The notes beneath the pieces are model-generated. The model had not been told where the DNA came from. It worked only from the letters and a program-made list of their open reading frames with translations, and did no database searches. Positions 1-64,000 of a DNA stretch of 64,000 bases are shown one piece after another (positions within the stretch are counted from its first letter, which is position 1; each line of letters starts with the position of its first letter). This DNA comes from Subtercola lobariae. GTDB taxonomy: Bacteria > Actinomycetota > Actinomycetes > Actinomycetales > Microbacteriaceae. The stretch covers positions 124,001 through 188,000 of the forward strand of contig NZ_BMGP01000002.1 in assembly GCF_014640255.1 (NCBI RefSeq). The letters are read 5' to 3'. The position numbers and the translations under genes are program-made.

Positions 1-2
1 TT

Positions 3-30
3 GTAACGGTTGCTCTAGAGTAACCGTTAC
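3..30. promoter_or_regulatory. Perfect 9-bp inverted repeat, operator-like
   Basis: GTAACGGTT (3-11) and AACCGTTAC (22-30) are perfect reverse complements, and the 10-base spacer contains a further palindrome, CTCTAGAG. The element ends 6 bases before the ATG of the SRPBCC remnant. Spaced dyads of this kind are typical of TetR-type repressor operators, but the regulator is not in the window, so the assignment is inference. Confidence 0.45.
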
Positions 31-36
31 TCAAAA

Positions 37-255
37 ATGACCATTCATTCGTCGGCGCATCGAGTCGCCTTCGAACTCTTCACTTCCCCCATCGGTGAAT
101 GGTGGCCCGTAGCCACCAACAGTGTCTATCAAGGCACGGTGGTGCACCTGATCCACACCGGCTGGCAACGCCTTGGCGACGGCGAGCAGCAGTCGAGAGG
201 CTACGCAGAGGGCTGGCCGCAGGTTATGAACGACTACGCGAGGCTTTTCGCGTAG
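37..255 (+). pseudogene. SRPBCC/AHSA1-family protein, internally deleted remnant
   Basis: The 72-residue reading frame joins the start of an SRPBCC (AHSA1-like) domain, seen in AFELFTSPIGEWWPV, directly to the end of such a domain, seen in VVHLIHTGWQRLGDG and GWPQVMNDYARLF. Proteins of this family are usually around 150 residues and carry a hydrophobic beta-sheet core between these two parts. That middle, roughly 70-80 residues, is missing while the frame stays open. I therefore read it as a deletion remnant rather than a functional lipid-binding-fold protein. A near-perfect inverted repeat lies just upstream, and no clear ribosome site is visible. Confidence 0.6.
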
Positions 256-380
256 CGCGTCACCGCCTGGTCAGAGGTCGCCTGTAGCGTCGCAGCCGAA
301 TGGATGCTCGAGAGAAAGACACCTCGATGAGTGACGACTTGCCGACGCTGCAGTTCGAGCGCCGCCTGAAAAGTCTCGCC

Positions 381-400
381 CTCTAACTTTGCCGTTAGAG
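381..400. promoter_or_regulatory. Perfect 7-bp inverted repeat upstream of the MBL hydrolase
   Basis: CTCTAAC (381-387) and GTTAGAG (394-400) are separated by six bases and lie 88 bases upstream of the hydrolase start codon. The layout suits a dimeric repressor site or a small hairpin. No cognate regulator is adjacent. Confidence 0.35.
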
Positions 401-488
401 AGACAGATTTTCGATAATCTACGCCTCGCTGCACTACTCTGGGCATGCCCCGAAAGCACGCATCCTCAACGTCGAGACGAGAGTCGCT

Positions 489-1331
489 ATGGCACAGAAG
501 CAGTACGCAACCCGCTCGCTCGGCGAGTACACGGTGACAACGGTCTACGACGGGTTTGCCCTTGCCCCGGCAGCCACACTGGTGACCGAAGACACGGGGC
601 TCAACCTGGCAAACCAATGGCACGTGTTTCGACAGACGCGCAAACTTCTCATGCGGGCCGACGTGCTGATGTTCGTGGTCGATACCGGCGACGAGAGGGT
701 ACTCATCGACGCCGGCGCTGGGCGACTGCTCGGCCCCACGATGGGGTCTGGCTTGAAGAATCTCGCGGCGGCGGGCCACGACCCGGCTGACATCACGAAG
801 ATTCTCATCAGCCACCCGCATCCAGACCACATCGGCGGAATTTCAGTTCGAGGGCAGATCGCTTACCCGAATGCGCACGTTTATGTCGAGGCCGACGATC
901 ACGCGTATTGGACCGCTCCGGAGAACACCTATCGCAAGCTCGGCGAAGTTCTTGCGCCGTATGTGTCGCTCGGGCGAGTCCAGCTATTCCGAGCCGGTGA
1001 CGAGTTCGCGAAAGGCGTTCGCGCGGTGGCGCTGCCCGGCCACACCGTCGGGCATGCGGGTTTCGAAGTGCAATCCCTTGGCCAATCGGCTCTGTTCTGG
1101 GGTGACATCATCCACGACTACACGTACCAGCTTGCTCACCCCGACCGAACGCTCGTACTACGTGACTTCGACAAAACCCGGGTCGCCGAAGAGGTGGCGA
1201 TGCAGCAGAAGATGCTCGCCGAGGTCAGTGCGAGCCATCTGCTGGTCATCGCGCCTCACGCTCCGTTTCCTGGCGCCGGCTATGTCGACGCTAACCCCGA
1301 CGGCACTTACGCCTGGCGGCAAGCCGCCTGA
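489..1331 (+). CDS. MBL-fold metallo-hydrolase
   Basis: A 280-residue cytosolic protein of the metallo-beta-lactamase fold. The zinc-binding signature HPHPDHIGG (HxHxDH) is near residue 110, a second metal histidine lies in PGHTVGHAG, the bridging aspartate in FWGDIIHDY, and the last histidine in APHAPFPG. The first beta strands carry FVVDTGDERVLIDAGAG, as usual for the family. Length and motif order match stand-alone lactonase/hydrolase members (quorum-quenching lactonase-like or unknown esters). No signal peptide is visible. The gene looks intact between two decayed genes. The substrate cannot be predicted. Confidence 0.88.
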   Translation: MAQKQYATRSLGEYTVTTVYDGFALAPAATLVTEDTGLNLANQWHVFRQTRKLLMRADVLMFVVDTGDERVLIDAGAGRLLGPTMGSGLKNLAAAGHDPADITKILISHPHPDHIGGISVRGQIAYPNAHVYVEADDHAYWTAPENTYRKLGEVLAPYVSLGRVQLFRAGDEFAKGVRAVALPGHTVGHAGFEVQSLGQSALFWGDIIHDYTYQLAHPDRTLVLRDFDKTRVAEEVAMQQKMLAEVSASHLLVIAPHAPFPGAGYVDANPDGTYAWRQAA

Positions 1332-1367
1332 TCGCGACCCGATTTCGAATCTTGATGCCATCGCGAC

Positions 1368-1735
1368 TCAACCCTCGGCTTCGACGCGGCGTGCGGCTGA
1401 CGTTGCCAGCAGCGACTCCGCGATCAGTTGTGCCGCCCGTGCAGCACCGATGTGGGTGGGTTCGATGACTTCTGCATCGTCTTGCAACCATGTGCGCGCC
1501 GCCTCGGCACAAGGCTCGACGTATTCAGGTCGAAAAGCTGACGGGCCCAGAACCTGATCGTTCAAGATCCGCTCGCGTAGCTCTCTCGACCACGAGCGGA
1601 CGCCAGGGATCCGAGTGCTGGAAGTTGGTGGTCGGCGGCAGGCCCGGCTTGATGTCCATGAGAACCTCGCCGACCTTTTCCGCGTCAAGGATGCGGGCGT
1701 CGGGCAGTAACCGCTGCCAGGCCCCTACGTTGCCA
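1368..1735 (-). pseudogene. TmrB-like AAA/P-loop ATPase remnant, frameshifted and deleted
   Basis: On the minus strand from about 1735 one frame reads RLLPDARILDAEKVGEVL and then FQHSDPWRPLVVE. This resembles the region after the P-loop of TmrB-like (tunicamycin-resistance-type) ATPases. At about 1585-1605 the similarity moves to another frame, which reads LRERILND and ends with an EAARTWLQDDAEVIEPT stretch typical of the C-terminus. The N-terminal P-loop and about 60 central residues are missing, and the two parts are out of frame. The gene is therefore a relic. The family call is from memory of conserved segments and is moderately secure. Confidence 0.5.
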
Positions 1736-1759
1736 GGTATTTCGACTCATCGGTAACCA

Positions 1760-2215
1760 ATGTCGCGACTCTTGACAACGGTGCCCCTAGCGGGAGCCCT
1801 CTCGAATTGTGGGACCCCTGTTATTTCGCTGATTCAGCTACTCAATTCAGGCCAGATAGCCAGAATACTGACACAACTCCCCCGCGACAATCGCGATGGG
1901 TCAGTGCCACAGAAGCGGCTGAATGCTGACGAGATTCAACTACTCGTTGCGGACTATGAGGCTGGTGAGGGGTCTATCTATGTACTTGCTGCGCGGTATG
2001 GCGTGCACCGACAGACCATAGCAAAACACCTAAAGAATCGAGGATGTGCGCTGGGAGCGCGACCGCTCTCGAGTTACGAACTCGCGAGAATCAGGCAGCT
2101 TGCGGAAGATGGCTGGAGCCCAAATCGAATTGGGATTGTGCTCGGGCGAGACCCGAAAACAGTACGGAAGGGGCTCGAGTCGCTCATTTCGGAGTTTTCG
2201 AGAGACGATGGTTAG
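1760..2215 (+). CDS. HTH protein of the recombinase-associated type
   Basis: A 151-residue protein whose clear part begins at about residue 48 (SVPQKRLNADEIQLLVADY). Two helix-turn-helix units follow. The first is VLAARYGVHRQTIAKHLKNRG, resembling the DNA-binding end of serine recombinases. The second is WSPNRIGIVLGRDPKTVRKGL. No catalytic serine-recombinase domain is present, so it is either a stand-alone regulator or the C-terminal half of a degenerated recombinase. The first 45 residues look atypical, and a GTG start at 1904 is possible. Its position at the edge of the defence-type region fits an old integration boundary (inference). Confidence 0.6.
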   Translation: MSRLLTTVPLAGALSNCGTPVISLIQLLNSGQIARILTQLPRDNRDGSVPQKRLNADEIQLLVADYEAGEGSIYVLAARYGVHRQTIAKHLKNRGCALGARPLSSYELARIRQLAEDGWSPNRIGIVLGRDPKTVRKGLESLISEFSRDDG

Positions 2216-2362
2216 GGTGTTGAAGCTCTTGCGAATTGAAGTGCAAGCATAGCGAGCTTCCAAATGATGACAGTTGATTTGAACACGTCACCGATCCAAA
2301 ATCGCCTCGAGCAAGGTTGGAAACCAAGAGGCAATTGGCAAAAATTAGAACAGGGAGTCACG

Positions 2363-3169
2363 ATGTCCGGCTATCTCGACTCACACTCGGTGTCCGCCGA
2401 GTATGTGTTCTGGCAACGCGACGAGGAAGAGGTTCGTGCTTACCTAGTCTCGACCAACAAGGGCATGGGCGCTTGGTTCGACCAGGAATGGGAAGAAGCA
2501 GAAGATCACGCGAACGAGATCTTTGACCCGGATTATCACGGCGCGGACCTTCCAGCAGTTCTATTTGAAAAGTCAGTTGGCGTGTATCCCAGCGACTATT
2601 TTTGGCAGCTTTCCAGCGCCACCATTAAGGACGCCTGCACTCTTTATGAGGTGTTTCTTGAACAGATGGCCAACGCGGTGCTTATTCGCTCACAGGCACG
2701 CCTCGCGAACCTCTCGACGGAAGATTCGTGGAGCTGGTCACAATGCGAACTCTTTTTTCGGCACTACATTGAGGTTGAGGTTAGGCCAGAGAAGATCCGC
2801 GCCGTGCTGTGGATTCGAAACAAACTCACACACCTTCGAGATCAATTGCGCACCGACGCCGGCAAAGCCGAGTTCGAAGCCCACATGACAACACTCGACA
2901 TTTCCGGCCCACCAACTCCCGACGAGACCGAGCTGGGTCTAATCGAGCATCGCGCCTATATCGACAGCGCAATGCAACTCACTCAGCTGCAGACATTACG
3001 GGTTCTCGACGTCATCAGGGACCACATTGGAGTAGTTGCATTAGCCGCATTCTCTTTCGACTACGGACGATCGACCACTGAGTACTTGACAGCGTTGCGC
3101 AACCGATCACCGATCAGAATTCCAGATTTCCCATCTCAAAAGCTAATCACTTTCGTTGATCCGTCCTAA
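2363..3169 (+). CDS. HEPN-like protein, uncharacterised
   Basis: I chose the ATG at 2363 because AGGGAG lies five bases upstream; earlier in-frame starts have no ribosome site. The 268-residue product is mostly helical and soluble. A helix carries WIRNKLTHLR near residues 151-159, matching the Rx4-6H motif (R152, H157) of HEPN ribonucleases, where a polar residue often follows the arginine. HEPN proteins are common toxins and defence effectors. No partner nucleotidyltransferase is visible next to it. The rest of the chain has no motif I recognise, so the assignment rests on this motif and on the neighbourhood. Confidence 0.5.
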   Translation: MSGYLDSHSVSAEYVFWQRDEEEVRAYLVSTNKGMGAWFDQEWEEAEDHANEIFDPDYHGADLPAVLFEKSVGVYPSDYFWQLSSATIKDACTLYEVFLEQMANAVLIRSQARLANLSTEDSWSWSQCELFFRHYIEVEVRPEKIRAVLWIRNKLTHLRDQLRTDAGKAEFEAHMTTLDISGPPTPDETELGLIEHRAYIDSAMQLTQLQTLRVLDVIRDHIGVVALAAFSFDYGRSTTEYLTALRNRSPIRIPDFPSQKLITFVDPS

Positions 3170-3526
3170 CGACTCCCCCTTTACGTTCACCTAGTCTCCG
3201 GACTTTGTCCGCAATAGCATCTGGGCGGAGACCACTTGCGACTGGTCGGACGTACTCATGCGACGTCGCGGATCGGCCAATCTCGTGGAGTCAACGAGCG
3301 CAAGATAGTCACGCAGGATCCTCGAGCTGCATCCTACGTGTGTCACCCAGCCCGCGGCGGCGTAGCTCAGCTCAAGGCGGAACCCATCGTCATCGCACTA
3401 GGCTCACCGCCCCCCTGAAAGCCACCTCGATGTCTCAAGAATGATGGTGCAGCGAAGACGACTACATCTCGCGCAGGGCCGAGGAGCGATGCCCAAGATG
3501 TGCGCTAGCCACAGTGCATCCTTCTG
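3170..3526. other. Intergenic region between convergent genes
   Basis: About 360 bases separate the HEPN-like gene from the 3' end of the trypsin-like gene. Open frames here are short and arginine/serine-rich, and I do not believe they are coding. A small hairpin (CGGAC/GTCCG with a 3-base loop, near 3199-3211) could serve as a terminator for the HEPN-like gene. Nothing else is recognised. Confidence 0.4.
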
Positions 3527-4327
3527 TTACGAGAAAACTGAGCCCGGAACGCCACCGTCTATCACCTCCAAGATCGTCTTGGCGTGCCACACAAATCCGA
3601 GATCAGAATCGCTCGAAACCCGACCGGAATAGATTCCGACTAGCTGAGTCGTATCCTCGGGGGCTACCGAGTACAGGCCTTCCCGGCCGACCGGATTGTA
3701 CATTCGACCAGCTGGATTGAGGTAGACCGGGGATCCGGACATTCCGGGGCGCGTGCGGCTATCCACCAGAAATCGCGGAAGACCGTCTATCGGCAAATGA
3801 AACTCGCTGGCGATGGTCCCTTGGACCCACACTCCAACACCGGTTGCCCCTCCGTTTCGCCCAAATGGATAGCCAACGATCATCACGCGATCAGGAACGG
3901 CAGGAGTGAATCGGTACTCGCTGTCATCGATAACTGGCGGGCGCTGCATGTTCAGGGCGTGAGCAAGCGAGACGGCCTCGTCGGCCAGGCAAAGTGCACT
4001 TACATCGATGTCGGCGCCTCCGTCCGGATGCTCGATCCACGTCGCGTCGAGTTCTGAGGTTATGAGTTGCATCGTGGAAGTCTGCTTGACCAATACGCCT
4101 TCGTCGTCTTGTGTAGTCGCTGTAATCCGTATCGAGGTCGGATTTACTCTCCTCTTCGGATCTAAGTACTCGTTCGATCCCGGTTTGCGACCAGAAAGCA
4201 CATGCCGGTTTGTAATCAAAAAGCGACCCCGTGGGGACACCACGATGAATCCGGTGCCAGTCATCAGCAAGACATCTTCGAATAGCGTTTCCAGAAAGCA
4301 TGATTCTAAAGAGACTCCATTTATCAC
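3527..4327 (-). CDS. Trypsin-like serine protease domain protein
   Basis: A 266-residue protein with the chymotrypsin-fold triad: TGTGFIV and then ITNRHVLSG (His42), the aspartate in GADIDVSAL (Asp108), and the nucleophile in RPGMSGSPVY (Ser197). There is no signal peptide or membrane helix, so it is probably cytosolic, unlike secreted HtrA proteins, and it lacks a PDZ domain. Cytosolic trypsin-like proteases are often encoded in bacterial defence loci as accessory or effector proteases. It starts with GTG at 4327 and diverges from the methyltransferase gene across a 220-base gap holding a perfect inverted repeat. Substrate unknown. Confidence 0.75.
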   Translation of the reverse strand: MINGVSLESCFLETLFEDVLLMTGTGFIVVSPRGRFLITNRHVLSGRKPGSNEYLDPKRRVNPTSIRITATTQDDEGVLVKQTSTMQLITSELDATWIEHPDGGADIDVSALCLADEAVSLAHALNMQRPPVIDDSEYRFTPAVPDRVMIVGYPFGRNGGATGVGVWVQGTIASEFHLPIDGLPRFLVDSRTRPGMSGSPVYLNPAGRMYNPVGREGLYSVAPEDTTQLVGIYSGRVSSDSDLGFVWHAKTILEVIDGGVPGSVFS

Positions 4328-4400
4328 GCCCCGACACTACTCGGTGCTCGGACGGCGCAGTCGAGATTGGCCCCGACCGTGCGCGGGTCGGGGGCGGGCC

Positions 4401-4430
4401 CAACCGCTCCAACACGCACCGGAGCGGTTG
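4401..4430. promoter_or_regulatory. 10-bp perfect inverted repeat between divergent genes
   Basis: CAACCGCTCC (4401-4410) and GGAGCGGTTG (4421-4430) are perfect complements with a 10-base spacer. They sit between the divergent protease and methyltransferase starts. The position suits an operator shared by both promoters. A terminator is less likely because no gene ends here. Confidence 0.4.
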
Positions 4431-4547
4431 CATCCAGGCACGAGGTCAGCCCTTTTGAGGGTCGAAAGCGCGTTGAAAAGAGGAGCACCAGGACGCCACC
4501 CTTCACTGGATTCGGCATCGTCGGGCGTGCACGGTAAGACTAGGGGG

Positions 4548-6266
4548 ATGCCTTCTTCATTGCCAGCCGCTCTCGAACGCTGGTTGCGCGCTCCTGACCA
4601 TGCCGAGGTGCCCTTGGCCTGGGTCCCGGGGTTGGATTTGGCGGAGCGGCAAGCACTCGGAGCCGCGGGCGGAATCGCCAGAGAACTTCTCCCCCCGAGG
4701 ACAGTAACGGCGCTTCCTGCCGATGTTCGAGACTGGATGGTGTCAGGCCCGTCACCCGACGCGGGAGACCTCGCGGAGTACCGTGCAGTACTTGAGGCTG
4801 ATGCGGACGGTGGCCTTGCGGGCCTTTATTCCACGATCGTGAAGCGAGCACACCGTCGTCAACTTGGAACATTCTTCACTCCGACAGCGGAAGTGAAGTT
4901 CATGCTGGACCTGTGGGACGAGATTGAAGAATCGTCACCCGATGTGGTTATCGATGTCGGGGCCGGGGTGGGTGTCTTCACCGCAGAGGCGGCAAAACGC
5001 TGGCCCCAGGCTAAAGTCGTCGCAGTAGACATAAACCCGGTAACCCTCGGGCTTCTCGCCGTTCGGCTTTTCTCTGATTCGGTCACCGATTCAGCGAAGG
5101 ACTTCGAGGCCCGCGTCACGTTGGTGCGCGAAGACTTCACGACTTGGTTTGTATCCGGGCGTGCGCCGGAACCTGGGCGCCGCCTCGTTCTCGGAAATCC
5201 GCCCTATACCCGCGCACAGCTTCTCGAACTTGCTGAGCGAGAACGTCTCCATGAACTAACCGACGGTCTCTGTGGGTCGAGGGCGAGCTTGTCGACCGTG
5301 ATCACGGCCCTCACTCTGCAGCGCCTTGCGCCGAGCGATGGGCTGAGCTTGCTCCTTCCGGCGCAGTGGCTTGAGTCACAATATGCTCGCAAATTGCGCT
5401 CGAGACTGTGGAACGAACAGCGCCGTAGCGTGGAACTTCGTCTGGTTGAGTCGGAAGATCTTTTCGGCGGTGCCCAGGTTGACGCCGTGGCGCTGCTTGT
5501 AGGGGCGGAGCGCGACACCCCTCGTCCGTTTCGCATCGGAAAGTGGCGTGAGCCGGAACTCGAGGAACTCGACCGCACTGAGCCGGTCCCTGATTCCTGG
5601 CGTCAAGCTTTCGATCACTCTCCGATGCTCGAGCCGCAAACCATCCTGAAAGAGCAATTCGTACTATCCGACCTCGCCGAGGTCCATCGCGGTGTGGCAA
5701 CGGGCGCAAATGCAACTTTCGTCCTTGATGAGACGGTCGCTCTAGGACTTCCCGTAGACGCAACAAGGCGAGTCGTAACACGGCTCGTCGACCTACCCGA
5801 CGATCTTGACAGCGCGGCACTCTCTTCGGCATCCGATCGCGCGATTGGATGGCTGCTCACAGCAACTAAGCTGCACGTTGAACAATCAGCGGCGCTAAGA
5901 GCGCTCATAAAAAACGCCGAAGAAAACGAGATCCACACGCGCGTCCTCTGCCAGCGTCGAAGCGACTGGTTCGATTTGACCGCTGAAGTACGTTGCCCAG
6001 ACGTCATCATTGGCGCAATGACACAAAAGCGGTTCAAACTTGTGAACAACTCGATTGGTGCGACGCTGACCAACAACCTGTATGGCATCACATGGATGCG
6101 AACGACAACTTCTAAGCAACGGCGCGACGTACTGAGGTGGCTTCGAACCGACGAGGGACAGCAGGCACTAACGGGCGTGGCCCGGCGTCAGGGTGCTGGC
6201 CTCATCAAGCTTGAACCCGGCGGACTTCGCAGGTTACCGTTACCGTCGGAAATCGTTTCTGGCTAA
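4548..6266 (+). CDS. N6-adenine DNA methyltransferase
   Basis: I chose the ATG at 4548 (GGGGG precedes it); the open frame continues upstream through sequence opposite the protease gene. The 572-residue product has the entry segment QLGTFFTPTAEV, SAM-binding motif I DVGAGVGVF near residue 135, an acidic VDINP strand, and catalytic motif IV NPPY near residue 216. The remaining 350 residues look like a target-recognition region, as in type II gamma-class or BREX/DISARM-like methylases. It overlaps the DUF3883 gene tail-to-tail by 4 bp, so the two genes presumably belong together. Likely role: host DNA adenine methylation protecting against the neighbouring nucleases (inference). Confidence 0.88.
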   Translation: MPSSLPAALERWLRAPDHAEVPLAWVPGLDLAERQALGAAGGIARELLPPRTVTALPADVRDWMVSGPSPDAGDLAEYRAVLEADADGGLAGLYSTIVKRAHRRQLGTFFTPTAEVKFMLDLWDEIEESSPDVVIDVGAGVGVFTAEAAKRWPQAKVVAVDINPVTLGLLAVRLFSDSVTDSAKDFEARVTLVREDFTTWFVSGRAPEPGRRLVLGNPPYTRAQLLELAERERLHELTDGLCGSRASLSTVITALTLQRLAPSDGLSLLLPAQWLESQYARKLRSRLWNEQRRSVELRLVESEDLFGGAQVDAVALLVGAERDTPRPFRIGKWREPELEELDRTEPVPDSWRQAFDHSPMLEPQTILKEQFVLSDLAEVHRGVATGANATFVLDETVALGLPVDATRRVVTRLVDLPDDLDSAALSSASDRAIGWLLTATKLHVEQSAALRALIKNAEENEIHTRVLCQRRSDWFDLTAEVRCPDVIIGAMTQKRFKLVNNSIGATLTNNLYGITWMRTTTSKQRRDVLRWLRTDEGQQALTGVARRQGAGLIKLEPGGLRRLPLPSEIVSG

Positions 6267-7030
6267 AGCACTGCCGAGGGAACACTGGACATCAGCGCGC
6301 TCCTCGGCAGATTGACAAGAGCTTCTGTCCACCGCCCGTTCCCGTCGTCCGGTACGTATCGCTCAAATTCCGAAGCACGGCACCAGCCCAATATCGTCGC
6401 AGTCTCACCATCGAAGCCGCAAGCCACCATGGCCCACTGCCGAGAGTTTCGTCGGCCAACCTCGTACTCGTTGCGCGACAGAAAGAAACGGAAAGTCTTG
6501 CTTGAATTGCTCATCGATGTCTTGACTTCAAGCATTCGCGGACCTGTTCCAATCGTAGGAGCGCTGACGTCATAACCGAACCGATCACTTACTAAGCTGA
6601 CCCGGCGCACCTGAGCAACGATCTCGTAGTGCCCAAGCGCGCGAAGTTCATCGACGCACCACGCGACTACCGCTTCCTCGCCCAACGCTCCTACTATCTC
6701 TCGAACATCGACTCCGTCGATCACGGTGTCCGACGCTGTAGAAGCGGCGAGTAATGTTGAAAGGAGTGGCTCGGCCGCCGGGTCAGGGAGCGCCAGAAGT
6801 TCACGTAAGTTCTCACTTCGGTGAACTCGCCCGTTTGAGACGACGACGAGGCCGTGCTCAACGAGCAGAGAAAGAGCGTTGTCCAGGTCGAGGCGAGGGA
6901 ATCGACCTAAAGTCACGGCGTTTCGGAAGACCAAGTCGAGCGTCGCAGACCCCGTACCACCTTCGTCGACCGCTCGCACGACCCACAACGCGGCACTGAT
7001 CTGAAAGTCCGAGATCGATAGCGAGCCCAT
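6263..7030 (-). CDS. DUF3883-type PD-(D/E)XK nuclease-like protein
   Basis: A 255-residue protein. The C-terminal half resembles DUF3883. FGYDV gives Asp154 and LEVKTS gives Glu168 and Lys170, the spacing of a PD-(D/E)XK nuclease core. The following FRFFLSRNEYEVG segment is characteristic of the family. The N-terminal 110 residues look like a small helical or winged domain. It starts 8 bases after the SNF2 helicase stop, so it is the last gene of the ParB-SNF2-DUF3883 operon, and its end overlaps the methyltransferase gene. It is probably the cutting subunit of a restriction-like system (inference). Confidence 0.75.
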   Translation of the reverse strand: MGSLSISDFQISAALWVVRAVDEGGTGSATLDLVFRNAVTLGRFPRLDLDNALSLLVEHGLVVVSNGRVHRSENLRELLALPDPAAEPLLSTLLAASTASDTVIDGVDVREIVGALGEEAVVAWCVDELRALGHYEIVAQVRRVSLVSDRFGYDVSAPTIGTGPRMLEVKTSMSNSSKTFRFFLSRNEYEVGRRNSRQWAMVACGFDGETATILGWCRASEFERYVPDDGNGRWTEALVNLPRSALMSSVPSAVL

Positions 7031-7038
7031 ATCAGTCT

Positions 7039-8913
7039 TCAGTTACGTCGTCGCCCGAGCTCGGCGAGCACAGCCTCGAGGTCTGCACGGTCATCCAAAA
7101 CGGCGGCCGGCTCTTCGTCGTCTGGAAGAGCTAATTCGACAAGGCGGTCGTCCGCCAGGAGCTGAGATAGCCGCTGAACCTTTTCTTCAACGCGGCGATC
7201 GACTCGCTCGTCGATACTCCCGATCGTCGAAAAAATGGTGAAGGTTGTTTGGGTGTCCTGAGGCAATCCAAGCCTGTGAATACGATCGAGCGACTGCAGA
7301 TACTGACCAGCGTTGAACGTCCGGTCCAGGTAGATCGCATCATGGCATTCCATGTGTAGACTCACTCCCTCAGCAAGCGCAGCGGGGTTCGCAAGAAGCA
7401 CTTTGCAGTTCGGATCACGACGGAAGCGTTCGATTTCCCGTTCACGAGTTCGAACTCCCTCAGGGGCATCGTCGGAGCTTGGCACGCCTCCGTAGACGAT
7501 GGCGGGCTCGAGCGCAGCGAGCTGCTGTTCGAGGTCCAGCAAGTTGCCTGGAAAATTTGACCAGACCAAGGTCTTATTCCAAGTAGGCCTTCTGGAGTTT
7601 TCAGAAACCAGTCGGCATACCGCCTCGATCTTTGCCGAAATCTCATGATCGGCGTAGCGCTCAACCATCTCTGCGAGATGCGAACCCGCCGGAATCGCCA
7701 GAGGGGGGAATCTGTACGCCCGTGCTGCGTCCGCACTGGAGCGCAGTAGCCTCGGGCTCGAAGCGGCCTGTAGGAGATACATCGTGATCTCGCCCATCTG
7801 CGCAAACATGAGTTGATCGCCGCGGGATAGATCGAGCAATCCCGCATACCGGTTGAGCAGTGCGTCATAGATTTCTTGTTGGAGGGGATTCATCGGCAGC
7901 TGGACCCGACGGATGTCTGAGTCGGGAATATCGAGTTCGGTTTTAGTAGTCCGAACGAACAATGGAGTAATCGCTTCGTTTATAACTCTCATAGCCCGTG
8001 GTGCGGGCTGAGGCGCCATTGCCCAGTCCGGAATCCTTCTGCTCGCTCGACCCGAAGGCCAAAGGAAGTCCAAGAGGAACTTGAGATCGCGGGGGTGGTT
8101 TGGTGCTGGCGTTCCCGTCAACACATCCCGACGAACGACGTGCGGAGCCAGAGCGAGCAACGCACGTCCCCATTCGCCGCTGATACCACGCTTCGCTCGG
8201 TGTGCTTCGTCAAGGACTAAGTGGACATGGTGGCGCGATGCCCAAGAGATGAGATCGTCAATCGCTCCCGGAACTCGCTGATAATTGATCAGAATTACAT
8301 CCGCGTTCGGGATTCCTTTCGATCGGACGCGCGCCACAGAAGGGGCGGGGGAAAGTACAGAAACGGCGTCTTCTTCCCAAGCGCCGAATGCGGAAAGCGG
8401 AGCAATTACAAGGAGCTTGTCCACTCGCCCTCGTGCCTGTTCGATTGCGTGCAGCGCGTAGGCGACGGTTGTCTTACCCGCACCCGGCACAGAAAAATTG
8501 GCACCGTGGTGGAGATGCATCAGCTTGTTCAGGTCACGGACCTGGAATTCTCGAAGTGTTCGAATCACCCGATAAAGCCCTCGAGCGAGCTCGTCAGATA
8601 AGTCGATCCCTCGCGCCGTGTCGGTAGCGTCGACGGTGTTTAGGAAGCTAATATCCCTGCCATCCTTGACGAGCAGCGCACGCACATTATCGTCCACTTC
8701 AAACGCGACATTTCGAGATCGCAGTGTCCCTGACAGCCGCTGTCGCGAGCGCAGGAACCCGTCTGCCGACACGCGAATCTCCGTACGAGCCAGATTACTG
8801 TCGCCACCGACGACCAACGCGATCTCGTTCCACGAATCGCCCGAAATTTCCGTGCCAGTGAGGACAACGCGAGCCGGACGCGACTCAAGACGAGCCCGGA
8901 GCTGGGCGGTCAC
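7039..8913 (-). CDS. SNF2-family DEAD/DEAH-box helicase/translocase
   Basis: A 624-residue superfamily 2 ATPase. Walker A is SVPGAGKTT (about 141-149), motif II is LVLDEAHRAK (DEAH 235-238), and motif III is LTGTPAPNHP (about 265). The C-terminal lobe carries IYLDRTFNAGQYLQSLDRI, a SNF2-type motif V/VI with QSLDRIHRLG. The first 120 residues form an accessory N-terminal domain. Translation begins at a GTG inside the GTGA overlap with the ParB-like gene, so the two are coupled. SNF2 translocases with methylases and nucleases occur in DISARM, Dpd and related defence systems. None of those gene sets is complete here. Confidence 0.88.
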   Translation of the reverse strand: MTAQLRARLESRPARVVLTGTEISGDSWNEIALVVGGDSNLARTEIRVSADGFLRSRQRLSGTLRSRNVAFEVDDNVRALLVKDGRDISFLNTVDATDTARGIDLSDELARGLYRVIRTLREFQVRDLNKLMHLHHGANFSVPGAGKTTVAYALHAIEQARGRVDKLLVIAPLSAFGAWEEDAVSVLSPAPSVARVRSKGIPNADVILINYQRVPGAIDDLISWASRHHVHLVLDEAHRAKRGISGEWGRALLALAPHVVRRDVLTGTPAPNHPRDLKFLLDFLWPSGRASRRIPDWAMAPQPAPRAMRVINEAITPLFVRTTKTELDIPDSDIRRVQLPMNPLQQEIYDALLNRYAGLLDLSRGDQLMFAQMGEITMYLLQAASSPRLLRSSADAARAYRFPPLAIPAGSHLAEMVERYADHEISAKIEAVCRLVSENSRRPTWNKTLVWSNFPGNLLDLEQQLAALEPAIVYGGVPSSDDAPEGVRTREREIERFRRDPNCKVLLANPAALAEGVSLHMECHDAIYLDRTFNAGQYLQSLDRIHRLGLPQDTQTTFTIFSTIGSIDERVDRRVEEKVQRLSQLLADDRLVELALPDDEEPAAVLDDRADLEAVLAELGRRRN

Positions 8914-10403
8914 TCGCCGTTCTCCTCGTCATTCGTGATTGGCACCTTGATGTCGGCAACGATGCTTAAGACTTCCTCGAGTCGCGATTGAACCAGATCT
9001 AATGTCGTTTTCAGATCATCAATCCTCGGGGAAAATTCAGGGTCATCGGCCACATCTTCCAGCGCCTCGACGAGGGACTTGAGGCTGCTGGCCGCCGAAT
9101 CCGCGCTGCTCTGGGGGCGCACGAGCCGGTTGGCGTCTTTCTTGCGTTGAGCGGCGTTATTAAGGCCTTCCGCCACGCTACCGTGCATGACCCGCTTGAT
9201 TTCTTGGCCGGTAAGGCTAGTACCGTCCGCCATCGCAAACTCGCGCTCGGGGTCCTGGGACGCCTTCACCACTAAGTCGAGCACACGTTGCGTAACGGAA
9301 GACGAGGCCGGTGTGGACTCGCTGCTATCGACATCTAGAAGATCTAAGCCTGCAGGCGCTGCTGCGGGGGCAGCCGTCTCGGTACTTGTTTCTTCAGCCG
9401 AAAGCGTCTGCGTAATCGAATCCCCGTCTCGTCCCGCCTCAGCGAGGTGGGGAACCAAGTCTCGCGTTATCCAATCACCTTTGGCTTTTCGAAGCTGGTG
9501 AACAGCAGAGTGTCCTGAAAAGTAAGCGATCAGCCATCCGCGAATATGTTCGTCCGCAGGTTCGCGTCCGTACAAGTTCTCAATGTCGCGCACCTCCTTC
9601 AACAAATCAATCCAGTTTTGCTGCTGGTCTTCGACCGTTACGAAGATCGAGAGCGGAAGTGGGTCTGCCGTCAACGAGCGCGACCGGTTCATCAGGACCA
9701 ATACCTCGCGCAGCCGTTTGATGTCCGCAGCTTTGTCGACGCGGAGGCTCGCCGCGATCGATTCATCGGTCATACCGTTGTCATACAACGACTGAATCAT
9801 CATGAGACGGGCGACAAGGTTGTATTCGTCCTTAAACTCCTTCTGCTGCTGGAGCACGCTTTCCAGGTCGAGCTCTTCTTTATTGTCTGTATCCCCCGGC
9901 AACACCGCGACACGAATCGTTGTCGAAGCGGGAATCTTGCCTTCCGCGACCAGACCCCGTAAGAGAACGCAGCGAGAGTTACCGTTGATGAGCTTGCCGC
10001 TCCGGGTGATAACGCCAGGCTGAGCCTGCCCCTGCGATTCGAGGCTGCCGCGAAGCCCATCAATATGGCGGTGCGATTTTCGCACGAGATCCGTGACAAT
10101 CGCCTGCGCCTTCGGGGACTCGGGGTCTGTCTCCACGACGCCTCTGTCTGGGTGATCAGCCAGGAGCGGGGCAATCCGGAAACTTCTTGCGTTCAGAATA
10201 GGCACATCGAGCGGGAGTTCGATGACTTCAAAAGTTTGGAAATGACCACGAAACTGGAGACGCTCGGTTTCCGGGATGTCCGGACGCTGGCGCAGCTCGT
10301 CAATGGCCTTCTTTATGTGAAGCTCCCGGCTCGTACTGCTCACTCTGTTTCCCCTCATGGCGCCTGCACCCTTTTCACTCAGAGTAGCGACAGCTTCGGA
10401 CAT
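8910..10403 (-). CDS. ParB/sulfiredoxin-fold domain protein
   Basis: A 497-residue protein whose ParB/Srx-like core spans about residues 60-240. KLINGNSRCVLLR (about 137-149) is the nucleotide-binding signature and is preceded by an IDGLRGSLESQGQ helix. A Q-rich helix-turn-helix-like part follows (LYDNGMTDESIAASLRVDK). The C-terminal third is acidic, with a linker rich in Ala, Thr and Ser and a final coiled-coil segment. It is the first gene of the operon and overlaps the SNF2 gene. Similar folds occur in DndB- and DpdB-like modification systems and in ParB CTPases. I infer a DNA-sensing or modifying subunit. A second start at 10358 is possible. Confidence 0.75.
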   Translation of the reverse strand: MSEAVATLSEKGAGAMRGNRVSSTSRELHIKKAIDELRQRPDIPETERLQFRGHFQTFEVIELPLDVPILNARSFRIAPLLADHPDRGVVETDPESPKAQAIVTDLVRKSHRHIDGLRGSLESQGQAQPGVITRSGKLINGNSRCVLLRGLVAEGKIPASTTIRVAVLPGDTDNKEELDLESVLQQQKEFKDEYNLVARLMMIQSLYDNGMTDESIAASLRVDKAADIKRLREVLVLMNRSRSLTADPLPLSIFVTVEDQQQNWIDLLKEVRDIENLYGREPADEHIRGWLIAYFSGHSAVHQLRKAKGDWITRDLVPHLAEAGRDGDSITQTLSAEETSTETAAPAAAPAGLDLLDVDSSESTPASSSVTQRVLDLVVKASQDPEREFAMADGTSLTGQEIKRVMHGSVAEGLNNAAQRKKDANRLVRPQSSADSAASSLKSLVEALEDVADDPEFSPRIDDLKTTLDLVQSRLEEVLSIVADIKVPITNDEENGE

Positions 10404-10489
10404 CAGAGCCCGATGTGACGTTTATCCTGTTGCTACTTCGTGTGCTCTTATTTACGCGCCAGCGATCAGCGCGATGATCGATGCCTCCG

Positions 10490-10711
10490 TTACAGGGATT
10501 CGAGGACCATTCGTTTCGCAAAGGCAGCGCTTCCGCTGTGGCCGAGGAACACTCTGCTCGCGTCGACCGCATCGAGCAACGTAATCGCTGCCGCGTCTTG
10601 CTGGTCGAGGAATCTGCCCTCTCTCGCCGCTGCGCCACTCGCGCCGGAGTAGGTTTTTACGGCGGGATTGGCGCCGGCCGTCAACAACCCGATTTGCCGA
10701 GCCAGTGTCAT
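10490..10711 (-). CDS. Small hypothetical ORF upstream of the ParB-like gene
   Basis: A 73-residue frame that starts 12 bases after a purine-rich GAGAG and ends 86 bases before the ParB-like gene. The composition is Ala/Leu/Ser-rich with GC-rich third positions, but no family is recognised. A second minus-strand frame over 10452-10853 has plausible protein-like ends and an arginine-rich middle, so the locus could also be a frameshifted gene. The region contains the divergent promoters for the ParB-like and nuclease-like genes, and I give this ORF low weight. Confidence 0.3.
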   Translation of the reverse strand: MTLARQIGLLTAGANPAVKTYSGASGAAAREGRFLDQQDAAAITLLDAVDASRVFLGHSGSAAFAKRMVLESL

Positions 10712-10892
10712 CTACTCTCTGTGGCGATTCAATCGGGTCGATATGCTTGCCTCCTCCCGGGATGACCGTCAGCCCATGCGACTCAATGGTGCCTGCGGTT
10801 CGATGAACGCGAACATCGAGTTTCATCAGTACACCGGCTTCTTCCGGGTGCACTCCAGCAAGAGATAGTTATCAGGGCGATTGGATTGGGCG

Positions 10893-12278
10893 ATGGAGCA
10901 TTTGTTACCTGAGGGCCGCGCGGTTATCGACGCCCTCGAACAATTAGGTCAGTCGCTGGGTTACGCGACTACTCGCGAGCATACGGTCGGGCGGTCGGCT
11001 GCCATAGATCTGTCCTGGACTGCCGCTGACTCAAACGATGTCCCTCTGTTCGTTTTTGAGGTCGAAAGCACCGCATCAGCGGGCCTCGCGAACAACGCGA
11101 TGAAGATCTTTGGTTCCCCGTCGAAGTCACTTCCCAAGCCGTTGTTTTTCTTTCATCTGGTCGTCACGGCATCACCGACGAATGAGCGAATCCGAAACGC
11201 TCAACACACGTGGGGCAATTACAACTACCGCGTGTATCGGCTGTCCGAAGCCGCACAACGGCGCGATATGTTCGTTGAAATTCTCGGTCAACATCGTCGA
11301 GTGTCTAATCGCATCGATATCCTCTGGCTCGCGGAAGTCGCCGGGCACCCCTTCTGGGGTGGAATCGAAATGATTCCTGATGTTTTAGGCGAGATCTCTA
11401 ACCTGCGGTTTGACACTTCCTACCTACATTCATTTGCATGCCTCGCGATTGCTCATCCGCACCTCCTGCCGTATTTCACGCGGCGGCTCAGAGAACTGGA
11501 TTCCGGTGTCTGGGCTGCCGCAAGCCGCGAAGGCTACCGCGGGGGCCCCGGGGAATACATCCCGGGCCTGCTGGAATTGGCCATTCGCATTGCATCTGGA
11601 GACCTTCTGGACGCTGAAGGTCCAGAGGCGTTTGAGAAGTGGGCGCTGCGGACAGGGCAGTTCCCGAGAACAATCGACGCGGCATTCGGACTATCCAGAG
11701 ACTACGACGGGTTCGTGCTAGGTATAGCACCGTTCCAGTACGCGCTGAGCATGGCAGCGTTGAGGAAGCAACCTCGGTCGCGCGCGTGGGTGATTACCGA
11801 TATGTACCGCCTCCTCTTAGAAGAAAGCAACCAGGGTCTTAGCCCTAAGTTCCTTTTGCCTGGAACGACGTGGCTTGCTTTGATGATCGCCTTCGAAGCG
11901 GCACAACACCGCAATGATTCGGTTGTTGGCAAGGTTGACCTCGAGCAGATGTATCTGACGGCCTCAAAGATAGTCAGAGGTGCGGGCGGTATTCCCGGTA
12001 ACTGGCTCCAATGTCCGCCTGACCCAGTCTCAGAGCTGGAGGATTTCAATGTTGCGCTTGATAGCGCCACGGAAGGCGCGCATTTGCCTTCGTTAGAGGA
12101 TCTCGCGCGCCACGCGTCCCCTTCGGTCGGTGCCGATCAAGATTCTGCGACGGCTGAGGCGATTCGCTGGTGCCTAACAGCGCTGGTGTCTCTCGATGCC
12201 TATCAGGGCCCGATGAGCGGAATCGTCGCGTTAATGGGCCTTCAAATCCCTTCCACCGCTGAAGACCTAGCACCCTAA
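10893..12278 (+). CDS. Putative PD-(D/E)XK-like nuclease, 461 residues
   Basis: The start is uncertain between the TTG at 10881 and the ATG at 10893; I use the ATG. The N-terminal 80 residues look like a restriction-nuclease-fold core. AAIDLSW supplies an acidic residue (Asp39), and after a strand LFVFEVESTAS supplies Glu56 and Glu58, followed by a helix starting near NNAMKIF. The lysine of the classical motif is replaced by Glu, as in some divergent members. The remaining 370 residues are helical with no recognised domain. It is divergent from the ParB-like gene and precedes the helicase-nuclease gene by 153 bases, which suggests a shared role. Confidence 0.55.
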   Translation: MEHLLPEGRAVIDALEQLGQSLGYATTREHTVGRSAAIDLSWTAADSNDVPLFVFEVESTASAGLANNAMKIFGSPSKSLPKPLFFFHLVVTASPTNERIRNAQHTWGNYNYRVYRLSEAAQRRDMFVEILGQHRRVSNRIDILWLAEVAGHPFWGGIEMIPDVLGEISNLRFDTSYLHSFACLAIAHPHLLPYFTRRLRELDSGVWAAASREGYRGGPGEYIPGLLELAIRIASGDLLDAEGPEAFEKWALRTGQFPRTIDAAFGLSRDYDGFVLGIAPFQYALSMAALRKQPRSRAWVITDMYRLLLEESNQGLSPKFLLPGTTWLALMIAFEAAQHRNDSVVGKVDLEQMYLTASKIVRGAGGIPGNWLQCPPDPVSELEDFNVALDSATEGAHLPSLEDLARHASPSVGADQDSATAEAIRWCLTALVSLDAYQGPMSGIVALMGLQIPSTAEDLAP

Positions 12279-12313
12279 CGCATCCGAGCGCGCTCCGGTC
12301 GCGATTGAACAGT

Positions 12314-12348
12314 CGGCGGCCCGGGTATCAGGGGCGCGCTGGCCGCCG
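12314..12348. terminator. GC-rich stem-loop between nuclease-like and helicase genes
   Basis: CGGCGGCC (12314-12321) pairs with GGCCGCCG (12341-12348) across a 19-base loop. It lies 36 bases after the stop codon of the nuclease-like gene and 84 before the helicase start. No T-run follows, so it may attenuate rather than stop transcription. Confidence 0.3.
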
Positions 12349-12431
12349 CATCGATCACTCAAAACGTCAGCGATCAGTCGCACGATATTCGGGTACGCAG
12401 TACGGTGCTTCATGAGGAATAGGGGAATCGC

Positions 12432-14939
12432 GTGACAAGCATTTTCGAGAGCATCAACGCAGCAGATCCAGCGTCATCGACGCTGGACCCGAAGCGACTG
12501 TTCCGAGCACTACCCAAACCAAAGAATTCGAAGTACCAGTTTCCGCATGATATTCAAACTGAAGTTTGGGACATGTGGTTCCGTCGCCGCGACGAAGCCG
12601 ACCTTATCTTGAAGATGAATACCGGAAGCGGGAAGACGGTGGTCGGGCTTGTGATTGCCAAGAGCTCGCTCAATGAAGACAAAGGCCCGGCGGTTTATCT
12701 CGTTCCTAACACCCAGCTGCAAGAACAGGTTGGAATCACAGCATCGGAATTGGGGATCGCCTGGACCGACGACCCTGCCGACCCCGCGTTCCGACAGAGC
12801 GAAGCAGTGCTGGTCGTTCCGGTCCACACCATGTACAACGGCCGAAGCAGGTTTCGGCTCGAGGGTCACGGAAACACCGTTCACGTCGGGACTGTAATAG
12901 TCGACGACGCCCACGCATGCATTCCAATCATTGAGGATCAGTTCTCTACAACACTCGCCGACACGACACCCGCCTATAAGGGTCTACTCAAGCGCTTCAA
13001 CAGCGTCCTGAAGGAACAATCGCTCAGCGGCTGGACTTCGATCACGACGGGCAGCGAGACCCAGGCCGTCCCAATTCCCTACTGGGCATGGGCGAATGAA
13101 CTGGCATCGAGCTATGCCCTCCTAAATGCCGTGACGGAAACGGACAGCAAGGACCATCAGTTCAAGTGGCCGTTGATGCGCAATCAGCTAGCGCTGTGTG
13201 ACGTTGCGTTCACCTCCAAGGAAGTTGAGGTTCGACTTCCGTATCCGAATCTCGCTGTTATTCCGTCGTTCACCAACGCAGCTCGCCGTATCTATATGAC
13301 TGCCACCCTGGCGGACGACGGCATCCTCGTGACGAAAATGGGAGTCGACCCGAATTGTGTGACGCGTCCGATCGCGCCATCATCGGCAAGTGACATCGGC
13401 GATCGAATCATTCTCACCCCCGTCGAAACCAGCCGAATGGTGACAATCGAGGACGTGAAGGCCAGCGCCGCCAACTGGGCAACGAGTCTCAATGTCGTCG
13501 TGATCGTGCCGTCCCGACATAGAGCGAACGAATGGCAACCGTACACGAGCGAAATACACGAGAAGACGACAATTAAGGCGATCGTGAAGCGCCTGAACAC
13601 ACAGCATGTTGGTCTCGTCGTGCTTATAGCTCGTTACGACGGCGTTGACCTTCCCGGTGATGCGTGCCGCGTTCTGATAATCGATGGATTGCCCGAGCGA
13701 TATTCCCCGGCGGAACTGGTCGAAGCAGCCGCGATCGGCGGAACCGAGGTCATGAGCAGCCAGCAGACGCAACGAATCGAGCAGGGTATGGGTCGCGGCG
13801 TGCGAGCCACGGATGACTACTGTGCAGTAATTCTGCTCGACCCCCGCTTAGTCGGCCGGCTGTATTCGGCGGCTGACCTTCACCAGCTTTCACCGGGAAC
13901 GCGCGCGCAATACGAATTGTCTGCGACGTTTGCGAAGAGTGGCCGTAGTAAGCCAATGTCTTTTTTCGCGGATGCTGTCGACGCCTTTCTTGCCCGCGAC
14001 AGCGCATGGACCAACGCTAGTAAGGACGCGGTCGAAGGCCTGACCTATTCGAGTCTGAGTTCAGTGCAACCACTTCTGGTGGCTGAACGCGACGCCTTCC
14101 GAGAAGCGTGCGCGGAGCGTTACACGCAGGCGTTCGAACTCTTGCAAGCTCAATTTTCGAGCATCTCCAATGCGAGGTACAGAGGATGGATTAAGCAGCG
14201 AGCTGCGAGTTATCTTGAACTCGTTGATCCTGTGAAGGCTCGCGAAATTCAAGTGAAAGCCCGAATCGATAACAACTACATTTTGAAAGTGCCAACCAGC
14301 ACAGCCGAGCCAAAGCTAAGTCATCTCGGGAATCAAGCGGACGCCGCAAGCGCCCACCTCGGGCAGTACGCGAAACCACGAGACTTGGAGGTCGTAGTCG
14401 ACGGAATCCTCTTTGATCTCGTGCCCAGCACGGATAAGAACAGTCACAAGCGATTCGAGGCTGCCCTTGACATCGTGGGAAAGATGCTCGGATTCAATGC
14501 CTCGCGGCCAGATGCGACGACCGGAATCGGTCCGGATAATCTGTGGGCAATAGGTCAAGACTCATACTGGGTAATCGAGTGCAAGAGCGAAGCTGTTGCT
14601 TCTCAAGTCTCGCGCGAATACCTCGAGCAGCTGACACACTCTGCTGACTGGTTCGAGTCTCAATACGACATAAGCCAGCACCCCTATCTCCCGTTACTCA
14701 TTCACCCGTCGCGCACCCCGATGTGGGACGCAGTCCCCCGTCAGACTGCGCGGGTTATGTCCTTTGACCTCCTGGCAGAGTTCCGGATTGCGGTTCGGGG
14801 GTACATCACCGCCTTGTGTTCAACCGACAGCTACCGAGACCCGTCGGAGATCAGCAAAAACCTGAATCACTTCGGTTTCGCGGCACGAGACCTGGCTAAT
14901 CGTTGGACTCAAACTTTCCGAGCTCCCGCTAAACGCTAA
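12432..14939 (+). CDS. DEAD/DEAH-type helicase with C-terminal nuclease domain
   Basis: An 835-residue protein starting with GTG after AGGGGAA. Helicase motifs are MNTGSGKTVV (Walker A, about 62-70), IVDDAHAC (motif II, about 157), YMTATLADD (motif III) and QGMGRGVRATDD (motif VI), giving a full SF2 motor. Near the C-terminus GPDNLWAI (about residue 700) and WVIECKSEA (about 713) give a PD...ECK nuclease core, followed by a helix with EYLEQLTHSADWFE. The fusion of an SF2 motor with a PD-(D/E)XK domain is typical of defence and repair enzymes. It is the last gene of the putative defence assembly. The motor and nuclease calls are firm; the biological role is inferred from neighbours. Confidence 0.85.
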   Translation: MTSIFESINAADPASSTLDPKRLFRALPKPKNSKYQFPHDIQTEVWDMWFRRRDEADLILKMNTGSGKTVVGLVIAKSSLNEDKGPAVYLVPNTQLQEQVGITASELGIAWTDDPADPAFRQSEAVLVVPVHTMYNGRSRFRLEGHGNTVHVGTVIVDDAHACIPIIEDQFSTTLADTTPAYKGLLKRFNSVLKEQSLSGWTSITTGSETQAVPIPYWAWANELASSYALLNAVTETDSKDHQFKWPLMRNQLALCDVAFTSKEVEVRLPYPNLAVIPSFTNAARRIYMTATLADDGILVTKMGVDPNCVTRPIAPSSASDIGDRIILTPVETSRMVTIEDVKASAANWATSLNVVVIVPSRHRANEWQPYTSEIHEKTTIKAIVKRLNTQHVGLVVLIARYDGVDLPGDACRVLIIDGLPERYSPAELVEAAAIGGTEVMSSQQTQRIEQGMGRGVRATDDYCAVILLDPRLVGRLYSAADLHQLSPGTRAQYELSATFAKSGRSKPMSFFADAVDAFLARDSAWTNASKDAVEGLTYSSLSSVQPLLVAERDAFREACAERYTQAFELLQAQFSSISNARYRGWIKQRAASYLELVDPVKAREIQVKARIDNNYILKVPTSTAEPKLSHLGNQADAASAHLGQYAKPRDLEVVVDGILFDLVPSTDKNSHKRFEAALDIVGKMLGFNASRPDATTGIGPDNLWAIGQDSYWVIECKSEAVASQVSREYLEQLTHSADWFESQYDISQHPYLPLLIHPSRTPMWDAVPRQTARVMSFDLLAEFRIAVRGYITALCSTDSYRDPSEISKNLNHFGFAARDLANRWTQTFRAPAKR

Positions 14940-15225
14940 CCAACTTCGGGTTGAAAGCCGCACACCGATTTCGAGAGTTGACCCGCTCGTATGCCCGGCG
15001 AAACGGAAGTTGGCGCCTTCCCGAAGGACACCACACCAACCTGCTCGCAGCGCTTGTAGTCTGCTCAAGGCGTCCGCGCCATTCGGTGGAGCCAAATCAG
15101 ACATCCTGATCAGTTGTGAACCCGTGCAAGAAATGTCTGTCGTCAGCGCAATACTTAGTTCAAGAGTCCTCGTCGGCCGCCGCAGATGATTTATTCTCGT
15201 TAGCGACGTCTCGTTCCGGAGGTTT

Positions 15226-15702
15226 ATGGTGCAATATGTTCACATGGCGCCACTTCAGTTGGTCCTCAGCCACTCGGAGGTTGAGCTCGTCGCCAACAGC
15301 GAGAATAGGGCCCCGTCATCCTTCGAGGATGCAGCGCACGACGTTCGCGTTCCGCGGCTTGGGGCGCCAGAATTGGTGTTGCTTGCCCAGCAGGCCAAGT
15401 CCGCGGGCTACCGGTTGAATAGCTTCGAGATAGCTGGGCCAGACCTCAAACTGGTTCGCGACGCACAGCTAGAGGAAGAATTGTCGGCTGAACTGGTTGC
15501 CGCGCTCGAATCTCATGGTACTTCTGCGGTTTTTTCTCTGCTTCGACATGAATTTCACGGCTACGCCATCGCTGGCGTCCGACTCTATAGAGCAGACACC
15601 AAGATAGTGACAATACGACGTAATGGAGTCGTATTGGCAAATGGTCCGGAAGGCGTACTCGAGTTTGTCAGGAGTGCGTGGAAGAAGGTCTCGGCTTGGT
15701 AG
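15226..15702 (+). CDS. Hypothetical protein, first gene of a three-gene unit
   Basis: A 158-residue soluble protein preceded by GGAGG (15218-15222). A GTG at 15229 or the ATG at 15244 would give better spacing. The N-terminal part is acidic, and the C-terminal part has a beta-like stretch (TKIVTIRRNGVVLANG) ending in basic/aromatic RSAWKKVSAW. I recognise no family. Its end overlaps the next gene by 25 bases, so the two are translationally coupled. With the next two genes it forms a compact operon lying between restriction-type genes, so a defence function is possible. Confidence 0.6.
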   Translation: MVQYVHMAPLQLVLSHSEVELVANSENRAPSSFEDAAHDVRVPRLGAPELVLLAQQAKSAGYRLNSFEIAGPDLKLVRDAQLEEELSAELVAALESHGTSAVFSLLRHEFHGYAIAGVRLYRADTKIVTIRRNGVVLANGPEGVLEFVRSAWKKVSAW

Positions 15703-16349
15703 CGGACTCCGTCAAGGATGGAATCGCCGACGGGATCAAGCTCGCCATCGCTATTCTCGCGTACCTATGGTGGTCGCCTCATTTTGAAAAGCTTGTGGAA
15801 CCCGCCCCACCAATAGTTGGCGACGTGATCACGGTTCTGCTTGCCGCCACAGCGACCATAATCGTCTACTGGCTGCTTTTTCCAATAAGCACAATCGAGA
15901 TCGTGTTCGGCCGGACGGACACGGGCGCTGCGCTCGCCAGCACCGTGATCGAACTTACCTGCGCCCCGAATGATCCGCGCATCGCGCGCTTCGATGTTCG
16001 GGTTCGTCAGAAGTATCGTGGATTACTAGCGCGGCTCATTGCCCGCTGGGCGGCGAGCAAGCCGCTGACGGTGCTCGTGATCGTCCTGAATTCTGGGCTC
16101 GAGTTCTCAGCCGATCTTCCGGGGTGTCGTGGAACTGACCGCGGATTCGAGATCAAGCTTGGTGAGCTTCCGAACACTGGGGATTGGGCGAATGCCAGCG
16201 TTACGTTTGGCAGCGCCGAAATAGCTGATTGGGCCGATCTCGGGGTCTCAACCGAGCTGAAATCGATGTCACGAGCATCCTGGATTTACCGGGTCCTCGT
16301 CCGGCCCAAGGCAAACGTCCGAAGAATCACGATCAGGAAGATCACGTAA
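15678..16349 (+). CDS. Two-helix membrane protein, uncharacterised
   Basis: The GTG start at 15678 has GGAG just upstream, inside the end of the previous gene. The 223-residue product has two hydrophobic segments in its first third, around residues 20-35 (LAIAILAYLWW) and 45-68 (VITVLLAATATIIVYWLLF). A soluble, beta-rich C-terminal domain of about 140 residues follows, with no recognised motif. Membrane proteins of this layout act as effectors or anchors in several abortive-infection systems, but nothing here shows this directly. Its stop overlaps the next start by one base (TAATG). Confidence 0.65.
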   Translation: MEEGLGLVADSVKDGIADGIKLAIAILAYLWWSPHFEKLVEPAPPIVGDVITVLLAATATIIVYWLLFPISTIEIVFGRTDTGAALASTVIELTCAPNDPRIARFDVRVRQKYRGLLARLIARWAASKPLTVLVIVLNSGLEFSADLPGCRGTDRGFEIKLGELPNTGDWANASVTFGSAEIADWADLGVSTELKSMSRASWIYRVLVRPKANVRRITIRKIT

Positions 16350-17356
16350 TGCCCCACCTAACAAAGGGTGTCCTGAAGGCGCGCCCGATGAGGATCACTA
16401 GCACGGCAACATTGGCGCAAATCCAAGTGGCTTTAGCAGCCACTCGTCCCGATCTACAAACCGTAACGCGAGGGTGGGGCAGCATTTACGATGACGACTC
16501 TTTAGTCGGAACGATAAATGCGATTGCTCCCGCTCACGACGGAGTGATCTTGCCTGTAATTCAGGGGAGCCTTGGACCGCTTACAACCTTCATCCGCGCT
16601 CCAGAAACGCTGGCAGCAAGACTCTACTGGTACAAACCGGACCCTACTGCTCGGCGCCTCTTGCCAGCAGGGACACCGAAACCGAAGTACTACAAGCTAC
16701 AAGCGGCCGACATTCTTATCAACCAAATCGACGGAAGCCCCGATTTTACGCTTGTCGTCACTACGACCGATTGGCGCGACACGAACTTTCAAATTATTCC
16801 AGCCCTAGAGTCAGCTCTGCGCGGTATTGATTCCGCCGCCACGATCTCGACCGTCTCGTCCGTGCTCGACCTAGGCACGCCCGATTTCTTTCTCTGGCTA
16901 GTTCACATGCATCTCGATGGCTTGCCGATCACACCAGATCTTTCCATTGACAACATGTACAAAGTGAGTGCGCAAGACTCGCTCGATCACGAAACCTCAA
17001 TTGCTCGGGGAGTGACAGCTGGAAGGTTAGAACTTCTTTCACTTCTAGCTGATCCCAACAAATCTTTTGGCCCCGCGCAAGTAATCATCTCCTCTGCCTT
17101 GCTCGAGGCGCACATCGGGTTTGACCTCGAATTGGATGGTTCCTTTCAAGTTCAAGGCCAGCAAACTCACTACTCCGATAATGTAATCCGCTCCAAATTG
17201 GAAGAGCAGCTTCTGATTACTCAGGATCTGACGCAGACCATTATCCCGTCAATGAAGCAGGCCTATCAGAGCGACGTGGGATGGCATTCCGCCGATCGAG
17301 TCGCCTACCGCAATGCACGAAAGGCCGAAGCAACAGCGGCAATGGGCAGGTTATAG
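16349..17356 (+). CDS. Hypothetical protein, third gene of the unit
   Basis: I chose the ATG at 16349 because it overlaps the preceding stop (TAATG). The 335-residue product is soluble. An N-terminal half of predicted strands (DGVILPVIQGSLGPLTTFI, ADILINQIDG, DFTLVVTTTDW) is followed by helices after residue 190 and a lysine/glutamate-rich end. No catalytic motif or known family is recognised. Coupling to the membrane protein suggests that the three proteins work as a complex. Confidence 0.6.
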   Translation: MPHLTKGVLKARPMRITSTATLAQIQVALAATRPDLQTVTRGWGSIYDDDSLVGTINAIAPAHDGVILPVIQGSLGPLTTFIRAPETLAARLYWYKPDPTARRLLPAGTPKPKYYKLQAADILINQIDGSPDFTLVVTTTDWRDTNFQIIPALESALRGIDSAATISTVSSVLDLGTPDFFLWLVHMHLDGLPITPDLSIDNMYKVSAQDSLDHETSIARGVTAGRLELLSLLADPNKSFGPAQVIISSALLEAHIGFDLELDGSFQVQGQQTHYSDNVIRSKLEEQLLITQDLTQTIIPSMKQAYQSDVGWHSADRVAYRNARKAEATAAMGRL

Positions 17357-17484
17357 CCAAAATTTGCTCTGCGGAAAAGACCGGATCTTCCCGGCCGTCC
17401 AACATCGCGTTGAACCGTCCGGTACTGGTACTTTCGCCCGGTCAAATCGAGCCGTGAACCTATCGCTGTGCGATATCGTCGCTC

Positions 17485-18390
17485 ATGGCGTATTGGTGGG
17501 CGAGTCAGAACAAGAACTATCGGGTCGTTATTCCGAATGGGACCTTATGGACACGGCCTCGAGTAGATGGCGTGATGCCGGAGAATCGGCGCTTGCTCGA
17601 AGACCTCGAAATAGATGACGTGGTCTTTCACTACGGGGGCCCGTACGTCAGAGCAGTGAGCCGGGTGGTGGCCTCCGCCACGGACTGGCCCCGACCCCCT
17701 GGCTACCCGTATGGTCCGCGTGAATCGGAAGGAGTCAACGATGACGGGAAGCTCGTCCGCGTCGAGTTGATTTCATCCGGCTTCGAGATTCATCGAGACG
17801 AGGTCGCTCAGCTTATTTCCCACGGGACACCCGGGCCGCTCTCTCAATACGGCGTTCCTCGCGAAGCGTACATTTCGCCTCTGACCGTCGGCGACGCTGA
17901 GGCTCTGCTGGCGGCCGTAGGGATTTCAGTCCCGAACCGCACGTTGCCTGGTCGGCCTCACGAAGACTGGATTCCTGGGAGTGGCCCGACCGATGCCGAG
18001 GCAATAGCGAGGATTCGAAAGGAACAGGGGGCCCTGAGAGCTTTCCTGCTCGACGGATCGGAGGGAGCACCTTGCGCCATCTGTGGGCTGGAGACGCCGG
18101 CGGCGTTTCTGGTGGCTGGCCACATCGTCCCTCGCTCAGAGTTAGAAGATTCAGAGCGACGACGGTTCGATTCGGTGGCAATACTTGTCTGTTTGTTCGG
18201 CTGCGATGCCCTCTTTGAAAACGGATATGTGGTAGTCGATAGTGGCGGCAAGGTTGCCGCCGGCCGGGCAACCAATGATCCCACGATCGCCTCGGAGATT
18301 TCTCAGCGCCTCGGTACACCGTCAAGCGGATGGTCGTTGGCGACCTCAGCCATGTTCGCAACGCATGCCGCTCAGCATGCAAGTACTTAG
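17485..18390 (+). CDS. EVE-HNH modification-dependent endonuclease-like protein
   Basis: A 301-residue protein with two recognisable parts. Residues 1-105 resemble an EVE (PUA-like) base-reading domain: YWWASQNKNY, LEDLEIDDVVFHYGGPYVR, and a proline-rich WPRPPGYPYG loop. Residues 195-255 resemble an HNH nuclease with a zinc knuckle: CAIC (Cys197/200), AGHIVPRS (His213), and CLFGCDALFENG (Cys236/240). EVE-HNH fusions are known type IV-like enzymes that cut DNA carrying modified cytosine. The usual central Asn of HNH is not obvious (DSVAIL stands at that position), so activity should be tested rather than assumed. There is no clear ribosome site. It sits among defence-type genes. Confidence 0.7.
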   Translation: MAYWWASQNKNYRVVIPNGTLWTRPRVDGVMPENRRLLEDLEIDDVVFHYGGPYVRAVSRVVASATDWPRPPGYPYGPRESEGVNDDGKLVRVELISSGFEIHRDEVAQLISHGTPGPLSQYGVPREAYISPLTVGDAEALLAAVGISVPNRTLPGRPHEDWIPGSGPTDAEAIARIRKEQGALRAFLLDGSEGAPCAICGLETPAAFLVAGHIVPRSELEDSERRRFDSVAILVCLFGCDALFENGYVVVDSGGKVAAGRATNDPTIASEISQRLGTPSSGWSLATSAMFATHAAQHAST

Positions 18391-18453
18391 TATGACGTTG
18401 TCGTACCCAACCGTGTCATGCTCGGGATACTGAATCAGGGAAAGTCAATACAA

Positions 18454-19287
18454 ATGAGCCACGACGATGATCTTGTTTACCATTACACCGACGCCAACGG
18501 CCTAAAGGGCATTTTGGATTCTGGTAAGTTCTGGGCAACGGACATGCAATATCTGAACGACTCAGCGGAGCTGACACTGCTTCAGGTTGAAGCCATCGAG
18601 GAATTACGCTCCTACGCCTCAATCCATCTTCAGCATGCAGAGATCATTGAATTGGCCATTCCGATGTTGCCGCTAGAGTCAGGATCGCACTACAGCATTT
18701 CGTTCTCTGAGGATCCGGACTCATTGAGCCAGTGGCGCGGCTATGGCGGGGTCCAAGGGTACGCAATTGGATTCAGTAAGGACTCGCTTGCCCGGGTCGC
18801 TCAGAACGATGACGATGGGGCGCGGTTCGGATCGTGCGAATACGACCCCACAGTAAGGGCAGCGCAGATTTCGAAAACAGTCCGAGACGCGATCTCTATG
18901 CTCAACGACGAAACGGCCATGCACTCGCCTACCTGGGGCGGCGCCCCAGCAGAGCTAGCGGTAAATGTGGCGGGCGGCTTCGGTGCAGTCGCCCCGTTTA
19001 TCAAGCACGAATCATTCCACGAAGAGCATGAGTTTCGGATCGTCGTCCACAGTGTAAGCGGAGGACGCATAAGAGTTCGCAACCGGTCCGGCGAACTCGT
19101 GCCATACATTGAGGTCTCGGCACCAGTTGGTACATCGGGTTCCGAAGTAGCGTCGATGAACGGATTGCGATCAATAGTGATAGGTCCGACCGCGACAAGG
19201 AAGCGTATGAAATCGCTCAGTGCGTACCTCAGCTATCTAGGGCTCCAGACGACCATCGAATTGAGCAGCACTCCCTACTTGCCCTGA
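18454..19287 (+). CDS. DUF2971 domain protein
   Basis: A 277-residue protein starting at 18454 with GGGAAAG upstream; an in-frame ATG at 18418 is an alternative. The start LVYHYTDANGLKGILDSG followed by FWATDMQYLNDSAEL is the hallmark of DUF2971. Further typical segments are FSEDPDSLSQWRGYG and ESFHEEHEFRIV. The family is common in mobile and anti-phage loci, but its biochemistry is unknown. It lies directly after the EVE-HNH gene in the same direction. Confidence 0.75.
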   Translation: MSHDDDLVYHYTDANGLKGILDSGKFWATDMQYLNDSAELTLLQVEAIEELRSYASIHLQHAEIIELAIPMLPLESGSHYSISFSEDPDSLSQWRGYGGVQGYAIGFSKDSLARVAQNDDDGARFGSCEYDPTVRAAQISKTVRDAISMLNDETAMHSPTWGGAPAELAVNVAGGFGAVAPFIKHESFHEEHEFRIVVHSVSGGRIRVRNRSGELVPYIEVSAPVGTSGSEVASMNGLRSIVIGPTATRKRMKSLSAYLSYLGLQTTIELSSTPYLP

Positions 19288-19515
19288 TTCTCGCCGGCGC
19301 CAAAATACGAATGCTGGAAAGTGGAATCAGGCGGCACTGTGAGGGCGTCCTCCGTCTCATCCAGCCCAATCAACCCCGCGGGGATTCGGCTGGACTAACT
19401 GTGTTGAAATCCCTCTCTCGTTTCCAATTCGATTTTGACAAGCGTGATCACTTTCTGGCAGACCCTCGCAGATGTACCCTGAGAATTATTCAGTCACACA
19501 ATGATAGGAGTCTCG

Positions 19516-19722
19516 GTGGCGAAGGAATACTACGAGGTTGAATGCATGGTGGGCAGCTGCACGCACCCAGTCCAGCGCGAGCTGATCGTTTCGCACCGCC
19601 CGGCTCTGGTTGTCTTCGGGGTGTGTGATTGTCACTTCGAAATCATTCTGCAGTCGGGATTCGTGGAGGAGTCCATGGATCCGACACGTGGGCTGATCAG
19701 CATCACCAATGAGCAATATTGA
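19516..19722 (+). CDS. Small cysteine-containing hypothetical protein
   Basis: A 68-residue frame starting with GTG five bases after a good AGGAG. Third codon positions are GC-rich, supporting coding. Four cysteines (VECMVGSCTHP and VCDCHFE) could bind a metal, and the middle is strongly aliphatic. No family is recognised. It is flanked by about 230 and 415 bases of apparently non-coding sequence. Confidence 0.4.
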   Translation: MAKEYYEVECMVGSCTHPVQRELIVSHRPALVVFGVCDCHFEIILQSGFVEESMDPTRGLISITNEQY

Positions 19723-20138
19723 CCACTCTCTGAGGGCAATGGGTGACCTGTGCGGATGACCGCTAGGCAGCGCTTTTGGTCGAGATGCGCCTGACTGACT
19801 TGCCGGGTTTTGCACGAGAGGTGGCTTGTCGTTTGGAGTAGCCAGCCAAGCAGTTTCGGGTTGTTCTTGATCGAAGGAATATTACGCGGTGGGCCATCGA
19901 ATGAGAACCATAGTCGATTCTCGAGGCCGGCACGGCACATACCTGACCCACCACAAGCGAGCCGACCGCGCCCTCATCCGAAACATAGTTCAGGGACGCT
20001 CAAATTCCGGGACTTTCTTGTTCACCCAGTTTGGTAGCGCTTCTGGGTACCCTCGGCGCGGTTGACGCTTGTGGAATTGGGCTGGGCTACCATGTAAACG
20101 CACGACTTCGCACACGAACACGGCTTGGAGGCTGGACG
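19723..20138. other. Non-coding region before the first DeoR gene
   Basis: About 415 bases with only short frames that lack ribosome sites. A minus-strand stretch near 19760-19860 encodes basic residues resembling a protein C-terminus but has no identifiable family; it may be a relic. The DeoR promoter must lie in the last part, but I see no clear consensus boxes. Confidence 0.3.
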
Positions 20139-20933
20139 TTGGCCCGAAACGCAGGAAAAGGAACGCAAAGCTCCTTCGCGATCGAACGCCAAACCCTCAT
20201 GCTTGATCGACTTCGCGCGAGCGGTCGCCTAGAAGTGACGGCGCTGGCCGAAGAGTTCGGCCTATCGGCCGAGACCATTCGCCGTGACCTCATCGTGTTG
20301 GAACAAGCAGGGTCTCTAAAGCGGGTGCATGGCGGCGCACTGCTTGAGACGTCTCGTCCTGTTGTGCCTGATGTGCGTCAACGCGAGTCCCTGATGACGA
20401 TCGAAAAGAAAGCAATCGCCGAGATAGCTGCGGAATTCGTGCCCGTGGGAGGGCTTGTACTCATAGACGCGGGTACAACAACCAAGGCATTTGCCGAGGT
20501 CTATCCTCTTGAGCGTGCCTCGACGGTGGTCACGCCCTCGCTGAACGTTGCCACCACACTTCTCGAAAAATCAGCCGCAAGTGTTCACACATTGGGCGGG
20601 GACGTTAACCCGCGGACATGGTCAGAGGCGGGCCAATGGACTCTTCAGGCGCTCAGCCGGATCACTGCGGAAGTCGTATTTCTTGGCTGCTCGGGTATTT
20701 CACTGGACCAGGGAGCGACTACCTCGGATGGAGCAGACGGCGATGTCAAACGCGCGATGCTCGGGTCTGCGCGGCGCTGCGTCATGATGGCCGATTCGTC
20801 AAAGATCGGTACTCGCCACTTGATCTCATTCGCTGAGCTCGGCCAAATTGACATCCTGATCACTGGACGCAGCGCCGACCCTCATGAACTTGAACGCATA
20901 GCTGCAAGCGGAGTTGATGTGCGGCTTGCTTGA
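20139..20933 (+). CDS. DeoR/GlpR-family transcriptional regulator 1
   Basis: I chose the TTG at 20139, seven bases after GGAGG. The 264-residue product has the DeoR winged HTH at the N-terminus (LEVTALAEEFGLSAETIRRDL, then RVHGGAL) and the sugar-phosphate-sensing DeoR C-terminal domain (LIDAGTTTKAF, HTLGGDV, FLGCSGI, SSKIG). Members repress sugar or sugar-acid catabolic operons and are released by phosphorylated intermediates. It precedes the type III CoA-transferase gene by 400 bases in the same direction and probably controls the 21-33 kb block. A paralogue is at 45605-46399. Confidence 0.88.
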   Translation: MARNAGKGTQSSFAIERQTLMLDRLRASGRLEVTALAEEFGLSAETIRRDLIVLEQAGSLKRVHGGALLETSRPVVPDVRQRESLMTIEKKAIAEIAAEFVPVGGLVLIDAGTTTKAFAEVYPLERASTVVTPSLNVATTLLEKSAASVHTLGGDVNPRTWSEAGQWTLQALSRITAEVVFLGCSGISLDQGATTSDGADGDVKRAMLGSARRCVMMADSSKIGTRHLISFAELGQIDILITGRSADPHELERIAASGVDVRLA

Positions 20934-21336
20934 TTTTTCCTTCTCGTAACGATGAACCTCCCAAGCTTTAGAAAAGTTCGCTTCAATCTCGAGGTCTATT
21001 GACTCGGCCGCACGAGGTATGACCCGCGTCTACCCTTCAGGACGTTCTCCGCCTACCGTCATGGCACGTAAAGTCCACCGACGTAAACGACCCCCGCGAC
21101 GAGTTTTCTGATTGATCTGCACTTTACTTCGTTGGTGGGTCCCACTCTCCGGTTGCTGTTCTTCGGCTCTGGATCGCTTTGTCGCGAGAGGTACCTGGCG
21201 GCGACGCGAAACCACGGCGACCTAGGCGAGGGTGAGGTATTCGTTCAAGCGCGCGCGTAGCCCCAATTTCCGCATAAACGCAACCATATCCACGAAATAC
21301 CAACTAATATCGGTTGCACGAGCGGAATCGCGAGAA
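20934..21336. other. Intergenic region upstream of CoA-transferase 1
   Basis: About 400 bases with no convincing gene. It holds an imperfect dyad at 21280-21317 just before the CoA-transferase start, listed separately. The open frame running into the next gene from 21232 is not needed, because the family's usual N-terminus begins near the ATG at 21337. Confidence 0.4.
21280..21317. promoter_or_regulatory. Imperfect inverted repeat, candidate regulator site
   Basis: GCAACCATAT (21280-21289) and ATATCGGTTGC (21307-21317) are complementary except for one extra base. The arms are about 17 bases apart, and the site ends 19 bases before the start codon of CoA-transferase 1. Position and symmetry suit an operator for the upstream DeoR protein (inference). 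Confidence 0.35.
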
Positions 21337-22587
21337 ATGAGCATCCAGTTGATCGACAGCACGATTCCTTTCAGGCCGCTGGTTTCGTGGGACAGAAGGG
21401 CTCAGGGTGCACTTCATGACGTACATGTACTTGACCTTTCTCGTTTCATAGCGGGACCTCTTTGCGCTCAGAATCTGGGGGATTTGGGAGCCGACGTTAT
21501 CAAGGTTGAACGGCCCGGGGGTGAGGATTCCCGCGACACCGAGCCTAAAACCAATGGCAAGGCGCTATACACAATGCTCTACAACCGCAATAAGCGGGCG
21601 ATCACACTTAATCCGCGCAATCCGGATGGCCGGGCGATCTTGCGCCGACTAGCCGAGTGGGCCGATGTAATCGTTGAGAACTATCGCCCGGGTACCTTGG
21701 ATCAAATGGGGCTCGACGAGCCAACCCTCAGAAAAACGAACCCCGGCGTCATCGTGGTTTCGATCTCGGGATATGGCCAAGATGGCCCGTATCGCGATCG
21801 TCTACTTTTCGACTGTATCGCGCAGGCAATGTCTGGGCTCATGGATATGAACGCGGGCCCCGACGAACTGCCACGGCTCACCAAGATGTTCCCGGGCGAC
21901 ACAGCGGCTGCTACCCAGGCGACGTCTGCGGCTCTGGCAGCTCTCTTTCATCACCAACGGACTGGAGAGGGTCAGAGAGTGGATATTTCCGTTCTCGATT
22001 GCCTGGTCGCAGCACTCGGAGCGTCACTTCCCGCGAACCTCGCATTCGGGGCCGTGCCACAACACGAAGGCAATCGCGACCCGTTTAACGCTCCTGCGAA
22101 CCTATTCCACGCTCGTGACGGCTTTGTCTACATTCATGCGGGTACCGACTCATTCTGGTCTCGTTTTTGTCTTGAAATCCTCGAGCAACCCGAGCTCGTA
22201 GAGGATCGACAGTTCAATTCAACTACCGCTCGGACGAGAAACACTGCGGCGATCGAAGCAATCGTTACGGGGTGGACCATCAACCGCACGGGGCTTGAGG
22301 TTGAGGAAGTCCTTAAGCGGGTGGGCATCCCCTGCTCCCGCGTTGCGCGAGTAGGTGACGCGGCGCGAAATCAGCAGCTTTGGTCACGTGACATGATCTT
22401 TCGGTCGCTGGACACGGATGGAGATGAGATCTTCCTACTTGGTTACCCGGCACGATTCTCGGGCAAGCCGGTCACAATGCGCTATGCGCCACCGACGATC
22501 GGGGAACATACCGAACAGGTTCTGTCGGAGATATTAGGGTTTGACGAAGCCGGCATCGCGCGATTACGGGCGGCGGGCGCCGTGTGA
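21337..22587 (+). CDS. Type III CoA-transferase (CaiB/BaiF family) 1
   Basis: A 416-residue enzyme starting at 21337. Family segments are VLDLSRFIAGPLCAQNLGDL, GADVIKVERPGGEDSRD, NRNKRAITLN, IVVSISGYGQDGP and LFDCIAQAMSGLM. The last contains the aspartate expected to form the acyl-anhydride intermediate. These enzymes move CoA between carboxylic acids. It is clearly paralogous to the gene at 24855-26090. With the MaoC and CitE-like genes it probably activates the acid substrate of this block. It faces the alcohol dehydrogenase gene across a 150-base gap containing a hairpin. Confidence 0.9.
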   Translation: MSIQLIDSTIPFRPLVSWDRRAQGALHDVHVLDLSRFIAGPLCAQNLGDLGADVIKVERPGGEDSRDTEPKTNGKALYTMLYNRNKRAITLNPRNPDGRAILRRLAEWADVIVENYRPGTLDQMGLDEPTLRKTNPGVIVVSISGYGQDGPYRDRLLFDCIAQAMSGLMDMNAGPDELPRLTKMFPGDTAAATQATSAALAALFHHQRTGEGQRVDISVLDCLVAALGASLPANLAFGAVPQHEGNRDPFNAPANLFHARDGFVYIHAGTDSFWSRFCLEILEQPELVEDRQFNSTTARTRNTAAIEAIVTGWTINRTGLEVEEVLKRVGIPCSRVARVGDAARNQQLWSRDMIFRSLDTDGDEIFLLGYPARFSGKPVTMRYAPPTIGEHTEQVLSEILGFDEAGIARLRAAGAV

Positions 22588-22663
22588 GGTCGTCGGGTCC
22601 AAAGTCGCGACCGCAAATAGCTCGACCTGAACGTCCGGGCGTAGCCATTATGGACGAAGCAGC

Positions 22664-22683
22664 CGCACGCGAGTTTGCGTGCG
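22664..22683. terminator. Hairpin between convergent genes
   Basis: CGCACGC (22664-22670) and GCGTGCG (22677-22683) pair perfectly across a 6-base loop. The hairpin lies between the convergent CoA-transferase and alcohol dehydrogenase genes and could act in both directions. No T-run is present. Confidence 0.4.
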
Positions 22684-22737
22684 TAAGCTCGTTTCGGCAT
22701 TACGCAAGACCTGCCTAGCGTCGTTTAGCGAGCGAGG

Positions 22738-23724
22738 TCAGGGACGGATTAGCACTTTGAGGGCACTCTGAGAACGAGTTAGATCGAGCGCTCGACCGAA
22801 ATCCTCCAGCGGAACGTTGTGGGTAACCAGTTGGCTAACTTGGTCACCTATACGCCCAAGCATCTCCAGGGACCGAAAGAACGTATGGTTGATTGCGGAC
22901 GAACCGAGGATCGTCAACTCTTGCCAGTTGATTCGGTATGGATCAATGCGCACCAACGATCCCTGCTCGGCCACGCCCATCAGGAGCATTGAGCCGCCTC
23001 GACCCACCACTCTGAAGGCGTCCTCAATCGCGGCCGGAACTCCAGTCGCGTCAACAACTACCGGATAGTTGGCGCGCGGCAGGGCACCGACCGCATCGAC
23101 CACGATCTCGAAGCCAAGCCTGCCCGCCAGCCCGCGTCGCATTTCGGACCGCTCGACAATGGCGACCTCTGCCCCGTTATAACGAAGTGCGATCGCGACC
23201 AGCAGACCAATAGGGCCCGCGCCAAACACGACTGCGTCGCCGCCTACGGCATCTCCTAATCGATCTATCCCGTGCAGCACACAGCCCAGTGGCTCGGCGA
23301 GGAGTGCAACTTCCCACGGCATCCCGTCCGGAATCTTCACACAGTTACTTGCACGCACTGCGACCTTCTCCGCGAACCCGCCAGGGTGGCGCGAACCGTA
23401 GCTGCCTTTCTCGGGACAGAGGTTGGCGCGACCCGAACGGCAAAATTTGCAATGTTCGTCGGTCCTTGTGGGGTCCACAATGACTCGATCTCCAACCCGA
23501 AGCCACGAGACTTCATCGCCTACCTCGGATATCCAGCCGCCAAACTCATGTCCCGGAACCGCAGGGAAACGGAGGAACGCGTTGCCTCCCGAAAGGCTGT
23601 GCAGGTCGGTGCCACATATTCCGCACCCGGCGATGTCGACGACGACTTCGTTGGCCGAAGCGACTGGCTCTGCCGTGTCGCCCACTTCCCACTCGTTAGG
23701 TGCTGTCAGCAGTAGCGCACGCAC
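22738..23724 (-). CDS. Zinc-dependent medium-chain alcohol dehydrogenase 1
   Basis: I chose the GTG at 23724 because AAGGAG precedes it. The 328-residue MDR enzyme has the catalytic zinc site GCGICGTDLHSLSGG and PGHEFGG, and the NAD-binding FGAGPIGLLVAIALR. The structural-zinc lobe reads DEHCKFCRSGRANLC, so the first of the usual four cysteines is Asp. The closest types are sorbitol/threonine dehydrogenase-like enzymes that oxidise a secondary alcohol. A close paralogue with the same Asp substitution lies at 40131-41147. It is the third gene after CoA-transferase 2 and MaoC in the same direction. Confidence 0.9.
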   Translation of the reverse strand: MRALLLTAPNEWEVGDTAEPVASANEVVVDIAGCGICGTDLHSLSGGNAFLRFPAVPGHEFGGWISEVGDEVSWLRVGDRVIVDPTRTDEHCKFCRSGRANLCPEKGSYGSRHPGGFAEKVAVRASNCVKIPDGMPWEVALLAEPLGCVLHGIDRLGDAVGGDAVVFGAGPIGLLVAIALRYNGAEVAIVERSEMRRGLAGRLGFEIVVDAVGALPRANYPVVVDATGVPAAIEDAFRVVGRGGSMLLMGVAEQGSLVRIDPYRINWQELTILGSSAINHTFFRSLEMLGRIGDQVSQLVTHNVPLEDFGRALDLTRSQSALKVLIRP

Positions 23725-23889
23725 AGTAAGTGCTCCTTCGCTTGAGGGTGAACCATTGACCAAAGCAGCCGATCAACCTCGATCGCGTGTTGCTGCTATC
23801 GGCCAGCATGACTCGGGCCGCGTGGTTTCAAGGGGCAACACAGTGCCGCCCCCTGACGTCAGTCGAATGCGTTACGCGAACCGAATGGG

Positions 23890-24855
23890 TCATTCGTTCC
23901 GCGTCGTCGCTGACGCCCAGGCAACCGAGATGACACGGCCGTCCTGATCTTTGGCCCACAGCTCGAGCCGAGTATTCAAGCCTCCGTCCTCAGCCCTCTC
24001 CTGGCCCGCAACTTTCCCCGATATCGTGATCGATGATCCCTGATATGCCGGGTTGATGTACTTCGCCTTAATTCGGCCCGAGGTGAACCAATCAACGCCA
24101 AAGAAGTCAGTACAAATCTCTGACATGAAGCCCGTTGTCTGGAGGCCTTGCGCAATAGTCGTTGGAAGATCCTTGCTCCTTGCGAGCTGCAGATCATTGT
24201 GGAAATTCAGCTCGTTCTCGCCGATAAACGAGAAGACCGCCATCATCGCCTGGGATAGTTTTTTTGTTCTTTCCTGAATTGGCGAGCCCGGTAGAATCCC
24301 CTCGTCCGGTTTGGTGATCGGAGTTACATCAAGCGCGTCGAAGACAATTCGGTCGGTTGGCTCCTCAGCCGTTGATCTCCCGGCGACCGCACCAGGTGTG
24401 ATGGATGTCACCTCACCACCGCGGTGGGATACGAGCAATTTGCCACTGCTGTCGCGAGCCTCTGACTCCATGATCACAAGACCCAGCCCCCGGCGCAGAT
24501 GCTTGTCGACGTAGTGTCCACGCAACGTTACCGTCTCACCTACAGGAACCGGAGCGTGAAAGGCGAGTTCTTCTTCCACGTGCATCGCGACTCCATCATG
24601 TCGGTCAAACACAGCGGTATATACATTGAGAAGATCATTGGACAACAGGGTTGCATGGGCTATTGGGCCTCCAAAGGGAGAGTCTGTGAAATGCCACGAT
24701 CGATAATCATCTACCGAAAACGCATACTCCTTAACACGCTCGTCGGTCACTTCGACGCGGATCGGACCCAGCTCTTCGAAGAGAAGAACGTTGTCGTATG
24801 CTTGCGGCCTCGTGCCGGAGTCGCGGGTGAAAAGTTGCTCGGATGCGCCGGACAT
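23890..24855 (-). CDS. Double hot-dog MaoC-type dehydratase
   Basis: A 321-residue protein made of two hot-dog domains (about 25-150 and 180-315), the arrangement of FAS1/MaoC-type enoyl-CoA hydratases that include mesaconyl- and itaconyl-CoA hydratases. The N-terminal domain carries DDYRSWHFTDSPFGGPIAHA and the C-terminal one TIAQGLQTTGFMSE. Its ATG overlaps the stop of CoA-transferase 2 by one base, so the acyl-CoA made by the transferase is its probable substrate. The precise acyl group is unknown. Confidence 0.8.
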   Translation of the reverse strand: MSGASEQLFTRDSGTRPQAYDNVLLFEELGPIRVEVTDERVKEYAFSVDDYRSWHFTDSPFGGPIAHATLLSNDLLNVYTAVFDRHDGVAMHVEEELAFHAPVPVGETVTLRGHYVDKHLRRGLGLVIMESEARDSSGKLLVSHRGGEVTSITPGAVAGRSTAEEPTDRIVFDALDVTPITKPDEGILPGSPIQERTKKLSQAMMAVFSFIGENELNFHNDLQLARSKDLPTTIAQGLQTTGFMSEICTDFFGVDWFTSGRIKAKYINPAYQGSSITISGKVAGQERAEDGGLNTRLELWAKDQDGRVISVAWASATTRNE

Positions 24856-26090
24856 CAAATGACGCCTTTCTCGCGGAGATTGTCAATCTGATCCCCGGAA
24901 AGTCCGAGGATCTCAGTCAGAACTCCGTCAGTATGTTCGCCCACCTGCGGCGGCGCATATCGGAACTGCACTGGTGACTTAGAAAACTTAAGCGGACTCC
25001 CGTACAGCACAATTTCATCCCCTTCAGTGTCCGTAGTCTTCACGAGCATCTCGCGCGCCCACACCTGGGGATTCACTGCAGCCTGAGGAATGTCCGAGAC
25101 GATCCCACAGGGAATGCCAACGCGCCGGAATGTTGCCTCGACCTCTGCGCCAGGCCGGACCGATGTCCATTCGGTCACCATTGCCTCGGCGGCGACCATA
25201 TTGGTCATACGCGCCGACACCGTATTGAACCGGGGATCTGTCATAAGTTCGGGGCGCTCAAGGATGTCAGCACAAAGGCGCGCCCAAAAGCTCTGCGTCC
25301 CCGCGTGAAGGTAGACGTAGCCATCGTTTGTGGGAAAGATGTTGGCGGGCGCGTTGTAGTCGTCGCGATTACCGTTGTGGGGCGGAGTAACATCATTGAC
25401 CAGGTACGCGGGAATGGAAGTTCCGATTGCATACATCAACGAGTCGAACACCGAAAGATCGACGTACTGCCCCTCCCCCGTCTTCTCCCGGTGGTACAAC
25501 GCTCCCAGCGCACCGGCTGTCGCGTAAGCGGCGGCGAGAGAGTCGGCGGGGAAGATTTTGGTCAGCACGGGAACCAAATCAGCTCGCGCGTTCAAATCCA
25601 TGAGTCCGGACTGCGCCTGTGCAATGCAATCGAGAAGGACTTGGTCGCTCTGCGGTCCGGTCTGCCCAAATCCGGAGATGGACACCACGATAATGTCGTC
25701 GTTTACTGCTTGCAACGCCTCGGGACCGAGGCCCATCTTCTCAAGCGTGCCCGGTCGGAAGTTCTCGACGATGACATCTGCCCAGCTAGCCAGGCTGAGT
25801 AAGAGGTCTTTCCCTTCTGCGCTACGAGTATTGATGGTGACACCCCGCTTGTTGCGATTGAAGATCGCGGTGTACAAACTCTTCCCGTTGTACTGAGGCT
25901 CGTTATGGCGAGTGTCCTCGCCCCCGATGCGTTCGACTTTGATGACGTCTGCGCCCAAGTCGCCAAGGTTTTGCGCGGTGACGGGACCTGCAATGAATCG
26001 AGAAAGATCCAGCACGTGAACACCCGCGAGCGCCCCTTTCCGGCTTGGATCCCACGTCGCTGAGGGCTTGTCGGACAGGATCTCGTGCAT
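24855..26090 (-). CDS. Type III CoA-transferase (CaiB/BaiF family) 2
   Basis: A 411-residue enzyme. The ATG at 26090 has GGAG eight bases upstream. Landmarks are VLDLSRFIAGPVTAQNLGDL, GADVIKVERIGGEDTRH, NRNKRGVTIN, VVSISGFGQTGP and LLDCIAQAQSGLM with the expected catalytic aspartate. It is collinear with the first copy along its whole length, indicating duplication within the block. It is the first gene of a minus-strand operon with the MaoC dehydratase and alcohol dehydrogenase 1. Confidence 0.9.
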   Translation of the reverse strand: MHEILSDKPSATWDPSRKGALAGVHVLDLSRFIAGPVTAQNLGDLGADVIKVERIGGEDTRHNEPQYNGKSLYTAIFNRNKRGVTINTRSAEGKDLLLSLASWADVIVENFRPGTLEKMGLGPEALQAVNDDIIVVSISGFGQTGPQSDQVLLDCIAQAQSGLMDLNARADLVPVLTKIFPADSLAAAYATAGALGALYHREKTGEGQYVDLSVFDSLMYAIGTSIPAYLVNDVTPPHNGNRDDYNAPANIFPTNDGYVYLHAGTQSFWARLCADILERPELMTDPRFNTVSARMTNMVAAEAMVTEWTSVRPGAEVEATFRRVGIPCGIVSDIPQAAVNPQVWAREMLVKTTDTEGDEIVLYGSPLKFSKSPVQFRYAPPQVGEHTDGVLTEILGLSGDQIDNLREKGVI

Positions 26091-26548
26091 TAGTCGCGCT
26101 CCAGGGCTCTTGAGGTAATCGTTATGGGTGGATAGGTGAAATGCGGCCACACTGAGCCGTGCCTGACTGGCTCAATTGAAGGCGAGTATGGCCTCGCGTA
26201 CTGGCTGAAACCGGGCGTGGAAATCGGCGAGAAGGCTGTTGTCAACGGAATCCTCTTTGATAAATGTGGCATGAAAGTTTTGACCGATAATGTTGTTTTA
26301 TATGGATTTGTGTGCAAAGTCAAGTTGCGTTCGAGACAGCCGGGCAACTTACCAAGTCACAAAGCAGAGACACCAGACCGAGGAACCCATAACCTGCGGG
26401 TCAAGCATTCGGTGCACACGCCCGCTGAGGGAGCAATAGTCTCCCGGGCAACAACGGCCTCAAGCGACAGGTAGGTCGTCGTCGTGCGCGATCCCCGGAG
26501 ATCGACCCGGAAACAGTGGTTGTCTGCGCGAGGCCTCACGAGAATTTC
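26091..26548. other. Intergenic region with a candidate promoter for CoA-transferase 2
   Basis: About 460 bases without a convincing gene. On the minus strand TTGACT (26323-26318) and TATAAA (26302-26297) form a sigma70-like pair, although the 15-base spacer is short. They point toward CoA-transferase 2, 200 bases downstream. The surrounding sequence is AT-rich relative to the genes. Confidence 0.35.
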
Positions 26549-27565
26549 TCAGTGATGTATACGAGGCTCGTGATTCGCTCGTCCCGCCGCGATGAAAGCA
26601 GAACGCTGCGCGTTGATAATGTTGTCTTCCCAATCGCCTTCAGGAACCTCCTCTACTAGACCATGACGATGGAGATGGTCGAAAGCATCAGCTAAACCGT
26701 TCTCGAGCGTGATGCGAGGAGCGAACTCCGGAATATCCCGTCGAATCTTCTCCGCGGTGAAGAGTAAATTGTGCGCGAAAATCCGGCGCGCCATTTGAAA
26801 CCTGTCCGGGTCAAGCGCAAACAGAGTCTCCACGGGAACGCCAACCTTCGGAACTTGCTGACCAAGAATCCGCATGGCCGTGTCGTGCACCTCTGTCCAC
26901 CGTGTCGATGATGGATTGACGAGGTGGTAAATCTGACCAATCGTGTTCTCATGACGGAGCACGCCACCAAATGCAAGCGCAGCGTCGTCGACGTGAAGGA
27001 GGTGGTGAATTGCGTTCCCGTCCCCCAGCACGAGGATGGGACGCCTGGTTTCGATCCGCGTAATCCACCGAGTGTCTATTCCTATCTGTCGAATAACACG
27101 CTGACGACCGTACGTCGTGGAGGGCTTGATGATGGTGACGGGAAATCCGTCGTTGTAATGGGCGCGCAGATACAGCTGATCGAGCTCGTTCTTCTTCTCT
27201 CCATACGGCGTTGTCGGGCGCGCCGGGTGATCCTCGGTCACGGGAAGCCAATCGAAGACCTCGCCAAGGGTCGTGACCGTCGATACGTGGATTACGCGCC
27301 GAATTCCTCGGTAAGCCTCAAGGTTCACGACACCCTGCTCCGGGGTGAACGCGAAGAAGTCGATTACCGCATCGAATGCCGCGGCTCGTACGGTGGGGAC
27401 GAACCAGTCCGCATCATTCCGGTCTCCTCGCATGTGGAGAGCGCCCTCAGCTGGCTTGCCACTATTGCCGCGCGTGAGACAGACGACCTCGTGACCCGCG
27501 TCCAGAAGCAGTGGGACCACGCTCGCCGAAATATTTCCAGTTCCGCCGATGATTAGTACCTTCAT
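26549..27565 (-). CDS. NAD-dependent epimerase/dehydratase (extended SDR)
   Basis: A 338-residue extended short-chain dehydrogenase-like protein. The N-terminal Rossmann motif is MKVLIIGGTGNIS; the third glycine of GxxGxxG is Ser. The catalytic Tyr-Lys pair is in TTPYGEKKNE, and a typical HVSTVTTLG strand precedes it. The pattern is that of atypical SDRs annotated as nucleotide-sugar epimerases or reductases acting on sugar-like or cyclic alcohol substrates. It follows the CitE-like gene by 160 bases in the same direction. The reaction cannot be fixed from sequence. Confidence 0.8.
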   Translation of the reverse strand: MKVLIIGGTGNISASVVPLLLDAGHEVVCLTRGNSGKPAEGALHMRGDRNDADWFVPTVRAAAFDAVIDFFAFTPEQGVVNLEAYRGIRRVIHVSTVTTLGEVFDWLPVTEDHPARPTTPYGEKKNELDQLYLRAHYNDGFPVTIIKPSTTYGRQRVIRQIGIDTRWITRIETRRPILVLGDGNAIHHLLHVDDAALAFGGVLRHENTIGQIYHLVNPSSTRWTEVHDTAMRILGQQVPKVGVPVETLFALDPDRFQMARRIFAHNLLFTAEKIRRDIPEFAPRITLENGLADAFDHLHRHGLVEEVPEGDWEDNIINAQRSAFIAAGRANHEPRIHH

Positions 27566-27725
27566 CTGAATCCTCTGACCTAGATTTCATTGCCGAGTGC
27601 GTGAGTCTGTTTCGACAATCGCCCCGTCAAGTCGAACGTCGATACAGTTGAGCCGTGGCTTGGCGAAAATCTTTCGCATACTTCCGTGTCACCATTTGAG
27701 CTGAAGGCAAAGAGGGCTGACACAG

Positions 27726-28574
27726 TCATGGCCCAATCGCGAAGGCGCGGGCCAGCTTTTCGATCTTGCGCGCACGTGCTAACCGCGGCAGGTCACTGCC
27801 ATCCCGAATAACTTCACCTCTATCGATGAAGTCCGCGATGAACTCGCGCGCCCAGGATAGATCGCTGGGGGTCGGCGAGATGACCTCGTTGATGACCTCC
27901 GACTGACCGGGGTCTAGACATAGCTTGCCCGTAAGGCCGAGCGACACCGTCATCATGGACTGCTCGCGCAGGATCGGGTGGTTGCTGCCAACCGTCGGTC
28001 CATCAATCGGACCGGGCAGATTGCCCACTCGGCTGGCGACAACGAGTCGAGACCGGGGGTAGGCCATTGCCAAATTGTCAGCCGAAGTCCCGGTGTCTCT
28101 GCGGTAGTCACCGCTCCCGAATGCTAGCCGAAACGCACCACGCGCCCTAGCGATCGTGACGGCCTCTTCGATGCCGAGAGCGGATTCCAGAAGCGGCACA
28201 ACCGGCACCGCTCCGTGCAGTCGATCGAATGTCTCTGTCACGTGTTGCGACGATTCGGCTTTCGCGAGAACAACCCCCGTTAACCCCGGTACACCCACAA
28301 GCGCGTCAACGTCGCTCGACCAAAAATCAGTTGAGTGATCATTAATTCGAACCCACGCTTCACCACCAGAAGACAGCCATTCGACGACGTCGAGCCGAGC
28401 TTTGGGCTTAGCCTTTGGATCCACAGCGTCTTCGATGTCGAGGATCACCTGGTCTGCGCTGGATTCTGCCGCACGATCGAACTGGTCGGCGCGATTACCT
28501 GCGACAAGCAGCCACGAACGGGCGAGGGCGGCCGGAATGCCGTGGCGTGCGATAGTTTGCACGAAATCGATCAA
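27726..28574 (-). CDS. HpcH/HpaI (CitE-like) aldolase/lyase
   Basis: A 282-residue protein starting with TTG five bases after AGGAG. It has the CitE-type TIM-barrel landmarks: SWLLVAGNRADQF, DQVILDIEDAVDPKAK (metal-ligand region), AWVRINDH, VVLAKAES, VPLLESALGIEEA and LAFGSGDYRRD. Such enzymes cleave malyl-, citramalyl- or citryl-CoA-type substrates. In a block with type III CoA-transferases and MaoC hydratases it probably makes the final carbon-carbon cut (inference). Confidence 0.88.
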   Translation of the reverse strand: MIDFVQTIARHGIPAALARSWLLVAGNRADQFDRAAESSADQVILDIEDAVDPKAKPKARLDVVEWLSSGGEAWVRINDHSTDFWSSDVDALVGVPGLTGVVLAKAESSQHVTETFDRLHGAVPVVPLLESALGIEEAVTIARARGAFRLAFGSGDYRRDTGTSADNLAMAYPRSRLVVASRVGNLPGPIDGPTVGSNHPILREQSMMTVSLGLTGKLCLDPGQSEVINEVISPTPSDLSWAREFIADFIDRGEVIRDGSDLPRLARARKIEKLARAFAIGP

Positions 28575-29096
28575 TTTGACTCCTATTCAGCCGAAGGACT
28601 TGAGCGCCGGCGCCGTCGAGAAACGCAATAGAACGTTGTGGAGACCTGGGTGCCAGTCGAATTGCGTGCAATCCCCTTCGACCCACAGCGGTCATAGTGA
28701 TCCCTCCATCGGGTTGAGACTCGGTCACTTAAGCGCAAACGACACAGGCAGCTCCGCCAATTATCAATTCCAGGACCAACCGGGAGATCGAATCTCCCAA
28801 CTAATGCCTCGCATTCCCACATTTTGTCACATAATAGGTAGCAGGTAAAGTAAGCGTCGCATCTCTGAGAAGCGATGATCTGCAGAAATTGACTCATCAT
28901 CCACAGCGGCTAGGTCCTCTGGCCGTGAGCACGAACTATTCGGCCAAGCCGGGTTAACGAGAAGCGCGGGCTGTCCTTGCGTGCACGGAAATCGCATGAG
29001 ATTACAAGAAATACGACGTTTCAGGGGAGTCGCGGGGCACAGCCCAGCGATATCGGCACAGTGCAATACATAAACGTCTCTTAGGAGGTTTCAGTC
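28575..29096. other. Divergent promoter region between CitE-like and MaoC genes
   Basis: About 520 bases with no convincing gene. It must hold the promoters of the CitE-like operon (minus) and of the MaoC gene (plus). A locally AT-rich patch, ACATTTTGTCACATAATA near 28820-28840, is a candidate regulatory element. No firm promoter boxes were identified. Confidence 0.35.
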
Positions 29097-29552
29097 ATGG
29101 TCCATTATCTGGAGGATCTCCAGGCAGGCCAGACCTTTGCCAGTCCTGGCCGCACGATTACGGAAGCCGATGTCATGTCGTTCGCGGCCTGGACCGGAGA
29201 CAATAACCAGGTCCACACTGATTCTGAATTTGCGAAAAGCACCCGATATGGTCAACGCATTGTTCACGGAATGCTGGGCGCCTCTCTTTGTCTCGGATTG
29301 ATCGCGCGGACAGGTGTCTTCGAGGGTTCCGCCGTTGCTCTCTTGGGCGTCGACAGTTGGACATTTTTACAACCAGTTTTTATTGGAGATACCCTCACCT
29401 GCACCGTGGAGATTCTCTCAACGCGCAAAACGTCGTCAGGGAAAACAGGAGTAGTTGAACGTCTGGTGATGCTTCGTAACCAAACGGGCGAAATAGTTCA
29501 ACAAGGACGAATGGACCTAATGGTCCTCACACGCTCTGAGGCGTTCGGCTGA
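29097..29552 (+). CDS. MaoC-family (R)-hydratase
   Basis: A 151-residue single hot-dog protein with an excellent ribosome site, AGGAGG, upstream. The catalytic loop TGDNNQVHTD provides the Asp and His of the R-hydratase motif, followed by STRYGQRIVHGML. The enzyme should hydrate an enoyl-CoA or dehydrate a 3-hydroxyacyl-CoA. It is transcribed alone, divergent from the CitE-like gene, and a stem-loop follows it. It may act on a second intermediate of the same pathway. Confidence 0.88.
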   Translation: MVHYLEDLQAGQTFASPGRTITEADVMSFAAWTGDNNQVHTDSEFAKSTRYGQRIVHGMLGASLCLGLIARTGVFEGSAVALLGVDSWTFLQPVFIGDTLTCTVEILSTRKTSSGKTGVVERLVMLRNQTGEIVQQGRMDLMVLTRSEAFG

Positions 29553-29553
29553 T

Positions 29554-29585
29554 CATCGGTAGCCGACGGGCGAAACCCACCGATG
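29554..29585. terminator. Stem-loop after the MaoC hydratase gene
   Basis: CATCGGT (29554-29560) pairs with ACCGATG (29579-29585) across an 18-base loop, directly after the TGA of the hydratase. There is no T-tract, so this is a weak terminator candidate. Confidence 0.3.
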
Positions 29586-29777
29586 GAGAACGCAACAGCA
29601 CCGCTCCGAAACCTCGTGCCTTCAATACGAAGCTGCGAGTGCGCCTCTTGCGATTGGACTCCCTGTGCACTCATCAAAGATGTGTAGGCCCAGACTTACG
29701 GCGCCCCAAGTCGCTTCGCCGCATCCGACTTCGGTCCCAGCCGCCGACGGATCCTCTCCTCTAGTTCACATTCGCGA

Positions 29778-31154
29778 TCAGGCCCGCCACACCGATTTCA
29801 ATGTCACAAACTCCCGGATGCCTTCCATCGACAGTTCCCTTCCGATGCCCGAGTCTTTTGTGCCGCCAAAGGGTAGTTCTGGGTACGAGATAGACATCCC
29901 GTTCACAAACACCGCACCTGCCACGAGACCTTCGATTAGCTGAGCCTCTTCGTCCGAATCCGCAGTCCAGATCGCAGAACTCAGTCCGAAGCTCGTGTCG
30001 TTGGCGATGCGAAGAGCATCCTCCACGTCTTGTGCTTTGAAAATCGTAGCGACGGGACCGAAAGCCTCTTCACGATAGAGCCTCATCTTCGACGTGATGC
30101 CGGTAATTACCGTAGGCGGGTAGTACCAACCGATTCCGCCGATCAAGAACCCCCCTGTGGTCACCAAGGCGCCAGCTGCAATCGCGTCGTCGACGAGTTC
30201 CGCGAGCTCGTCGCGCCCAGACGACGTGGCAAGTGGACCAATATCAGTGGACTCGTCGAGCGGGTCGCCGATTCGTAGCGCAGCCATCGCCACCGTGAAT
30301 CGCGCAACGAAATCGTCATAGATCGCGTCATGCACGATGAAACGCTTTGCGTTTATACAGGCTTGCCCGTTATTGCTCGTACGCGAAACGACGGCTGTGG
30401 CCACTGCGCGGTCCAAATCTGCGCTCGGCATCACAATGAACGGGTCGGACCCTCCTAGCTCTAGGACCACGGGTTTGACTTCCGAGCCGGCAATCGCCGC
30501 TACCGACCGGCCGGCGGGCTCAGAACCCGTTAGCGATGCCGCGACCACTCTAGGATCACGAATGACATCTTCGACCTTCGCCGCCGGAATTAGCAGCGCG
30601 CGAAACGTACCCGACGGGAAGCCTCCACGTTCAAACAAGGAGTCTAGGTAGATGGCGGCCTGGGGAACGTTCGATGCATGCTTCAGTAGGCCGGAGTTCC
30701 CGGCCATAAACGCGGGTGCCGCGAATCGGATGACCTGCCAAATTGGATAGTTCCATGGCATTACAGCAAGCACGGTTCCGATCGGCTCGTATCGGGTATA
30801 GGCGGTTGAGGCATTCATCCGTCCCGGCTCATCGATGTAGCGCCCCGTTAAGAAGACTTCGGCGTTCTCGGCGTAAAAGCGCATCGTGTTGGCCGACTTG
30901 CTCACCTCTGATCGTGCTTGAACCAGCGTCTTGCCCATTTCCGTGGTTAGCATGTGCGCAACACCATCGACCTCAGACTGAAGCAAATCGGCTGCAGCAT
31001 GCATCCAGCTTGCTCTCTGCGAGAATGTCGTGCGACGGAGCCGAAGGAATGCGTCGTGTGCCTCACCGATACGCACGTCGACCTCTAAGTCGGTATGCGC
31101 AGCGAACTCTCGCTCTAAGACCCCTGTGGCGGGATTGACGGTGGCAATCGCCAT
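29778..31154 (-). CDS. NAD(P)-dependent aldehyde dehydrogenase 1
   Basis: A 458-residue ALDH with AAAGG upstream of its ATG. The cofactor/active-site segments are MPWNYPIW, LTGSEPAGRSVA, VLELGGSDPF (general-base Glu) and NNGQACINAKR (catalytic Cys). The sequence resembles succinate-semialdehyde dehydrogenase-like members. It follows the ThDP enzyme gene in the same direction across 140 bases, so it may oxidise the aldehyde released by a ThDP-dependent decarboxylation (inference). Confidence 0.92.
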   Translation of the reverse strand: MAIATVNPATGVLEREFAAHTDLEVDVRIGEAHDAFLRLRRTTFSQRASWMHAAADLLQSEVDGVAHMLTTEMGKTLVQARSEVSKSANTMRFYAENAEVFLTGRYIDEPGRMNASTAYTRYEPIGTVLAVMPWNYPIWQVIRFAAPAFMAGNSGLLKHASNVPQAAIYLDSLFERGGFPSGTFRALLIPAAKVEDVIRDPRVVAASLTGSEPAGRSVAAIAGSEVKPVVLELGGSDPFIVMPSADLDRAVATAVVSRTSNNGQACINAKRFIVHDAIYDDFVARFTVAMAALRIGDPLDESTDIGPLATSSGRDELAELVDDAIAAGALVTTGGFLIGGIGWYYPPTVITGITSKMRLYREEAFGPVATIFKAQDVEDALRIANDTSFGLSSAIWTADSDEEAQLIEGLVAGAVFVNGMSISYPELPFGGTKDSGIGRELSMEGIREFVTLKSVWRA

Positions 31155-31295
31155 GACTGTACCTTTCGCTAAATCGGAGTCGCCGTATTCGAGCGCTCGT
31201 AATGGGATGGTCTAACAATCGAATTCTTTAGGTCTGCATATGCTCAATCAGAAGGGGGTTGGATGTTGCAGTCGAATTGTTGCAATAAGTGGCTT

Positions 31296-32984
31296 TTAGT
31301 AGGCCTGCCGTCGCTGTTCGACAACCAGATGCAATAGTGCGAATCGTCCGTTCTTTGTCTCGCAGAGGGCTTGTTCAACGGCGGGTCGAACCTCGTCCTC
31401 GGTCTCTATCCGCGCTCCGTACCCTCCGCAGGCAACAGCCAGGGCTGCGAAATCCGGGTTGATCAGTTGCGTGCCGGCTATGCGGCCCGGGTGGTGACGC
31501 TCTTGATGGGTGCGAATGGTTCCGTATTCTTGGTTGTCCATAACGATGACCAGGGGAGCCACCCCATACTGGATTGCAGTAGCGAGCTCGAAACCGTTCA
31601 TCATAAATTCGCCATCTCCGGCGATTGTGACAACCTGGCGCCCTGGGTAATGAAGGCTCGCCGCGACCGCTGCGGGAATCGAGTATCCCATCGATCCGTT
31701 GCCAGAACTGAGCATGGATGGGAACGCGCGGGTAGGGAAATAGCGGTGCGCCCAGTTGGTGTGTTCTCCCGCGCCAAACGTCACCATTGCATCAGGATCG
31801 AGTTTAGGAATCAGAGCAGCCATCACATTGTCCATCGACGCACACATGTCCCCGTAGGCAGGGCGAGGCGGCTCAGAAAACGCCACCTGCTGGGCGCGCA
31901 TTTTCTCTGTCCATTCACGCCACTGCGCACGTGGCTCCACGCTCAGAGATTTCAAATCACGAACGAATGCGCTGGGCTTGGCCATGATCTGATGAGAAAC
32001 CGCACCTGATCGACCCCTCAGTGAAGGGTCAATCGAAACGAGGAAATTCGTCTTATACATGTCTTGACGAGCCAGGAATCCGTTCGTGAGGACGTCCCCG
32101 GGCAGCGTGCCCACAAAGATGAGTAGGTCGGTTTCGTCGAGCAGATCGTGCGTTGGTCGAGGTCGCCCATAGCCAATTGGACCAACGTAAGAGGGCGAGT
32201 CGAATCCGACCACACCTTCGGTTCTCCATTCCGCGGCAGCCGCGATACCGTGTCGCTCCAGCCATTCAGTCAGATCGCGAGCAGTCGAAGTGTCCCAATC
32301 GTTCCCACCGGTGACAAATAATGGTTTGCTCGACTGCGACAACGCAGACTGGAGTATCGAGGCGTCCGTTCCCGACATCCCCCCGAGCGCCCGCGGGATC
32401 GGTGGGTGCTCCGTTCGATCTATTGATTGGCGCAAGACATCTTCCGGCACGCCCACGATGACAGGCCCTGGACGCCCAGAGCTCGCGGCGAAGATCGCCT
32501 CGGCCACCACTTCGGCAGCTCGCTCCGCGGAATCTAGGACCAGCACACGTTTGGCTCCAGACTCGAACCAGGCGCGAATGTCGAACTCTTGAAATGCCTC
32601 TCGACCCCTGTGATTCAGCGGAATCAACCCGACGAAAAGCACGACTGGGGTCGAGTCCTGCCACGCAGTATGAATTCCTACATGGGCATTTGCGGCCCCC
32701 GGTCCTCGCGTGACCATCACTACTCCCGGAAGTTCGCCCAGTTTTCCTTCCGCTTCGGCCATGTAAGCCGCCCCGCCCTCATGCCGACACACAACCGTCT
32801 CAATCGTGGAGTCCCGGAGCCCATCGAGAATCTCAAGGTAACTCTCGCCTGGAACGACAAATACTCGGGGGATCCCGTGCTTTTCCAGGGCCCGGACAAT
32901 GGCATGCCCTGCTGTAATCGTTGCCGAGGAGTCTGCGACATTTCGGTGCGATGAGGTTCTGAGGAGTAATTCATCGTTCGGCAT
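31296..32984 (-). CDS. ThDP-dependent decarboxylase/carboligase (acetolactate-synthase-like)
   Basis: A 562-residue thiamine-diphosphate enzyme. The N-terminal domain has the cofactor-activating Glu in VVCRHEGGAAYMAE and the segment MVTRGPGAANAH. The C-terminal domain has the metal/pyrophosphate motif IAGDGEFMMN and NQEYGTIRTHQE. It is related to acetolactate synthase and benzoylformate decarboxylase-type proteins. Without a regulatory subunit gene nearby, a catabolic 2-oxoacid decarboxylase or carboligase is more likely than branched-chain amino acid synthesis. It lies upstream of aldehyde dehydrogenase 1. Confidence 0.88.
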   Translation of the reverse strand: MPNDELLLRTSSHRNVADSSATITAGHAIVRALEKHGIPRVFVVPGESYLEILDGLRDSTIETVVCRHEGGAAYMAEAEGKLGELPGVVMVTRGPGAANAHVGIHTAWQDSTPVVLFVGLIPLNHRGREAFQEFDIRAWFESGAKRVLVLDSAERAAEVVAEAIFAASSGRPGPVIVGVPEDVLRQSIDRTEHPPIPRALGGMSGTDASILQSALSQSSKPLFVTGGNDWDTSTARDLTEWLERHGIAAAAEWRTEGVVGFDSPSYVGPIGYGRPRPTHDLLDETDLLIFVGTLPGDVLTNGFLARQDMYKTNFLVSIDPSLRGRSGAVSHQIMAKPSAFVRDLKSLSVEPRAQWREWTEKMRAQQVAFSEPPRPAYGDMCASMDNVMAALIPKLDPDAMVTFGAGEHTNWAHRYFPTRAFPSMLSSGNGSMGYSIPAAVAASLHYPGRQVVTIAGDGEFMMNGFELATAIQYGVAPLVIVMDNQEYGTIRTHQERHHPGRIAGTQLINPDFAALAVACGGYGARIETEDEVRPAVEQALCETKNGRFALLHLVVEQRRQAY

Positions 32985-33089
32985 CGGGTCATCTTTCGTT
33001 CAGAGGTGGTCTTCCGGTCCGCCTAGGACCGTTAGCAGGTAGCCCGTCGAGCTGAAAAGAGCTTTGGTTGAAATGGATTCAGGGTTGGT

Positions 33090-33959
33090 TCAAGAAGAGA
33101 TCGTCTCGGGCAGTCGTTGGAGGTAGGAGCCGTAGCCGCTTTTCACGAGCGGTGCCGCCAGAGCGCTCAGCTGTTCGTCGTCAATCCATCCGGCTCGCCA
33201 AGCGACCTCCTCAATGCACCCGATTTTCAAACCCTGACGATCCTCGATTACTCGGACGAACTCTGAAGCCTGCATCATCGATTCGAAGGACCCAGTGTCG
33301 AGCCAGGCGACCCCACGATCAAGCACTTGCACCTTCAGAGTGCCCGCCTTGAGGTAGTGCTCGTTGATGGTTGATATCTCAAGCTCACCCCGAGCACTCG
33401 GACTGATTGATTTTGCCAACTCAATGACGTGATTGTCGTAAAAGTAGAGGCCGGGGACGGCAAAGTCACTTTTCGGTGTCGTCGGCTTCTCTTCGATTGA
33501 GACAGCTCTGAACTCGCTGTCGAATTCGACGACCCCGTAACTTCTCGGTCGAGCGACGCGGTAAGCAAAAATCAGCCCGCCGACAATATCGCCGTTTTGC
33601 CTCAGAGATGAGCCAAGGCCCGCCCCATGGAAAATGTTATCCCCGAGCACCAGCGCAACACTGCTTTCACCGATGAATTCCTCCCCGATGATGAACGCCT
33701 GAGCAAGGCCGTCGGGTGAATGCTGGACGGCGTATTCGAGGCTGATACCCAAGTCCGAACCATCACCCAACAATGTTCGAAACTGCGCCTGGTAGCCAGG
33801 TGTGGTGATGATGAGTATCTCGCGGATTCCCGCCATCATCAGAGTCGAAAGCGGATAGTAGATCATCGGCTTGTCGTAAATAGGCATTAGCTGCTTCGAG
33901 ATGCCTCTCGTAATCGGCCAAAGTCTTGTGCCAGTTCCGCCGGCAAGAATGACGCCTTT
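33090..33959 (-). CDS. rfbA: Glucose-1-phosphate thymidylyltransferase
   Basis: A 289-residue nucleotidyltransferase starting [16 protein letters not shown]. Other diagnostic segments are [31 protein letters not shown]-type strand [28 protein letters not shown], and [10 protein letters not shown]-like [13 protein letters not shown]. It makes dTDP-glucose from glucose-1-phosphate and dTTP, the first step of dTDP-rhamnose synthesis. No rfbB, rfbC or rfbD gene is present, which is odd inside a catabolic region. It is either an orphan copy or serves a dTDP-sugar pathway elsewhere. The gene lies 121 bases after the FAD/Fe-S oxidase in the same direction. Confidence 0.93.
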
Positions 33960-34080
33960 CATCAGCTGCTTTCTTCGTTTGGTGGATTGCGTCGAGGCAT
34001 CCGGCATGCGGGCCGTCGTGCCAGTCGAACGATTCGAGGAGGGGGGCTGCCTCTGCCGCAACGCGAAAATGTGGATGGGC

Positions 34081-36963
34081 CTATTTGTGGTTAGTGGATA
34101 CCGACGCGGCGTTCGATTCGATGCCGTTCATCAAGACCTGTGCAAGCGTCAAGCCGGCCACTTTGGCCAATTGATCAGCTTGTGTCCGACACGAAAACCC
34201 GTCAGCTAAGAAAATCGTGCCCTCAGCTGCCTCCCTTAGAGCGGGCAGAAGCTCAAGCTCAGCGACGGACACGGAAGTCTCATAGTGCCCCCGCTCCATT
34301 CCGAAGTTGCCTGCGAGGCCGCAACAGCCGGCGAGCTGGTTGATTTCGACGCCCGACCGTTTCAGCAACGCCTCGTCCGCCGCAAACCCTGTGACGGCGT
34401 ACTGATGGCAGTGAGGTTGGACCACCGCGACGGTGCCCGCCAGGTTGGGCAGTACCCAAGGGTCCTCAACGCGGTTGGTTGCCTCCGTCAAGATCTCGGC
34501 CAGAGTCCGAGTGTTTTCGGCGAGCCGTTCTGAGCGGGGATCCTCCGGAAGTAGGTCGAGCAGATCCGATCGAATAACTGCCGTACACGATGGCTCGAGG
34601 CCAATAATCGGGATTCCTTGCTCAACAAACGGCGAGAATGTGTCAAGTAAGCCGAGTAGCTTGCGTTTCGCACCAGCGAGTTGGCCTGTGCTGATCCAAG
34701 TGAGTCCGCAACAGGCGTCGCTCTGCGGAACGAGAACTTGGTATCCAGCGTCCTCAAGCACGGCGATCGCGGCCTCGGCCGCATCGGGTGAAAATCCATC
34801 CGTGAATGAATCGACCCACAATACGACACGTGGACGTCCGCGGTCACCCGAGCTTTCATCCCGGTGGAGCTGGCGGCGTCGCCGGAACGGGACGTCAGCG
34901 AATTGTGGTATTGAGCGCCGAGTGTCCATGCCACCAGCCCAAAGAACGAGCTTGTCGATGCCCGGAATCCCCGTAACGATGTTGATTATGCGAGGTGCGA
35001 TGCTCGCGAGCCTGCTCCACCGCGGTAACCAGCCGAGAACATAGTGGTTCACCGGACGCAGCTTTCCTCTATATTTTCGGTGAAGCGTTTCGGACTTGTA
35101 TTTCGCCATATCGACACCGGCCGGACAGTCAGCGGCACAGGCCTTGCAACTGAGGCAAAGGTCCAGTGCTTCCTCGACTTCATCCGCGGCCCAAGACTTC
35201 CTTCCGAAACCACCAGCGGCTAGTTCCTGCAGCACTCTTGATCGTCCACGTGTCACATGAGTTTCGTCCTTCGTAGCTTGGAACGAAGGACACATGAATC
35301 CCCCTGAACCGCCGTTATCAGCTCGGCATTTACCGACGCCTGTACATCGGTGAACAGCTTTGGTGAAATCGCCATCGTCCTCCGTGAACGCAAAGCCGCC
35401 GGCCTTCAATATCGGCAGAGCCCGTGGCCGCCGAAGCTGCGCGTCGAGGGGCGCTGGCTCAACGATGATGCCAGGATTTAGCAGATTGGTCGGATCAAAG
35501 AGACCCTTCAGTTGTCTCATTGCGATCAACGCGTCTGCTGAATACATGAGATCGAGAAGCTCGCTGCGGGCTCGGCCATCCCCGTGTTCCCCGGAAAGCG
35601 AACCTCCGTGAGAGGTGACCAGTTTCGCTGCTTCGGTCGCGAAAACGCGGAGCGAGTTTGGACGCTCTTCGAGTGGCAAATCGACTCTGACGTGCACGCA
35701 ACCATCACCGAAATGCCCATAGATCATGCCGTCGAGGCCCTGAGCCGACATTAGTTGCTGAAATTCACGAAGGTAGGCACCGAGTGCAGACGGAGGCACT
35801 GCGGCGTCCTCCCATCCGGGCCAGGCTTGGCGACCCGACGGCGTACGGCCGCCAAGCCCAGCTCCGTCCGCACGAAGTCGCCATAACCGTGAAGCGTCAG
35901 GCCCAGCGGGCAGGATGCGATATGAGTCGGTTGATGCGTCTGCAACAAGTCGCTCCGAGGCCGCGATCGCTTCGTTAGCATCGACATCTGCCATTTCGAT
36001 CATTAGCCAGCCCTGGCCATCGGGTAAGTCAGGAACAGCGGCTGAGCCACGGGCGCGCCGCACCACTTCCACGAGTCCTGCGTCCATGCCCTCCATCGCT
36101 TGCGGGTGGTGGAGAAGCAGACGAGGAACATCGTCCGCGGCGGCGACCATCGTCGGATAGCCCAAGACCACGAGTGAAGGGTTGGGCGGAATTGGCACGA
36201 GCGCAACTGTTGCTTCGAGGATGGTAACGAGCGTCCCTTCCGTGCCGACCAAGGCCTTGGCCAGCTGACGCCCGTTCTCAGGCAACAGATGCTCGAGCGA
36301 ATAGCCGCTCACCTGCCTTCCAAACTGACCAAACTCGGTCCGGATGAGCGCTAGGTGCTCTGAGACGAACCGCTCAAGCCCCGGAACGACTGTAAGGTCG
36401 TCGCGAGCCACGTACCTGCGGCCGGCGCCGTCAACAACGTCTAGCTCGACGACGTTGTCGGACATCTTGCCGTACGCCACTGCGTGCGGACCGCAGGCGT
36501 TATTGCCAATCATTCCGCCAATGGAGGCGCGGGTGCTCGTCGAGGGGTCCGGACCGAGCCGTAATCCGTACGGCTTCGCAGCCTCCTGGAGCGTGCTCAT
36601 GACCGTTCCAGGCTGGACGCGGGCTGTCCGCGCGACGGGATCTATCGAGATGACTCGATTCATGTGAACCGACACGTCCACGACAATCCCATCACCGATG
36701 GAGTTTCCTGCCACGGAGGTCCCACCGCCACGCAGCGTGAGAGGTATTCCTTGATCCCTCGCTACTGCGGTAATTGCCACAAGATCATCGGCGTCGAGCG
36801 GATAGACCACGACCGTCGGAAGTACGCGATAGTTCGATGCGTCTGTTGCGTATTCCGCACGGCGAAGGGCACTGTCGGAGACCTCTCCCCGCACGCGTGA
36901 TCGAAGTGCGTCCAGCAATAATTGCGTTGAGATCACGGCAACCTGGGGCTCCGAAATCGTCAT
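34081..36963 (-). CDS. Giant FAD-linked oxidase / Fe-S dehydrogenase fusion
   Basis: A 960-residue fusion. The N-terminal half is a GlcD-type FAD-binding (PCMH) dehydrogenase ([38 protein letters not shown]). The middle holds a two-cluster ferredoxin-like domain (CTGVGKC and [17 protein letters not shown]). The C-terminus carries two CCG-type cysteine-rich domains (SDACCGLTW and [17 protein letters not shown]). Such proteins oxidise 2-hydroxy acids such as D-lactate or 2-hydroxyglutarate and pass electrons to a membrane quinone pool. It is the last gene of the operon that begins at 45202, one base after the CoA-transferase beta gene. Confidence 0.92.
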
Positions 36964-36964
36964 T

Positions 36965-37774
36965 CTAAGACACCAAAAGGATCTTGCGCGGGTCGATCAC
37001 GTCACGAATAAGCCGAATTTCGTGCTCGGTTGGCGCGACGGTTACCGAAACGTTGTCGCTGATTCGGGGCAGAAACCCCATTTCGGAGACGACTTCCTCG
37101 ATGCTCGAAGACTCGTGTACGGTCAGCAATTCCATTTCCCTCGACTCATCATGAAATCCAAAGATTGCCTTGTCTGTGATGACTCGGCTCGGACCACCGG
37201 GCCGCAAACCGGCCTCAGCGCGCGAATTGCCACCGTCGAGGTATCCGACGCTAGTAATGAAATCGACCTTCTCGACAAAGGTCCGCTTCTTAAGATCGGT
37301 CAGAATCAGCGGCCGGCGAACATACGCGAAGTGGTCTGTTTGAGCAAGGGCGCCAATCAGACGGCGCTTAGGATGCCGATAGTCTCCGATAGCTGTGATG
37401 TTCAGGTTGCCGTAACGGTCGATCTGAGGAGCGGAATCGAATGACACGTCGAAACGACCTTTCGACAACATGTCGTTTTTGTCACTGCAGTTATGCAACT
37501 GGGCCGCAGTCGGCCACGTCGTTAGATAGTGCTGCGTGAGCCTCTCCGGAATCTGCTGAAGATCCGGGCTGAGCAAGTTGTTCCAATAAATGGCTAGGTC
37601 GGGTGCGTGAGTCTCTTGCGCGAGCCTTGCAGCTGCGATCGGGATTCCGCAGGCCATAGTGAAAGCGCGTCCTGCCGTGCCGACGCCGACGAAGATCAGA
37701 TCGCCATTGCGAAGCTCTCGTGCCGCGGCGACGACCATGAGTTCATTGAGTGAGTAGTTGCTGGAGCTCGTCAT
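36965..37774 (-). CDS. Class I CoA-transferase, beta-type subunit, atypical
   Basis: I chose the ATG at 37774 (GAAGGG upstream). The 269-residue product resembles GctB/IpdB-type beta subunits: LMVVAAARELRNGDLIFVGVG near the N-terminus, QIDRYGNLNITAIG, and LLTVHESSSIEEV late. The catalytic glutamate of true transferases normally lies in an E-S/N-G turn after the first strands. Here the corresponding stretch appears to be DLAIYWNNLLSP, with no Glu. The subunit could therefore act as an acyl-CoA hydrolase or ring-cleaving enzyme like IpdAB rather than a transferase (inference). It pairs with the alpha subunit upstream. Confidence 0.78.
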   Translation of the reverse strand: MTSSSNYSLNELMVVAAARELRNGDLIFVGVGTAGRAFTMACGIPIAAARLAQETHAPDLAIYWNNLLSPDLQQIPERLTQHYLTTWPTAAQLHNCSDKNDMLSKGRFDVSFDSAPQIDRYGNLNITAIGDYRHPKRRLIGALAQTDHFAYVRRPLILTDLKKRTFVEKVDFITSVGYLDGGNSRAEAGLRPGGPSRVITDKAIFGFHDESREMELLTVHESSSIEEVVSEMGFLPRISDNVSVTVAPTEHEIRLIRDVIDPRKILLVS

Positions 37775-37784
37775 GATTGGCCCT

Positions 37785-38666
37785 TCACCGAACCGAGAGT
37801 TGAAGAAGGCGCTCGGGGGTGAGCGCGGCGGCAAGGTACTCCGCATGATTTTGAGGTTTGGCAATGTAGAGGTCGGCGTAGGAAGCAAAATCGCCTTCCT
37901 TCATTCGCCGCTGATAGTCCTCCATGTGCAGCTCGTCTTCGTCGTAGTAACCGTCGCAGCTCAAAGGGTGAGCTCCGAATGGAACCTCAACGATGGCTTC
38001 AACCCAGGTATGTGGGATGTACGTCAGGTTTGGCGTCTTGAGGATCTCACTATGGGGCACGATCTTTTCGACGGTGACAATGAGTCGATTGGCTGCCTTA
38101 GCCATCACGGGATCCAGATCGTCTGCGTCACGAGCCACCGGGAACTGCACGTTGCCGTATTCGTCGGCGGTGTAACCGTGTAGCAATGTGAAGTCCGACT
38201 CGGCTGCCGGCAAAGCGTGCAGCTTCCGACCAGAGAAGGGGTCAGCAATCTCTCGCACCTGCTCCGGATTGTGCTCTGCCATTCCTGTCCCGAGTAGAGC
38301 GTCGGTGACCGCAAACGGAAGGCCGGCGGCAGCCGCACGAAAGCGGGACGCCATTGCGACCTCTGAGAAATCGCGTATGTCGATTCGTCCCTCTTCCACA
38401 CCGCGGCGGAAATTGTATGAGAAGCCAAATTGAAAGAGGCCCTCGTAGACGGCTTCGACCCGGTCTACCGCGCCAGCCCCTGCGAGCAAATCCGTAGTGA
38501 AACCGGCAGGATATGCGAGAACAGTGAAGCCACTCTTTTTTTGATGGAGCAGCTCACGGATTAAGGCGACGGGCGAGCGTCGGATTATGCTTCCACCGAT
38601 CGTTAGGGACGAGCCGCTCGGGATCAGCGAAGCTGCATCCTCAAGGCTTACAAGCTTCGATTTCAT
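37785..38666 (-). CDS. Class I CoA-transferase, alpha-type subunit
   Basis: A 293-residue protein starting MKSKLVSLEDAASLIPSG, with GAGAAGAGAA before the ATG at 38666. Typical features are the glycine-rich LTIGGSIIRRSPVALIREL, the AGAGAVDRVEAVYEG region, and YTADEYGNVQFP. It forms a complex with the beta-type subunit encoded 10 bases downstream. Substrate candidates are glutaconate-, oxoadipate- or ring-derived acyl-CoA, judged from family only. Confidence 0.82.
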   Translation of the reverse strand: MKSKLVSLEDAASLIPSGSSLTIGGSIIRRSPVALIRELLHQKKSGFTVLAYPAGFTTDLLAGAGAVDRVEAVYEGLFQFGFSYNFRRGVEEGRIDIRDFSEVAMASRFRAAAAGLPFAVTDALLGTGMAEHNPEQVREIADPFSGRKLHALPAAESDFTLLHGYTADEYGNVQFPVARDADDLDPVMAKAANRLIVTVEKIVPHSEILKTPNLTYIPHTWVEAIVEVPFGAHPLSCDGYYDEDELHMEDYQRRMKEGDFASYADLYIAKPQNHAEYLAAALTPERLLQLSVR

Positions 38667-38697
38667 CGTGTAGTTCTCTTCTCTCTTATCACTCTGA

Positions 38698-40134
38698 TCA
38701 AACCGAGCCGACGTAAACCGACTTGGTCCAGCTGTAGAAGTCGAGTGCCTGAGCACCTTGTTCTCGATAGGCGTTATTGGATGATTCCTTGACGCCACCG
38801 AAAGGCACGTTTGGATCGACACCGCCGGTAGGCCTGTTGATTTTTACGACGCCGGCCTGGCTGAGCTCAATGAATTTCGCGACAGAGGAAAGCCGCTGGC
38901 TAACAAGCGAGGCCGACAAACCGAACTCTGTGTCGTTCGCTAGCTCGATAGCGTGGTCCTCATTGCGCGCCCGGAGAATTCCGATGACCGGCCCGAATAC
39001 CTCTTCGCGTGCGATCCGGTGCTTGGGATCGACGTCGGTAAGAACGGTCGGCTCGAACAGCAGGCCGTTCACCTGGCCTCCGTGAGCGATTGTCGCACCC
39101 TCTTTGACCGCAATATCCAAGTACGACTCGTCCGTGGCGAGCTGACTGGTACTTACGACGGGACCCATCTTCACGCTTGGGTCCAGACCATCGCCGGGGG
39201 TAAAAGAAGCCGCGCGGCTAATTACCGCGTCCACGACCGCGTCGTACACCTGCGGGGTGACAATCGCGCGGCTCGTCGCGGTACACGCCTGCCCGGTAAG
39301 CCCAAACGCTCCCGACGCGATGATGTCCGCGGCGTGCTCCGGATCCGCGTCATCAAGGACGACTACCGGATTTTTGCCGCCCATTTCGAGCTGAACCCGA
39401 ATACCGCGTTTCGCGGCGATTTCACCTATCTGTCGGCCGACCGCGTTCGAGCCAGTAAACGACACGGCAGAGACTAGTCCGTGCTTTACGATCGCATTTC
39501 CAACGACCGTACCTTTGCCATGAACTAGAGTCAGCACCCCAGCAGGAAGTCCAGCTTCACGGAGAGCATTCGCCAGATGCATCGTCGAGACGGTAGTGAG
39601 CTGCGCAGGCTTCATCACGACAGCGTTCCCCGCTGCGAGTGCAGGTGCGAGCTTCCACGTCGGGATGGCGATGGGAAAGTTCCATGGGGTGATTAGACCA
39701 ACTACTCCCATCGGTTCTCGACGAGTAAAGACGAGCGTGTTAGGAACGCCCGACGGCAGGGTCTCGCCGTTCGCCCGCCAACATTCGGCGCCGAAGAAGT
39801 CCAGAATGTCGGCCGCGCGACGTACCTCGCCGGTCGCTTCGGCGATTGTCTTGCCCTCCTCGCGGACTAAGTCTCTGGCGATTGTGTCCACACGGCTGCG
39901 CACAATATCGGCGGCGCCTTGAAGCACCGCACCACGCGCGGGTCCGGTCAGTTTGCCCCACGCGGATTGGGAGGCCGCCGCGACCTGAATGGCTCTATCG
40001 ACTAGTTCGGGAGAACCGGCCGCGATCTCAGCGACTACATCCAACGGATCGAATGGGTTGGTTCGTTCGTCTGCGGTGTCGTCGTCCGTCCACTCACCGC
40101 CGATGAGGTGTGTTACGCGGTATGTAGTACTCAT
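38698..40134 (-). CDS. NAD(P)-dependent aldehyde dehydrogenase 2
   Basis: A 478-residue ALDH with all usual segments: ITPWNFPIAIPTWKLAPAL, SFTGSNAVGRQ, VQLEMGGKNPVVV (Glu) and GLTGQACTATSR (Cys). The TWKLAPALAAGN and GQACTATSR wording is close to 2-oxoglutarate-semialdehyde dehydrogenases of sugar-acid catabolism. Its start overlaps the stop of alcohol dehydrogenase 2 by 4 bp, suggesting consecutive alcohol-to-aldehyde-to-acid oxidation, although the dehydrogenase product could also be a ketone. Confidence 0.92.
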   Translation of the reverse strand: MSTTYRVTHLIGGEWTDDDTADERTNPFDPLDVVAEIAAGSPELVDRAIQVAAASQSAWGKLTGPARGAVLQGAADIVRSRVDTIARDLVREEGKTIAEATGEVRRAADILDFFGAECWRANGETLPSGVPNTLVFTRREPMGVVGLITPWNFPIAIPTWKLAPALAAGNAVVMKPAQLTTVSTMHLANALREAGLPAGVLTLVHGKGTVVGNAIVKHGLVSAVSFTGSNAVGRQIGEIAAKRGIRVQLEMGGKNPVVVLDDADPEHAADIIASGAFGLTGQACTATSRAIVTPQVYDAVVDAVISRAASFTPGDGLDPSVKMGPVVSTSQLATDESYLDIAVKEGATIAHGGQVNGLLFEPTVLTDVDPKHRIAREEVFGPVIGILRARNEDHAIELANDTEFGLSASLVSQRLSSVAKFIELSQAGVVKINRPTGGVDPNVPFGGVKESSNNAYREQGAQALDFYSWTKSVYVGSV

Positions 40135-41147
40135 GCTTTGCTCCTCGCGTGAGGTTCGGCTGAGGGTCGAACCAGGATTTTGAGTGCGCCCTGCGAGCGC
40201 ACAAGTTCAAGTGCCTGCTCGAAGTCTTCGAGTGGTACCTCATGGGTGACGAGTTGACGCACTTCGTCTTGGATGCGGGCGAGTAACTCGACCGCAGTCC
40301 CGAATGTGTGGTTGATCGCCATAGAGCCAACGATCGTCAGTTCTTGCCAATTGATGCGGTAGGGGTCAATGGAGATTGAAGATCCCTGCTTGGCGACACC
40401 CATGAAAAGCATGGAGCCACCCCGGGCAACCGTGCTGAAAGCGGCCTCGATGGCTGCGGGCACGCCAGTTGCGTCGACCGCCACGGTATAGGTCAGATTT
40501 GGCAATGTTGAGGCGGCATCGACCACAACATCAAAGCCGAGCTTTCGAGCTACGTTGCGACGCAATTCGGATCGCTCCACGATTGCGACCTGGGTACCTT
40601 TCTGCCGCAGTACGATCGCGACAAGTAAACCGATAGGACCGGCTCCGAAAACCACCGCGTCGCGACCGACCGCGTTCCCGAGGCGGTCCACCCCGTGCAG
40701 TACGCAGGCGAGCGGCTCAGCCAATAGCGCGACCTCCCAGGGCATATCGTCCGGGATCGCCACGCAATTCGTGCCGCGCACTGCTGCCTTCTCCGCGAAG
40801 CCTCCCGGGTACCTCGATCCGTAACCACCCTTCTCGGGGCACAAATTCTGATGACCCGAGCGGCAGAGGTCACAGTGTTCGTCGGAGCGTGACGGGTCGA
40901 CGACGATCCTGTCTCCGATCTGTAGCCATGTCACGTTCGCGCCCACACTCGTCACCGTCCCGCCAAATTCATGACCGGGAATGGCGGGAAACCTTACTAG
41001 AGCGTTTCCACCCGAAAGGGTGTGCAAATCGGTGCCACAGATTCCACAACCAGCTATGTCGATGACCACCTCGTCTGGAGCGGGGACCGGTTCTGGTACG
41101 TCGTCTATGTGCCATTGATCGGGCCCAGTTAGTTGCAGTGCACGCAT
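40131..41147 (-). CDS. Zinc-dependent medium-chain alcohol dehydrogenase 2
   Basis: A 338-residue MDR enzyme starting at 41147 with AGGAG upstream. Catalytic zinc residues are in GCGICGTDLHTLSGG and PGHEFGG, and the cofactor motif is FGAGPIGLLVAIVLR. As in the copy at 22738-23724, the structural-zinc lobe reads DEHCDLCRSGHQNLC with Asp in place of the first Cys. The two proteins are alike along their whole length, so they arose by duplication. It is the fifth gene of the operon headed by the DUF2090 aldolase. Confidence 0.92.
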   Translation of the reverse strand: MRALQLTGPDQWHIDDVPEPVPAPDEVVIDIAGCGICGTDLHTLSGGNALVRFPAIPGHEFGGTVTSVGANVTWLQIGDRIVVDPSRSDEHCDLCRSGHQNLCPEKGGYGSRYPGGFAEKAAVRGTNCVAIPDDMPWEVALLAEPLACVLHGVDRLGNAVGRDAVVFGAGPIGLLVAIVLRQKGTQVAIVERSELRRNVARKLGFDVVVDAASTLPNLTYTVAVDATGVPAAIEAAFSTVARGGSMLFMGVAKQGSSISIDPYRINWQELTIVGSMAINHTFGTAVELLARIQDEVRQLVTHEVPLEDFEQALELVRSQGALKILVRPSAEPHARSKA

Positions 41148-41170
41148 CGTCGCGATCTCCTGTTCATTCG

Positions 41171-42136
41171 TTATTTCAATACCAAGGCGTTGGCGGGAGA
41201 ACCAGCCCCGCCTGGAGTGTTGAGCGGCGCCGCTACGAATAACCCGTGATACCGGCCGTCGGTTTCGCAATCCGCCGCAAGTTGCTCCAGGTCGAAGAGC
41301 TCGCCAAGGGCGAATCCGAGCTTCGGGATCAATCGGATATGCAGAAAGCTGTCCTCCGACCCCTTATCGAACGGCATCCGTTCGACGGCCGGGCAGTCTG
41401 CGGCGATTGCTGCAATCTTGCGGTTCCAAAGCCAGCGAACGGTCGCCTCGCCCGGATCGAGCCCCGGCGTCGCCAGGTCTTCCCCTTGATCCGCTAGACG
41501 TTGGCGCGCCTGAGGTGCTAGCGTCCGGTACCACCTCGTCCAACCGGTATTGAGAAGCAAAATGTCACCCGGTTCAATGATGCTTTCTTGCGCGGTGAGT
41601 ACTTCTTCCAGCAGCTCGGGATGTATTCCGAAAGACTTCGAAGCATCGAGAGGCGTTCCGCGACGAGCTAGATGCCCCGCGACGTCGACCAGCACGAATC
41701 GACCGGCGATGCCTCGCTGCGACCATTGCTCAATTCCAAGTGCTGGCGTAGTTGAGTCCGTCACGGCCGCACTGTCATAGCCTTGATAGAAGCCAACCTC
41801 AGGGTGTCGACAATGACCGAGCGAGTCCCACTGGCTGGATGCCTGCGGGTAGAACGAGTCGTAATAGTCATCCCATCCGCCGTCGTCGAGCTCGATGCGG
41901 TGGTGCTTGAGGGTGCCACGTCCCAGAATCGGCGGGTCTGGAAGAGTTGTCTCAAGGTTTAGAGAAAAAACAACGCCGCGGCGCACCTCCTGCGCCGCTC
42001 GCACGAGCATCTGCGCGGATATCAAATTGAGAGTGCCCACGTCATTACCGAATAGACCCCACGCCGTTCCGGCGGGTCCAGTGCTCGAAATGAATAGGTC
42101 GTCGTATTCCGGAAGTTCGTCTGAATTCATAGTCAT
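41171..42136 (-). CDS. Cyclase-family (kynurenine-formamidase-like) hydrolase
   Basis: A 321-residue protein of the cyclase/kynurenine formamidase superfamily. The metal-binding segment reads SSQWDSLGHCRHP, a variant of the HxGTHxDxxxH motif. ILLLNTGWTRWYR and IAAIAADCPAVER are also typical. Members hydrolyse cyclic amides, lactones or formamides. Its ATG overlaps the shikimate-dehydrogenase-like stop by 4 bp. A lactone- or ring-opening step in the operon's pathway is a plausible role. Confidence 0.82.
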   Translation of the reverse strand: MTMNSDELPEYDDLFISSTGPAGTAWGLFGNDVGTLNLISAQMLVRAAQEVRRGVVFSLNLETTLPDPPILGRGTLKHHRIELDDGGWDDYYDSFYPQASSQWDSLGHCRHPEVGFYQGYDSAAVTDSTTPALGIEQWSQRGIAGRFVLVDVAGHLARRGTPLDASKSFGIHPELLEEVLTAQESIIEPGDILLLNTGWTRWYRTLAPQARQRLADQGEDLATPGLDPGEATVRWLWNRKIAAIAADCPAVERMPFDKGSEDSFLHIRLIPKLGFALGELFDLEQLAADCETDGRYHGLFVAAPLNTPGGAGSPANALVLK

Positions 42137-42927
42137 TTCGAGGTCAACCCCAGAAAGTCCAGGATGACTTCGAACTGTGATCTGAGCATGAGAATGCCAG
42201 GATGGGGAATCGCTCCTCGCGAGGCTGCCAGTTTTAACAGGGCAGTTTCGGGTGGTGCCATGACTGCGTCTGCGACGACCACGCCAGGTCGCAGCACCTT
42301 CGCTTCCACGGGCAGCGGGTCGTCGGAATTCATTCCGAGACTTGTCGTGTTGACGACGATGTCGAATTCATCGGCATCCTCGTGGACTCTGACGTCGCGG
42401 TCGGGGTAGGCCGCGCGGATCTCGGCGACGATGCCTTCAGCTTTCTCGCGAGTCCGATTTGCGATCTCCAGGCGGCCGACTCCAGCGTCGGCAAGAGCAA
42501 AAGCAACAGGGCGCGCTGTTCCACCGGCCCCCGATAAGAGTACTTTCGCGCCGGAAACTTGATGCCCCGCGCCCGTGAGGCTCCTAACGAGACCCGTACC
42601 ATCGCACTGTCCCCCGATGAGCCGTCCGTCCGGATCCCGTCGAATGACATTTGTTGCGCCGCATAGTTTCGCCATAGGGGTCAACTCGTCGACCAAAGAA
42701 AGCATTGTCTCTTTGTGCGGAATTGTGACTCCCACTCCAACAAGATTGCGCCACGCCCGGAACGCCGGGATTGTTGCCGAGAGTTGGTCGGGTTCTATTT
42801 CGAACGGCACGACGGCGACGTCGATACCAAGATCCTCAAAGAGGCCGTTGAAAAGGGCAGCGGCTCGGGTGTGATGAATCGGGAATCCAATGTGAGCGTA
42901 AATGCTCGTGTTTCCAGTGATCGTCAT
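42133..42927 (-). CDS. Shikimate/quinate dehydrogenase-like oxidoreductase
   Basis: A 264-residue AroE-family protein. VTIPHKE holds the catalytic Lys, GQCDGTGL the partner Asp, SGAGGTARPVAFAL the cofactor loop, NRTREKA the NADP-selecting NRT, and NTTSLGM follows. The substrate-binding N-terminus reads IGFPIHHTRA, whereas canonical shikimate dehydrogenases have a SxS motif in GxPIxHSxSP. It therefore probably uses a related cyclitol or hydroxy acid. It is embedded by 4-bp overlaps between the kinase and cyclase genes, which points to catabolism rather than aromatic biosynthesis. Confidence 0.85.
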   Translation of the reverse strand: MTITGNTSIYAHIGFPIHHTRAAALFNGLFEDLGIDVAVVPFEIEPDQLSATIPAFRAWRNLVGVGVTIPHKETMLSLVDELTPMAKLCGATNVIRRDPDGRLIGGQCDGTGLVRSLTGAGHQVSGAKVLLSGAGGTARPVAFALADAGVGRLEIANRTREKAEGIVAEIRAAYPDRDVRVHEDADEFDIVVNTTSLGMNSDDPLPVEAKVLRPGVVVADAVMAPPETALLKLAASRGAIPHPGILMLRSQFEVILDFLGLTSK

Positions 42928-44291
42928 TTAATTGCTTCTCTACTATTCGGTGGAGGGAAATCAGTACGCGAAGCATAGACACCGCTAGCGAGTCCTGCGA
43001 GAAGTGCTGCGCCTCGTGTCCCTGCCTCGCCTGACTCAAACACCTCGAACGGCCCCAGCAAGGCCTCGCGCACGTCGCGAATGCCTTCATTGCCCAACCA
43101 TCCGCCTGCAGCGATGAGACGAGTCGCTCTCGGAACAAGCCTGCTAAGGGAATTGAGCACGTCACGCGCGTTGAGAGTCACCCGAGCGACTTCCGCCCAC
43201 CACAGCGCCTGAGCGGTGGCGAGATCCAGGACGTTACGCGCCACGATGGCAGCAATGTCGTCTCGGACCGACTGCCAGTTCTCAGCTCCTAGCGTTTCAA
43301 CGAGTTCGGCCAGCTCCCCGGTCAATGCTGCATCCGGATCGCTACGTCGTCCGAGAGAGTCAATAACGTCAGCACGGCCGAAGCCGTTAGCGGCAAGTGC
43401 AGCAAGAATAAGGTTGAGCCGGTTTCCTGTTCCGAGCCCGGCCAGGAGGATCACGTTGGTTTCACGGAGGCCGAGCCCAACATTGAATTTCTCGGCGGTG
43501 AGCCGTCGCAAATCGGCAGCTGAAAGCTGAGCGTTGTCAGCGAGAACCTCCGCAACGATCCCTTCTCCGGTACCCAGAGAGTCAAACAGTCCTGTGTCGT
43601 CTGCGGCTCCCGCACCGAGCGCTGCCGTCAAATGGTCGTGGCCAGCAACAGTTAGCACCGCACCGGCGCATGGTCCGACCGTCATGACACCCGCGGGGGT
43701 GCCGGCATGGCTAAGGGCTGGCACGGGAACATCCGACACACGGGCCCAAGTGAGTAACGCTTCACTCCAATCGCCAGCCCGTACGTCGACCAAGCCGCTC
43801 CGCGAGGCAAGGGACCGTTCTGCGATCGAGTCGCCGCCCAGGACGCGCACAGCGTATTCCGGCACGCCACTCCATGATCGGACGCGCTCCCCCGAGTCGC
43901 ACAGATTTCGAAGCCGAACAGCCGATGTGCGCGTCACATCGAGAAGGCCGGTTTGCTCGAACAACTCCGGGTCGGGCAACTCCGCTGGGCCGCCCCGGTC
44001 GTTCCAGGCACGGGCTGAATGGGTTACGCCATCGACCGTTTCAACGAAGATCGTCTCTGCCATCCCGGTGATCCCAATCCCGGCGACGGAATCCAAGGCA
44101 AATCGACTAGCACATTTCTCGATCGCGTCGCGAACTTTATCGGCGAAGACCGAGGAATCCAGTTCGGCACCGGATCTCCCTACCTGCCAGGGAGTCGAAC
44201 ACGACGTCGTGCCTAGGTGCTCGCCAGTGTCCCGATAGGCTGACACCTTCATTGAGGACGTGCCGAGATCTAAGCCGAGAAGGGTGGTCAT
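42924..44291 (-). CDS. FGGY-family carbohydrate kinase
   Basis: A 455-residue kinase with AGGAAG before its ATG. The actin-like ATPase fold shows LLGLDLGTSSMKVSAY (phosphate 1), AGIGITGMAETIF, VAGHDHLTAALGAGA (with catalytic Asp) and a C-terminal AAGGWLGNEG. FGGY kinases phosphorylate sugars and polyols such as xylulose, ribulose, gluconate or glycerol. It overlaps the upstream aldolase gene by 4 bp, so its phosphorylated product is the likely aldolase substrate. Confidence 0.9.
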   Translation of the reverse strand: MTTLLGLDLGTSSMKVSAYRDTGEHLGTTSCSTPWQVGRSGAELDSSVFADKVRDAIEKCASRFALDSVAGIGITGMAETIFVETVDGVTHSARAWNDRGGPAELPDPELFEQTGLLDVTRTSAVRLRNLCDSGERVRSWSGVPEYAVRVLGGDSIAERSLASRSGLVDVRAGDWSEALLTWARVSDVPVPALSHAGTPAGVMTVGPCAGAVLTVAGHDHLTAALGAGAADDTGLFDSLGTGEGIVAEVLADNAQLSAADLRRLTAEKFNVGLGLRETNVILLAGLGTGNRLNLILAALAANGFGRADVIDSLGRRSDPDAALTGELAELVETLGAENWQSVRDDIAAIVARNVLDLATAQALWWAEVARVTLNARDVLNSLSRLVPRATRLIAAGGWLGNEGIRDVREALLGPFEVFESGEAGTRGAALLAGLASGVYASRTDFPPPNSREAIK

Positions 44292-45202
44292 CGACTTCCT
44301 GATCCCGGCTCTCGGCCGAAGGCCGCAATCAGTTCGGAGAATGAATTGGCCATGGTTTCAAGGGCTGCCGGCCTTGATTTACCCGCGAGAATGTCTGCGA
44401 GTGGTTCTCGCCAGATCGTGCGGCCAACAGCGAAGCCGGAGAAGGTCGGGACAGCGGAGGCATTCGCTAACCAGCCGTTAACAGTGTCCTGCGATTCGCC
44501 GCTCCCGAGCACGATGCACCGAACGCCATCGCGGCCACCGGACACGGCCTGGTTGCCGACCGCTTGCGTGGCCTCGACGCTCTCAAGCCCTTCAACCTTC
44601 CACACGTCAGGCTCGATTCCCGCCTCCTGCATTTCTCGGATCGATTCGACAAGCAATTCCGGGAAAAGCTGAGTGCGAAAGCCTCGTTTTCCATTCGCGA
44701 GCTCAAGTTGTTCTGGCGTGGGGATCATGAGGATCTCGAGAAGGTAGTCACGTCCTTGTTCGCGGGCGAATTGACCGATTTCGCGCAACATGTCGAATTG
44801 TTCGAGTTTACGCCCAGCCCCATCGGACGGATTATGGAATACCAGTGCCTTCACACATTGCGGATCAAGACGAGCGAACCGTTCGCGGTAGTCATTCGGG
44901 AATTGCAGTTGCAAAATTGGCGTTCGACTGGCCTCGATCGGCATAGCAACATAGAAGCCCCGCTCGCGTGCTGCACGTGCCGCATCGGCTCCGTACTCCT
45001 CGTCCACGAGAAACGCGAGGGACTGAGACGACCCAACGGATTGTGGAATGAGCTCAAGTGAGTCCAGCACAGCCATCTTGGTGGTCTCGAGCTCAGCAAC
45101 TCCATACCCCGGGTACATATCGCGAAGCACCTGACGGTGGTCGAAAGCCAGCATGTACATCGGATACGGCGAGGCCGACCCACTCTCCATCTCGAACGCC
45201 AT
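44288..45202 (-). CDS. DUF2090 aldolase (2-deoxy-5-keto-gluconate-6-phosphate aldolase-like)
   Basis: A 304-residue stand-alone DUF2090 protein with AAGGAG upstream. Family segments are MLAFDHRQVLRDMYPG, AFLVDEEYGADAA, PDVWKVEGLES, RCIVLGSGES and FSGFAVGRTIWREPL. In inositol catabolism this domain is fused to the IolC kinase and cleaves the phosphorylated keto-deoxy acid to a triose-type product and malonate semialdehyde. Here it stands alone as the first gene of the operon, paired with an FGGY kinase instead of an IolC-type one. An inositol-like or cyclitol-derived keto-sugar acid is a reasonable guess. Confidence 0.85.
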   Translation of the reverse strand: MAFEMESGSASPYPMYMLAFDHRQVLRDMYPGYGVAELETTKMAVLDSLELIPQSVGSSQSLAFLVDEEYGADAARAARERGFYVAMPIEASRTPILQLQFPNDYRERFARLDPQCVKALVFHNPSDGAGRKLEQFDMLREIGQFAREQGRDYLLEILMIPTPEQLELANGKRGFRTQLFPELLVESIREMQEAGIEPDVWKVEGLESVEATQAVGNQAVSGGRDGVRCIVLGSGESQDTVNGWLANASAVPTFSGFAVGRTIWREPLADILAGKSRPAALETMANSFSELIAAFGREPGSGSR

Positions 45203-45604
45203 CGTTTCGAACTCCTTCGGTGAACCATCTGCCGGCCGATATTTGCGGCTTCATGTGGTTTTTTGTTGTTTTACAGAAAGTACCACATAAAACCTCAGAT
45301 AGGAAAGTCGGGGTTGAACCCGCAACCCGTAGATCACCCCTCAGCTAGCAGAGTTTGATTGTCTATTTTGTTGCGCTGATTGCCGCTTCTCTGCGTTCTA
45401 TTCGATCCGCATCGATTCGCCAGGATTTCTTCGGAACGCAGCGCATTCCCCTGACGCGCATCAGCGCTCGACGAACGGCCGGTTTATCCCGGGCCGCCGT
45501 TCCGGTCGAGTCAGCGTCCCCTGAAACACGGAGCCGTCAACGCGGCCACCCTATCGAGAGTGAACAGACCATCCGACCTGGCCGCGCCCAATCTCAATCA
45601 CAAA
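45203..45604. other. Promoter region of the aldolase-kinase operon
   Basis: About 400 bases between the DeoR gene and the operon start. It contains the ATGTGGT/ACCACAT dyad listed separately. A GGGTTcaaCCC hairpin near 45310 resembles a T-arm on the minus strand but does not build a tRNA. No gene is recognised. Confidence 0.4.
45253..45288. promoter_or_regulatory. Candidate DeoR operator upstream of the aldolase operon
   Basis: ATGTGGT (45253-45259) and ACCACAT (45282-45288) are a perfect 7-bp inverted repeat. The AT-rich 22-base spacer contains T-tracts. It lies about 50 bases upstream of the aldolase start codon and downstream of the DeoR gene, where a local repressor would be expected to bind. 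A TGTGG-N6-GTTGT pattern inside it also occurs at 53361-53376 on the other strand. Confidence 0.5.
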
Positions 45605-46399
45605 CTAATGCGCATCAGCGCTGGACTCCCGAGAGCTCCGTGATTGCTCGACGTTTACGCCCGCAACCCGAAGGGCAGCAACATCACTTCTCGATGCACC
45701 AGAATCGGTTATCAACACGTCGACGCCGTCAAGCGGTGCAAACACATTCATGAAAGATCGATCGAGCTTGGTGTGATCGGCCATTACGACGACCTTCTTC
45801 GCCGAACCGACCATCGCGCGTTTCACCGCCGCCTCATGAGAATCGGGGGTCGAAAAACCGCGCGTATTTGAGATGCCGTACGTCCCCATGAATGCGACGT
45901 CAACGTCGAGCGCTTCTAGTTGCTGCAACGCCCAACTGTCCATGGTGGCTAGGGAAAGCGAGCGCAACCGCCCACCTAGCACGTGGATATCTAACAGCGG
46001 ATAGTGAGCTATCGCCTCGGCTGTCGGCAAAGCATTTGTAACGACCGTCAATTCGCGATCCTCGGGGATGACCAAAGCTAATTGCGCCGTGGTGGTGCCA
46101 GCGTCGATCAGAATCGTGCCACTTTCTGGCAAATGCATGGCCGCGAGCTTTCCTATCGCCCGCTTTGGAGCAGCCATTATGTCGGTGCGTTCACTAAGAA
46201 CGGGAACGGGACTCGCGAGCTCTATCAGTACCGCCCCGCCGTGAACTCGCTTAAGAATCCCCTGGCGCTCCAAAATAGACAGATCACGTCGGACCGTCTC
46301 CGTCGATACACCGATTGAGTCGGCTATGCCCGCAACGTCGATTCGGCCCTCCACGCGGGCTTCTTGGACTATAAGTTGTCGCCGTTCTAGCGCGAACAT
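45605..46399 (-). CDS. DeoR/GlpR-family transcriptional regulator 2
   Basis: A 264-residue regulator with AGGA upstream of its ATG. The N-terminal HTH is IDVAGIADSIGVSTETVRRDL with the RVHGGAV wing. The C-terminal domain shows LIDAGTTTAQLA, HVLGGRL, FMGTYGI and DHTKLD. It lies between the Gfo/Idh gene and the aldolase-kinase operon in the same direction. It most likely represses both the operon and the ABC transporter until a phosphorylated sugar-like intermediate appears. It is paralogous to regulator 1. Confidence 0.9.
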   Translation of the reverse strand: MFALERRQLIVQEARVEGRIDVAGIADSIGVSTETVRRDLSILERQGILKRVHGGAVLIELASPVPVLSERTDIMAAPKRAIGKLAAMHLPESGTILIDAGTTTAQLALVIPEDRELTVVTNALPTAEAIAHYPLLDIHVLGGRLRSLSLATMDSWALQQLEALDVDVAFMGTYGISNTRGFSTPDSHEAAVKRAMVGSAKKVVVMADHTKLDRSFMNVFAPLDGVDVLITDSGASRSDVAALRVAGVNVEQSRSSRESSADAH

Positions 46400-46903
46400 T
46401 CAGCGATTCCTGAGCACAGAGTGACGTCGGGTCTTGCCCGGGCCAGGTTCACTCGGCAGGTCGATGCACTTCAAGTCGATTGCCGGGGTTCCTGCGACAT
46501 GACAGTTTTGGCAGCGCCCGAGAGTCACCGCAGCCAAAAGAAAGTCCATTAGGATCTCACGTCGCATTAGCACTCCCCGAATTGCTTGGATTGTTTACCA
46601 GCGTCTGTTTAGTGGTGGCGACGCTGCGCGGCCAACACACCGAGAAGAAGTCTTCGGGAATGGCTCTCTTGCGTGTGCGTGCTTGTTGCATTATATGGGT
46701 TTATGTTGAGAATTGAACGTAAAGCCCACATCGCTTACGCTGTCGGGCCCTATTCACATATTGCGGGCCGGGCCACCTACAACCATTCGATGTTCAAATG
46801 CGATTTCAACCATCACTTCCGCACCTGTATTGTCGGCTCGAAATGAGCGTCATCACGTCCCGCAGAACGCATCAAGCAACAGGGTATGTGAACCGAGGTT
46901 GCT
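46400..46903. other. Intergenic region upstream of DeoR 2
   Basis: About 500 bases with no convincing gene; the short frames here lack ribosome sites and known motifs. A patch around 46680-46710 (TTGCATTATATGGGTTTATG) is AT-rich. The promoter of the regulator must lie here, but no clear boxes were assigned. Confidence 0.35.
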
Positions 46904-47764
46904 CTACTCGCGATCCATGGCGCTCTCGACGAGTTCTAGTGCGGAGACAACCTCCGACCCCAGCCGCAAATCGCTCGTATCGCCGTCATCGGTGAAGCGA
47001 TCTAAGAGCAACCCATACGCTTCCTGGTGAGTCGTCGAGATAGCAGGCATAACCGTCCGACCGTCGGGACCTGAAATCGTCAAGTCAATCCCGCTCACCT
47101 CTTGTGGTGCGGCCAATGAAAGCTGCACCCGCACTTCTGCGGACTCAAAATGTAACTGAGCCTTGAGCGTTTTCGCTTCCCAGCCGACCTCCGGTATCGA
47201 CGTTACGGGCCCGAATATAGGCAGGAGGATCGACATGGCGTGGGGCCCCAGGTCCCAGAGAGGTCCCCGCTCCTTTCGCCACGCCGATTCGAAATACGGA
47301 CCCGACGAATCAGACAATGCCGTTCCGAGCCAACGGCCTTCACCGGATTGCCAGGCGCCGCGAGCGGTTTTCTCAATCCAGAGTTCGATTTCTGGTCGGT
47401 ATCGGGCAGTATGAAAAACCTTCGTGGTGAGGCCTCGTTGCACACTTCTTTCTTCTAACTGTCGAACCTCTTGAGACGTGAGCGCGGCGGGCTTGTCGAG
47501 TATCAGGTGTCTACCAGCCTCAACCGCTCTCGGCGCGAGATCGGTTTGCTGATCGGGATCGGTTGCAAAAGCGATCGCATCTACAGCGGTCGCCATCTGA
47601 TCGAACGAGCCAAACGTTTGGATTCCGAATTCGGACGCAAATTCGTTTCTTCTATGCTCAGAACGGCCCCAGACGCCGACCAATTCGTGAACCTGATGGC
47701 GCGCGATTGCGGGAGCGTGGGTCGCTCGCGCCCAATGCCCTGTTCCGACTAAACCGATTCGCAT
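46904..47764 (-). CDS. Gfo/Idh/MocA-family oxidoreductase
   Basis: A 286-residue NAD(P)-dependent oxidoreductase starting MRIGLVGTGHWARATHAP, with GGAGG ahead of its ATG. The Rossmann domain has the family DKP (EKP-like) motif in LILDKPAALTS. The C-terminal domain includes GPLWDLGPHAMSIL with the catalytic His/Asp region. The family oxidises or reduces sugars, inositols and related polyols. It is short for the family (commonly 330-390). It follows the transporter genes and precedes DeoR 2, so it belongs to the same uptake and catabolic unit. Confidence 0.88.
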   Translation of the reverse strand: MRIGLVGTGHWARATHAPAIARHQVHELVGVWGRSEHRRNEFASEFGIQTFGSFDQMATAVDAIAFATDPDQQTDLAPRAVEAGRHLILDKPAALTSQEVRQLEERSVQRGLTTKVFHTARYRPEIELWIEKTARGAWQSGEGRWLGTALSDSSGPYFESAWRKERGPLWDLGPHAMSILLPIFGPVTSIPEVGWEAKTLKAQLHFESAEVRVQLSLAAPQEVSGIDLTISGPDGRTVMPAISTTHQEAYGLLLDRFTDDGDTSDLRLGSEVVSALELVESAMDRE

Positions 47765-47947
47765 ATTTATTGCCTCCAATTTGATGCGCAACTCGCGGAT
47801 GGAACACGGCTGACACTTCGGCAACACGGTGCCTCGTGCCGCAAAGACTGGACGTCTTATTAGATGAACGTCTTGAAAGAGTGAGTTGTACAACGATGCG
47901 GCGAAAGCTGGGTGGGCTGCAGTGATGAACAGCCCACCCAAATTCGA

Positions 47948-49525
47948 CTATTGGACCGGGACCACCGTCCAGGCGATATCCACGATGGGATTCGTGGGGC
48001 CGATGTCCACACCTGTGATCTTCGCCGGGTCTGAGATCGCAACAGCCTTGCGTGTGTAGATGTTGGAGAAGTAGCCAAGCTGCATGCCGGCAAGCCATGC
48101 TTGGTTATAAAGATCCGATGCCTCTGAACCGCTCGCAGCTTGCGCCTTTGTCACTAGAGCCGTGATGGAGTCGTCAGTAATCCCAAACGGATTCATTGTC
48201 GTCTTGCCGCCTGTGTAGAAGGCTCCCGAGTCTGTGAACGGAGTCAGTCCGCCCCAAGTAAAGATCGAGACGGGATACTTGCCAGCAAGAATGTCCGCAT
48301 ACATCTGGTTTTGGTCCGTGTAGGTCGTCAGATTGGCCTTGATTCCAACCTGGGCCCATTGCTGTACGACCGCCTGCGCCATCAGGTTTGTGTTCTGAAT
48401 GGAACCAGTTGACACATCGAAGCTAATTCCGTCCGGGTATCCTGCTTCCGCAAGCAGCGACTTTGCCTTTTCGGGGTCATAGCTGTACGCAGCGTCGAGA
48501 TTGTCTTCGTAACCGGGGAAGCCTTTTACTACCATGGACGCTCCCGGGACGCCGTATCCGTTGTAAACCGCTGTCGCGATGGCATTTCGGTCGACAGCGT
48601 ACGACAGTGCCTGACGAACGCGAGGATCTTTCAACGCGGGAACTATTGTGCCGTCGCGATCCTGAACGTTGATTCCGGTAAGGCCGTACGCACCGGTGCT
48701 TACCGTGAGGCCGGATGCCTGGGCAGCGGTTCCGGTAGTCGCGTCGCCATTCATCAATTCGGCTTCACCGTTTTGCACTGCCTGCAGTGCCGTAGCCGTC
48801 GTACCCGCTACCTTCAGGACAATCTTCTTCCAGTGGATTTTCGAAGGGTCCCAATAATTGGTGCTGGGTACGTAAGTGTAATGGTCCCCAACGACAGTGT
48901 CCTGGGCGTCCAGTACATAGGGACCAGCGCCGAACGTCGAGCTCTTCATCGACTCCGGGTTGGCGATCCCTGTCGGATTCATAATTGAAGCAAGACGAAA
49001 CCGCTGCGAAAGAATGCTCGGCAACGAGTCATTCGGCGTGCTGGTCTTGATGACTACGGTGTCGGGACCCGAAGCGGTCACGTCGGTGACTGTGCCAAGG
49101 AAGTTCTTATTGACGCCATTAGCCCGTGAATAGTTCAAGGACTGCGCAACCGCATCGGCGGTCAGCGGAGTGCCGTCTGCAAACTTGACGCCATCGCGGA
49201 TGGTTAGTTGGAACGTTGTGTTGTTGTCCGAGTAGGCCCATGAGGTCGCGAGGTCTGGTTGGATTTGCCCGTCGGCCGTCATTCGAGTTAGCGAGTCGTA
49301 TGCGGGGATGATGTACAGGGCGTTGACAGGATCGACGCCTTCTCCAGTTGGATCGAGGCTCTTTGCCGAATATGGCGTAGCCACGGTCAAGGTATCGCCT
49401 TGCTGAGCGGAACCTGAATCTGTGGAGTCGGGGGTACCCGCGGAGCAGCCTGCTAACGCGAGTACTCCACTGGTGACGATGGCGAGCAATACCGCCGTGC
49501 GCCGTTGCACTTTCTTAATTGCCAT
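47948..49525 (-). CDS. Peptide/solute ABC transporter substrate-binding lipoprotein
   Basis: A 525-residue SBP_bac_5 (DppA/OppA-type) protein. The N-terminus is KKVQRR followed by a hydrophobic stretch and the lipobox LALAGC (Cys27), so it is a secreted lipoprotein. Further landmarks are DPVNALYIIPAYDSLTR, TTFQLTIRDGVKFADGTPL and RQALSYAVDRNAIA. It delivers a peptide or sugar-like solute to the permease and ATPase subunits encoded upstream. The ligand is unknown, but linkage to the aldolase-kinase operon suggests a carbohydrate-like compound. Confidence 0.92.
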   Translation of the reverse strand: MAIKKVQRRTAVLLAIVTSGVLALAGCSAGTPDSTDSGSAQQGDTLTVATPYSAKSLDPTGEGVDPVNALYIIPAYDSLTRMTADGQIQPDLATSWAYSDNNTTFQLTIRDGVKFADGTPLTADAVAQSLNYSRANGVNKNFLGTVTDVTASGPDTVVIKTSTPNDSLPSILSQRFRLASIMNPTGIANPESMKSSTFGAGPYVLDAQDTVVGDHYTYVPSTNYWDPSKIHWKKIVLKVAGTTATALQAVQNGEAELMNGDATTGTAAQASGLTVSTGAYGLTGINVQDRDGTIVPALKDPRVRQALSYAVDRNAIATAVYNGYGVPGASMVVKGFPGYEDNLDAAYSYDPEKAKSLLAEAGYPDGISFDVSTGSIQNTNLMAQAVVQQWAQVGIKANLTTYTDQNQMYADILAGKYPVSIFTWGGLTPFTDSGAFYTGGKTTMNPFGITDDSITALVTKAQAASGSEASDLYNQAWLAGMQLGYFSNIYTRKAVAISDPAKITGVDIGPTNPIVDIAWTVVPVQ

Positions 49526-49620
49526 GGAATTATCCTTAATAGGTTTGGGTGGTACGGAACCGCGTGTGTTGGACGCGGAATTGCTATTGCACCTCCTTTT
49601 TTTGTCGAGCCTCTGGCTGC

Positions 49621-50454
49621 TTAGCTCTTCGACTCGGATGCCAGGGCAGCCCAAGCAGCGCGCCGCTCTCGTTGAATTGCCGGGTCTGGATCTGGTTCGG
49701 CAGCGAGGAGTCTTTGTGTGTACGGATGCTGAGGGTCCGCGTACACCTGTTGTGTTTGTCCTTGCTCTACGACGTAGCCACGGCTCATCACCAGCACTCG
49801 TTCCGACATCAGCCTGACCACGGACAGATCGTGGGCGACGAACAGGTAGGCCACGCCAGTCTCACGCTGCTCTTGTCGGAGCAAGTTGATAATTTGGGCC
49901 TGAACCGAAAGGTCAAGTGCCGAGACAGGCTCATCACAAATGATGAGACGCGGACCGCTCATCAGCGCACGAGCGATCGCGATGCGTTGACGTTGCCCTC
50001 CGGAGAACGCACCAGGAAGCTTGTCCATTGCCGCGGCGCCGAGGCCAACCCTCTCGAGAAGCTCCGCTGCACGGTCACGCGCTTGCGCACGCGTTTGCCG
50101 ACGACTCGCAACAAGCGGTTCGGTAAGGATGTCTCGAATCCGCTTCGCCTCGTTCAGTGAACTTCGCGGATCCTGGAATACGACTTGCAGTTCTGAGGAG
50201 ATGCCTTGGCGCTCCCGGCGGGATGCGTGCGTGATGTCGTTCCCGTCGAACATGATACGACCGGCGCTCGCCTGGGCGAGTCCGAGAATGGCACGCCCGA
50301 CTGAAGACTTACCGGATCCGGATTCTCCTACGAGGCCAACTGACTCTCCGGGACCGATCTCGAACGAAACGTTATGCACAGGTGTACTCGCTCGACGCCC
50401 GTGCCCGTAGGTGACGTCAAGGTTGTCAACGCTCAGCAGGGGGGTCTCGCTCAT
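49621..50454 (-). CDS. ABC transporter ATPase (DppF/OppF-like)
   Basis: A 277-residue ATPase with Walker A GESGSGKSSVG, signature AFSGGQRQRIAIARAL, Walker B LIICDEPVSALD and the switch histidine in VAHDLSVV. The C-terminal oligopeptide-transporter extension (GQTQQVYADPQHPYTQRLL) is present. Its start overlaps the stop of the permease-ATPase fusion by 4 bp. It drives import together with that fusion protein. Confidence 0.93.
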   Translation of the reverse strand: MSETPLLSVDNLDVTYGHGRRASTPVHNVSFEIGPGESVGLVGESGSGKSSVGRAILGLAQASAGRIMFDGNDITHASRRERQGISSELQVVFQDPRSSLNEAKRIRDILTEPLVASRRQTRAQARDRAAELLERVGLGAAAMDKLPGAFSGGQRQRIAIARALMSGPRLIICDEPVSALDLSVQAQIINLLRQEQRETGVAYLFVAHDLSVVRLMSERVLVMSRGYVVEQGQTQQVYADPQHPYTQRLLAAEPDPDPAIQRERRAAWAALASESKS

Positions 50455-52271
50455 GATCTTTTCCTCTCCCACACCGGGATATTCGACGTTCGCGGAGTGT
50501 TGAAACTACCCGTAATCACGGGCAGATCCTTGCCGGGTTCAGCGTGATGCGGGTTGGATGCGAGAAGGGCGCGTGTATATTCATGTCCCGGATTACGGTA
50601 GATTTCTTCGGCAGTGTTGGTCTCCACGACTTCGCCGCGGTACATCACAACCACCCTGTCGCAAAGGTCGGCAACGACTCCGAAGTCGTGGGTGATAATC
50701 ACGATGGACAAACCGGTCGATTCTCGGAGTCGCCGAAGTAGGGCAAGGATTCCGGCTTGTACGGTGACATCCAGCGCCGTGGTTGGCTCGTCAGCAACCA
50801 GTAGGTCAGGTCGGCCGGCAAGCGCGAAGGCGATCGAGACTCGCTGCGCCATCCCTCCTGACAACTCGTGGAGATACGAACGAGCTACTCGATCGGGATC
50901 GCTCAACTCAACTTCGCGAAGCAGCTCTGTCACACGTTCATCTGCGGACGGCCCAGTCAGCCCCTCGTTTACTCGAAGCGTTTCTCGAAGAAGATAGCCA
51001 ATTCGATACGTGGGATCGAGTGCAACCATTGGCTCCTGCGCTACATAGGCGATGCGCTGACCGCGATAACGGGCTAGCTGCGAATCAGTAAGCGTTGTGA
51101 GGTCTGTTCCTTCGAACCAAACGTGACCGGCCGAAATTTCAGCGTTGTCGCCAGGAACGCCAAGAATTCCAAATGCCACAGTCGTCTTGCCTGAGCCTGA
51201 TTCACCGACAATCCCCACCGTCTCACCTTTCGCCACATCGAACGACACGTTGTGCACGACCGTCTTTGTTGCCCCGTCGCGAAGGCGATAGGCAACTGTG
51301 AGACCTTCGACCGAAAGAAGTGGTGCTGATGCGAGAGTGCGGATCCGGGGCTCGTCGTACGCGGTACGCCGAACAGCTTTGGTCAACGTCGACTGCGTCC
51401 AGCTGCCTGATACACGATCGCGAAGGCTGTCGCCGACGACGCCGAGTGCAAGAGCGGTCAGGAAGATGATTGCGCCCGTCGGGTAAAGCAACCACGGGTT
51501 CAAGACAATCTGGTTGGCCGCCTCGGCTACCATGTTGCCCCAGCTTGGGGCTGGCTGCTGCTCTCCAAAACCGAGGAAGCTCAGCGCACTCTCCAAAACG
51601 ATGGCGGTTGCTCCGAACACAGTGCCTTGCACAATGATCAGCCCCAGGCTGCGCGGGAGGATGTGCCGGAAGATGATGTAGGCAGGCGAGAGACCGGACA
51701 CTTTTGCAGCGTCAACGAAGAGCTCATTGCGCAGTGACAACGCCGAACCTCTCACCAGCAAGACCATTACGGGCGAAGCGATGAAGCCGAAGACAAACAT
51801 CGCCAAATAAACATTCCCTCTATATACCGAGAGAACGACGAAAAGCAGGATAATGTGGGGCAACGCGATGAGGATGCTCGTTAGTACGCCGACAACTCGG
51901 TCGGTCCATCCGCCGAGATACCCCGCGATCAGGCCTAGGGCGCTCCCCCAAATGACGTACACGAGGATTGCAATCGCAGCGGCAATCAGGGAGGGTCGCG
52001 CGCCATACATAAGCCGCGACATCACGTCCCTGCCCAGGGTGTCGGTGCCAAGCCAGTGTGCCGGACTTGGACCCTGAAGAACGGCCATGAGGTCTTGTTG
52101 GTTGGGCCCATACGGAGCGATCAGGTTTGCGAGCACGGCGGCTAGCACCACTACAACGAGCCAACCAATTCCGACGAATGTGAGCACTCGACGCCCGACA
52201 CCGCGCCGCGCGGGGCCGGCTCGTCGAACTGGTGTTTCGATGGAGGCCGTTGGAACTAGAACTTCGGTCAT
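50451..52271 (-). CDS. ABC transporter fusion: DppC-like permease plus DppD-like ATPase
   Basis: A 606-residue fusion. Residues 1-290 are a DppC-type permease with an N-terminal helix, then [20 protein letters not shown] and the coupling-loop segment [14 protein letters not shown]. From about residue 310 a full ATPase follows, with Walker [13 protein letters not shown], signature [16 protein letters not shown] and Walker [13 protein letters not shown]. Such fusions are known in actinobacterial peptide-type importers. Four-base overlaps with both neighbours show a tight operon. Confidence 0.93.
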
Positions 52272-53212
52272 CGCGCCGCACGCACCTTTGGGTCGAGTAT
52301 TCCGTACAAAACGTCACTCACGATCAGAATTACGAGGATGACCACCGTGTAGCAAAGGACTGCGCCTTGAATGACAACCAAGTCGTGTTGAGCAGTCGAG
52401 GTGGCTACGAGTTGACCGAGACCCGGAATTGCGAAGACAACCTCGAGCGCCACCGTTCCACCAAAGAGGTTTACGAAGCACGCAGTAATCGCGGAGACAA
52501 TGGGCACGGCTGCGAAATGAAGGCCGTGTTGGAAGATAAGCCGCCGACGAGGAATCCCGTTTGACTGCATGAAACGCATGAACTCTCGGCTCAGGGCATG
52601 CGACATTGAGTCATGCGTCTGTTTCGCAACGATCGCGACCCCTGCAAGTGACAGCGCCGCAACAGGAAGTACCAGGTGGGAGATCCAGCCCCCAAAGTTC
52701 TTCGAGGGATCCACGTATCCGATCGCAGGAAAGAAGTGGAGGCGTCCAGCAAAGATGACAATAAGGATCAAAGCGAACCAAAAGTTCGGCAAGGCGATCC
52801 CCATCATAGAAACCGTGTCGCTAACTCGGGCGCTCGCGCCCTTCCTCACGGAGGCCCACATCCCAAGAGAAACGCCAACGATGCTGGCAACAACAGTCGC
52901 GATCGCGGCGATAGCAAAGGTCGGGAGGAACCGCTGCTGGATGGTCTCGGCAACCGACTGTCCTGTGTAGATTGACGTCCCGAGGTCTCCGTGCAGGACC
53001 CCCACGACCCAGTGCGCATATTGCACATAAAAGGGCTGATCAAGACCTAGCTCCTTGTTGAGTGCGGCTACGGTCTCTGGCGTTGCGTCCTGGCCAAGCA
53101 GCACCGTGCCAACGTCTCCTGGTATCAATGACACCAAGAAAAACGTGAGCACAGTCATGATCAGCAGCACAGGGATCGAGATCGCGATCCGATTCAGAAT
53201 CAGTCGCGCCAC
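52268..53212 (-). CDS. ABC transporter permease (DppB-like)
   Basis: A 314-residue inner-membrane permease starting with GTG after GAGG. It has the N-terminal helix ISIPVLLIMTVLTFFLVSLIPGD, the DppB landmark LGLDQPFYVQYAHWVVGVLHGDLG, several later helices, and the coupling segment TAQHDLVVIQG. It pairs with the permease half of the downstream fusion. It is the first gene of the importer operon, so the promoter lies in the 53.2-53.9 kb gap. Confidence 0.92.
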   Translation of the reverse strand: MARLILNRIAISIPVLLIMTVLTFFLVSLIPGDVGTVLLGQDATPETVAALNKELGLDQPFYVQYAHWVVGVLHGDLGTSIYTGQSVAETIQQRFLPTFAIAAIATVVASIVGVSLGMWASVRKGASARVSDTVSMMGIALPNFWFALILIVIFAGRLHFFPAIGYVDPSKNFGGWISHLVLPVAALSLAGVAIVAKQTHDSMSHALSREFMRFMQSNGIPRRRLIFQHGLHFAAVPIVSAITACFVNLFGGTVALEVVFAIPGLGQLVATSTAQHDLVVIQGAVLCYTVVILVILIVSDVLYGILDPKVRAAR

Positions 53213-53381
53213 GTCGACCTCAACGATGGTTCATATTTCAAGGTTGTTCCTCACTTCTTTGTGATCGGTCTGAGCCAGCATTTCGCAGCGCAGTGCTTTT
53301 CGTCCACGAGACTGAATCAATTCCGTCCGTCAGAAGAATATCCTCTCAAATCCCCACAATACAACATATTTCCACATTTTC

Positions 53382-53406
53382 CCTCATTCGATTTTGACGA
53401 ATGAGG
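53382..53406. repeat. 9-bp hairpin upstream of the ABC importer
   Basis: CCTCATTCG (53382-53390) and CGAATGAGG (53398-53406) pair perfectly across a 7-base loop, 170 bases upstream of the permease start. It could be a terminator for an unseen transcript or an operator. No T-run follows on either strand. Confidence 0.4.
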
Positions 53407-53756
53407 CTAACACCGGTCCGTGAGTATGATCCGCAAGACAGTCATCGCTATGTTCGCCTGCTCAACCCTGCGATGTCGGCGGCTGATTGAAGGCGAGCTA
53501 CGGATCAACTAGAGCCACACATCGCGTCAGAGAAGAACTAGGACGTCCAGATAACGATTCCGAGGACCTTGAAGGCCTGGCCAGACACGTCACATCAAGG
53601 TTGGTCGGGCGGCGACTCGGATCGTACACTCGCGCATCATGCTCGCCACGAACATAGCCAAGATCGAGGTGGCACCACTTCGCTGTCCGGAGAGATAGCG
53701 GCGATGAATGGCAAGTTCAATCCCAACGGAGTGAATCCATTCGTTGCGGCTCCAAA

Positions 53757-53771
53757 TTGTAATAATTACAA
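53757..53771. promoter_or_regulatory. 15-bp palindrome upstream of the ribbon-helix-helix gene
   Basis: TTGTAAT and ATTACAA flank a single central A. The site is AT-rich and lies 156 bases before the ribbon-helix-helix start, a natural place for autoregulation by that small DNA-binding protein (inference). Confidence 0.4.
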
Positions 53772-53926
53772 CAATCCGACCGGCGGATTGACCCGGCGAA
53801 CCAGACGTCCTTTAATAAGTGAGCCGAGCAGATGATCCCCGTGCTGCTCGAACTCCTCGTTGAACTGCGACTTCAAGGAGAACCATCCAGGTTCGCCGGT
53901 CGCAACACAATGAGGAGGTCACTCTC

Positions 53927-54286
53927 ATGAGTGAGACCACGACCACGCCTGTTTCGTCATACGAAGCAGGCAACCAGATCAGACCGCTGTCCGTTCGGAT
54001 GACCGATGACGTTCGAGCCCAGCTCGAGATCATCGCTCAGCTCAACGATCGGAGCGTCACCGAAGAGGTGAGGCTCGGTATCGAACACTGGATCGAGAAA
54101 AGCAAGACGGATCCGAAAGTGCTTGAACGAGCCTCTGCGGTGCGAGCTGAAATCGAACGCGACGCGGCGACAAAGCGCGGTGCGATCGCGGCGATCTTCG
54201 ACGCGCCGGACGCTGCAGCGTCTGTCCGCGGCACGAAGTCACCGACAACCGCCTCGCGGAGTTCGAGCAAGGCGGACGACGTCTGA
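53927..54286 (+). CDS. Ribbon-helix-helix (Arc/CopG-type) DNA-binding protein
   Basis: A 119-residue protein with a very strong ribosome site. Residues 20-60 (PLSVRMTDDVRAQLEIIAQL followed by NDRSVTEEVRLGIEHWIE) give a beta strand and two helices as in CopG/Arc proteins. The C-terminal tail is Ala/Ser/Thr-rich and probably disordered. Such genes occur on plasmids and integrative elements as copy or transfer regulators. It precedes the DUF3846 gene by 145 bases, and the two probably form one transcript. Confidence 0.75.
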   Translation: MSETTTTPVSSYEAGNQIRPLSVRMTDDVRAQLEIIAQLNDRSVTEEVRLGIEHWIEKSKTDPKVLERASAVRAEIERDAATKRGAIAAIFDAPDAAASVRGTKSPTTASRSSSKADDV

Positions 54287-54431
54287 TCTGAAGGCCGGCG
54301 ACCCTACCCGTTCTGCGTTTGCGGAATGGGCGGGGCCCGCTGGCGATCTCCAGGTCCTCGGGACCGGTTCGCGGACTGACTCCTGCAGCCAATCGGCTGT
54401 AGGTACATTCCACGAACAAAGGACGTGCACT

Positions 54432-54929
54432 ATGCCTACAGGCATCTTCATCCCAGCAGATGATTCGGTCGAGCTCACGCTTCGCGAGTTCTCGAGTCTT
54501 CCCGACTATCAGACCGCCGTTGGCGGATTCATCGAGGCAGTTGATCTTGTTCAGCCGAGGTTCGCTCTATCGACACTCATCATGAACGAGGAAGGCAAGC
54601 TGGATGGTTTGCCTATCAACAAGCGCGCGACGTTACTGCTTTGGATTCATCAGCCAGCGCTTCGATTTCGAGACGAGATTGTTGGCGACGCGATCCTCGT
54701 CGGAACCGCAAACATCCGCGGAGGCTATTCCGATGTTCCGCCGCGGCTGCGTTCTCTGCTGTTCGATCTGACAGAATTCACCATTGAGACGGTCAGCGAG
54801 ACCTCAGATAGCACGAAACGGGTGCAGCACCTCGGTTCGTTCTCGAGCTGGGTGAACGCTTACGTCGTTGCACTAGATGTTGCGACGGCGATGCCGTCCG
54901 AGACACAAGTTTGTGTAGTCCCCGAATGA
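54432..54929 (+). CDS. DUF3846-family protein
   Basis: I chose the ATG at 54432 because AAAGGA lies upstream and the family begins here. The 165-residue product has the DUF3846 pattern: GIFIPADDSVELTLREF, YQTAVGGFIEAVDL, MNEEGKLDGLPINKRAT and EIVGDAILVG. The family is typical of actinobacterial plasmids and conjugative elements; its function is not established. A strong hairpin terminator follows at once. Confidence 0.8.
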   Translation: MPTGIFIPADDSVELTLREFSSLPDYQTAVGGFIEAVDLVQPRFALSTLIMNEEGKLDGLPINKRATLLLWIHQPALRFRDEIVGDAILVGTANIRGGYSDVPPRLRSLLFDLTEFTIETVSETSDSTKRVQHLGSFSSWVNAYVVALDVATAMPSETQVCVVPE

Positions 54930-54932
54930 TCA

Positions 54933-54967
54933 TGGGAGCCTTCGACCTGTCTGGTCGAAGGCTCCCA
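54933..54967 (+). terminator. 15-bp perfect stem-loop terminator
   Basis: TGGGAGCCTTCGACC (54933-54947) and GGTCGAAGGCTCCCA (54953-54967) form a perfect stem with a 5-base loop, starting 3 bases after the DUF3846 stop codon. The T-tract is poor, as is common in GC-rich bacteria. Confidence 0.85.
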
Positions 54968-55182
54968 CACCAAATTTCGATTTGTTGCGACAGTTGCGTC
55001 GGGTACCGGTCTGATCACCGGATCAATTTAGTTTTTCTCACAGGCTGGCGTGTACAGCTCTGCCATGCAGCAATGATCTGCAACGGGCTCCTTCCAGCTT
55101 CCTACAAGTTCGCGACACGCTTCATTGGCAGCAGCGACCTCTGGGATGCTTACGTTGATGAAAGGCCGGGCCAAAAGAGACG

Positions 55183-56424
55183 ATGGATACGACAATGCTG
55201 GATCAAGGCTTCGCGACACGCGCCGAGCGATGGAGAGCCGCCTGTGATGAGGGACTGGAGCTTGCTCGGGACTATGTAAGCTCACACGCCTTCGTTCATG
55301 ACGACCTCTGGAAACACCTACCCGATGACTTCGACGAACTCAGCGCCCACCCGACCCTCTATCACGCACCAGTCGTTGTCACTTCTCGCCAATTAGTCGC
55401 AGCCAATAGTCTCAAATCGACAAACTCGACGGGGGCCCAACAGGTCATCAGGACGCCGGGAAGATCTCCATTAGAGGTATTAGCTGCATCGACAGCCAAG
55501 CGCGAAGAACTCGCTCGCTTAGTCGTCTCAAACAGACTGCACCTCTCAGCTTTCTACTCGGACCGCAGTGAGTTGCTGACGCTCCAATCAGCGGCAGAGG
55601 AGTTGGGGTGGAAGCCACAAATTCATCCTGATCCAGCTCAATACTCGGCCTACGCCCACCACGCGGAGAACCTTAGTATTCTGCGAGGGCTTGTCGAATT
55701 GTTCCCGCAATCACGGGTTTGCAATTCGGCTACCGAAGCTTTCGGAGCCTTTGTGGAACTGGGTCCCGAGGTGTTTGTAAAGGGCATTGACTCATCGGCC
55801 TCAAGGGCAAACACAGCTGCACGAGTCGAAGAAATAGCGACAGACGAAGGCTTTCCGATCGTTATCCAGAAGGCTATTCCGGCAACATCTTCCCCGACGC
55901 TTCAATGGATCTCGTGGAAGGGTGCCGTAAGGCCGCTCTTCATTGCCGATCAGTTGCTTCGCAATTCGCATCATGTGGGCAACGTTTACTCGCAACGACG
56001 CGAGGAGCAGATTGCAATCAAATACTGGGAACTATTGATCTTGTGCATGAATACCTTGGACGGGTGGCAGGGGGTCGCCGGCATGGATTTCTTGGAAGAT
56101 TCTCAATCACGAACCCTGATCCCTGTCGATCTCAACGCACGGTTCAATTCTTCAACGTTTCCGATATTGCATGGATTAGAAAGCCGGAACGAAGGTCGTC
56201 GTGACATCGTCTACCGGCGCCACGTACTCGAACTTCCACTCGAACAGGTTCAATACGCCCTTGAGAATAATTCTCAAAGCACTCACGTCAACACGAAATG
56301 GTTCGGAGGATCTGTTGATGGATCCGACAACGTCACTTTTAGCCTCACAGTTGACCGGGACGAAATTTCGGTCGACCAAATCAACGCGAATCTAAGCGCG
56401 GCTATGAATGTAGCCCCGGACTAA
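55183..56424 (+). CDS. ATP-grasp-like protein
   Basis: A 413-residue protein. The C-terminal half looks like an ATP-grasp fold: EVFVKGIDSS (ATP-binding lysine strand), PIVIQKAIPA, GWQGVAGMDFLED (metal-binding acidic strand) and IPVDLNARFNSSTFP, the D-x-N-x-R signature that holds Mg and ATP. Such enzymes ligate a carboxylate to an amine or thiol. The N-terminal 190 residues are unfamiliar and may set substrate choice. It ends with a 4-bp tail-to-tail overlap with the next operon. A peptide-like or amino-acid ligase is possible given the neighbouring asparaginase and flavin enzyme. Confidence 0.65.
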   Translation: MDTTMLDQGFATRAERWRAACDEGLELARDYVSSHAFVHDDLWKHLPDDFDELSAHPTLYHAPVVVTSRQLVAANSLKSTNSTGAQQVIRTPGRSPLEVLAASTAKREELARLVVSNRLHLSAFYSDRSELLTLQSAAEELGWKPQIHPDPAQYSAYAHHAENLSILRGLVELFPQSRVCNSATEAFGAFVELGPEVFVKGIDSSASRANTAARVEEIATDEGFPIVIQKAIPATSSPTLQWISWKGAVRPLFIADQLLRNSHHVGNVYSQRREEQIAIKYWELLILCMNTLDGWQGVAGMDFLEDSQSRTLIPVDLNARFNSSTFPILHGLESRNEGRRDIVYRRHVLELPLEQVQYALENNSQSTHVNTKWFGGSVDGSDNVTFSLTVDRDEISVDQINANLSAAMNVAPD

Positions 56425-57071
56425 ACATTTGGCTTATTTAGTTCAGACAGGATTCTTCTGCCAAAGCCCGTCAGCCTGAAGCCGCCGTCGATGGCGCCGC
56501 TCACTAAACCTTCCGACACGAGCACCGCAGTGACCGTGTCAATGACATCAGGTTCGACTCCGCCGAGTCCTGCCCGCATCTCATCCAGCTGACCCTGAGT
56601 CGACGCAGATTTAGCCACGAGGCTCAATATAAGGATTTCTGCGGCGTCAACACGTTGCAAGCAGGAAATCACCCGTCGATCGAAACCCAATTCTCGCGAT
56701 GTGTCATCTAATAACGCTCCCGCCAAAATCGAAGCCAACAGCGCTCGCTTGGCATCAGAGTCAGTTCGAATGGCTTCGTTGATTGTGGCGCTGACCAAAT
56801 CCGCGAGTGCAGGGTGTTGCGAGACTTTCTCAGCAATGAGTTCAGGAGACAAACCGTGAGCTTCCAATTTCCGCTGGAACGATTTCGAGCGCCCCTCAAC
56901 CAACGCCTCTAAGGATGCTGTGACGATTGGAACCGCTGCCGCTCCAAGAACCAGACCTATGCCGTTTGTCAACGTACCAGCTACGAAGGCTGCGGCGGCC
57001 GCCTCGGTTCCCACCAACCCAATTGTGCCTGCTCCAGATTTCACCCGGGCTAAACGGTCTTTTTCGGTCAT
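56421..57071 (-). CDS. Hypothetical protein with Ala/Gly-rich hydrophobic segment
   Basis: A 216-residue protein with GGAG upstream. Its start overlaps the stop of the flavin enzyme by 4 bp, so it is the last gene of the operon. Residues 15-50 are Ala/Gly/Val-rich (TEAAAAAFVAGTLTNGIGLV) and may insert in or associate with a membrane. The C-terminal 70 residues look like a winged helix (QLDEMRAGLGGVEPDVIDTV, then LVSEGLVSG). No family is recognised. Confidence 0.65.
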   Translation of the reverse strand: MTEKDRLARVKSGAGTIGLVGTEAAAAAFVAGTLTNGIGLVLGAAAVPIVTASLEALVEGRSKSFQRKLEAHGLSPELIAEKVSQHPALADLVSATINEAIRTDSDAKRALLASILAGALLDDTSRELGFDRRVISCLQRVDAAEILILSLVAKSASTQGQLDEMRAGLGGVEPDVIDTVTAVLVSEGLVSGAIDGGFRLTGFGRRILSELNKPNV

Positions 57072-59074
57072 TTTTGCTCCAATATTTTCGATCCCACATC
57101 ATGTCCTTCTGCTGTCGCTGCTTCCAACCCTCTTGGCCAAACGGCATCTCCGACAGTAACGACGGTGAGGCTTTCCTTGACAGATGCAGTTGATGAAACG
57201 TGCACAGGGTGTCCATTGCAAACAAAAATCACGCTACTTACATCGTCGCGCGCCGAATACTCGCCTGTGATCTGGTTATAGGTTTGAACCGTATTTCCGT
57301 CCACTCTCGATACTTCGGTCCATGTGCGAAGATTCACCCCAAGCCGACTGAGCTGACCGAGACGAGATACTAACGTCACGGGATCGAGTCCCAATCCCAC
57401 AGCATCGAAAGGAGTTACCACTTCGACCGTGGCTCCTTCGCGACTCAAGTGCTCGGCTATGCCTAGCGCATCCCGCCTGCGCTCTGAATCGACAACAATC
57501 ACACTTCTTCCTGTCCAGGGTACAGATGTTCTCAAGACCTCGATGTCGGTGATGCAGATCGGCGAATGGCGAAATTGTTGCGGCACTGCGGGGACACTTC
57601 CAACAGCAACAATCACAGCACTGAAACTCGCGAGGAGGTCAGGAATGTCCGTGGCGGGGGACATCAGCCTAAGGTCAATGTGAGACTCACGCGCAATCGC
57701 CGCCTTGAAGAATTCCACCCCTTCCTTGAACCTACTCCTGCCAGGAAGCTCCGAAGCTAGGAGTAGGCCTCCGCCAACGCTCGCCGTCCTTTCGAAAATT
57801 GTGGTGTCGATGCCTCGATGACCGGCCGCCAGTGCAGCCTGCAATCCAGCCGGGCCCCCGCCTATTATGGCCAAGCGCTTACGCCCCTTCAGCGATCTAG
57901 TGGTGATCTGGATCGACTCCCGTCCGGTCTTGGGATTCATCGTGCATCGCACCGGGTGGCCGTACCAGGTATTGCCGACACACGCGATATTGCATCCAAT
58001 GCAAGGGATGATGCTGTCTTGCTTGTTCGCAACGACTTTGTTGACTAGATCAGGATCTGCAATATGCGCCCGAGTCATTCCCACAAAGTCGGCTGTGCCA
58101 GCATCGACGAGCGCGGACGCATCAGCGACGGCTCGTATGCCCCCTGCCACGATTACCGGCAACTTTAGCGATGCGCGGATCACTCGGACCGCCGCATAAT
58201 ATCGAGACGTTTTCGTTCGCTCGTCGGGATGCCCGACCAGGTAGCCCAAAGCGCTCGAATTGGTCGCAAAACTAAATGAAACATAATCGATCAGGCCAAG
58301 TTCTTCGAGACGCACTGCAAGCCTTTGAACCTCGGCTGTACCGAGATCTTGCGGTTCCGGAGCGTCATGATCCGCTGTGATAATCGGTAGGCGAACTCCA
58401 AGCAACAAGGTCGGCATTTCGACTCGGATTCGCGTCAGTAAATCTTCAAGGAATCGGCTTCTCAAAAGAACATCAATGCCCCCAAACTCATCTTCGCGGA
58501 AGTTGTATTTGCCTGAGAGGAACTGATGAACGAGCTTCCCCTGGTCGCACTTAATCTCGACGCCGTGCAAACCTCCACGGTGCGCTCGTCTCGCAGCGGC
58601 CACGTAATCATCGACTGCGTTCGCAATCTGATTGGTGGTCATGCTCATCGGTACGACGTAGGAGCGGGAATGAGGAATCGCCGACGGCGCGATGGCGGGA
58701 ACGAGTTCCTCGTGCCAGACCTGCCCCCCGGGATGGTATAGCTGCTCGAAGACGGTTGCATTGACTGCACGCGCGAGCTCGGAAATTCGGCTGTACATGG
58801 CAACGATTCCATCGTCGCTCTCAGCGGCGCCCCACATCGGTCCCTGTGCAGCCTGGGTCGGGCCCACCGCGGTCTCACCCATTATCAACATCCCGACCCC
58901 GCCGCTGAGTCGGGCACCTACGTAGTCGATCATCGCCTCTTGACCAGAGGCCGATCCATCCACAAACCCATATGTGTGCGCAGTCACCACAATTCGGTTT
59001 TTGATGGATCGCGTCGATATATTATGCGGGGTGAGCGCGCTTGCGACTATGCGATAATCGTCTGCGTCAGTCAA
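57068..59074 (-). CDS. Old-yellow-enzyme/FAD/Fe-S oxidoreductase (2,4-dienoyl-CoA reductase-like)
   Basis: The start is ambiguous: a TTG at 59074 lies eight bases after AAGGA, and a GTG at 59080 overlaps that site. The product is about 668 residues. The N-terminal TIM barrel is of the FMN old-yellow-enzyme type (NRIVVTAHTYGF, GGLHGVEIKCDQGKLVHQFL). A [4Fe-4S] motif CIGCNIACVGNTWYGHPVRC links to a C-terminal FAD/NAD(P) domain (LAIIGGGPAGLQAALAAGHR). The family reduces enoyl or dienoyl bonds or demethylates amines. Coupling to the STAND ATPase gene upstream is unusual. Confidence 0.85.
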   Translation of the reverse strand: MTDADDYRIVASALTPHNISTRSIKNRIVVTAHTYGFVDGSASGQEAMIDYVGARLSGGVGMLIMGETAVGPTQAAQGPMWGAAESDDGIVAMYSRISELARAVNATVFEQLYHPGGQVWHEELVPAIAPSAIPHSRSYVVPMSMTTNQIANAVDDYVAAARRAHRGGLHGVEIKCDQGKLVHQFLSGKYNFREDEFGGIDVLLRSRFLEDLLTRIRVEMPTLLLGVRLPIITADHDAPEPQDLGTAEVQRLAVRLEELGLIDYVSFSFATNSSALGYLVGHPDERTKTSRYYAAVRVIRASLKLPVIVAGGIRAVADASALVDAGTADFVGMTRAHIADPDLVNKVVANKQDSIIPCIGCNIACVGNTWYGHPVRCTMNPKTGRESIQITTRSLKGRKRLAIIGGGPAGLQAALAAGHRGIDTTIFERTASVGGGLLLASELPGRSRFKEGVEFFKAAIARESHIDLRLMSPATDIPDLLASFSAVIVAVGSVPAVPQQFRHSPICITDIEVLRTSVPWTGRSVIVVDSERRRDALGIAEHLSREGATVEVVTPFDAVGLGLDPVTLVSRLGQLSRLGVNLRTWTEVSRVDGNTVQTYNQITGEYSARDDVSSVIFVCNGHPVHVSSTASVKESLTVVTVGDAVWPRGLEAATAEGHDVGSKILEQK

Positions 59075-61574
59075 ATTCACCTTCCTTACTAAGAATTGCG
59101 CCACAAAGTTCAATCACCTGCGGGTAATCCTCGTTCAGCTCTTCGTTGATCCAGAACTCTCGCATAGCAGTAGCCAGTCCGTAGGTGTCAAGCAATTCGA
59201 GTAGGTTGTCCCACCGAAGTGAAATAATGTCGGCGAAGAGTTCGGCGTTGGATCGAGAATTGCCAAATCTCGCGACGACGGCTAGCCCCTCTCTATACGA
59301 GTCAAAGGCATTCGACCGGCGGTCTTGCGCGAAAAGTGCATCACCGAGAATCATCAGGGTCCTACCGCGAAATACGCGGATGCCGCACCCACGACGTTCG
59401 AACGCTTCCATCTCAGCGATGATGTCGCGAATACCGTCAATATTTCCCTCTTCACGCATCCTCTCGGCCGTGTGCATGCTGCAGTCCAGAACCATGTAAA
59501 TGTTGCTCGATCTGCGGGCCTCACGGAGGCCGTTTTCAAGATATTCGTATGCCTGCTTCATCTCACCGATCTCTCGAGCAAGGTGAAATTTTGTGTGCCA
59601 ATATTCGGCGATTTCGGCCCCAAATCGATGCCGAGATGCAAGAGCGAAACTTTCGTCCTGAAGCGAATGCGCCAGATCAAAGTCATCGTCCAGGAATTCC
59701 AGCCATGCCCAGTCAGCCAAGAGGCAACACACTCCGTTGTCGTCACCCACCACTTCAAGTTTGCTTTTCGCAGACTCATAGAGCTCACGTGCCCGCCCAA
59801 AGTTGTTCTGATCTCGTCTTAGATTGGCTGTGTAGTACTCCAACACACCGGTTGTACTTTGTACTTCGAACTCACCCTTGTAGCGGTACACGTCGTTGAG
59901 AGCGGATTCGGCGTTTGGTAGATCTTGTATGTACCGGAGCGTCTGAACTGTTTCTTGCATAGCCTCAACGGCAAGCACGTTGTCTCCGAGACGTGTCGCT
60001 GTGAGCGCAGCGTCGTCGTAGGAGGTTAGCGCCTGTTCACTTTGTCCAGTAGCACGAAGTGCGCGTCCGAGCGTGAAGTGAATGGACGCCAGCAGATCGT
60101 CATCGGTCCCGGGACGGGACAACTCTCGAGCCTGTCTAAGCGTCGTGATTGCATCGAACAAGTCGCCGTGAGGTATAGGTGACGGGTTTGCAACACAACG
60201 TGCTTCGAGTAAGAGCTGATTAACAAGCAGCCGGCTGTCCGGTGATTGGCTCGCCGCCGAGCGACTCGCGGCCAGAAGACCGCGAGCTTCCGTCGAGGCG
60301 TAACTCTCGATTAGGTAACGTGCACGCAACTGACCTACGGCAAGCTCGTAGTCTGCTGGGAGATCGACGCGTTCTCCCGCGGAGATCAATGCGTCGGCGT
60401 GATCCAGATCGCCTTGGCTCAGTGCGCGCGAAGTCTGTTGCGTGAGGACGCCCATGCCTAAATTCGCATCGTCGAGAAGTTGGAATGATAGACGGTCTGC
60501 TACGAGACTGGTCCTGGCCGTCGGCGTAAGCTCAGTCGCAAGCATTTCACCTGAGAAATCAAAAATTGCTCGCCTAGCACCTGCGAGTTCTGAATGGGCA
60601 AGCTCGCCAATCGATAGTGCCACACGGGAATACTGCTGATATGCCATGATTGGCTCGCCCGGTCGCAACGGCCGGACGAAAGGCAACGCGCTTACTTCCG
60701 GGAGCGCCCTTCGAATCGACCGGCCCGCCGCAAGGTCAATTCGTCGTAGCAGGTCCTCGTCGTATCTGATCTTGTCATTCGCAAGCATTTGGAGTAAAGC
60801 TCGACACTCGCCGCTAAGATTGTTCATCACAGACGAGATGAACGATTGCATCGATTCGAAATGAGGAAATTTCCCGTCGCCGGAGCTTTTTAGGTACTCC
60901 AGGGACGTATTGACATCGAGAAAGTTGCCACGAGTTAGCTGCTGAATGCTTACGCAGATGTCGTCAGAAACATCAATTCCCCTCTCGGCGGCAATAGACG
61001 CGATCTCCCGGCGACCGATGGGCGCAATGGTGATCACATTGGCTGTGGGTATTGCTCGAAGGCTGGAGACTAAGGCCACTGTCGCGACCTGTGCTGGCAA
61101 CTTTGCAAGTAGGCGAAAAATCCAGCCACGAAGATGTGTTCCCAGGTAGTCCACGCCATCCAAGAAAATGGCAACCCGCTGATGACTGCCGACCGCGGTG
61201 AGATCTGTCTGTAGTAGGTCGACCACACGTTCGAAAGCCGTTGCACGTCTGTTCGCAGGCTCTTGCTCGTAAGCCGCCAACATGTCCAATGTTGCTGCGC
61301 CACAATAGGTGGAGATCTGGCGGGCGATTTCGGAGACCACGCTCACTCGACTAGGCGACGCTATCAAGTTGAAGTCCAAGACCACTGTTCGGTTTCCATG
61401 AGCCTCAACGAGGGGAATCACTGATCTAACGGCGGCTGACTTACCGGAACCAGATGCTCCGTGCACAGCAAGTGGTCGAGGGGCCGAGCCCGCATTAGAG
61501 CGATCTTCGATCAGATTGGCCAACAACATGCCAGAAGCTTGGTCTATACCGTGTGAAGGAGATCGTCCGTCCAC
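59067..61574 (-). CDS. STAND-type P-loop ATPase with TPR repeats
   Basis: I use the GTG at 61574, which limits overlap with the asparaginase gene; the frame is open to 61625, and an ATG at 61529 is another option. The roughly 835-residue product has Walker A VHGASGSGKSAAV and Walker B VAIFLDGVDYL. A typical STAND sensor region follows (IAPIGRREIASIAAERGI). Its second half, about 400 residues, is helical repeats of the TPR kind (ASIHFTLGRALRATGQSEQA, TKFHLAREIGEMKQAYEYL). STAND proteins oligomerise on ligand binding and act as regulators or defence switches. There is no recognised output domain. Confidence 0.8.
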   Translation of the reverse strand: MDGRSPSHGIDQASGMLLANLIEDRSNAGSAPRPLAVHGASGSGKSAAVRSVIPLVEAHGNRTVVLDFNLIASPSRVSVVSEIARQISTYCGAATLDMLAAYEQEPANRRATAFERVVDLLQTDLTAVGSHQRVAIFLDGVDYLGTHLRGWIFRLLAKLPAQVATVALVSSLRAIPTANVITIAPIGRREIASIAAERGIDVSDDICVSIQQLTRGNFLDVNTSLEYLKSSGDGKFPHFESMQSFISSVMNNLSGECRALLQMLANDKIRYDEDLLRRIDLAAGRSIRRALPEVSALPFVRPLRPGEPIMAYQQYSRVALSIGELAHSELAGARRAIFDFSGEMLATELTPTARTSLVADRLSFQLLDDANLGMGVLTQQTSRALSQGDLDHADALISAGERVDLPADYELAVGQLRARYLIESYASTEARGLLAASRSAASQSPDSRLLVNQLLLEARCVANPSPIPHGDLFDAITTLRQARELSRPGTDDDLLASIHFTLGRALRATGQSEQALTSYDDAALTATRLGDNVLAVEAMQETVQTLRYIQDLPNAESALNDVYRYKGEFEVQSTTGVLEYYTANLRRDQNNFGRARELYESAKSKLEVVGDDNGVCCLLADWAWLEFLDDDFDLAHSLQDESFALASRHRFGAEIAEYWHTKFHLAREIGEMKQAYEYLENGLREARRSSNIYMVLDCSMHTAERMREEGNIDGIRDIIAEMEAFERRGCGIRVFRGRTLMILGDALFAQDRRSNAFDSYREGLAVVARFGNSRSNAELFADIISLRWDNLLELLDTYGLATAMREFWINEELNEDYPQVIELCGAILSKEGEFD

Positions 61575-62515
61575 GTCACGTCTATCGTTCCGGCTGGCTT
61601 CCCGTTGCAAGTGGTCAGGTCCCATTCCAACAACCTCTTAATCTCCGGGTCAGAATCGATGCTCAAAATATTCATGTGCTCAAGCAGCGTAAGAGCGACA
61701 AGCGATGCGGCGTTCTCGTTACCGCTGTCTACTTTTACCGCAAGCCCGAGCCCCTTGCCTGGAAGCGCGGCAGCCCAGAGTCCATCGGATCCAGGTTTGG
61801 CTAAGACGTCATACGACTTGTTGAGATGTGTCTCAATTCGATCTGTCCCACCCAGAAACGATGGCGAAGTACGGTATGCATCGTGCATCAGGCCGAGCCC
61901 CATTGATGCCTTGTTCGCCAGTTGCGCATATGACCGTGCAAGCTCGTTAAGTTGCACAGCATAGGTTGGGGCACCGCATCCATCAATTCCAGGGATGAGC
62001 GTGGCCGGAAACTGAGACTGGAGCGACCGCTTTATTAGCTGTTGAACGGGATGGCTAGGGTCGACGTAATTATTCGTTCCCCAACCACGATGTCCGGAAA
62101 GAATCAGCATTGCCGCATGTTTGCCCGAGCAATTGTTAGATGCTGGACGGCGCGCTACCCAGGATCTGTAAGGCTCGTGTGTTCCGCAGAGTAGGTCAGT
62201 TTCGGACAGCCCATTATCGCTGAGCAAAGAGAGCACCTTCTCGACATGCCAATCCTCTCCGTTGTGAGAACTGCCCATGAGAGCCAGTGCATCGGAATCG
62301 TGAACCACTTCTGCGAGTCCTCCGTCGAGTAAGGCCGCGATCTGGAACGGCTTCCCGCAACTACGGAGGGCGGTGGTTCGATCTCGTTCACCTCGCAGAT
62401 CTAGATCGGACGTAGCGTCCGAAACGACCCACGAGACTTCATGCACCATCTCGACGGAACCACAGCGGCGAACGATGACGCTCGCATTCCCGGCCCTAAC
62501 CAATGTCCAGGCCAA
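61544..62515 (-). CDS. L-asparaginase II (AnsA/ReAV type)
   Basis: A 323-residue enzyme of the Rhizobium etli-type asparaginase family, with a probable TTG start at 62515 that overlaps the upstream stop. The serine-lysine motif is in LRSCGKPFQIAALL, and ASSHNGEDWHVE-like MGSSHNGEDWHVE follows. The metal-binding Cys/Lys motif is NNCSGKHAAM, and the second Cys is in GIDGCGAPTYAV. It should hydrolyse asparagine or a related amide to the acid and ammonia in the cytosol. It is the second gene of the five-gene operon. Confidence 0.88.
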   Translation of the reverse strand: MAWTLVRAGNASVIVRRCGSVEMVHEVSWVVSDATSDLDLRGERDRTTALRSCGKPFQIAALLDGGLAEVVHDSDALALMGSSHNGEDWHVEKVLSLLSDNGLSETDLLCGTHEPYRSWVARRPASNNCSGKHAAMLILSGHRGWGTNNYVDPSHPVQQLIKRSLQSQFPATLIPGIDGCGAPTYAVQLNELARSYAQLANKASMGLGLMHDAYRTSPSFLGGTDRIETHLNKSYDVLAKPGSDGLWAAALPGKGLGLAVKVDSGNENAASLVALTLLEHMNILSIDSDPEIKRLLEWDLTTCNGKPAGTIDVTWTDDLLHTV

Positions 62516-63476
62516 GGTCGATTAGAATTTTATCATCCACTGTGATGTCGCCTGGAAGTTCTTTGAGGCGTAAGCCGCCAGGGATTCGAATTGGAATGGA
62601 CTCCGAAACCCGCGGCGAATTTGTTATTTCATCAAATAAGGATTCAGCATCGCCATAAACCTCGTCGCGGTCTCTGAATACGTCGGCTCTGATTCCTATG
62701 ATGATGGCGCCGTCACCACCGGACACCGCGTCCCGGCCAGCTTTTGCCCCAAGAAGTGGTCCACATAAGAGTTCAATCGCTAGTCCGAGCGCGTATCCCT
62801 TGTGCCCAGCCATTGGCAGCTGGCTCCCGTTATCTGCATCAGCGGGGTCGCTCGAGATCTCGCCGGCTGCGCCTTGAACTACTCCTTCCGGGACCGAACT
62901 TCCCTGTAGTTCTGCGTTCTTGATTTTGCCGTAGGACCACGCAGCTGTAGCGACGTCTGCGGAAAAGTCAAATTTCTGCGTGGGAAACGCCACTGCGATG
63001 GGATTGGTTCCGAGAATTGCCCTTGCGCCACCGTACGGTGCCACGGCGTATTCCGACCCGCAAAGTGCCAGACCAACGAAACCCTTTGATGCCAACAATC
63101 GCGTGTACGAACCAAGTTCTCCCGTGGTGCCGATGTAGCCCGTTACCCCGGCGAGGACAATTCCAGATCCATCGACGGATTCAGCGACGGCCAGAGCAGC
63201 TTGGTGCAATGCGGCGATACCAAGCTGCCCGTTTGCGTTGTACTTCAGAACCGATGGAGCGACTGCTGAGATCTTTGGGACCGACCATCGGCTTAGTGCC
63301 TCGCCGAGGCCCAATATTCCGCGAAGGCGGGAAATTCCATGCGACCTGTAACCATTCGCCTCGGCATCCAACAGATGATGCGCGACGACTTCGGCATCGC
63401 CTGCATCAACCCCGTTCTGAACGAGTAGGGTCGAAATTTCTCGATTGAGATCTTCTGTCTTGATTGATTTCAGCAT
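62496..63476 (-). CDS. Ldh/malate-dehydrogenase-family (YlbC/DpkA-type) NAD(P) oxidoreductase
   Basis: A 326-residue protein of the Ldh_2 family, which uses a non-Rossmann NAD(P) fold. Diagnostic segments are EANGYRSHGISRLRG (catalytic His), GATTGELGSY-like IGTTGELGSYTRLLAS, APYGGARAILGTNPIAVAFP and PMAGHKGYALGLAIELL. Members reduce 2-oxo or cyclic imino acids (lactate, ureidoglycolate, piperideine-carboxylate). It is the first gene of the operon and overlaps the asparaginase start by 20 bases. An amino-acid-derived substrate fits the context. Confidence 0.88.
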   Translation of the reverse strand: MLKSIKTEDLNREISTLLVQNGVDAGDAEVVAHHLLDAEANGYRSHGISRLRGILGLGEALSRWSVPKISAVAPSVLKYNANGQLGIAALHQAALAVAESVDGSGIVLAGVTGYIGTTGELGSYTRLLASKGFVGLALCGSEYAVAPYGGARAILGTNPIAVAFPTQKFDFSADVATAAWSYGKIKNAELQGSSVPEGVVQGAAGEISSDPADADNGSQLPMAGHKGYALGLAIELLCGPLLGAKAGRDAVSGGDGAIIIGIRADVFRDRDEVYGDAESLFDEITNSPRVSESIPIRIPGGLRLKELPGDITVDDKILIDLGLDIG

Positions 63477-64000
63477 CTTATTTACTCACTTTCTTGGCGC
63501 CAGGCCGTACGCGTCAGTCGTCGCAGATCTGAGCACGAAAACTCGAGTCTGCTTGTACTCGCGTCCGTTGCCCCCGTGAGTCTCGACTAGCAAGACTCTT
63601 GCTCACGATCTTGGCATGTTCGGGCGAGAAGCCGTTCCAGATTTCCAAAGATCGCAATTGAATTTCAGCACGTCCCCGCGCTATGAATCTATTTTACAAT
63701 TAAATGATAAATTATCATATTCCCCAAGTTGAGGCCACAGGTGAGGGAGCCTCGGAATGAGAGATTGGCATCATCGCGTCGGACCAGTATTCAGACCGAA
63801 CACTAATAATCAGCTGGACCTGGCACCAAGCAATTTGTTATAAAGTTCGCCAGCTGAGATCCCTCTCTCAGGCGTAGAGCCGGGACGGTACCAATCCGCG
63901 ATTTTGAGCCAATCCGCGTCAACCCACTGCATGTAGTCGTTGCAAGCTCGAATCGTGAGCCAAACCTGACTATGTTCTTTTTCGGAGTCGGTCGTTAGTC
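63477..64000. other. Upstream region of the Ldh-asparaginase-STAND operon
   Basis: About 520 bases to the window edge with no recognised gene. It is AT-rich around 63690-63725, where a 15-bp palindrome lies (listed separately). The operon promoter is presumably here. A coding gene may begin beyond the window on either strand. Confidence 0.35.
63704..63718. promoter_or_regulatory. 15-bp AT-rich palindrome
   Basis: ATGATAA and TTATCAT flank one central A, giving a perfect palindrome 228 bases upstream of the Ldh-type start. GntR-, MarR- and TetR-type regulators bind sites of this shape. The regulator is not known. Confidence 0.4.

Follow-up and report, generated by a model that had tools for sequence, protein, structure and literature searches.

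ParB-type NTP-gated sliding clamps are known from chromosome segregation. Proteins of the ParB superfamily (DpdB and DndB) and an SNF2 protein (DpdE) also belong to the Dpd/Dnd systems. The ATP-dependent type II systems CglI and NgoAVII contain a methylase, a separate ATPase and a separate PLD nuclease, with an ATPase of a class other than SNF2 and no known ParB protein. SNF2–DUF3883 fusions occur in restriction-modification (R-M) operons, and the available passages of one study term DUF3883 there a novel restriction endonuclease (REase) domain (PMC3710099). The window analyzed here, a 64,000-nucleotide stretch of Subtercola lobariae DNA, holds a locus in which ParB-like, SNF2 and DUF3883 proteins are encoded next to a DNA methylase. 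The first-pass annotation had grouped these four genes with two more into a single new defense system. We found this grouping supported for the four-gene core; gene 6 is probably separate, and gene 5 may be optional or unrelated. On balance we lean towards the view that the core (4548–10403) is an R-M-type defense locus, an ATP-dependent, methylation-guided module or restriction companion built around a ParB-type clamp and an SNF2 motor.

Gene layout and protein features

The six large genes of the first-pass annotation are all present as open reading frames. The minus-strand operon (10403–6263) encodes, in order, a ParB/Noc/KorB-like protein (8910–10403), an SNF2-family DNA translocase (7039–8913), and a NOV_C/DUF3883 PD-(D/E)XK nuclease with an N-terminal helical/winged domain (6263–7030), hereafter NOV. 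The ParB-like and SNF2 genes overlap by 4 bp, and 8 bp separate SNF2 from NOV. As annotated, the operon lies tail-to-tail with the methyltransferase gene (4548–6266, plus strand), the two ends at 6266 and 6263 overlapping by 4 bp, and is divergent from gene 5 (10881–12278) and gene 6 (12432–14939), both on the plus strand. The divergent intergenic region (10404–10880) probably carries the operon promoters. No parS-like palindrome common to the window and the related locus L020 was found in the stretches compared. Other defense-like genes are also present in the window.

The methylase frame opens at 4008, and the start of the L020 relative favors 4548. The protein is Eco57I-like with an NPPY motif and matches PADLOC MTase_II (E 1.9e-26); its Pfam matches are weak (MTS, 6.5e-5; Eco57I, 2.8e-4), and a sequence comparison with the PDB gave no match at E 0.01. 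It is predicted to modify N6-adenine. The SNF2 protein carries SNF2-rel_dom (Pfam, 6.4e-14), and its motifs are intact in an 11-row alignment: GAGKT (144–148), DEAH (235–238), and QSLDRIHRLGL. The nuclease matches NOV_C (Pfam, 1.7e-7), and its residues E118, D154, E168, and K170 are invariant in a 34-row alignment. Its structure model (pLDDT 91.6) is nearest to the SPARDA nuclease, HincII, Hjc, and PvuII. Both the E...D...ExK residues and the predicted fold are those of PD-(D/E)XK nucleases, the fold matches being weak with a best E of only 2.9e-3.

The ParB-like protein consists of an N-terminal ParB domain, a middle helical/HTH part, and a variable C-terminal part. It found nothing meaningful in Pfam and no match in PADLOC, and the earlier label "ParB-like" is borne out only by alignment and predicted fold. 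In the AlphaFold model (pLDDT 88.2), an N-domain of ParB fold is followed by the HTH part, as in the ParB/Noc/KorB clamps. The best Foldseek matches in the PDB are Noc, Spo0J, KorB, and ParB, with a best E of 7.4e-4 and TM-scores of about 0.12–0.25 by query length. R144, the Arg of a motif that we assign to nucleotide binding, is invariant in a 36-row alignment. By prediction, then, this protein is similar to the Noc, ParB, and KorB clamps.

The ParB–SNF2 pair and its partners in other genomes

Because a single-protein scan of the genome collection with ParB gave no relatives, we collected relatives with the SNF2 alignment, which returned at least 443 in the one collection. The best 80 of these, all from bacterial genomes, form the locus set used below; it represents five phyla, and 66 of the 80 loci are from Actinomycetota. 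In 77 of these loci, the gene directly upstream of SNF2 is ParB. Among 91 loci with a long SNF2 reading frame, 90 have ParB, always on the same strand, and the commonest gap is −4 bp (35/90). The adjacent gene order is kept across the five phyla and in Bacillota plasmids. Starting from ParB instead, SNF2 adjoins it in all five further family genomes and in all eight plasmid loci examined. A ParB-first search of 396 genomes gave 23 matches: the six with E<1e-8, our own included, all adjoin SNF2, and none of the 17 weaker generic ParB matches does. The weakest of the six (L130) has the reversed order, SNF2 before ParB. In L166, from a viral collection, the C-terminal half of SNF2 has no ParB in the preceding 8 kb.

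A DNA methylase is found near the pair in 73 of the 80 loci and within 5 kb in 71; for C5 methylases, 55 genes lie within 5 kb against 4 at 5–10 kb. At least three methylase classes occur beside ParB–SNF2, the Eco57I-like class of the window in eight loci (seven strong matches and the weak L064). None of the three methylase classes is represented in seven loci, of which L046, L055, and L087 are incomplete, and the pair stands without a recognized methylase on Enterococcus plasmids (L010, L148). Mapped on the SNF2 tree, methylase class requires 4 changes; 200 shuffles of the labels gave 20 on average and never fewer than 17. The methylase is an exchangeable part, and the recurring unit is ParB–SNF2 with a nuclease and a methylase.

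The nuclease varies as well. NOV occupies the position after SNF2 in 50/80 loci, the SNF2 and NOV frames, counted from the first start codon, overlapping in 46 of 60. A NaeI-family gene takes this place in 2/80, and a Sau3AI/MutH-like nuclease does so in a plasmid locus (L009). NaeI is present in 23 of the 80 loci and a gene that we call c10up in 12, where the single tested member matches PADLOC REase_II and NOV is also present in 10. One or other of these classical REases occurs in 35 loci, and since 17 of the 35 hold NOV too, NOV is not necessarily the principal restriction enzyme; a role as sole restriction enzyme everywhere is contradicted by the same loci. We also rejected NOV as a strict alternative to NaeI: Fisher's test gives 4e-4 without phylogeny, and independent pairs give a median p of 0.25–0.375. 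Neither NaeI nor c10up, the two REase families counted here, is found in 45/80 loci, and 12/80 lack NOV, NaeI, and c10up alike. On the SNF2 tree, NOV changes 11 times and NaeI 14. The pair also adjoins Sau3AI/MutH genes and, on several plasmids, complete type III mod-res operons; the restriction genes that flank it are thus of several types unrelated to one another. Sau3AI is a type IIE enzyme. So is NaeI, according to the available passages of PMC4081073, and two-site (type IIE) action as an idea unifying the partner nucleases is speculation on our part.

Extent and possible role of the core

Gene 5, whose N-terminus appears PD-(D/E)XK-like by eye (FEVES), has no match in Pfam, PADLOC, or NCBIfam, nothing credible in a profile comparison with the PDB (best E 0.0054), and no homologues in plasmids. 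Gene 6 is a helicase-nuclease (Pfam DEAD, 6.6e-10; Helicase_C_2, 1.4e-11) that aligns over residues 5–829 with positions 4–827 of the 831 of the PADLOC candidate PDC-S28 (E 1e-270). That all six genes form one new defense system is highly improbable. They are contiguous, and a gene-5 relative abuts NOV in L036 (E 1e-46), but this is the sole other trio locus with gene 5 among L007–L099 and L103–L147, PDC-S28 stands without ParB, SNF2, or NOV in six neighborhoods examined, and its only match among L007–L099 is weak (L033, E 1e-22). Gene 5 is rare and may be an optional member of the core or unrelated to it; gene 6 is probably a separate defense candidate. Conservation is far above chance for the four-gene core, but not for all six genes together. 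The opposite extreme, chance neighbors in a defense island with no joint function, would fit the other defense-like genes of the window, yet the order kept over five phyla contradicts it for ParB–SNF2–NOV; it could apply to genes 5 and 6 alone, and we give it almost no weight.

In the restriction reading that we favor, the methylase, judging by its class, would mark host DNA. The ParB-like protein would probably act as an NTP-gated clamp, using its middle HTH part to load on DNA, and would hand over unmarked DNA entering the cell to SNF2, the motor translated together with it. SNF2 would translocate along the duplex, and the PD-(D/E)XK nuclease NOV would cut. From the observed gene content and order, the conservation, the intact motifs, and the predicted folds we infer restriction itself, clamp behavior and NTP use, the order of these steps, and the site of target specificity. 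Elsewhere ParB–SNF2 would work with other methylases and nucleases; as an ATP-dependent core or companion, it would thus be transferable among restriction systems.

The pair might instead serve the methylase, clamp and motor moving it along DNA to finish host methylation, as proposed for DarB-type methylase–SNF2 proteins. With 4 changes against 11 for NOV and 14 for NaeI, methylase class is the most faithful of the three to the SNF2 tree, and SWI2/SNF2 ATPases are linked to adenine methylases in the available passages of PMC5512222. We nevertheless think this unlikely, given NOV directly behind SNF2 in 50/80 loci, the overlap of their frames in 46/60, and the pairs adjoining complete type III mod-res operons. 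Those operons, together with NaeI (23/80), c10up (12/80), and Sau3AI, would fit an accessory to complete classical R-M systems, in which the pair, with or without NOV, limits self-damage, regulates restriction, or destroys cut or escaping DNA. Against this stand, for the two REase families counted, the 45/80 loci without NaeI and c10up. In addition, the class found in the window has no recognized classical REase, and the nuclease must therefore come from the trio or gene 5. An accessory role strikes us as a possible, if rather doubtful, explanation.

We tentatively suggest that ParB-type clamps may have become the common sensor at the heart of a general restriction module. ParB–SNF2 would plug into restriction systems with methylases of four or more kinds (C5, DUF1156-like, Eco57I-like, type III Mod) and with various nucleases (NOV, NaeI, Sau3AI/MutH-type, type III Res). 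Through the pair, their methyl mark would lead, on foreign DNA, either to ATP-driven destruction by way of the loaded clamp or to two-site communication over long range. If so, a widespread restriction-associated module (at least 443 SNF2 relatives in one collection, ParB adjoining in 77 of the best 80) has so far gone unnamed, ParB-type clamps gain a new role, and how one clamp–motor pair serves unrelated methylases and nucleases becomes a testable question.

Comparison with known systems

As a whole, the locus goes unnamed by the models of PADLOC 2.0, NCBIfam, and Pfam; in the profile comparison that the first-pass annotation proposed, gene 6 fell to a catalogued candidate, PDC-S28, which lies outside the ParB–SNF2 module. 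The passages available of PMC12839542, PMC12704722, PMC10853773, PMC3710099, PMC8011034, PMC2292703, PMC5512222, PMC3459991, PMC4081073, and PMC11811056 contain no description of a ParB–SNF2–NOV operon. In PMC3710099, SNF2 and DUF3883 are fused and share an operon with a HEPN-AAA+ protein, whereas here each has its own gene, a ParB-like protein accompanies them, and HEPN gave no match.

The annotation's statement that DISARM, BREX, and Dpd markers are missing proved correct among the proteins scanned, and we rejected all three as the identity of the locus on their defining markers. Like DISARM, the locus has an SNF2 protein (DrmD) and a methylase. The DrmD-type match is partial, at 32.4 bits against a curated cut-off of 610, DrmA gives only a partial match to the helicase region of the SNF2 protein (0.0039), and neither DUF1998 (DrmB) nor PLD (DrmC) matched any of the 17 proteins scanned, 7 of the locus and 10 from its flanks. 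PF09369 (MZB), which we take to be DUF1998, has one match in the genome, on another contig. The BREX protein PglZ is absent from the locus proteins and elsewhere in the genome has only a sub-cut-off match. DpdA and, by Pfam, PADLOC, and NCBIfam, HsdS found no match among the seven locus proteins. The locus resembles Dpd/Dnd in combining ParB-superfamily and SNF2 proteins, but its DpdE match is partial (2.1e-9) and its ParB-like protein is Noc/KorB-like by predicted fold.

The window methylase and NOV place a DNA methylase beside a nuclease, in keeping with R-M systems broadly defined. CglI/NgoAVII share with the locus a methylase, a separate ATPase, and a separate nuclease, and differ in their PLD nuclease, ATPase class, and lack of ParB. 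With type I and type III R-M systems the locus shares a methylase, an SF2 translocase, and a PD-(D/E)XK nuclease; here, however, the motor is of the SNF2 type and separate from the nuclease, and a ParB-like protein is added.

Layout of the locus and predicted products

All six reading frames that the first-pass annotation had joined into one candidate defence system are real and lie where it placed them. The methylase gene (4548–6266, +) lies in a frame that opens at 4008, but the match to its relative in L020, a Microbacterium locus, begins at the methionine at 4548. On the minus strand, a three-gene operon runs from the ParB-like gene (10403–8910) through SNF2 (8913–7039) to the NOV_C/DUF3883 gene (7030–6263; hereafter NOV), whose end overlaps that of the methylase by 4 bp. 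Gene 5 (nuclease-like, 10881–12278, +) and gene 6 (helicase-nuclease, 12432–14939, +) run in the opposite direction to the operon. The assembly holding the window is 4.09 Mb in 22 contigs. None of six other sampled genomes of the genus has a ParB match, and the locus is therefore accessory. L020 is the closest relative locus among the matches listed (SNF2 identity 76%); no gene-5 relative was found there, and at 5980–8458, upstream of its ParB, lie a gene that by eye is recombinase-like and a PIN_12-domain protein.

Several neighbours in the window were also recorded. A trypsin-like peptidase (3527–4327, −) adjoins the methylase and matches the PADLOC candidate PDC-S45 (E 9.6e-19), making it a possible further defence gene. 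Downstream of gene 6, an HNH_2-like protein (Pfam 4.8e-4, just below cut-off; PADLOC HNH 2.6e-4) is followed by a DUF2971 protein (17485–19287, +). An AAA/NACHT-like NTPase with TPR repeats (59067–61625, −; Pfam AAA_16, TPR_12) has no PADLOC match at 1e-3.

SNF2 and NOV gave clear Pfam matches, and the methylase matched Eco57I-type Pfam models weakly and PADLOC type II methylases more strongly. The ParB-like protein had no useful match in Pfam, PADLOC or NCBIfam. Its AlphaFold model (36-row alignment, pLDDT 88.2) retrieved Noc, Spo0J, KorB and ParB as leading PDB matches, with two matches passing E 0.001 (best 7.4e-4); for the ParB-family rows, TM-scores by query length lie at only about 0.12–0.25, and the fold match is therefore partial. 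R144 is invariant in 36/36 rows within NGN(T/S)R, a sequence that we assign by eye as the putative ParB nucleotide motif. PMC12704722 reports that the proteins it tested lost NTP binding when the arginine of that motif was replaced. Mean identity falls from 39% in the N-terminal part of the ParB-like protein to 28% in the middle and 21% in the C-terminal part. In NOV, E118, D154, E168 and K170 are invariant across 34 rows; the similarity of its model to PD-(D/E)XK nucleases has weak E-values (best 2.9e-3).

Conservation of the gene order

Scanning genome_contigs with the SNF2 alignment gave at least 443 relatives, the best 80 of which were retained as loci (66 Actinomycetota, 8 Pseudomonadota, 3 Acidobacteriota, 2 Chloroflexota and 1 Planctomycetota); Bacillota members came from plasmid and phage records. 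Among these best 80, a ParB profile match adjoins SNF2 in 77 and NOV directly follows SNF2 in 50. The three loci without a ParB match are L037, where SNF2 starts at the locus end, L041, which has no ParB, and L051, where SNF2 is split and ParB absent; L041 and L051 look decayed. We also assembled 91 loci with an SNF2 frame above 480 residues, including the window, plasmid and family loci and leaving out L018, L037 and L051. ParB lies upstream of SNF2 on the same strand in 90/91, overlapping it by 4 bp in 35 of the 90, and NOV is present in 60/91, on the same strand every time. Viral contigs carried ParB in 13/15 SNF2 loci and NOV in 9/15. The two without ParB are L163, which starts inside SNF2, and L166, where SNF2 is present as its C-terminal half only, with no ParB in the preceding 8 kb. 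L154 and L163 are two ends of the same contig, and L155 and L159 seem to be the same element recorded twice.

Searches starting from ParB, which do not presuppose SNF2, gave the same association. Six of 299 family genomes match, the window included, and SNF2 adjoins ParB in all five others. Nine plasmid records match; SNF2 is adjacent in 8/8 of those fetched, and NOV is present in 6/8. At phylum level 23/396 genomes match the ParB profile. Six matches, our own included, have E <1e-8, and SNF2 is adjacent in 6/6, in the order ParB–SNF2 in five and SNF2–ParB in L130 (a partial match, 1e-9); the 17 weaker matches are to generic ParB domains, and their 1.5-kb flanks contain no SNF2 of the profile.

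The first-pass annotation also counted genes 5 and 6 in the system. Gene 6 is PDC-S28, matched in 13/249 family genomes, its own included, and six fetched neighbourhoods of its homologues contain no ParB, SNF2 or NOV. Gene 5 is matched in 2/249, its own included, the other match being a 75-residue stretch. The sole full relative found is in L036, overlapping the end of the NOV gene; the presence of gene 5 in two loci with the trio may be chance or may mark a rare partner.

Restriction genes around the pair

Profiles built from recurrent neighbours were run on the best 80 of the at least 443 relatives. At least one methylase is present in 73/80 loci and lies within 5 kb in 71: a C5 methylase in 56, a DUF1156-like methylase in 12 and the window's Eco57I-like class in 8 (weakly in L064), with two classes together in 3. 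As an internal control, 55 C5 methylase genes lie within 5 kb, whereas only 4 lie at 5–10 kb. Vsr occurs in 51/80 and a NaeI-family endonuclease in 23/80. Each cluster was named from a single representative (C5 methylase 1.3e-56, NaeI 2.7e-124, Vsr 5.3e-18); the DUF1156 representative scores 1.8e-3, below cut-off, with a DPPY motif in the same cluster. L069 and L082 have no methylase of the three profiled classes, and L082 carries an AspBHI-type enzyme. In L072, L092, L097 and L099 a Vsr-family gene directly follows SNF2, and NOV and NaeI are absent. A further cluster protein, c4wh (for example L090 7429–8139; roughly 210–340 residues), occurs in 46/80 loci, mostly just ahead of ParB on either strand. 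By eye its N-terminus is winged-helix-like and its C-terminus of the Cx2C type, and it has no Pfam match above cut-off.

Plasmids of Lactococcus, Limosilactobacillus and Enterococcus carry mod, res, ParB and SNF2 in that order, the genes overlapping or closely spaced. Four viral-collection contigs share this order; one of them is equal in length to the L. reuteri plasmid and probably the identical record. On plasmids of Priestia and Lactiplantibacillus the pair lies close to a C5 methylase and Sau3AI/MutH-family nucleases; in L009 the gene that follows SNF2 is MutH-like, and its match covers the C-terminal half of a type II REase model. Two Enterococcus plasmid loci, L010 and L148, are exceptions, with a sigma-like protein of ~870 residues instead and no recognised methylase; here the SNF2 relative comes after both ParB and this protein. 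Relatives of the SNF2 protein are frequent on Enterococcus plasmids (52 of 68 plasmid records).

Changes of partner were counted on a FastTree tree of SNF2 (99 rows, 85 with a single methylase label); the program warns of long branches. The class of methylase switches 4 times, against a mean of 20 and a minimum of 17 in shuffles; the presence of NOV changes 11 times (shuffle mean 31) and that of NaeI 14 times (shuffle mean 23). Because shared ancestry alone lowers such counts, they indicate that the genes were inherited jointly and do not show a physical link. The window falls in a supported clade of seven with L020–L024 and L026, all bearing its methylase class. Across the 91 loci NOV and NaeI show a tendency to mutual exclusion (both 9, NOV only 51, NaeI only 16, neither 15; Fisher 4e-4), which falls short of significance in independent pairs.

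Possible function and relation to known systems

We lean, by a modest degree, towards a methylation-guided, ATP-dependent restriction module. The methylase would mark self DNA, the ParB-like clamp would load, SNF2 would move and NOV would cut; candidate sites of target recognition are the middle part of ParB, the N-terminal domain of NOV and the methylase. Against this restriction reading, of the 35 loci that carry NaeI or c10up (among the best 80 of at least 443), 17 have NOV as well, and the trio therefore stands beside a complete type II system in many hosts. The cluster c10up is termed a REase on the basis of one member (PADLOC REase_II 3e-21), a second having no Pfam match. Rival readings would make the ParB–SNF2 pair a helper of the methylase, or an accessory to restriction.

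The ParB-like protein is not covered by any model of Pfam, NCBIfam or PADLOC, and these databases match SNF2 and NOV as domains only. We found no description of the ParB–SNF2 pair as a restriction module in the largely open-access literature searched. A 2008 paper links helicases of the SWI2/SNF2 type with HNH or EcoRII-like nucleases, and the MORC loci that it describes with methylases and Vsr in a broader way (PMC2292703). A 2013 survey already describes fusions of SNF2 with DUF3883 within R-M operons and terms DUF3883 a REase domain (PMC3710099).
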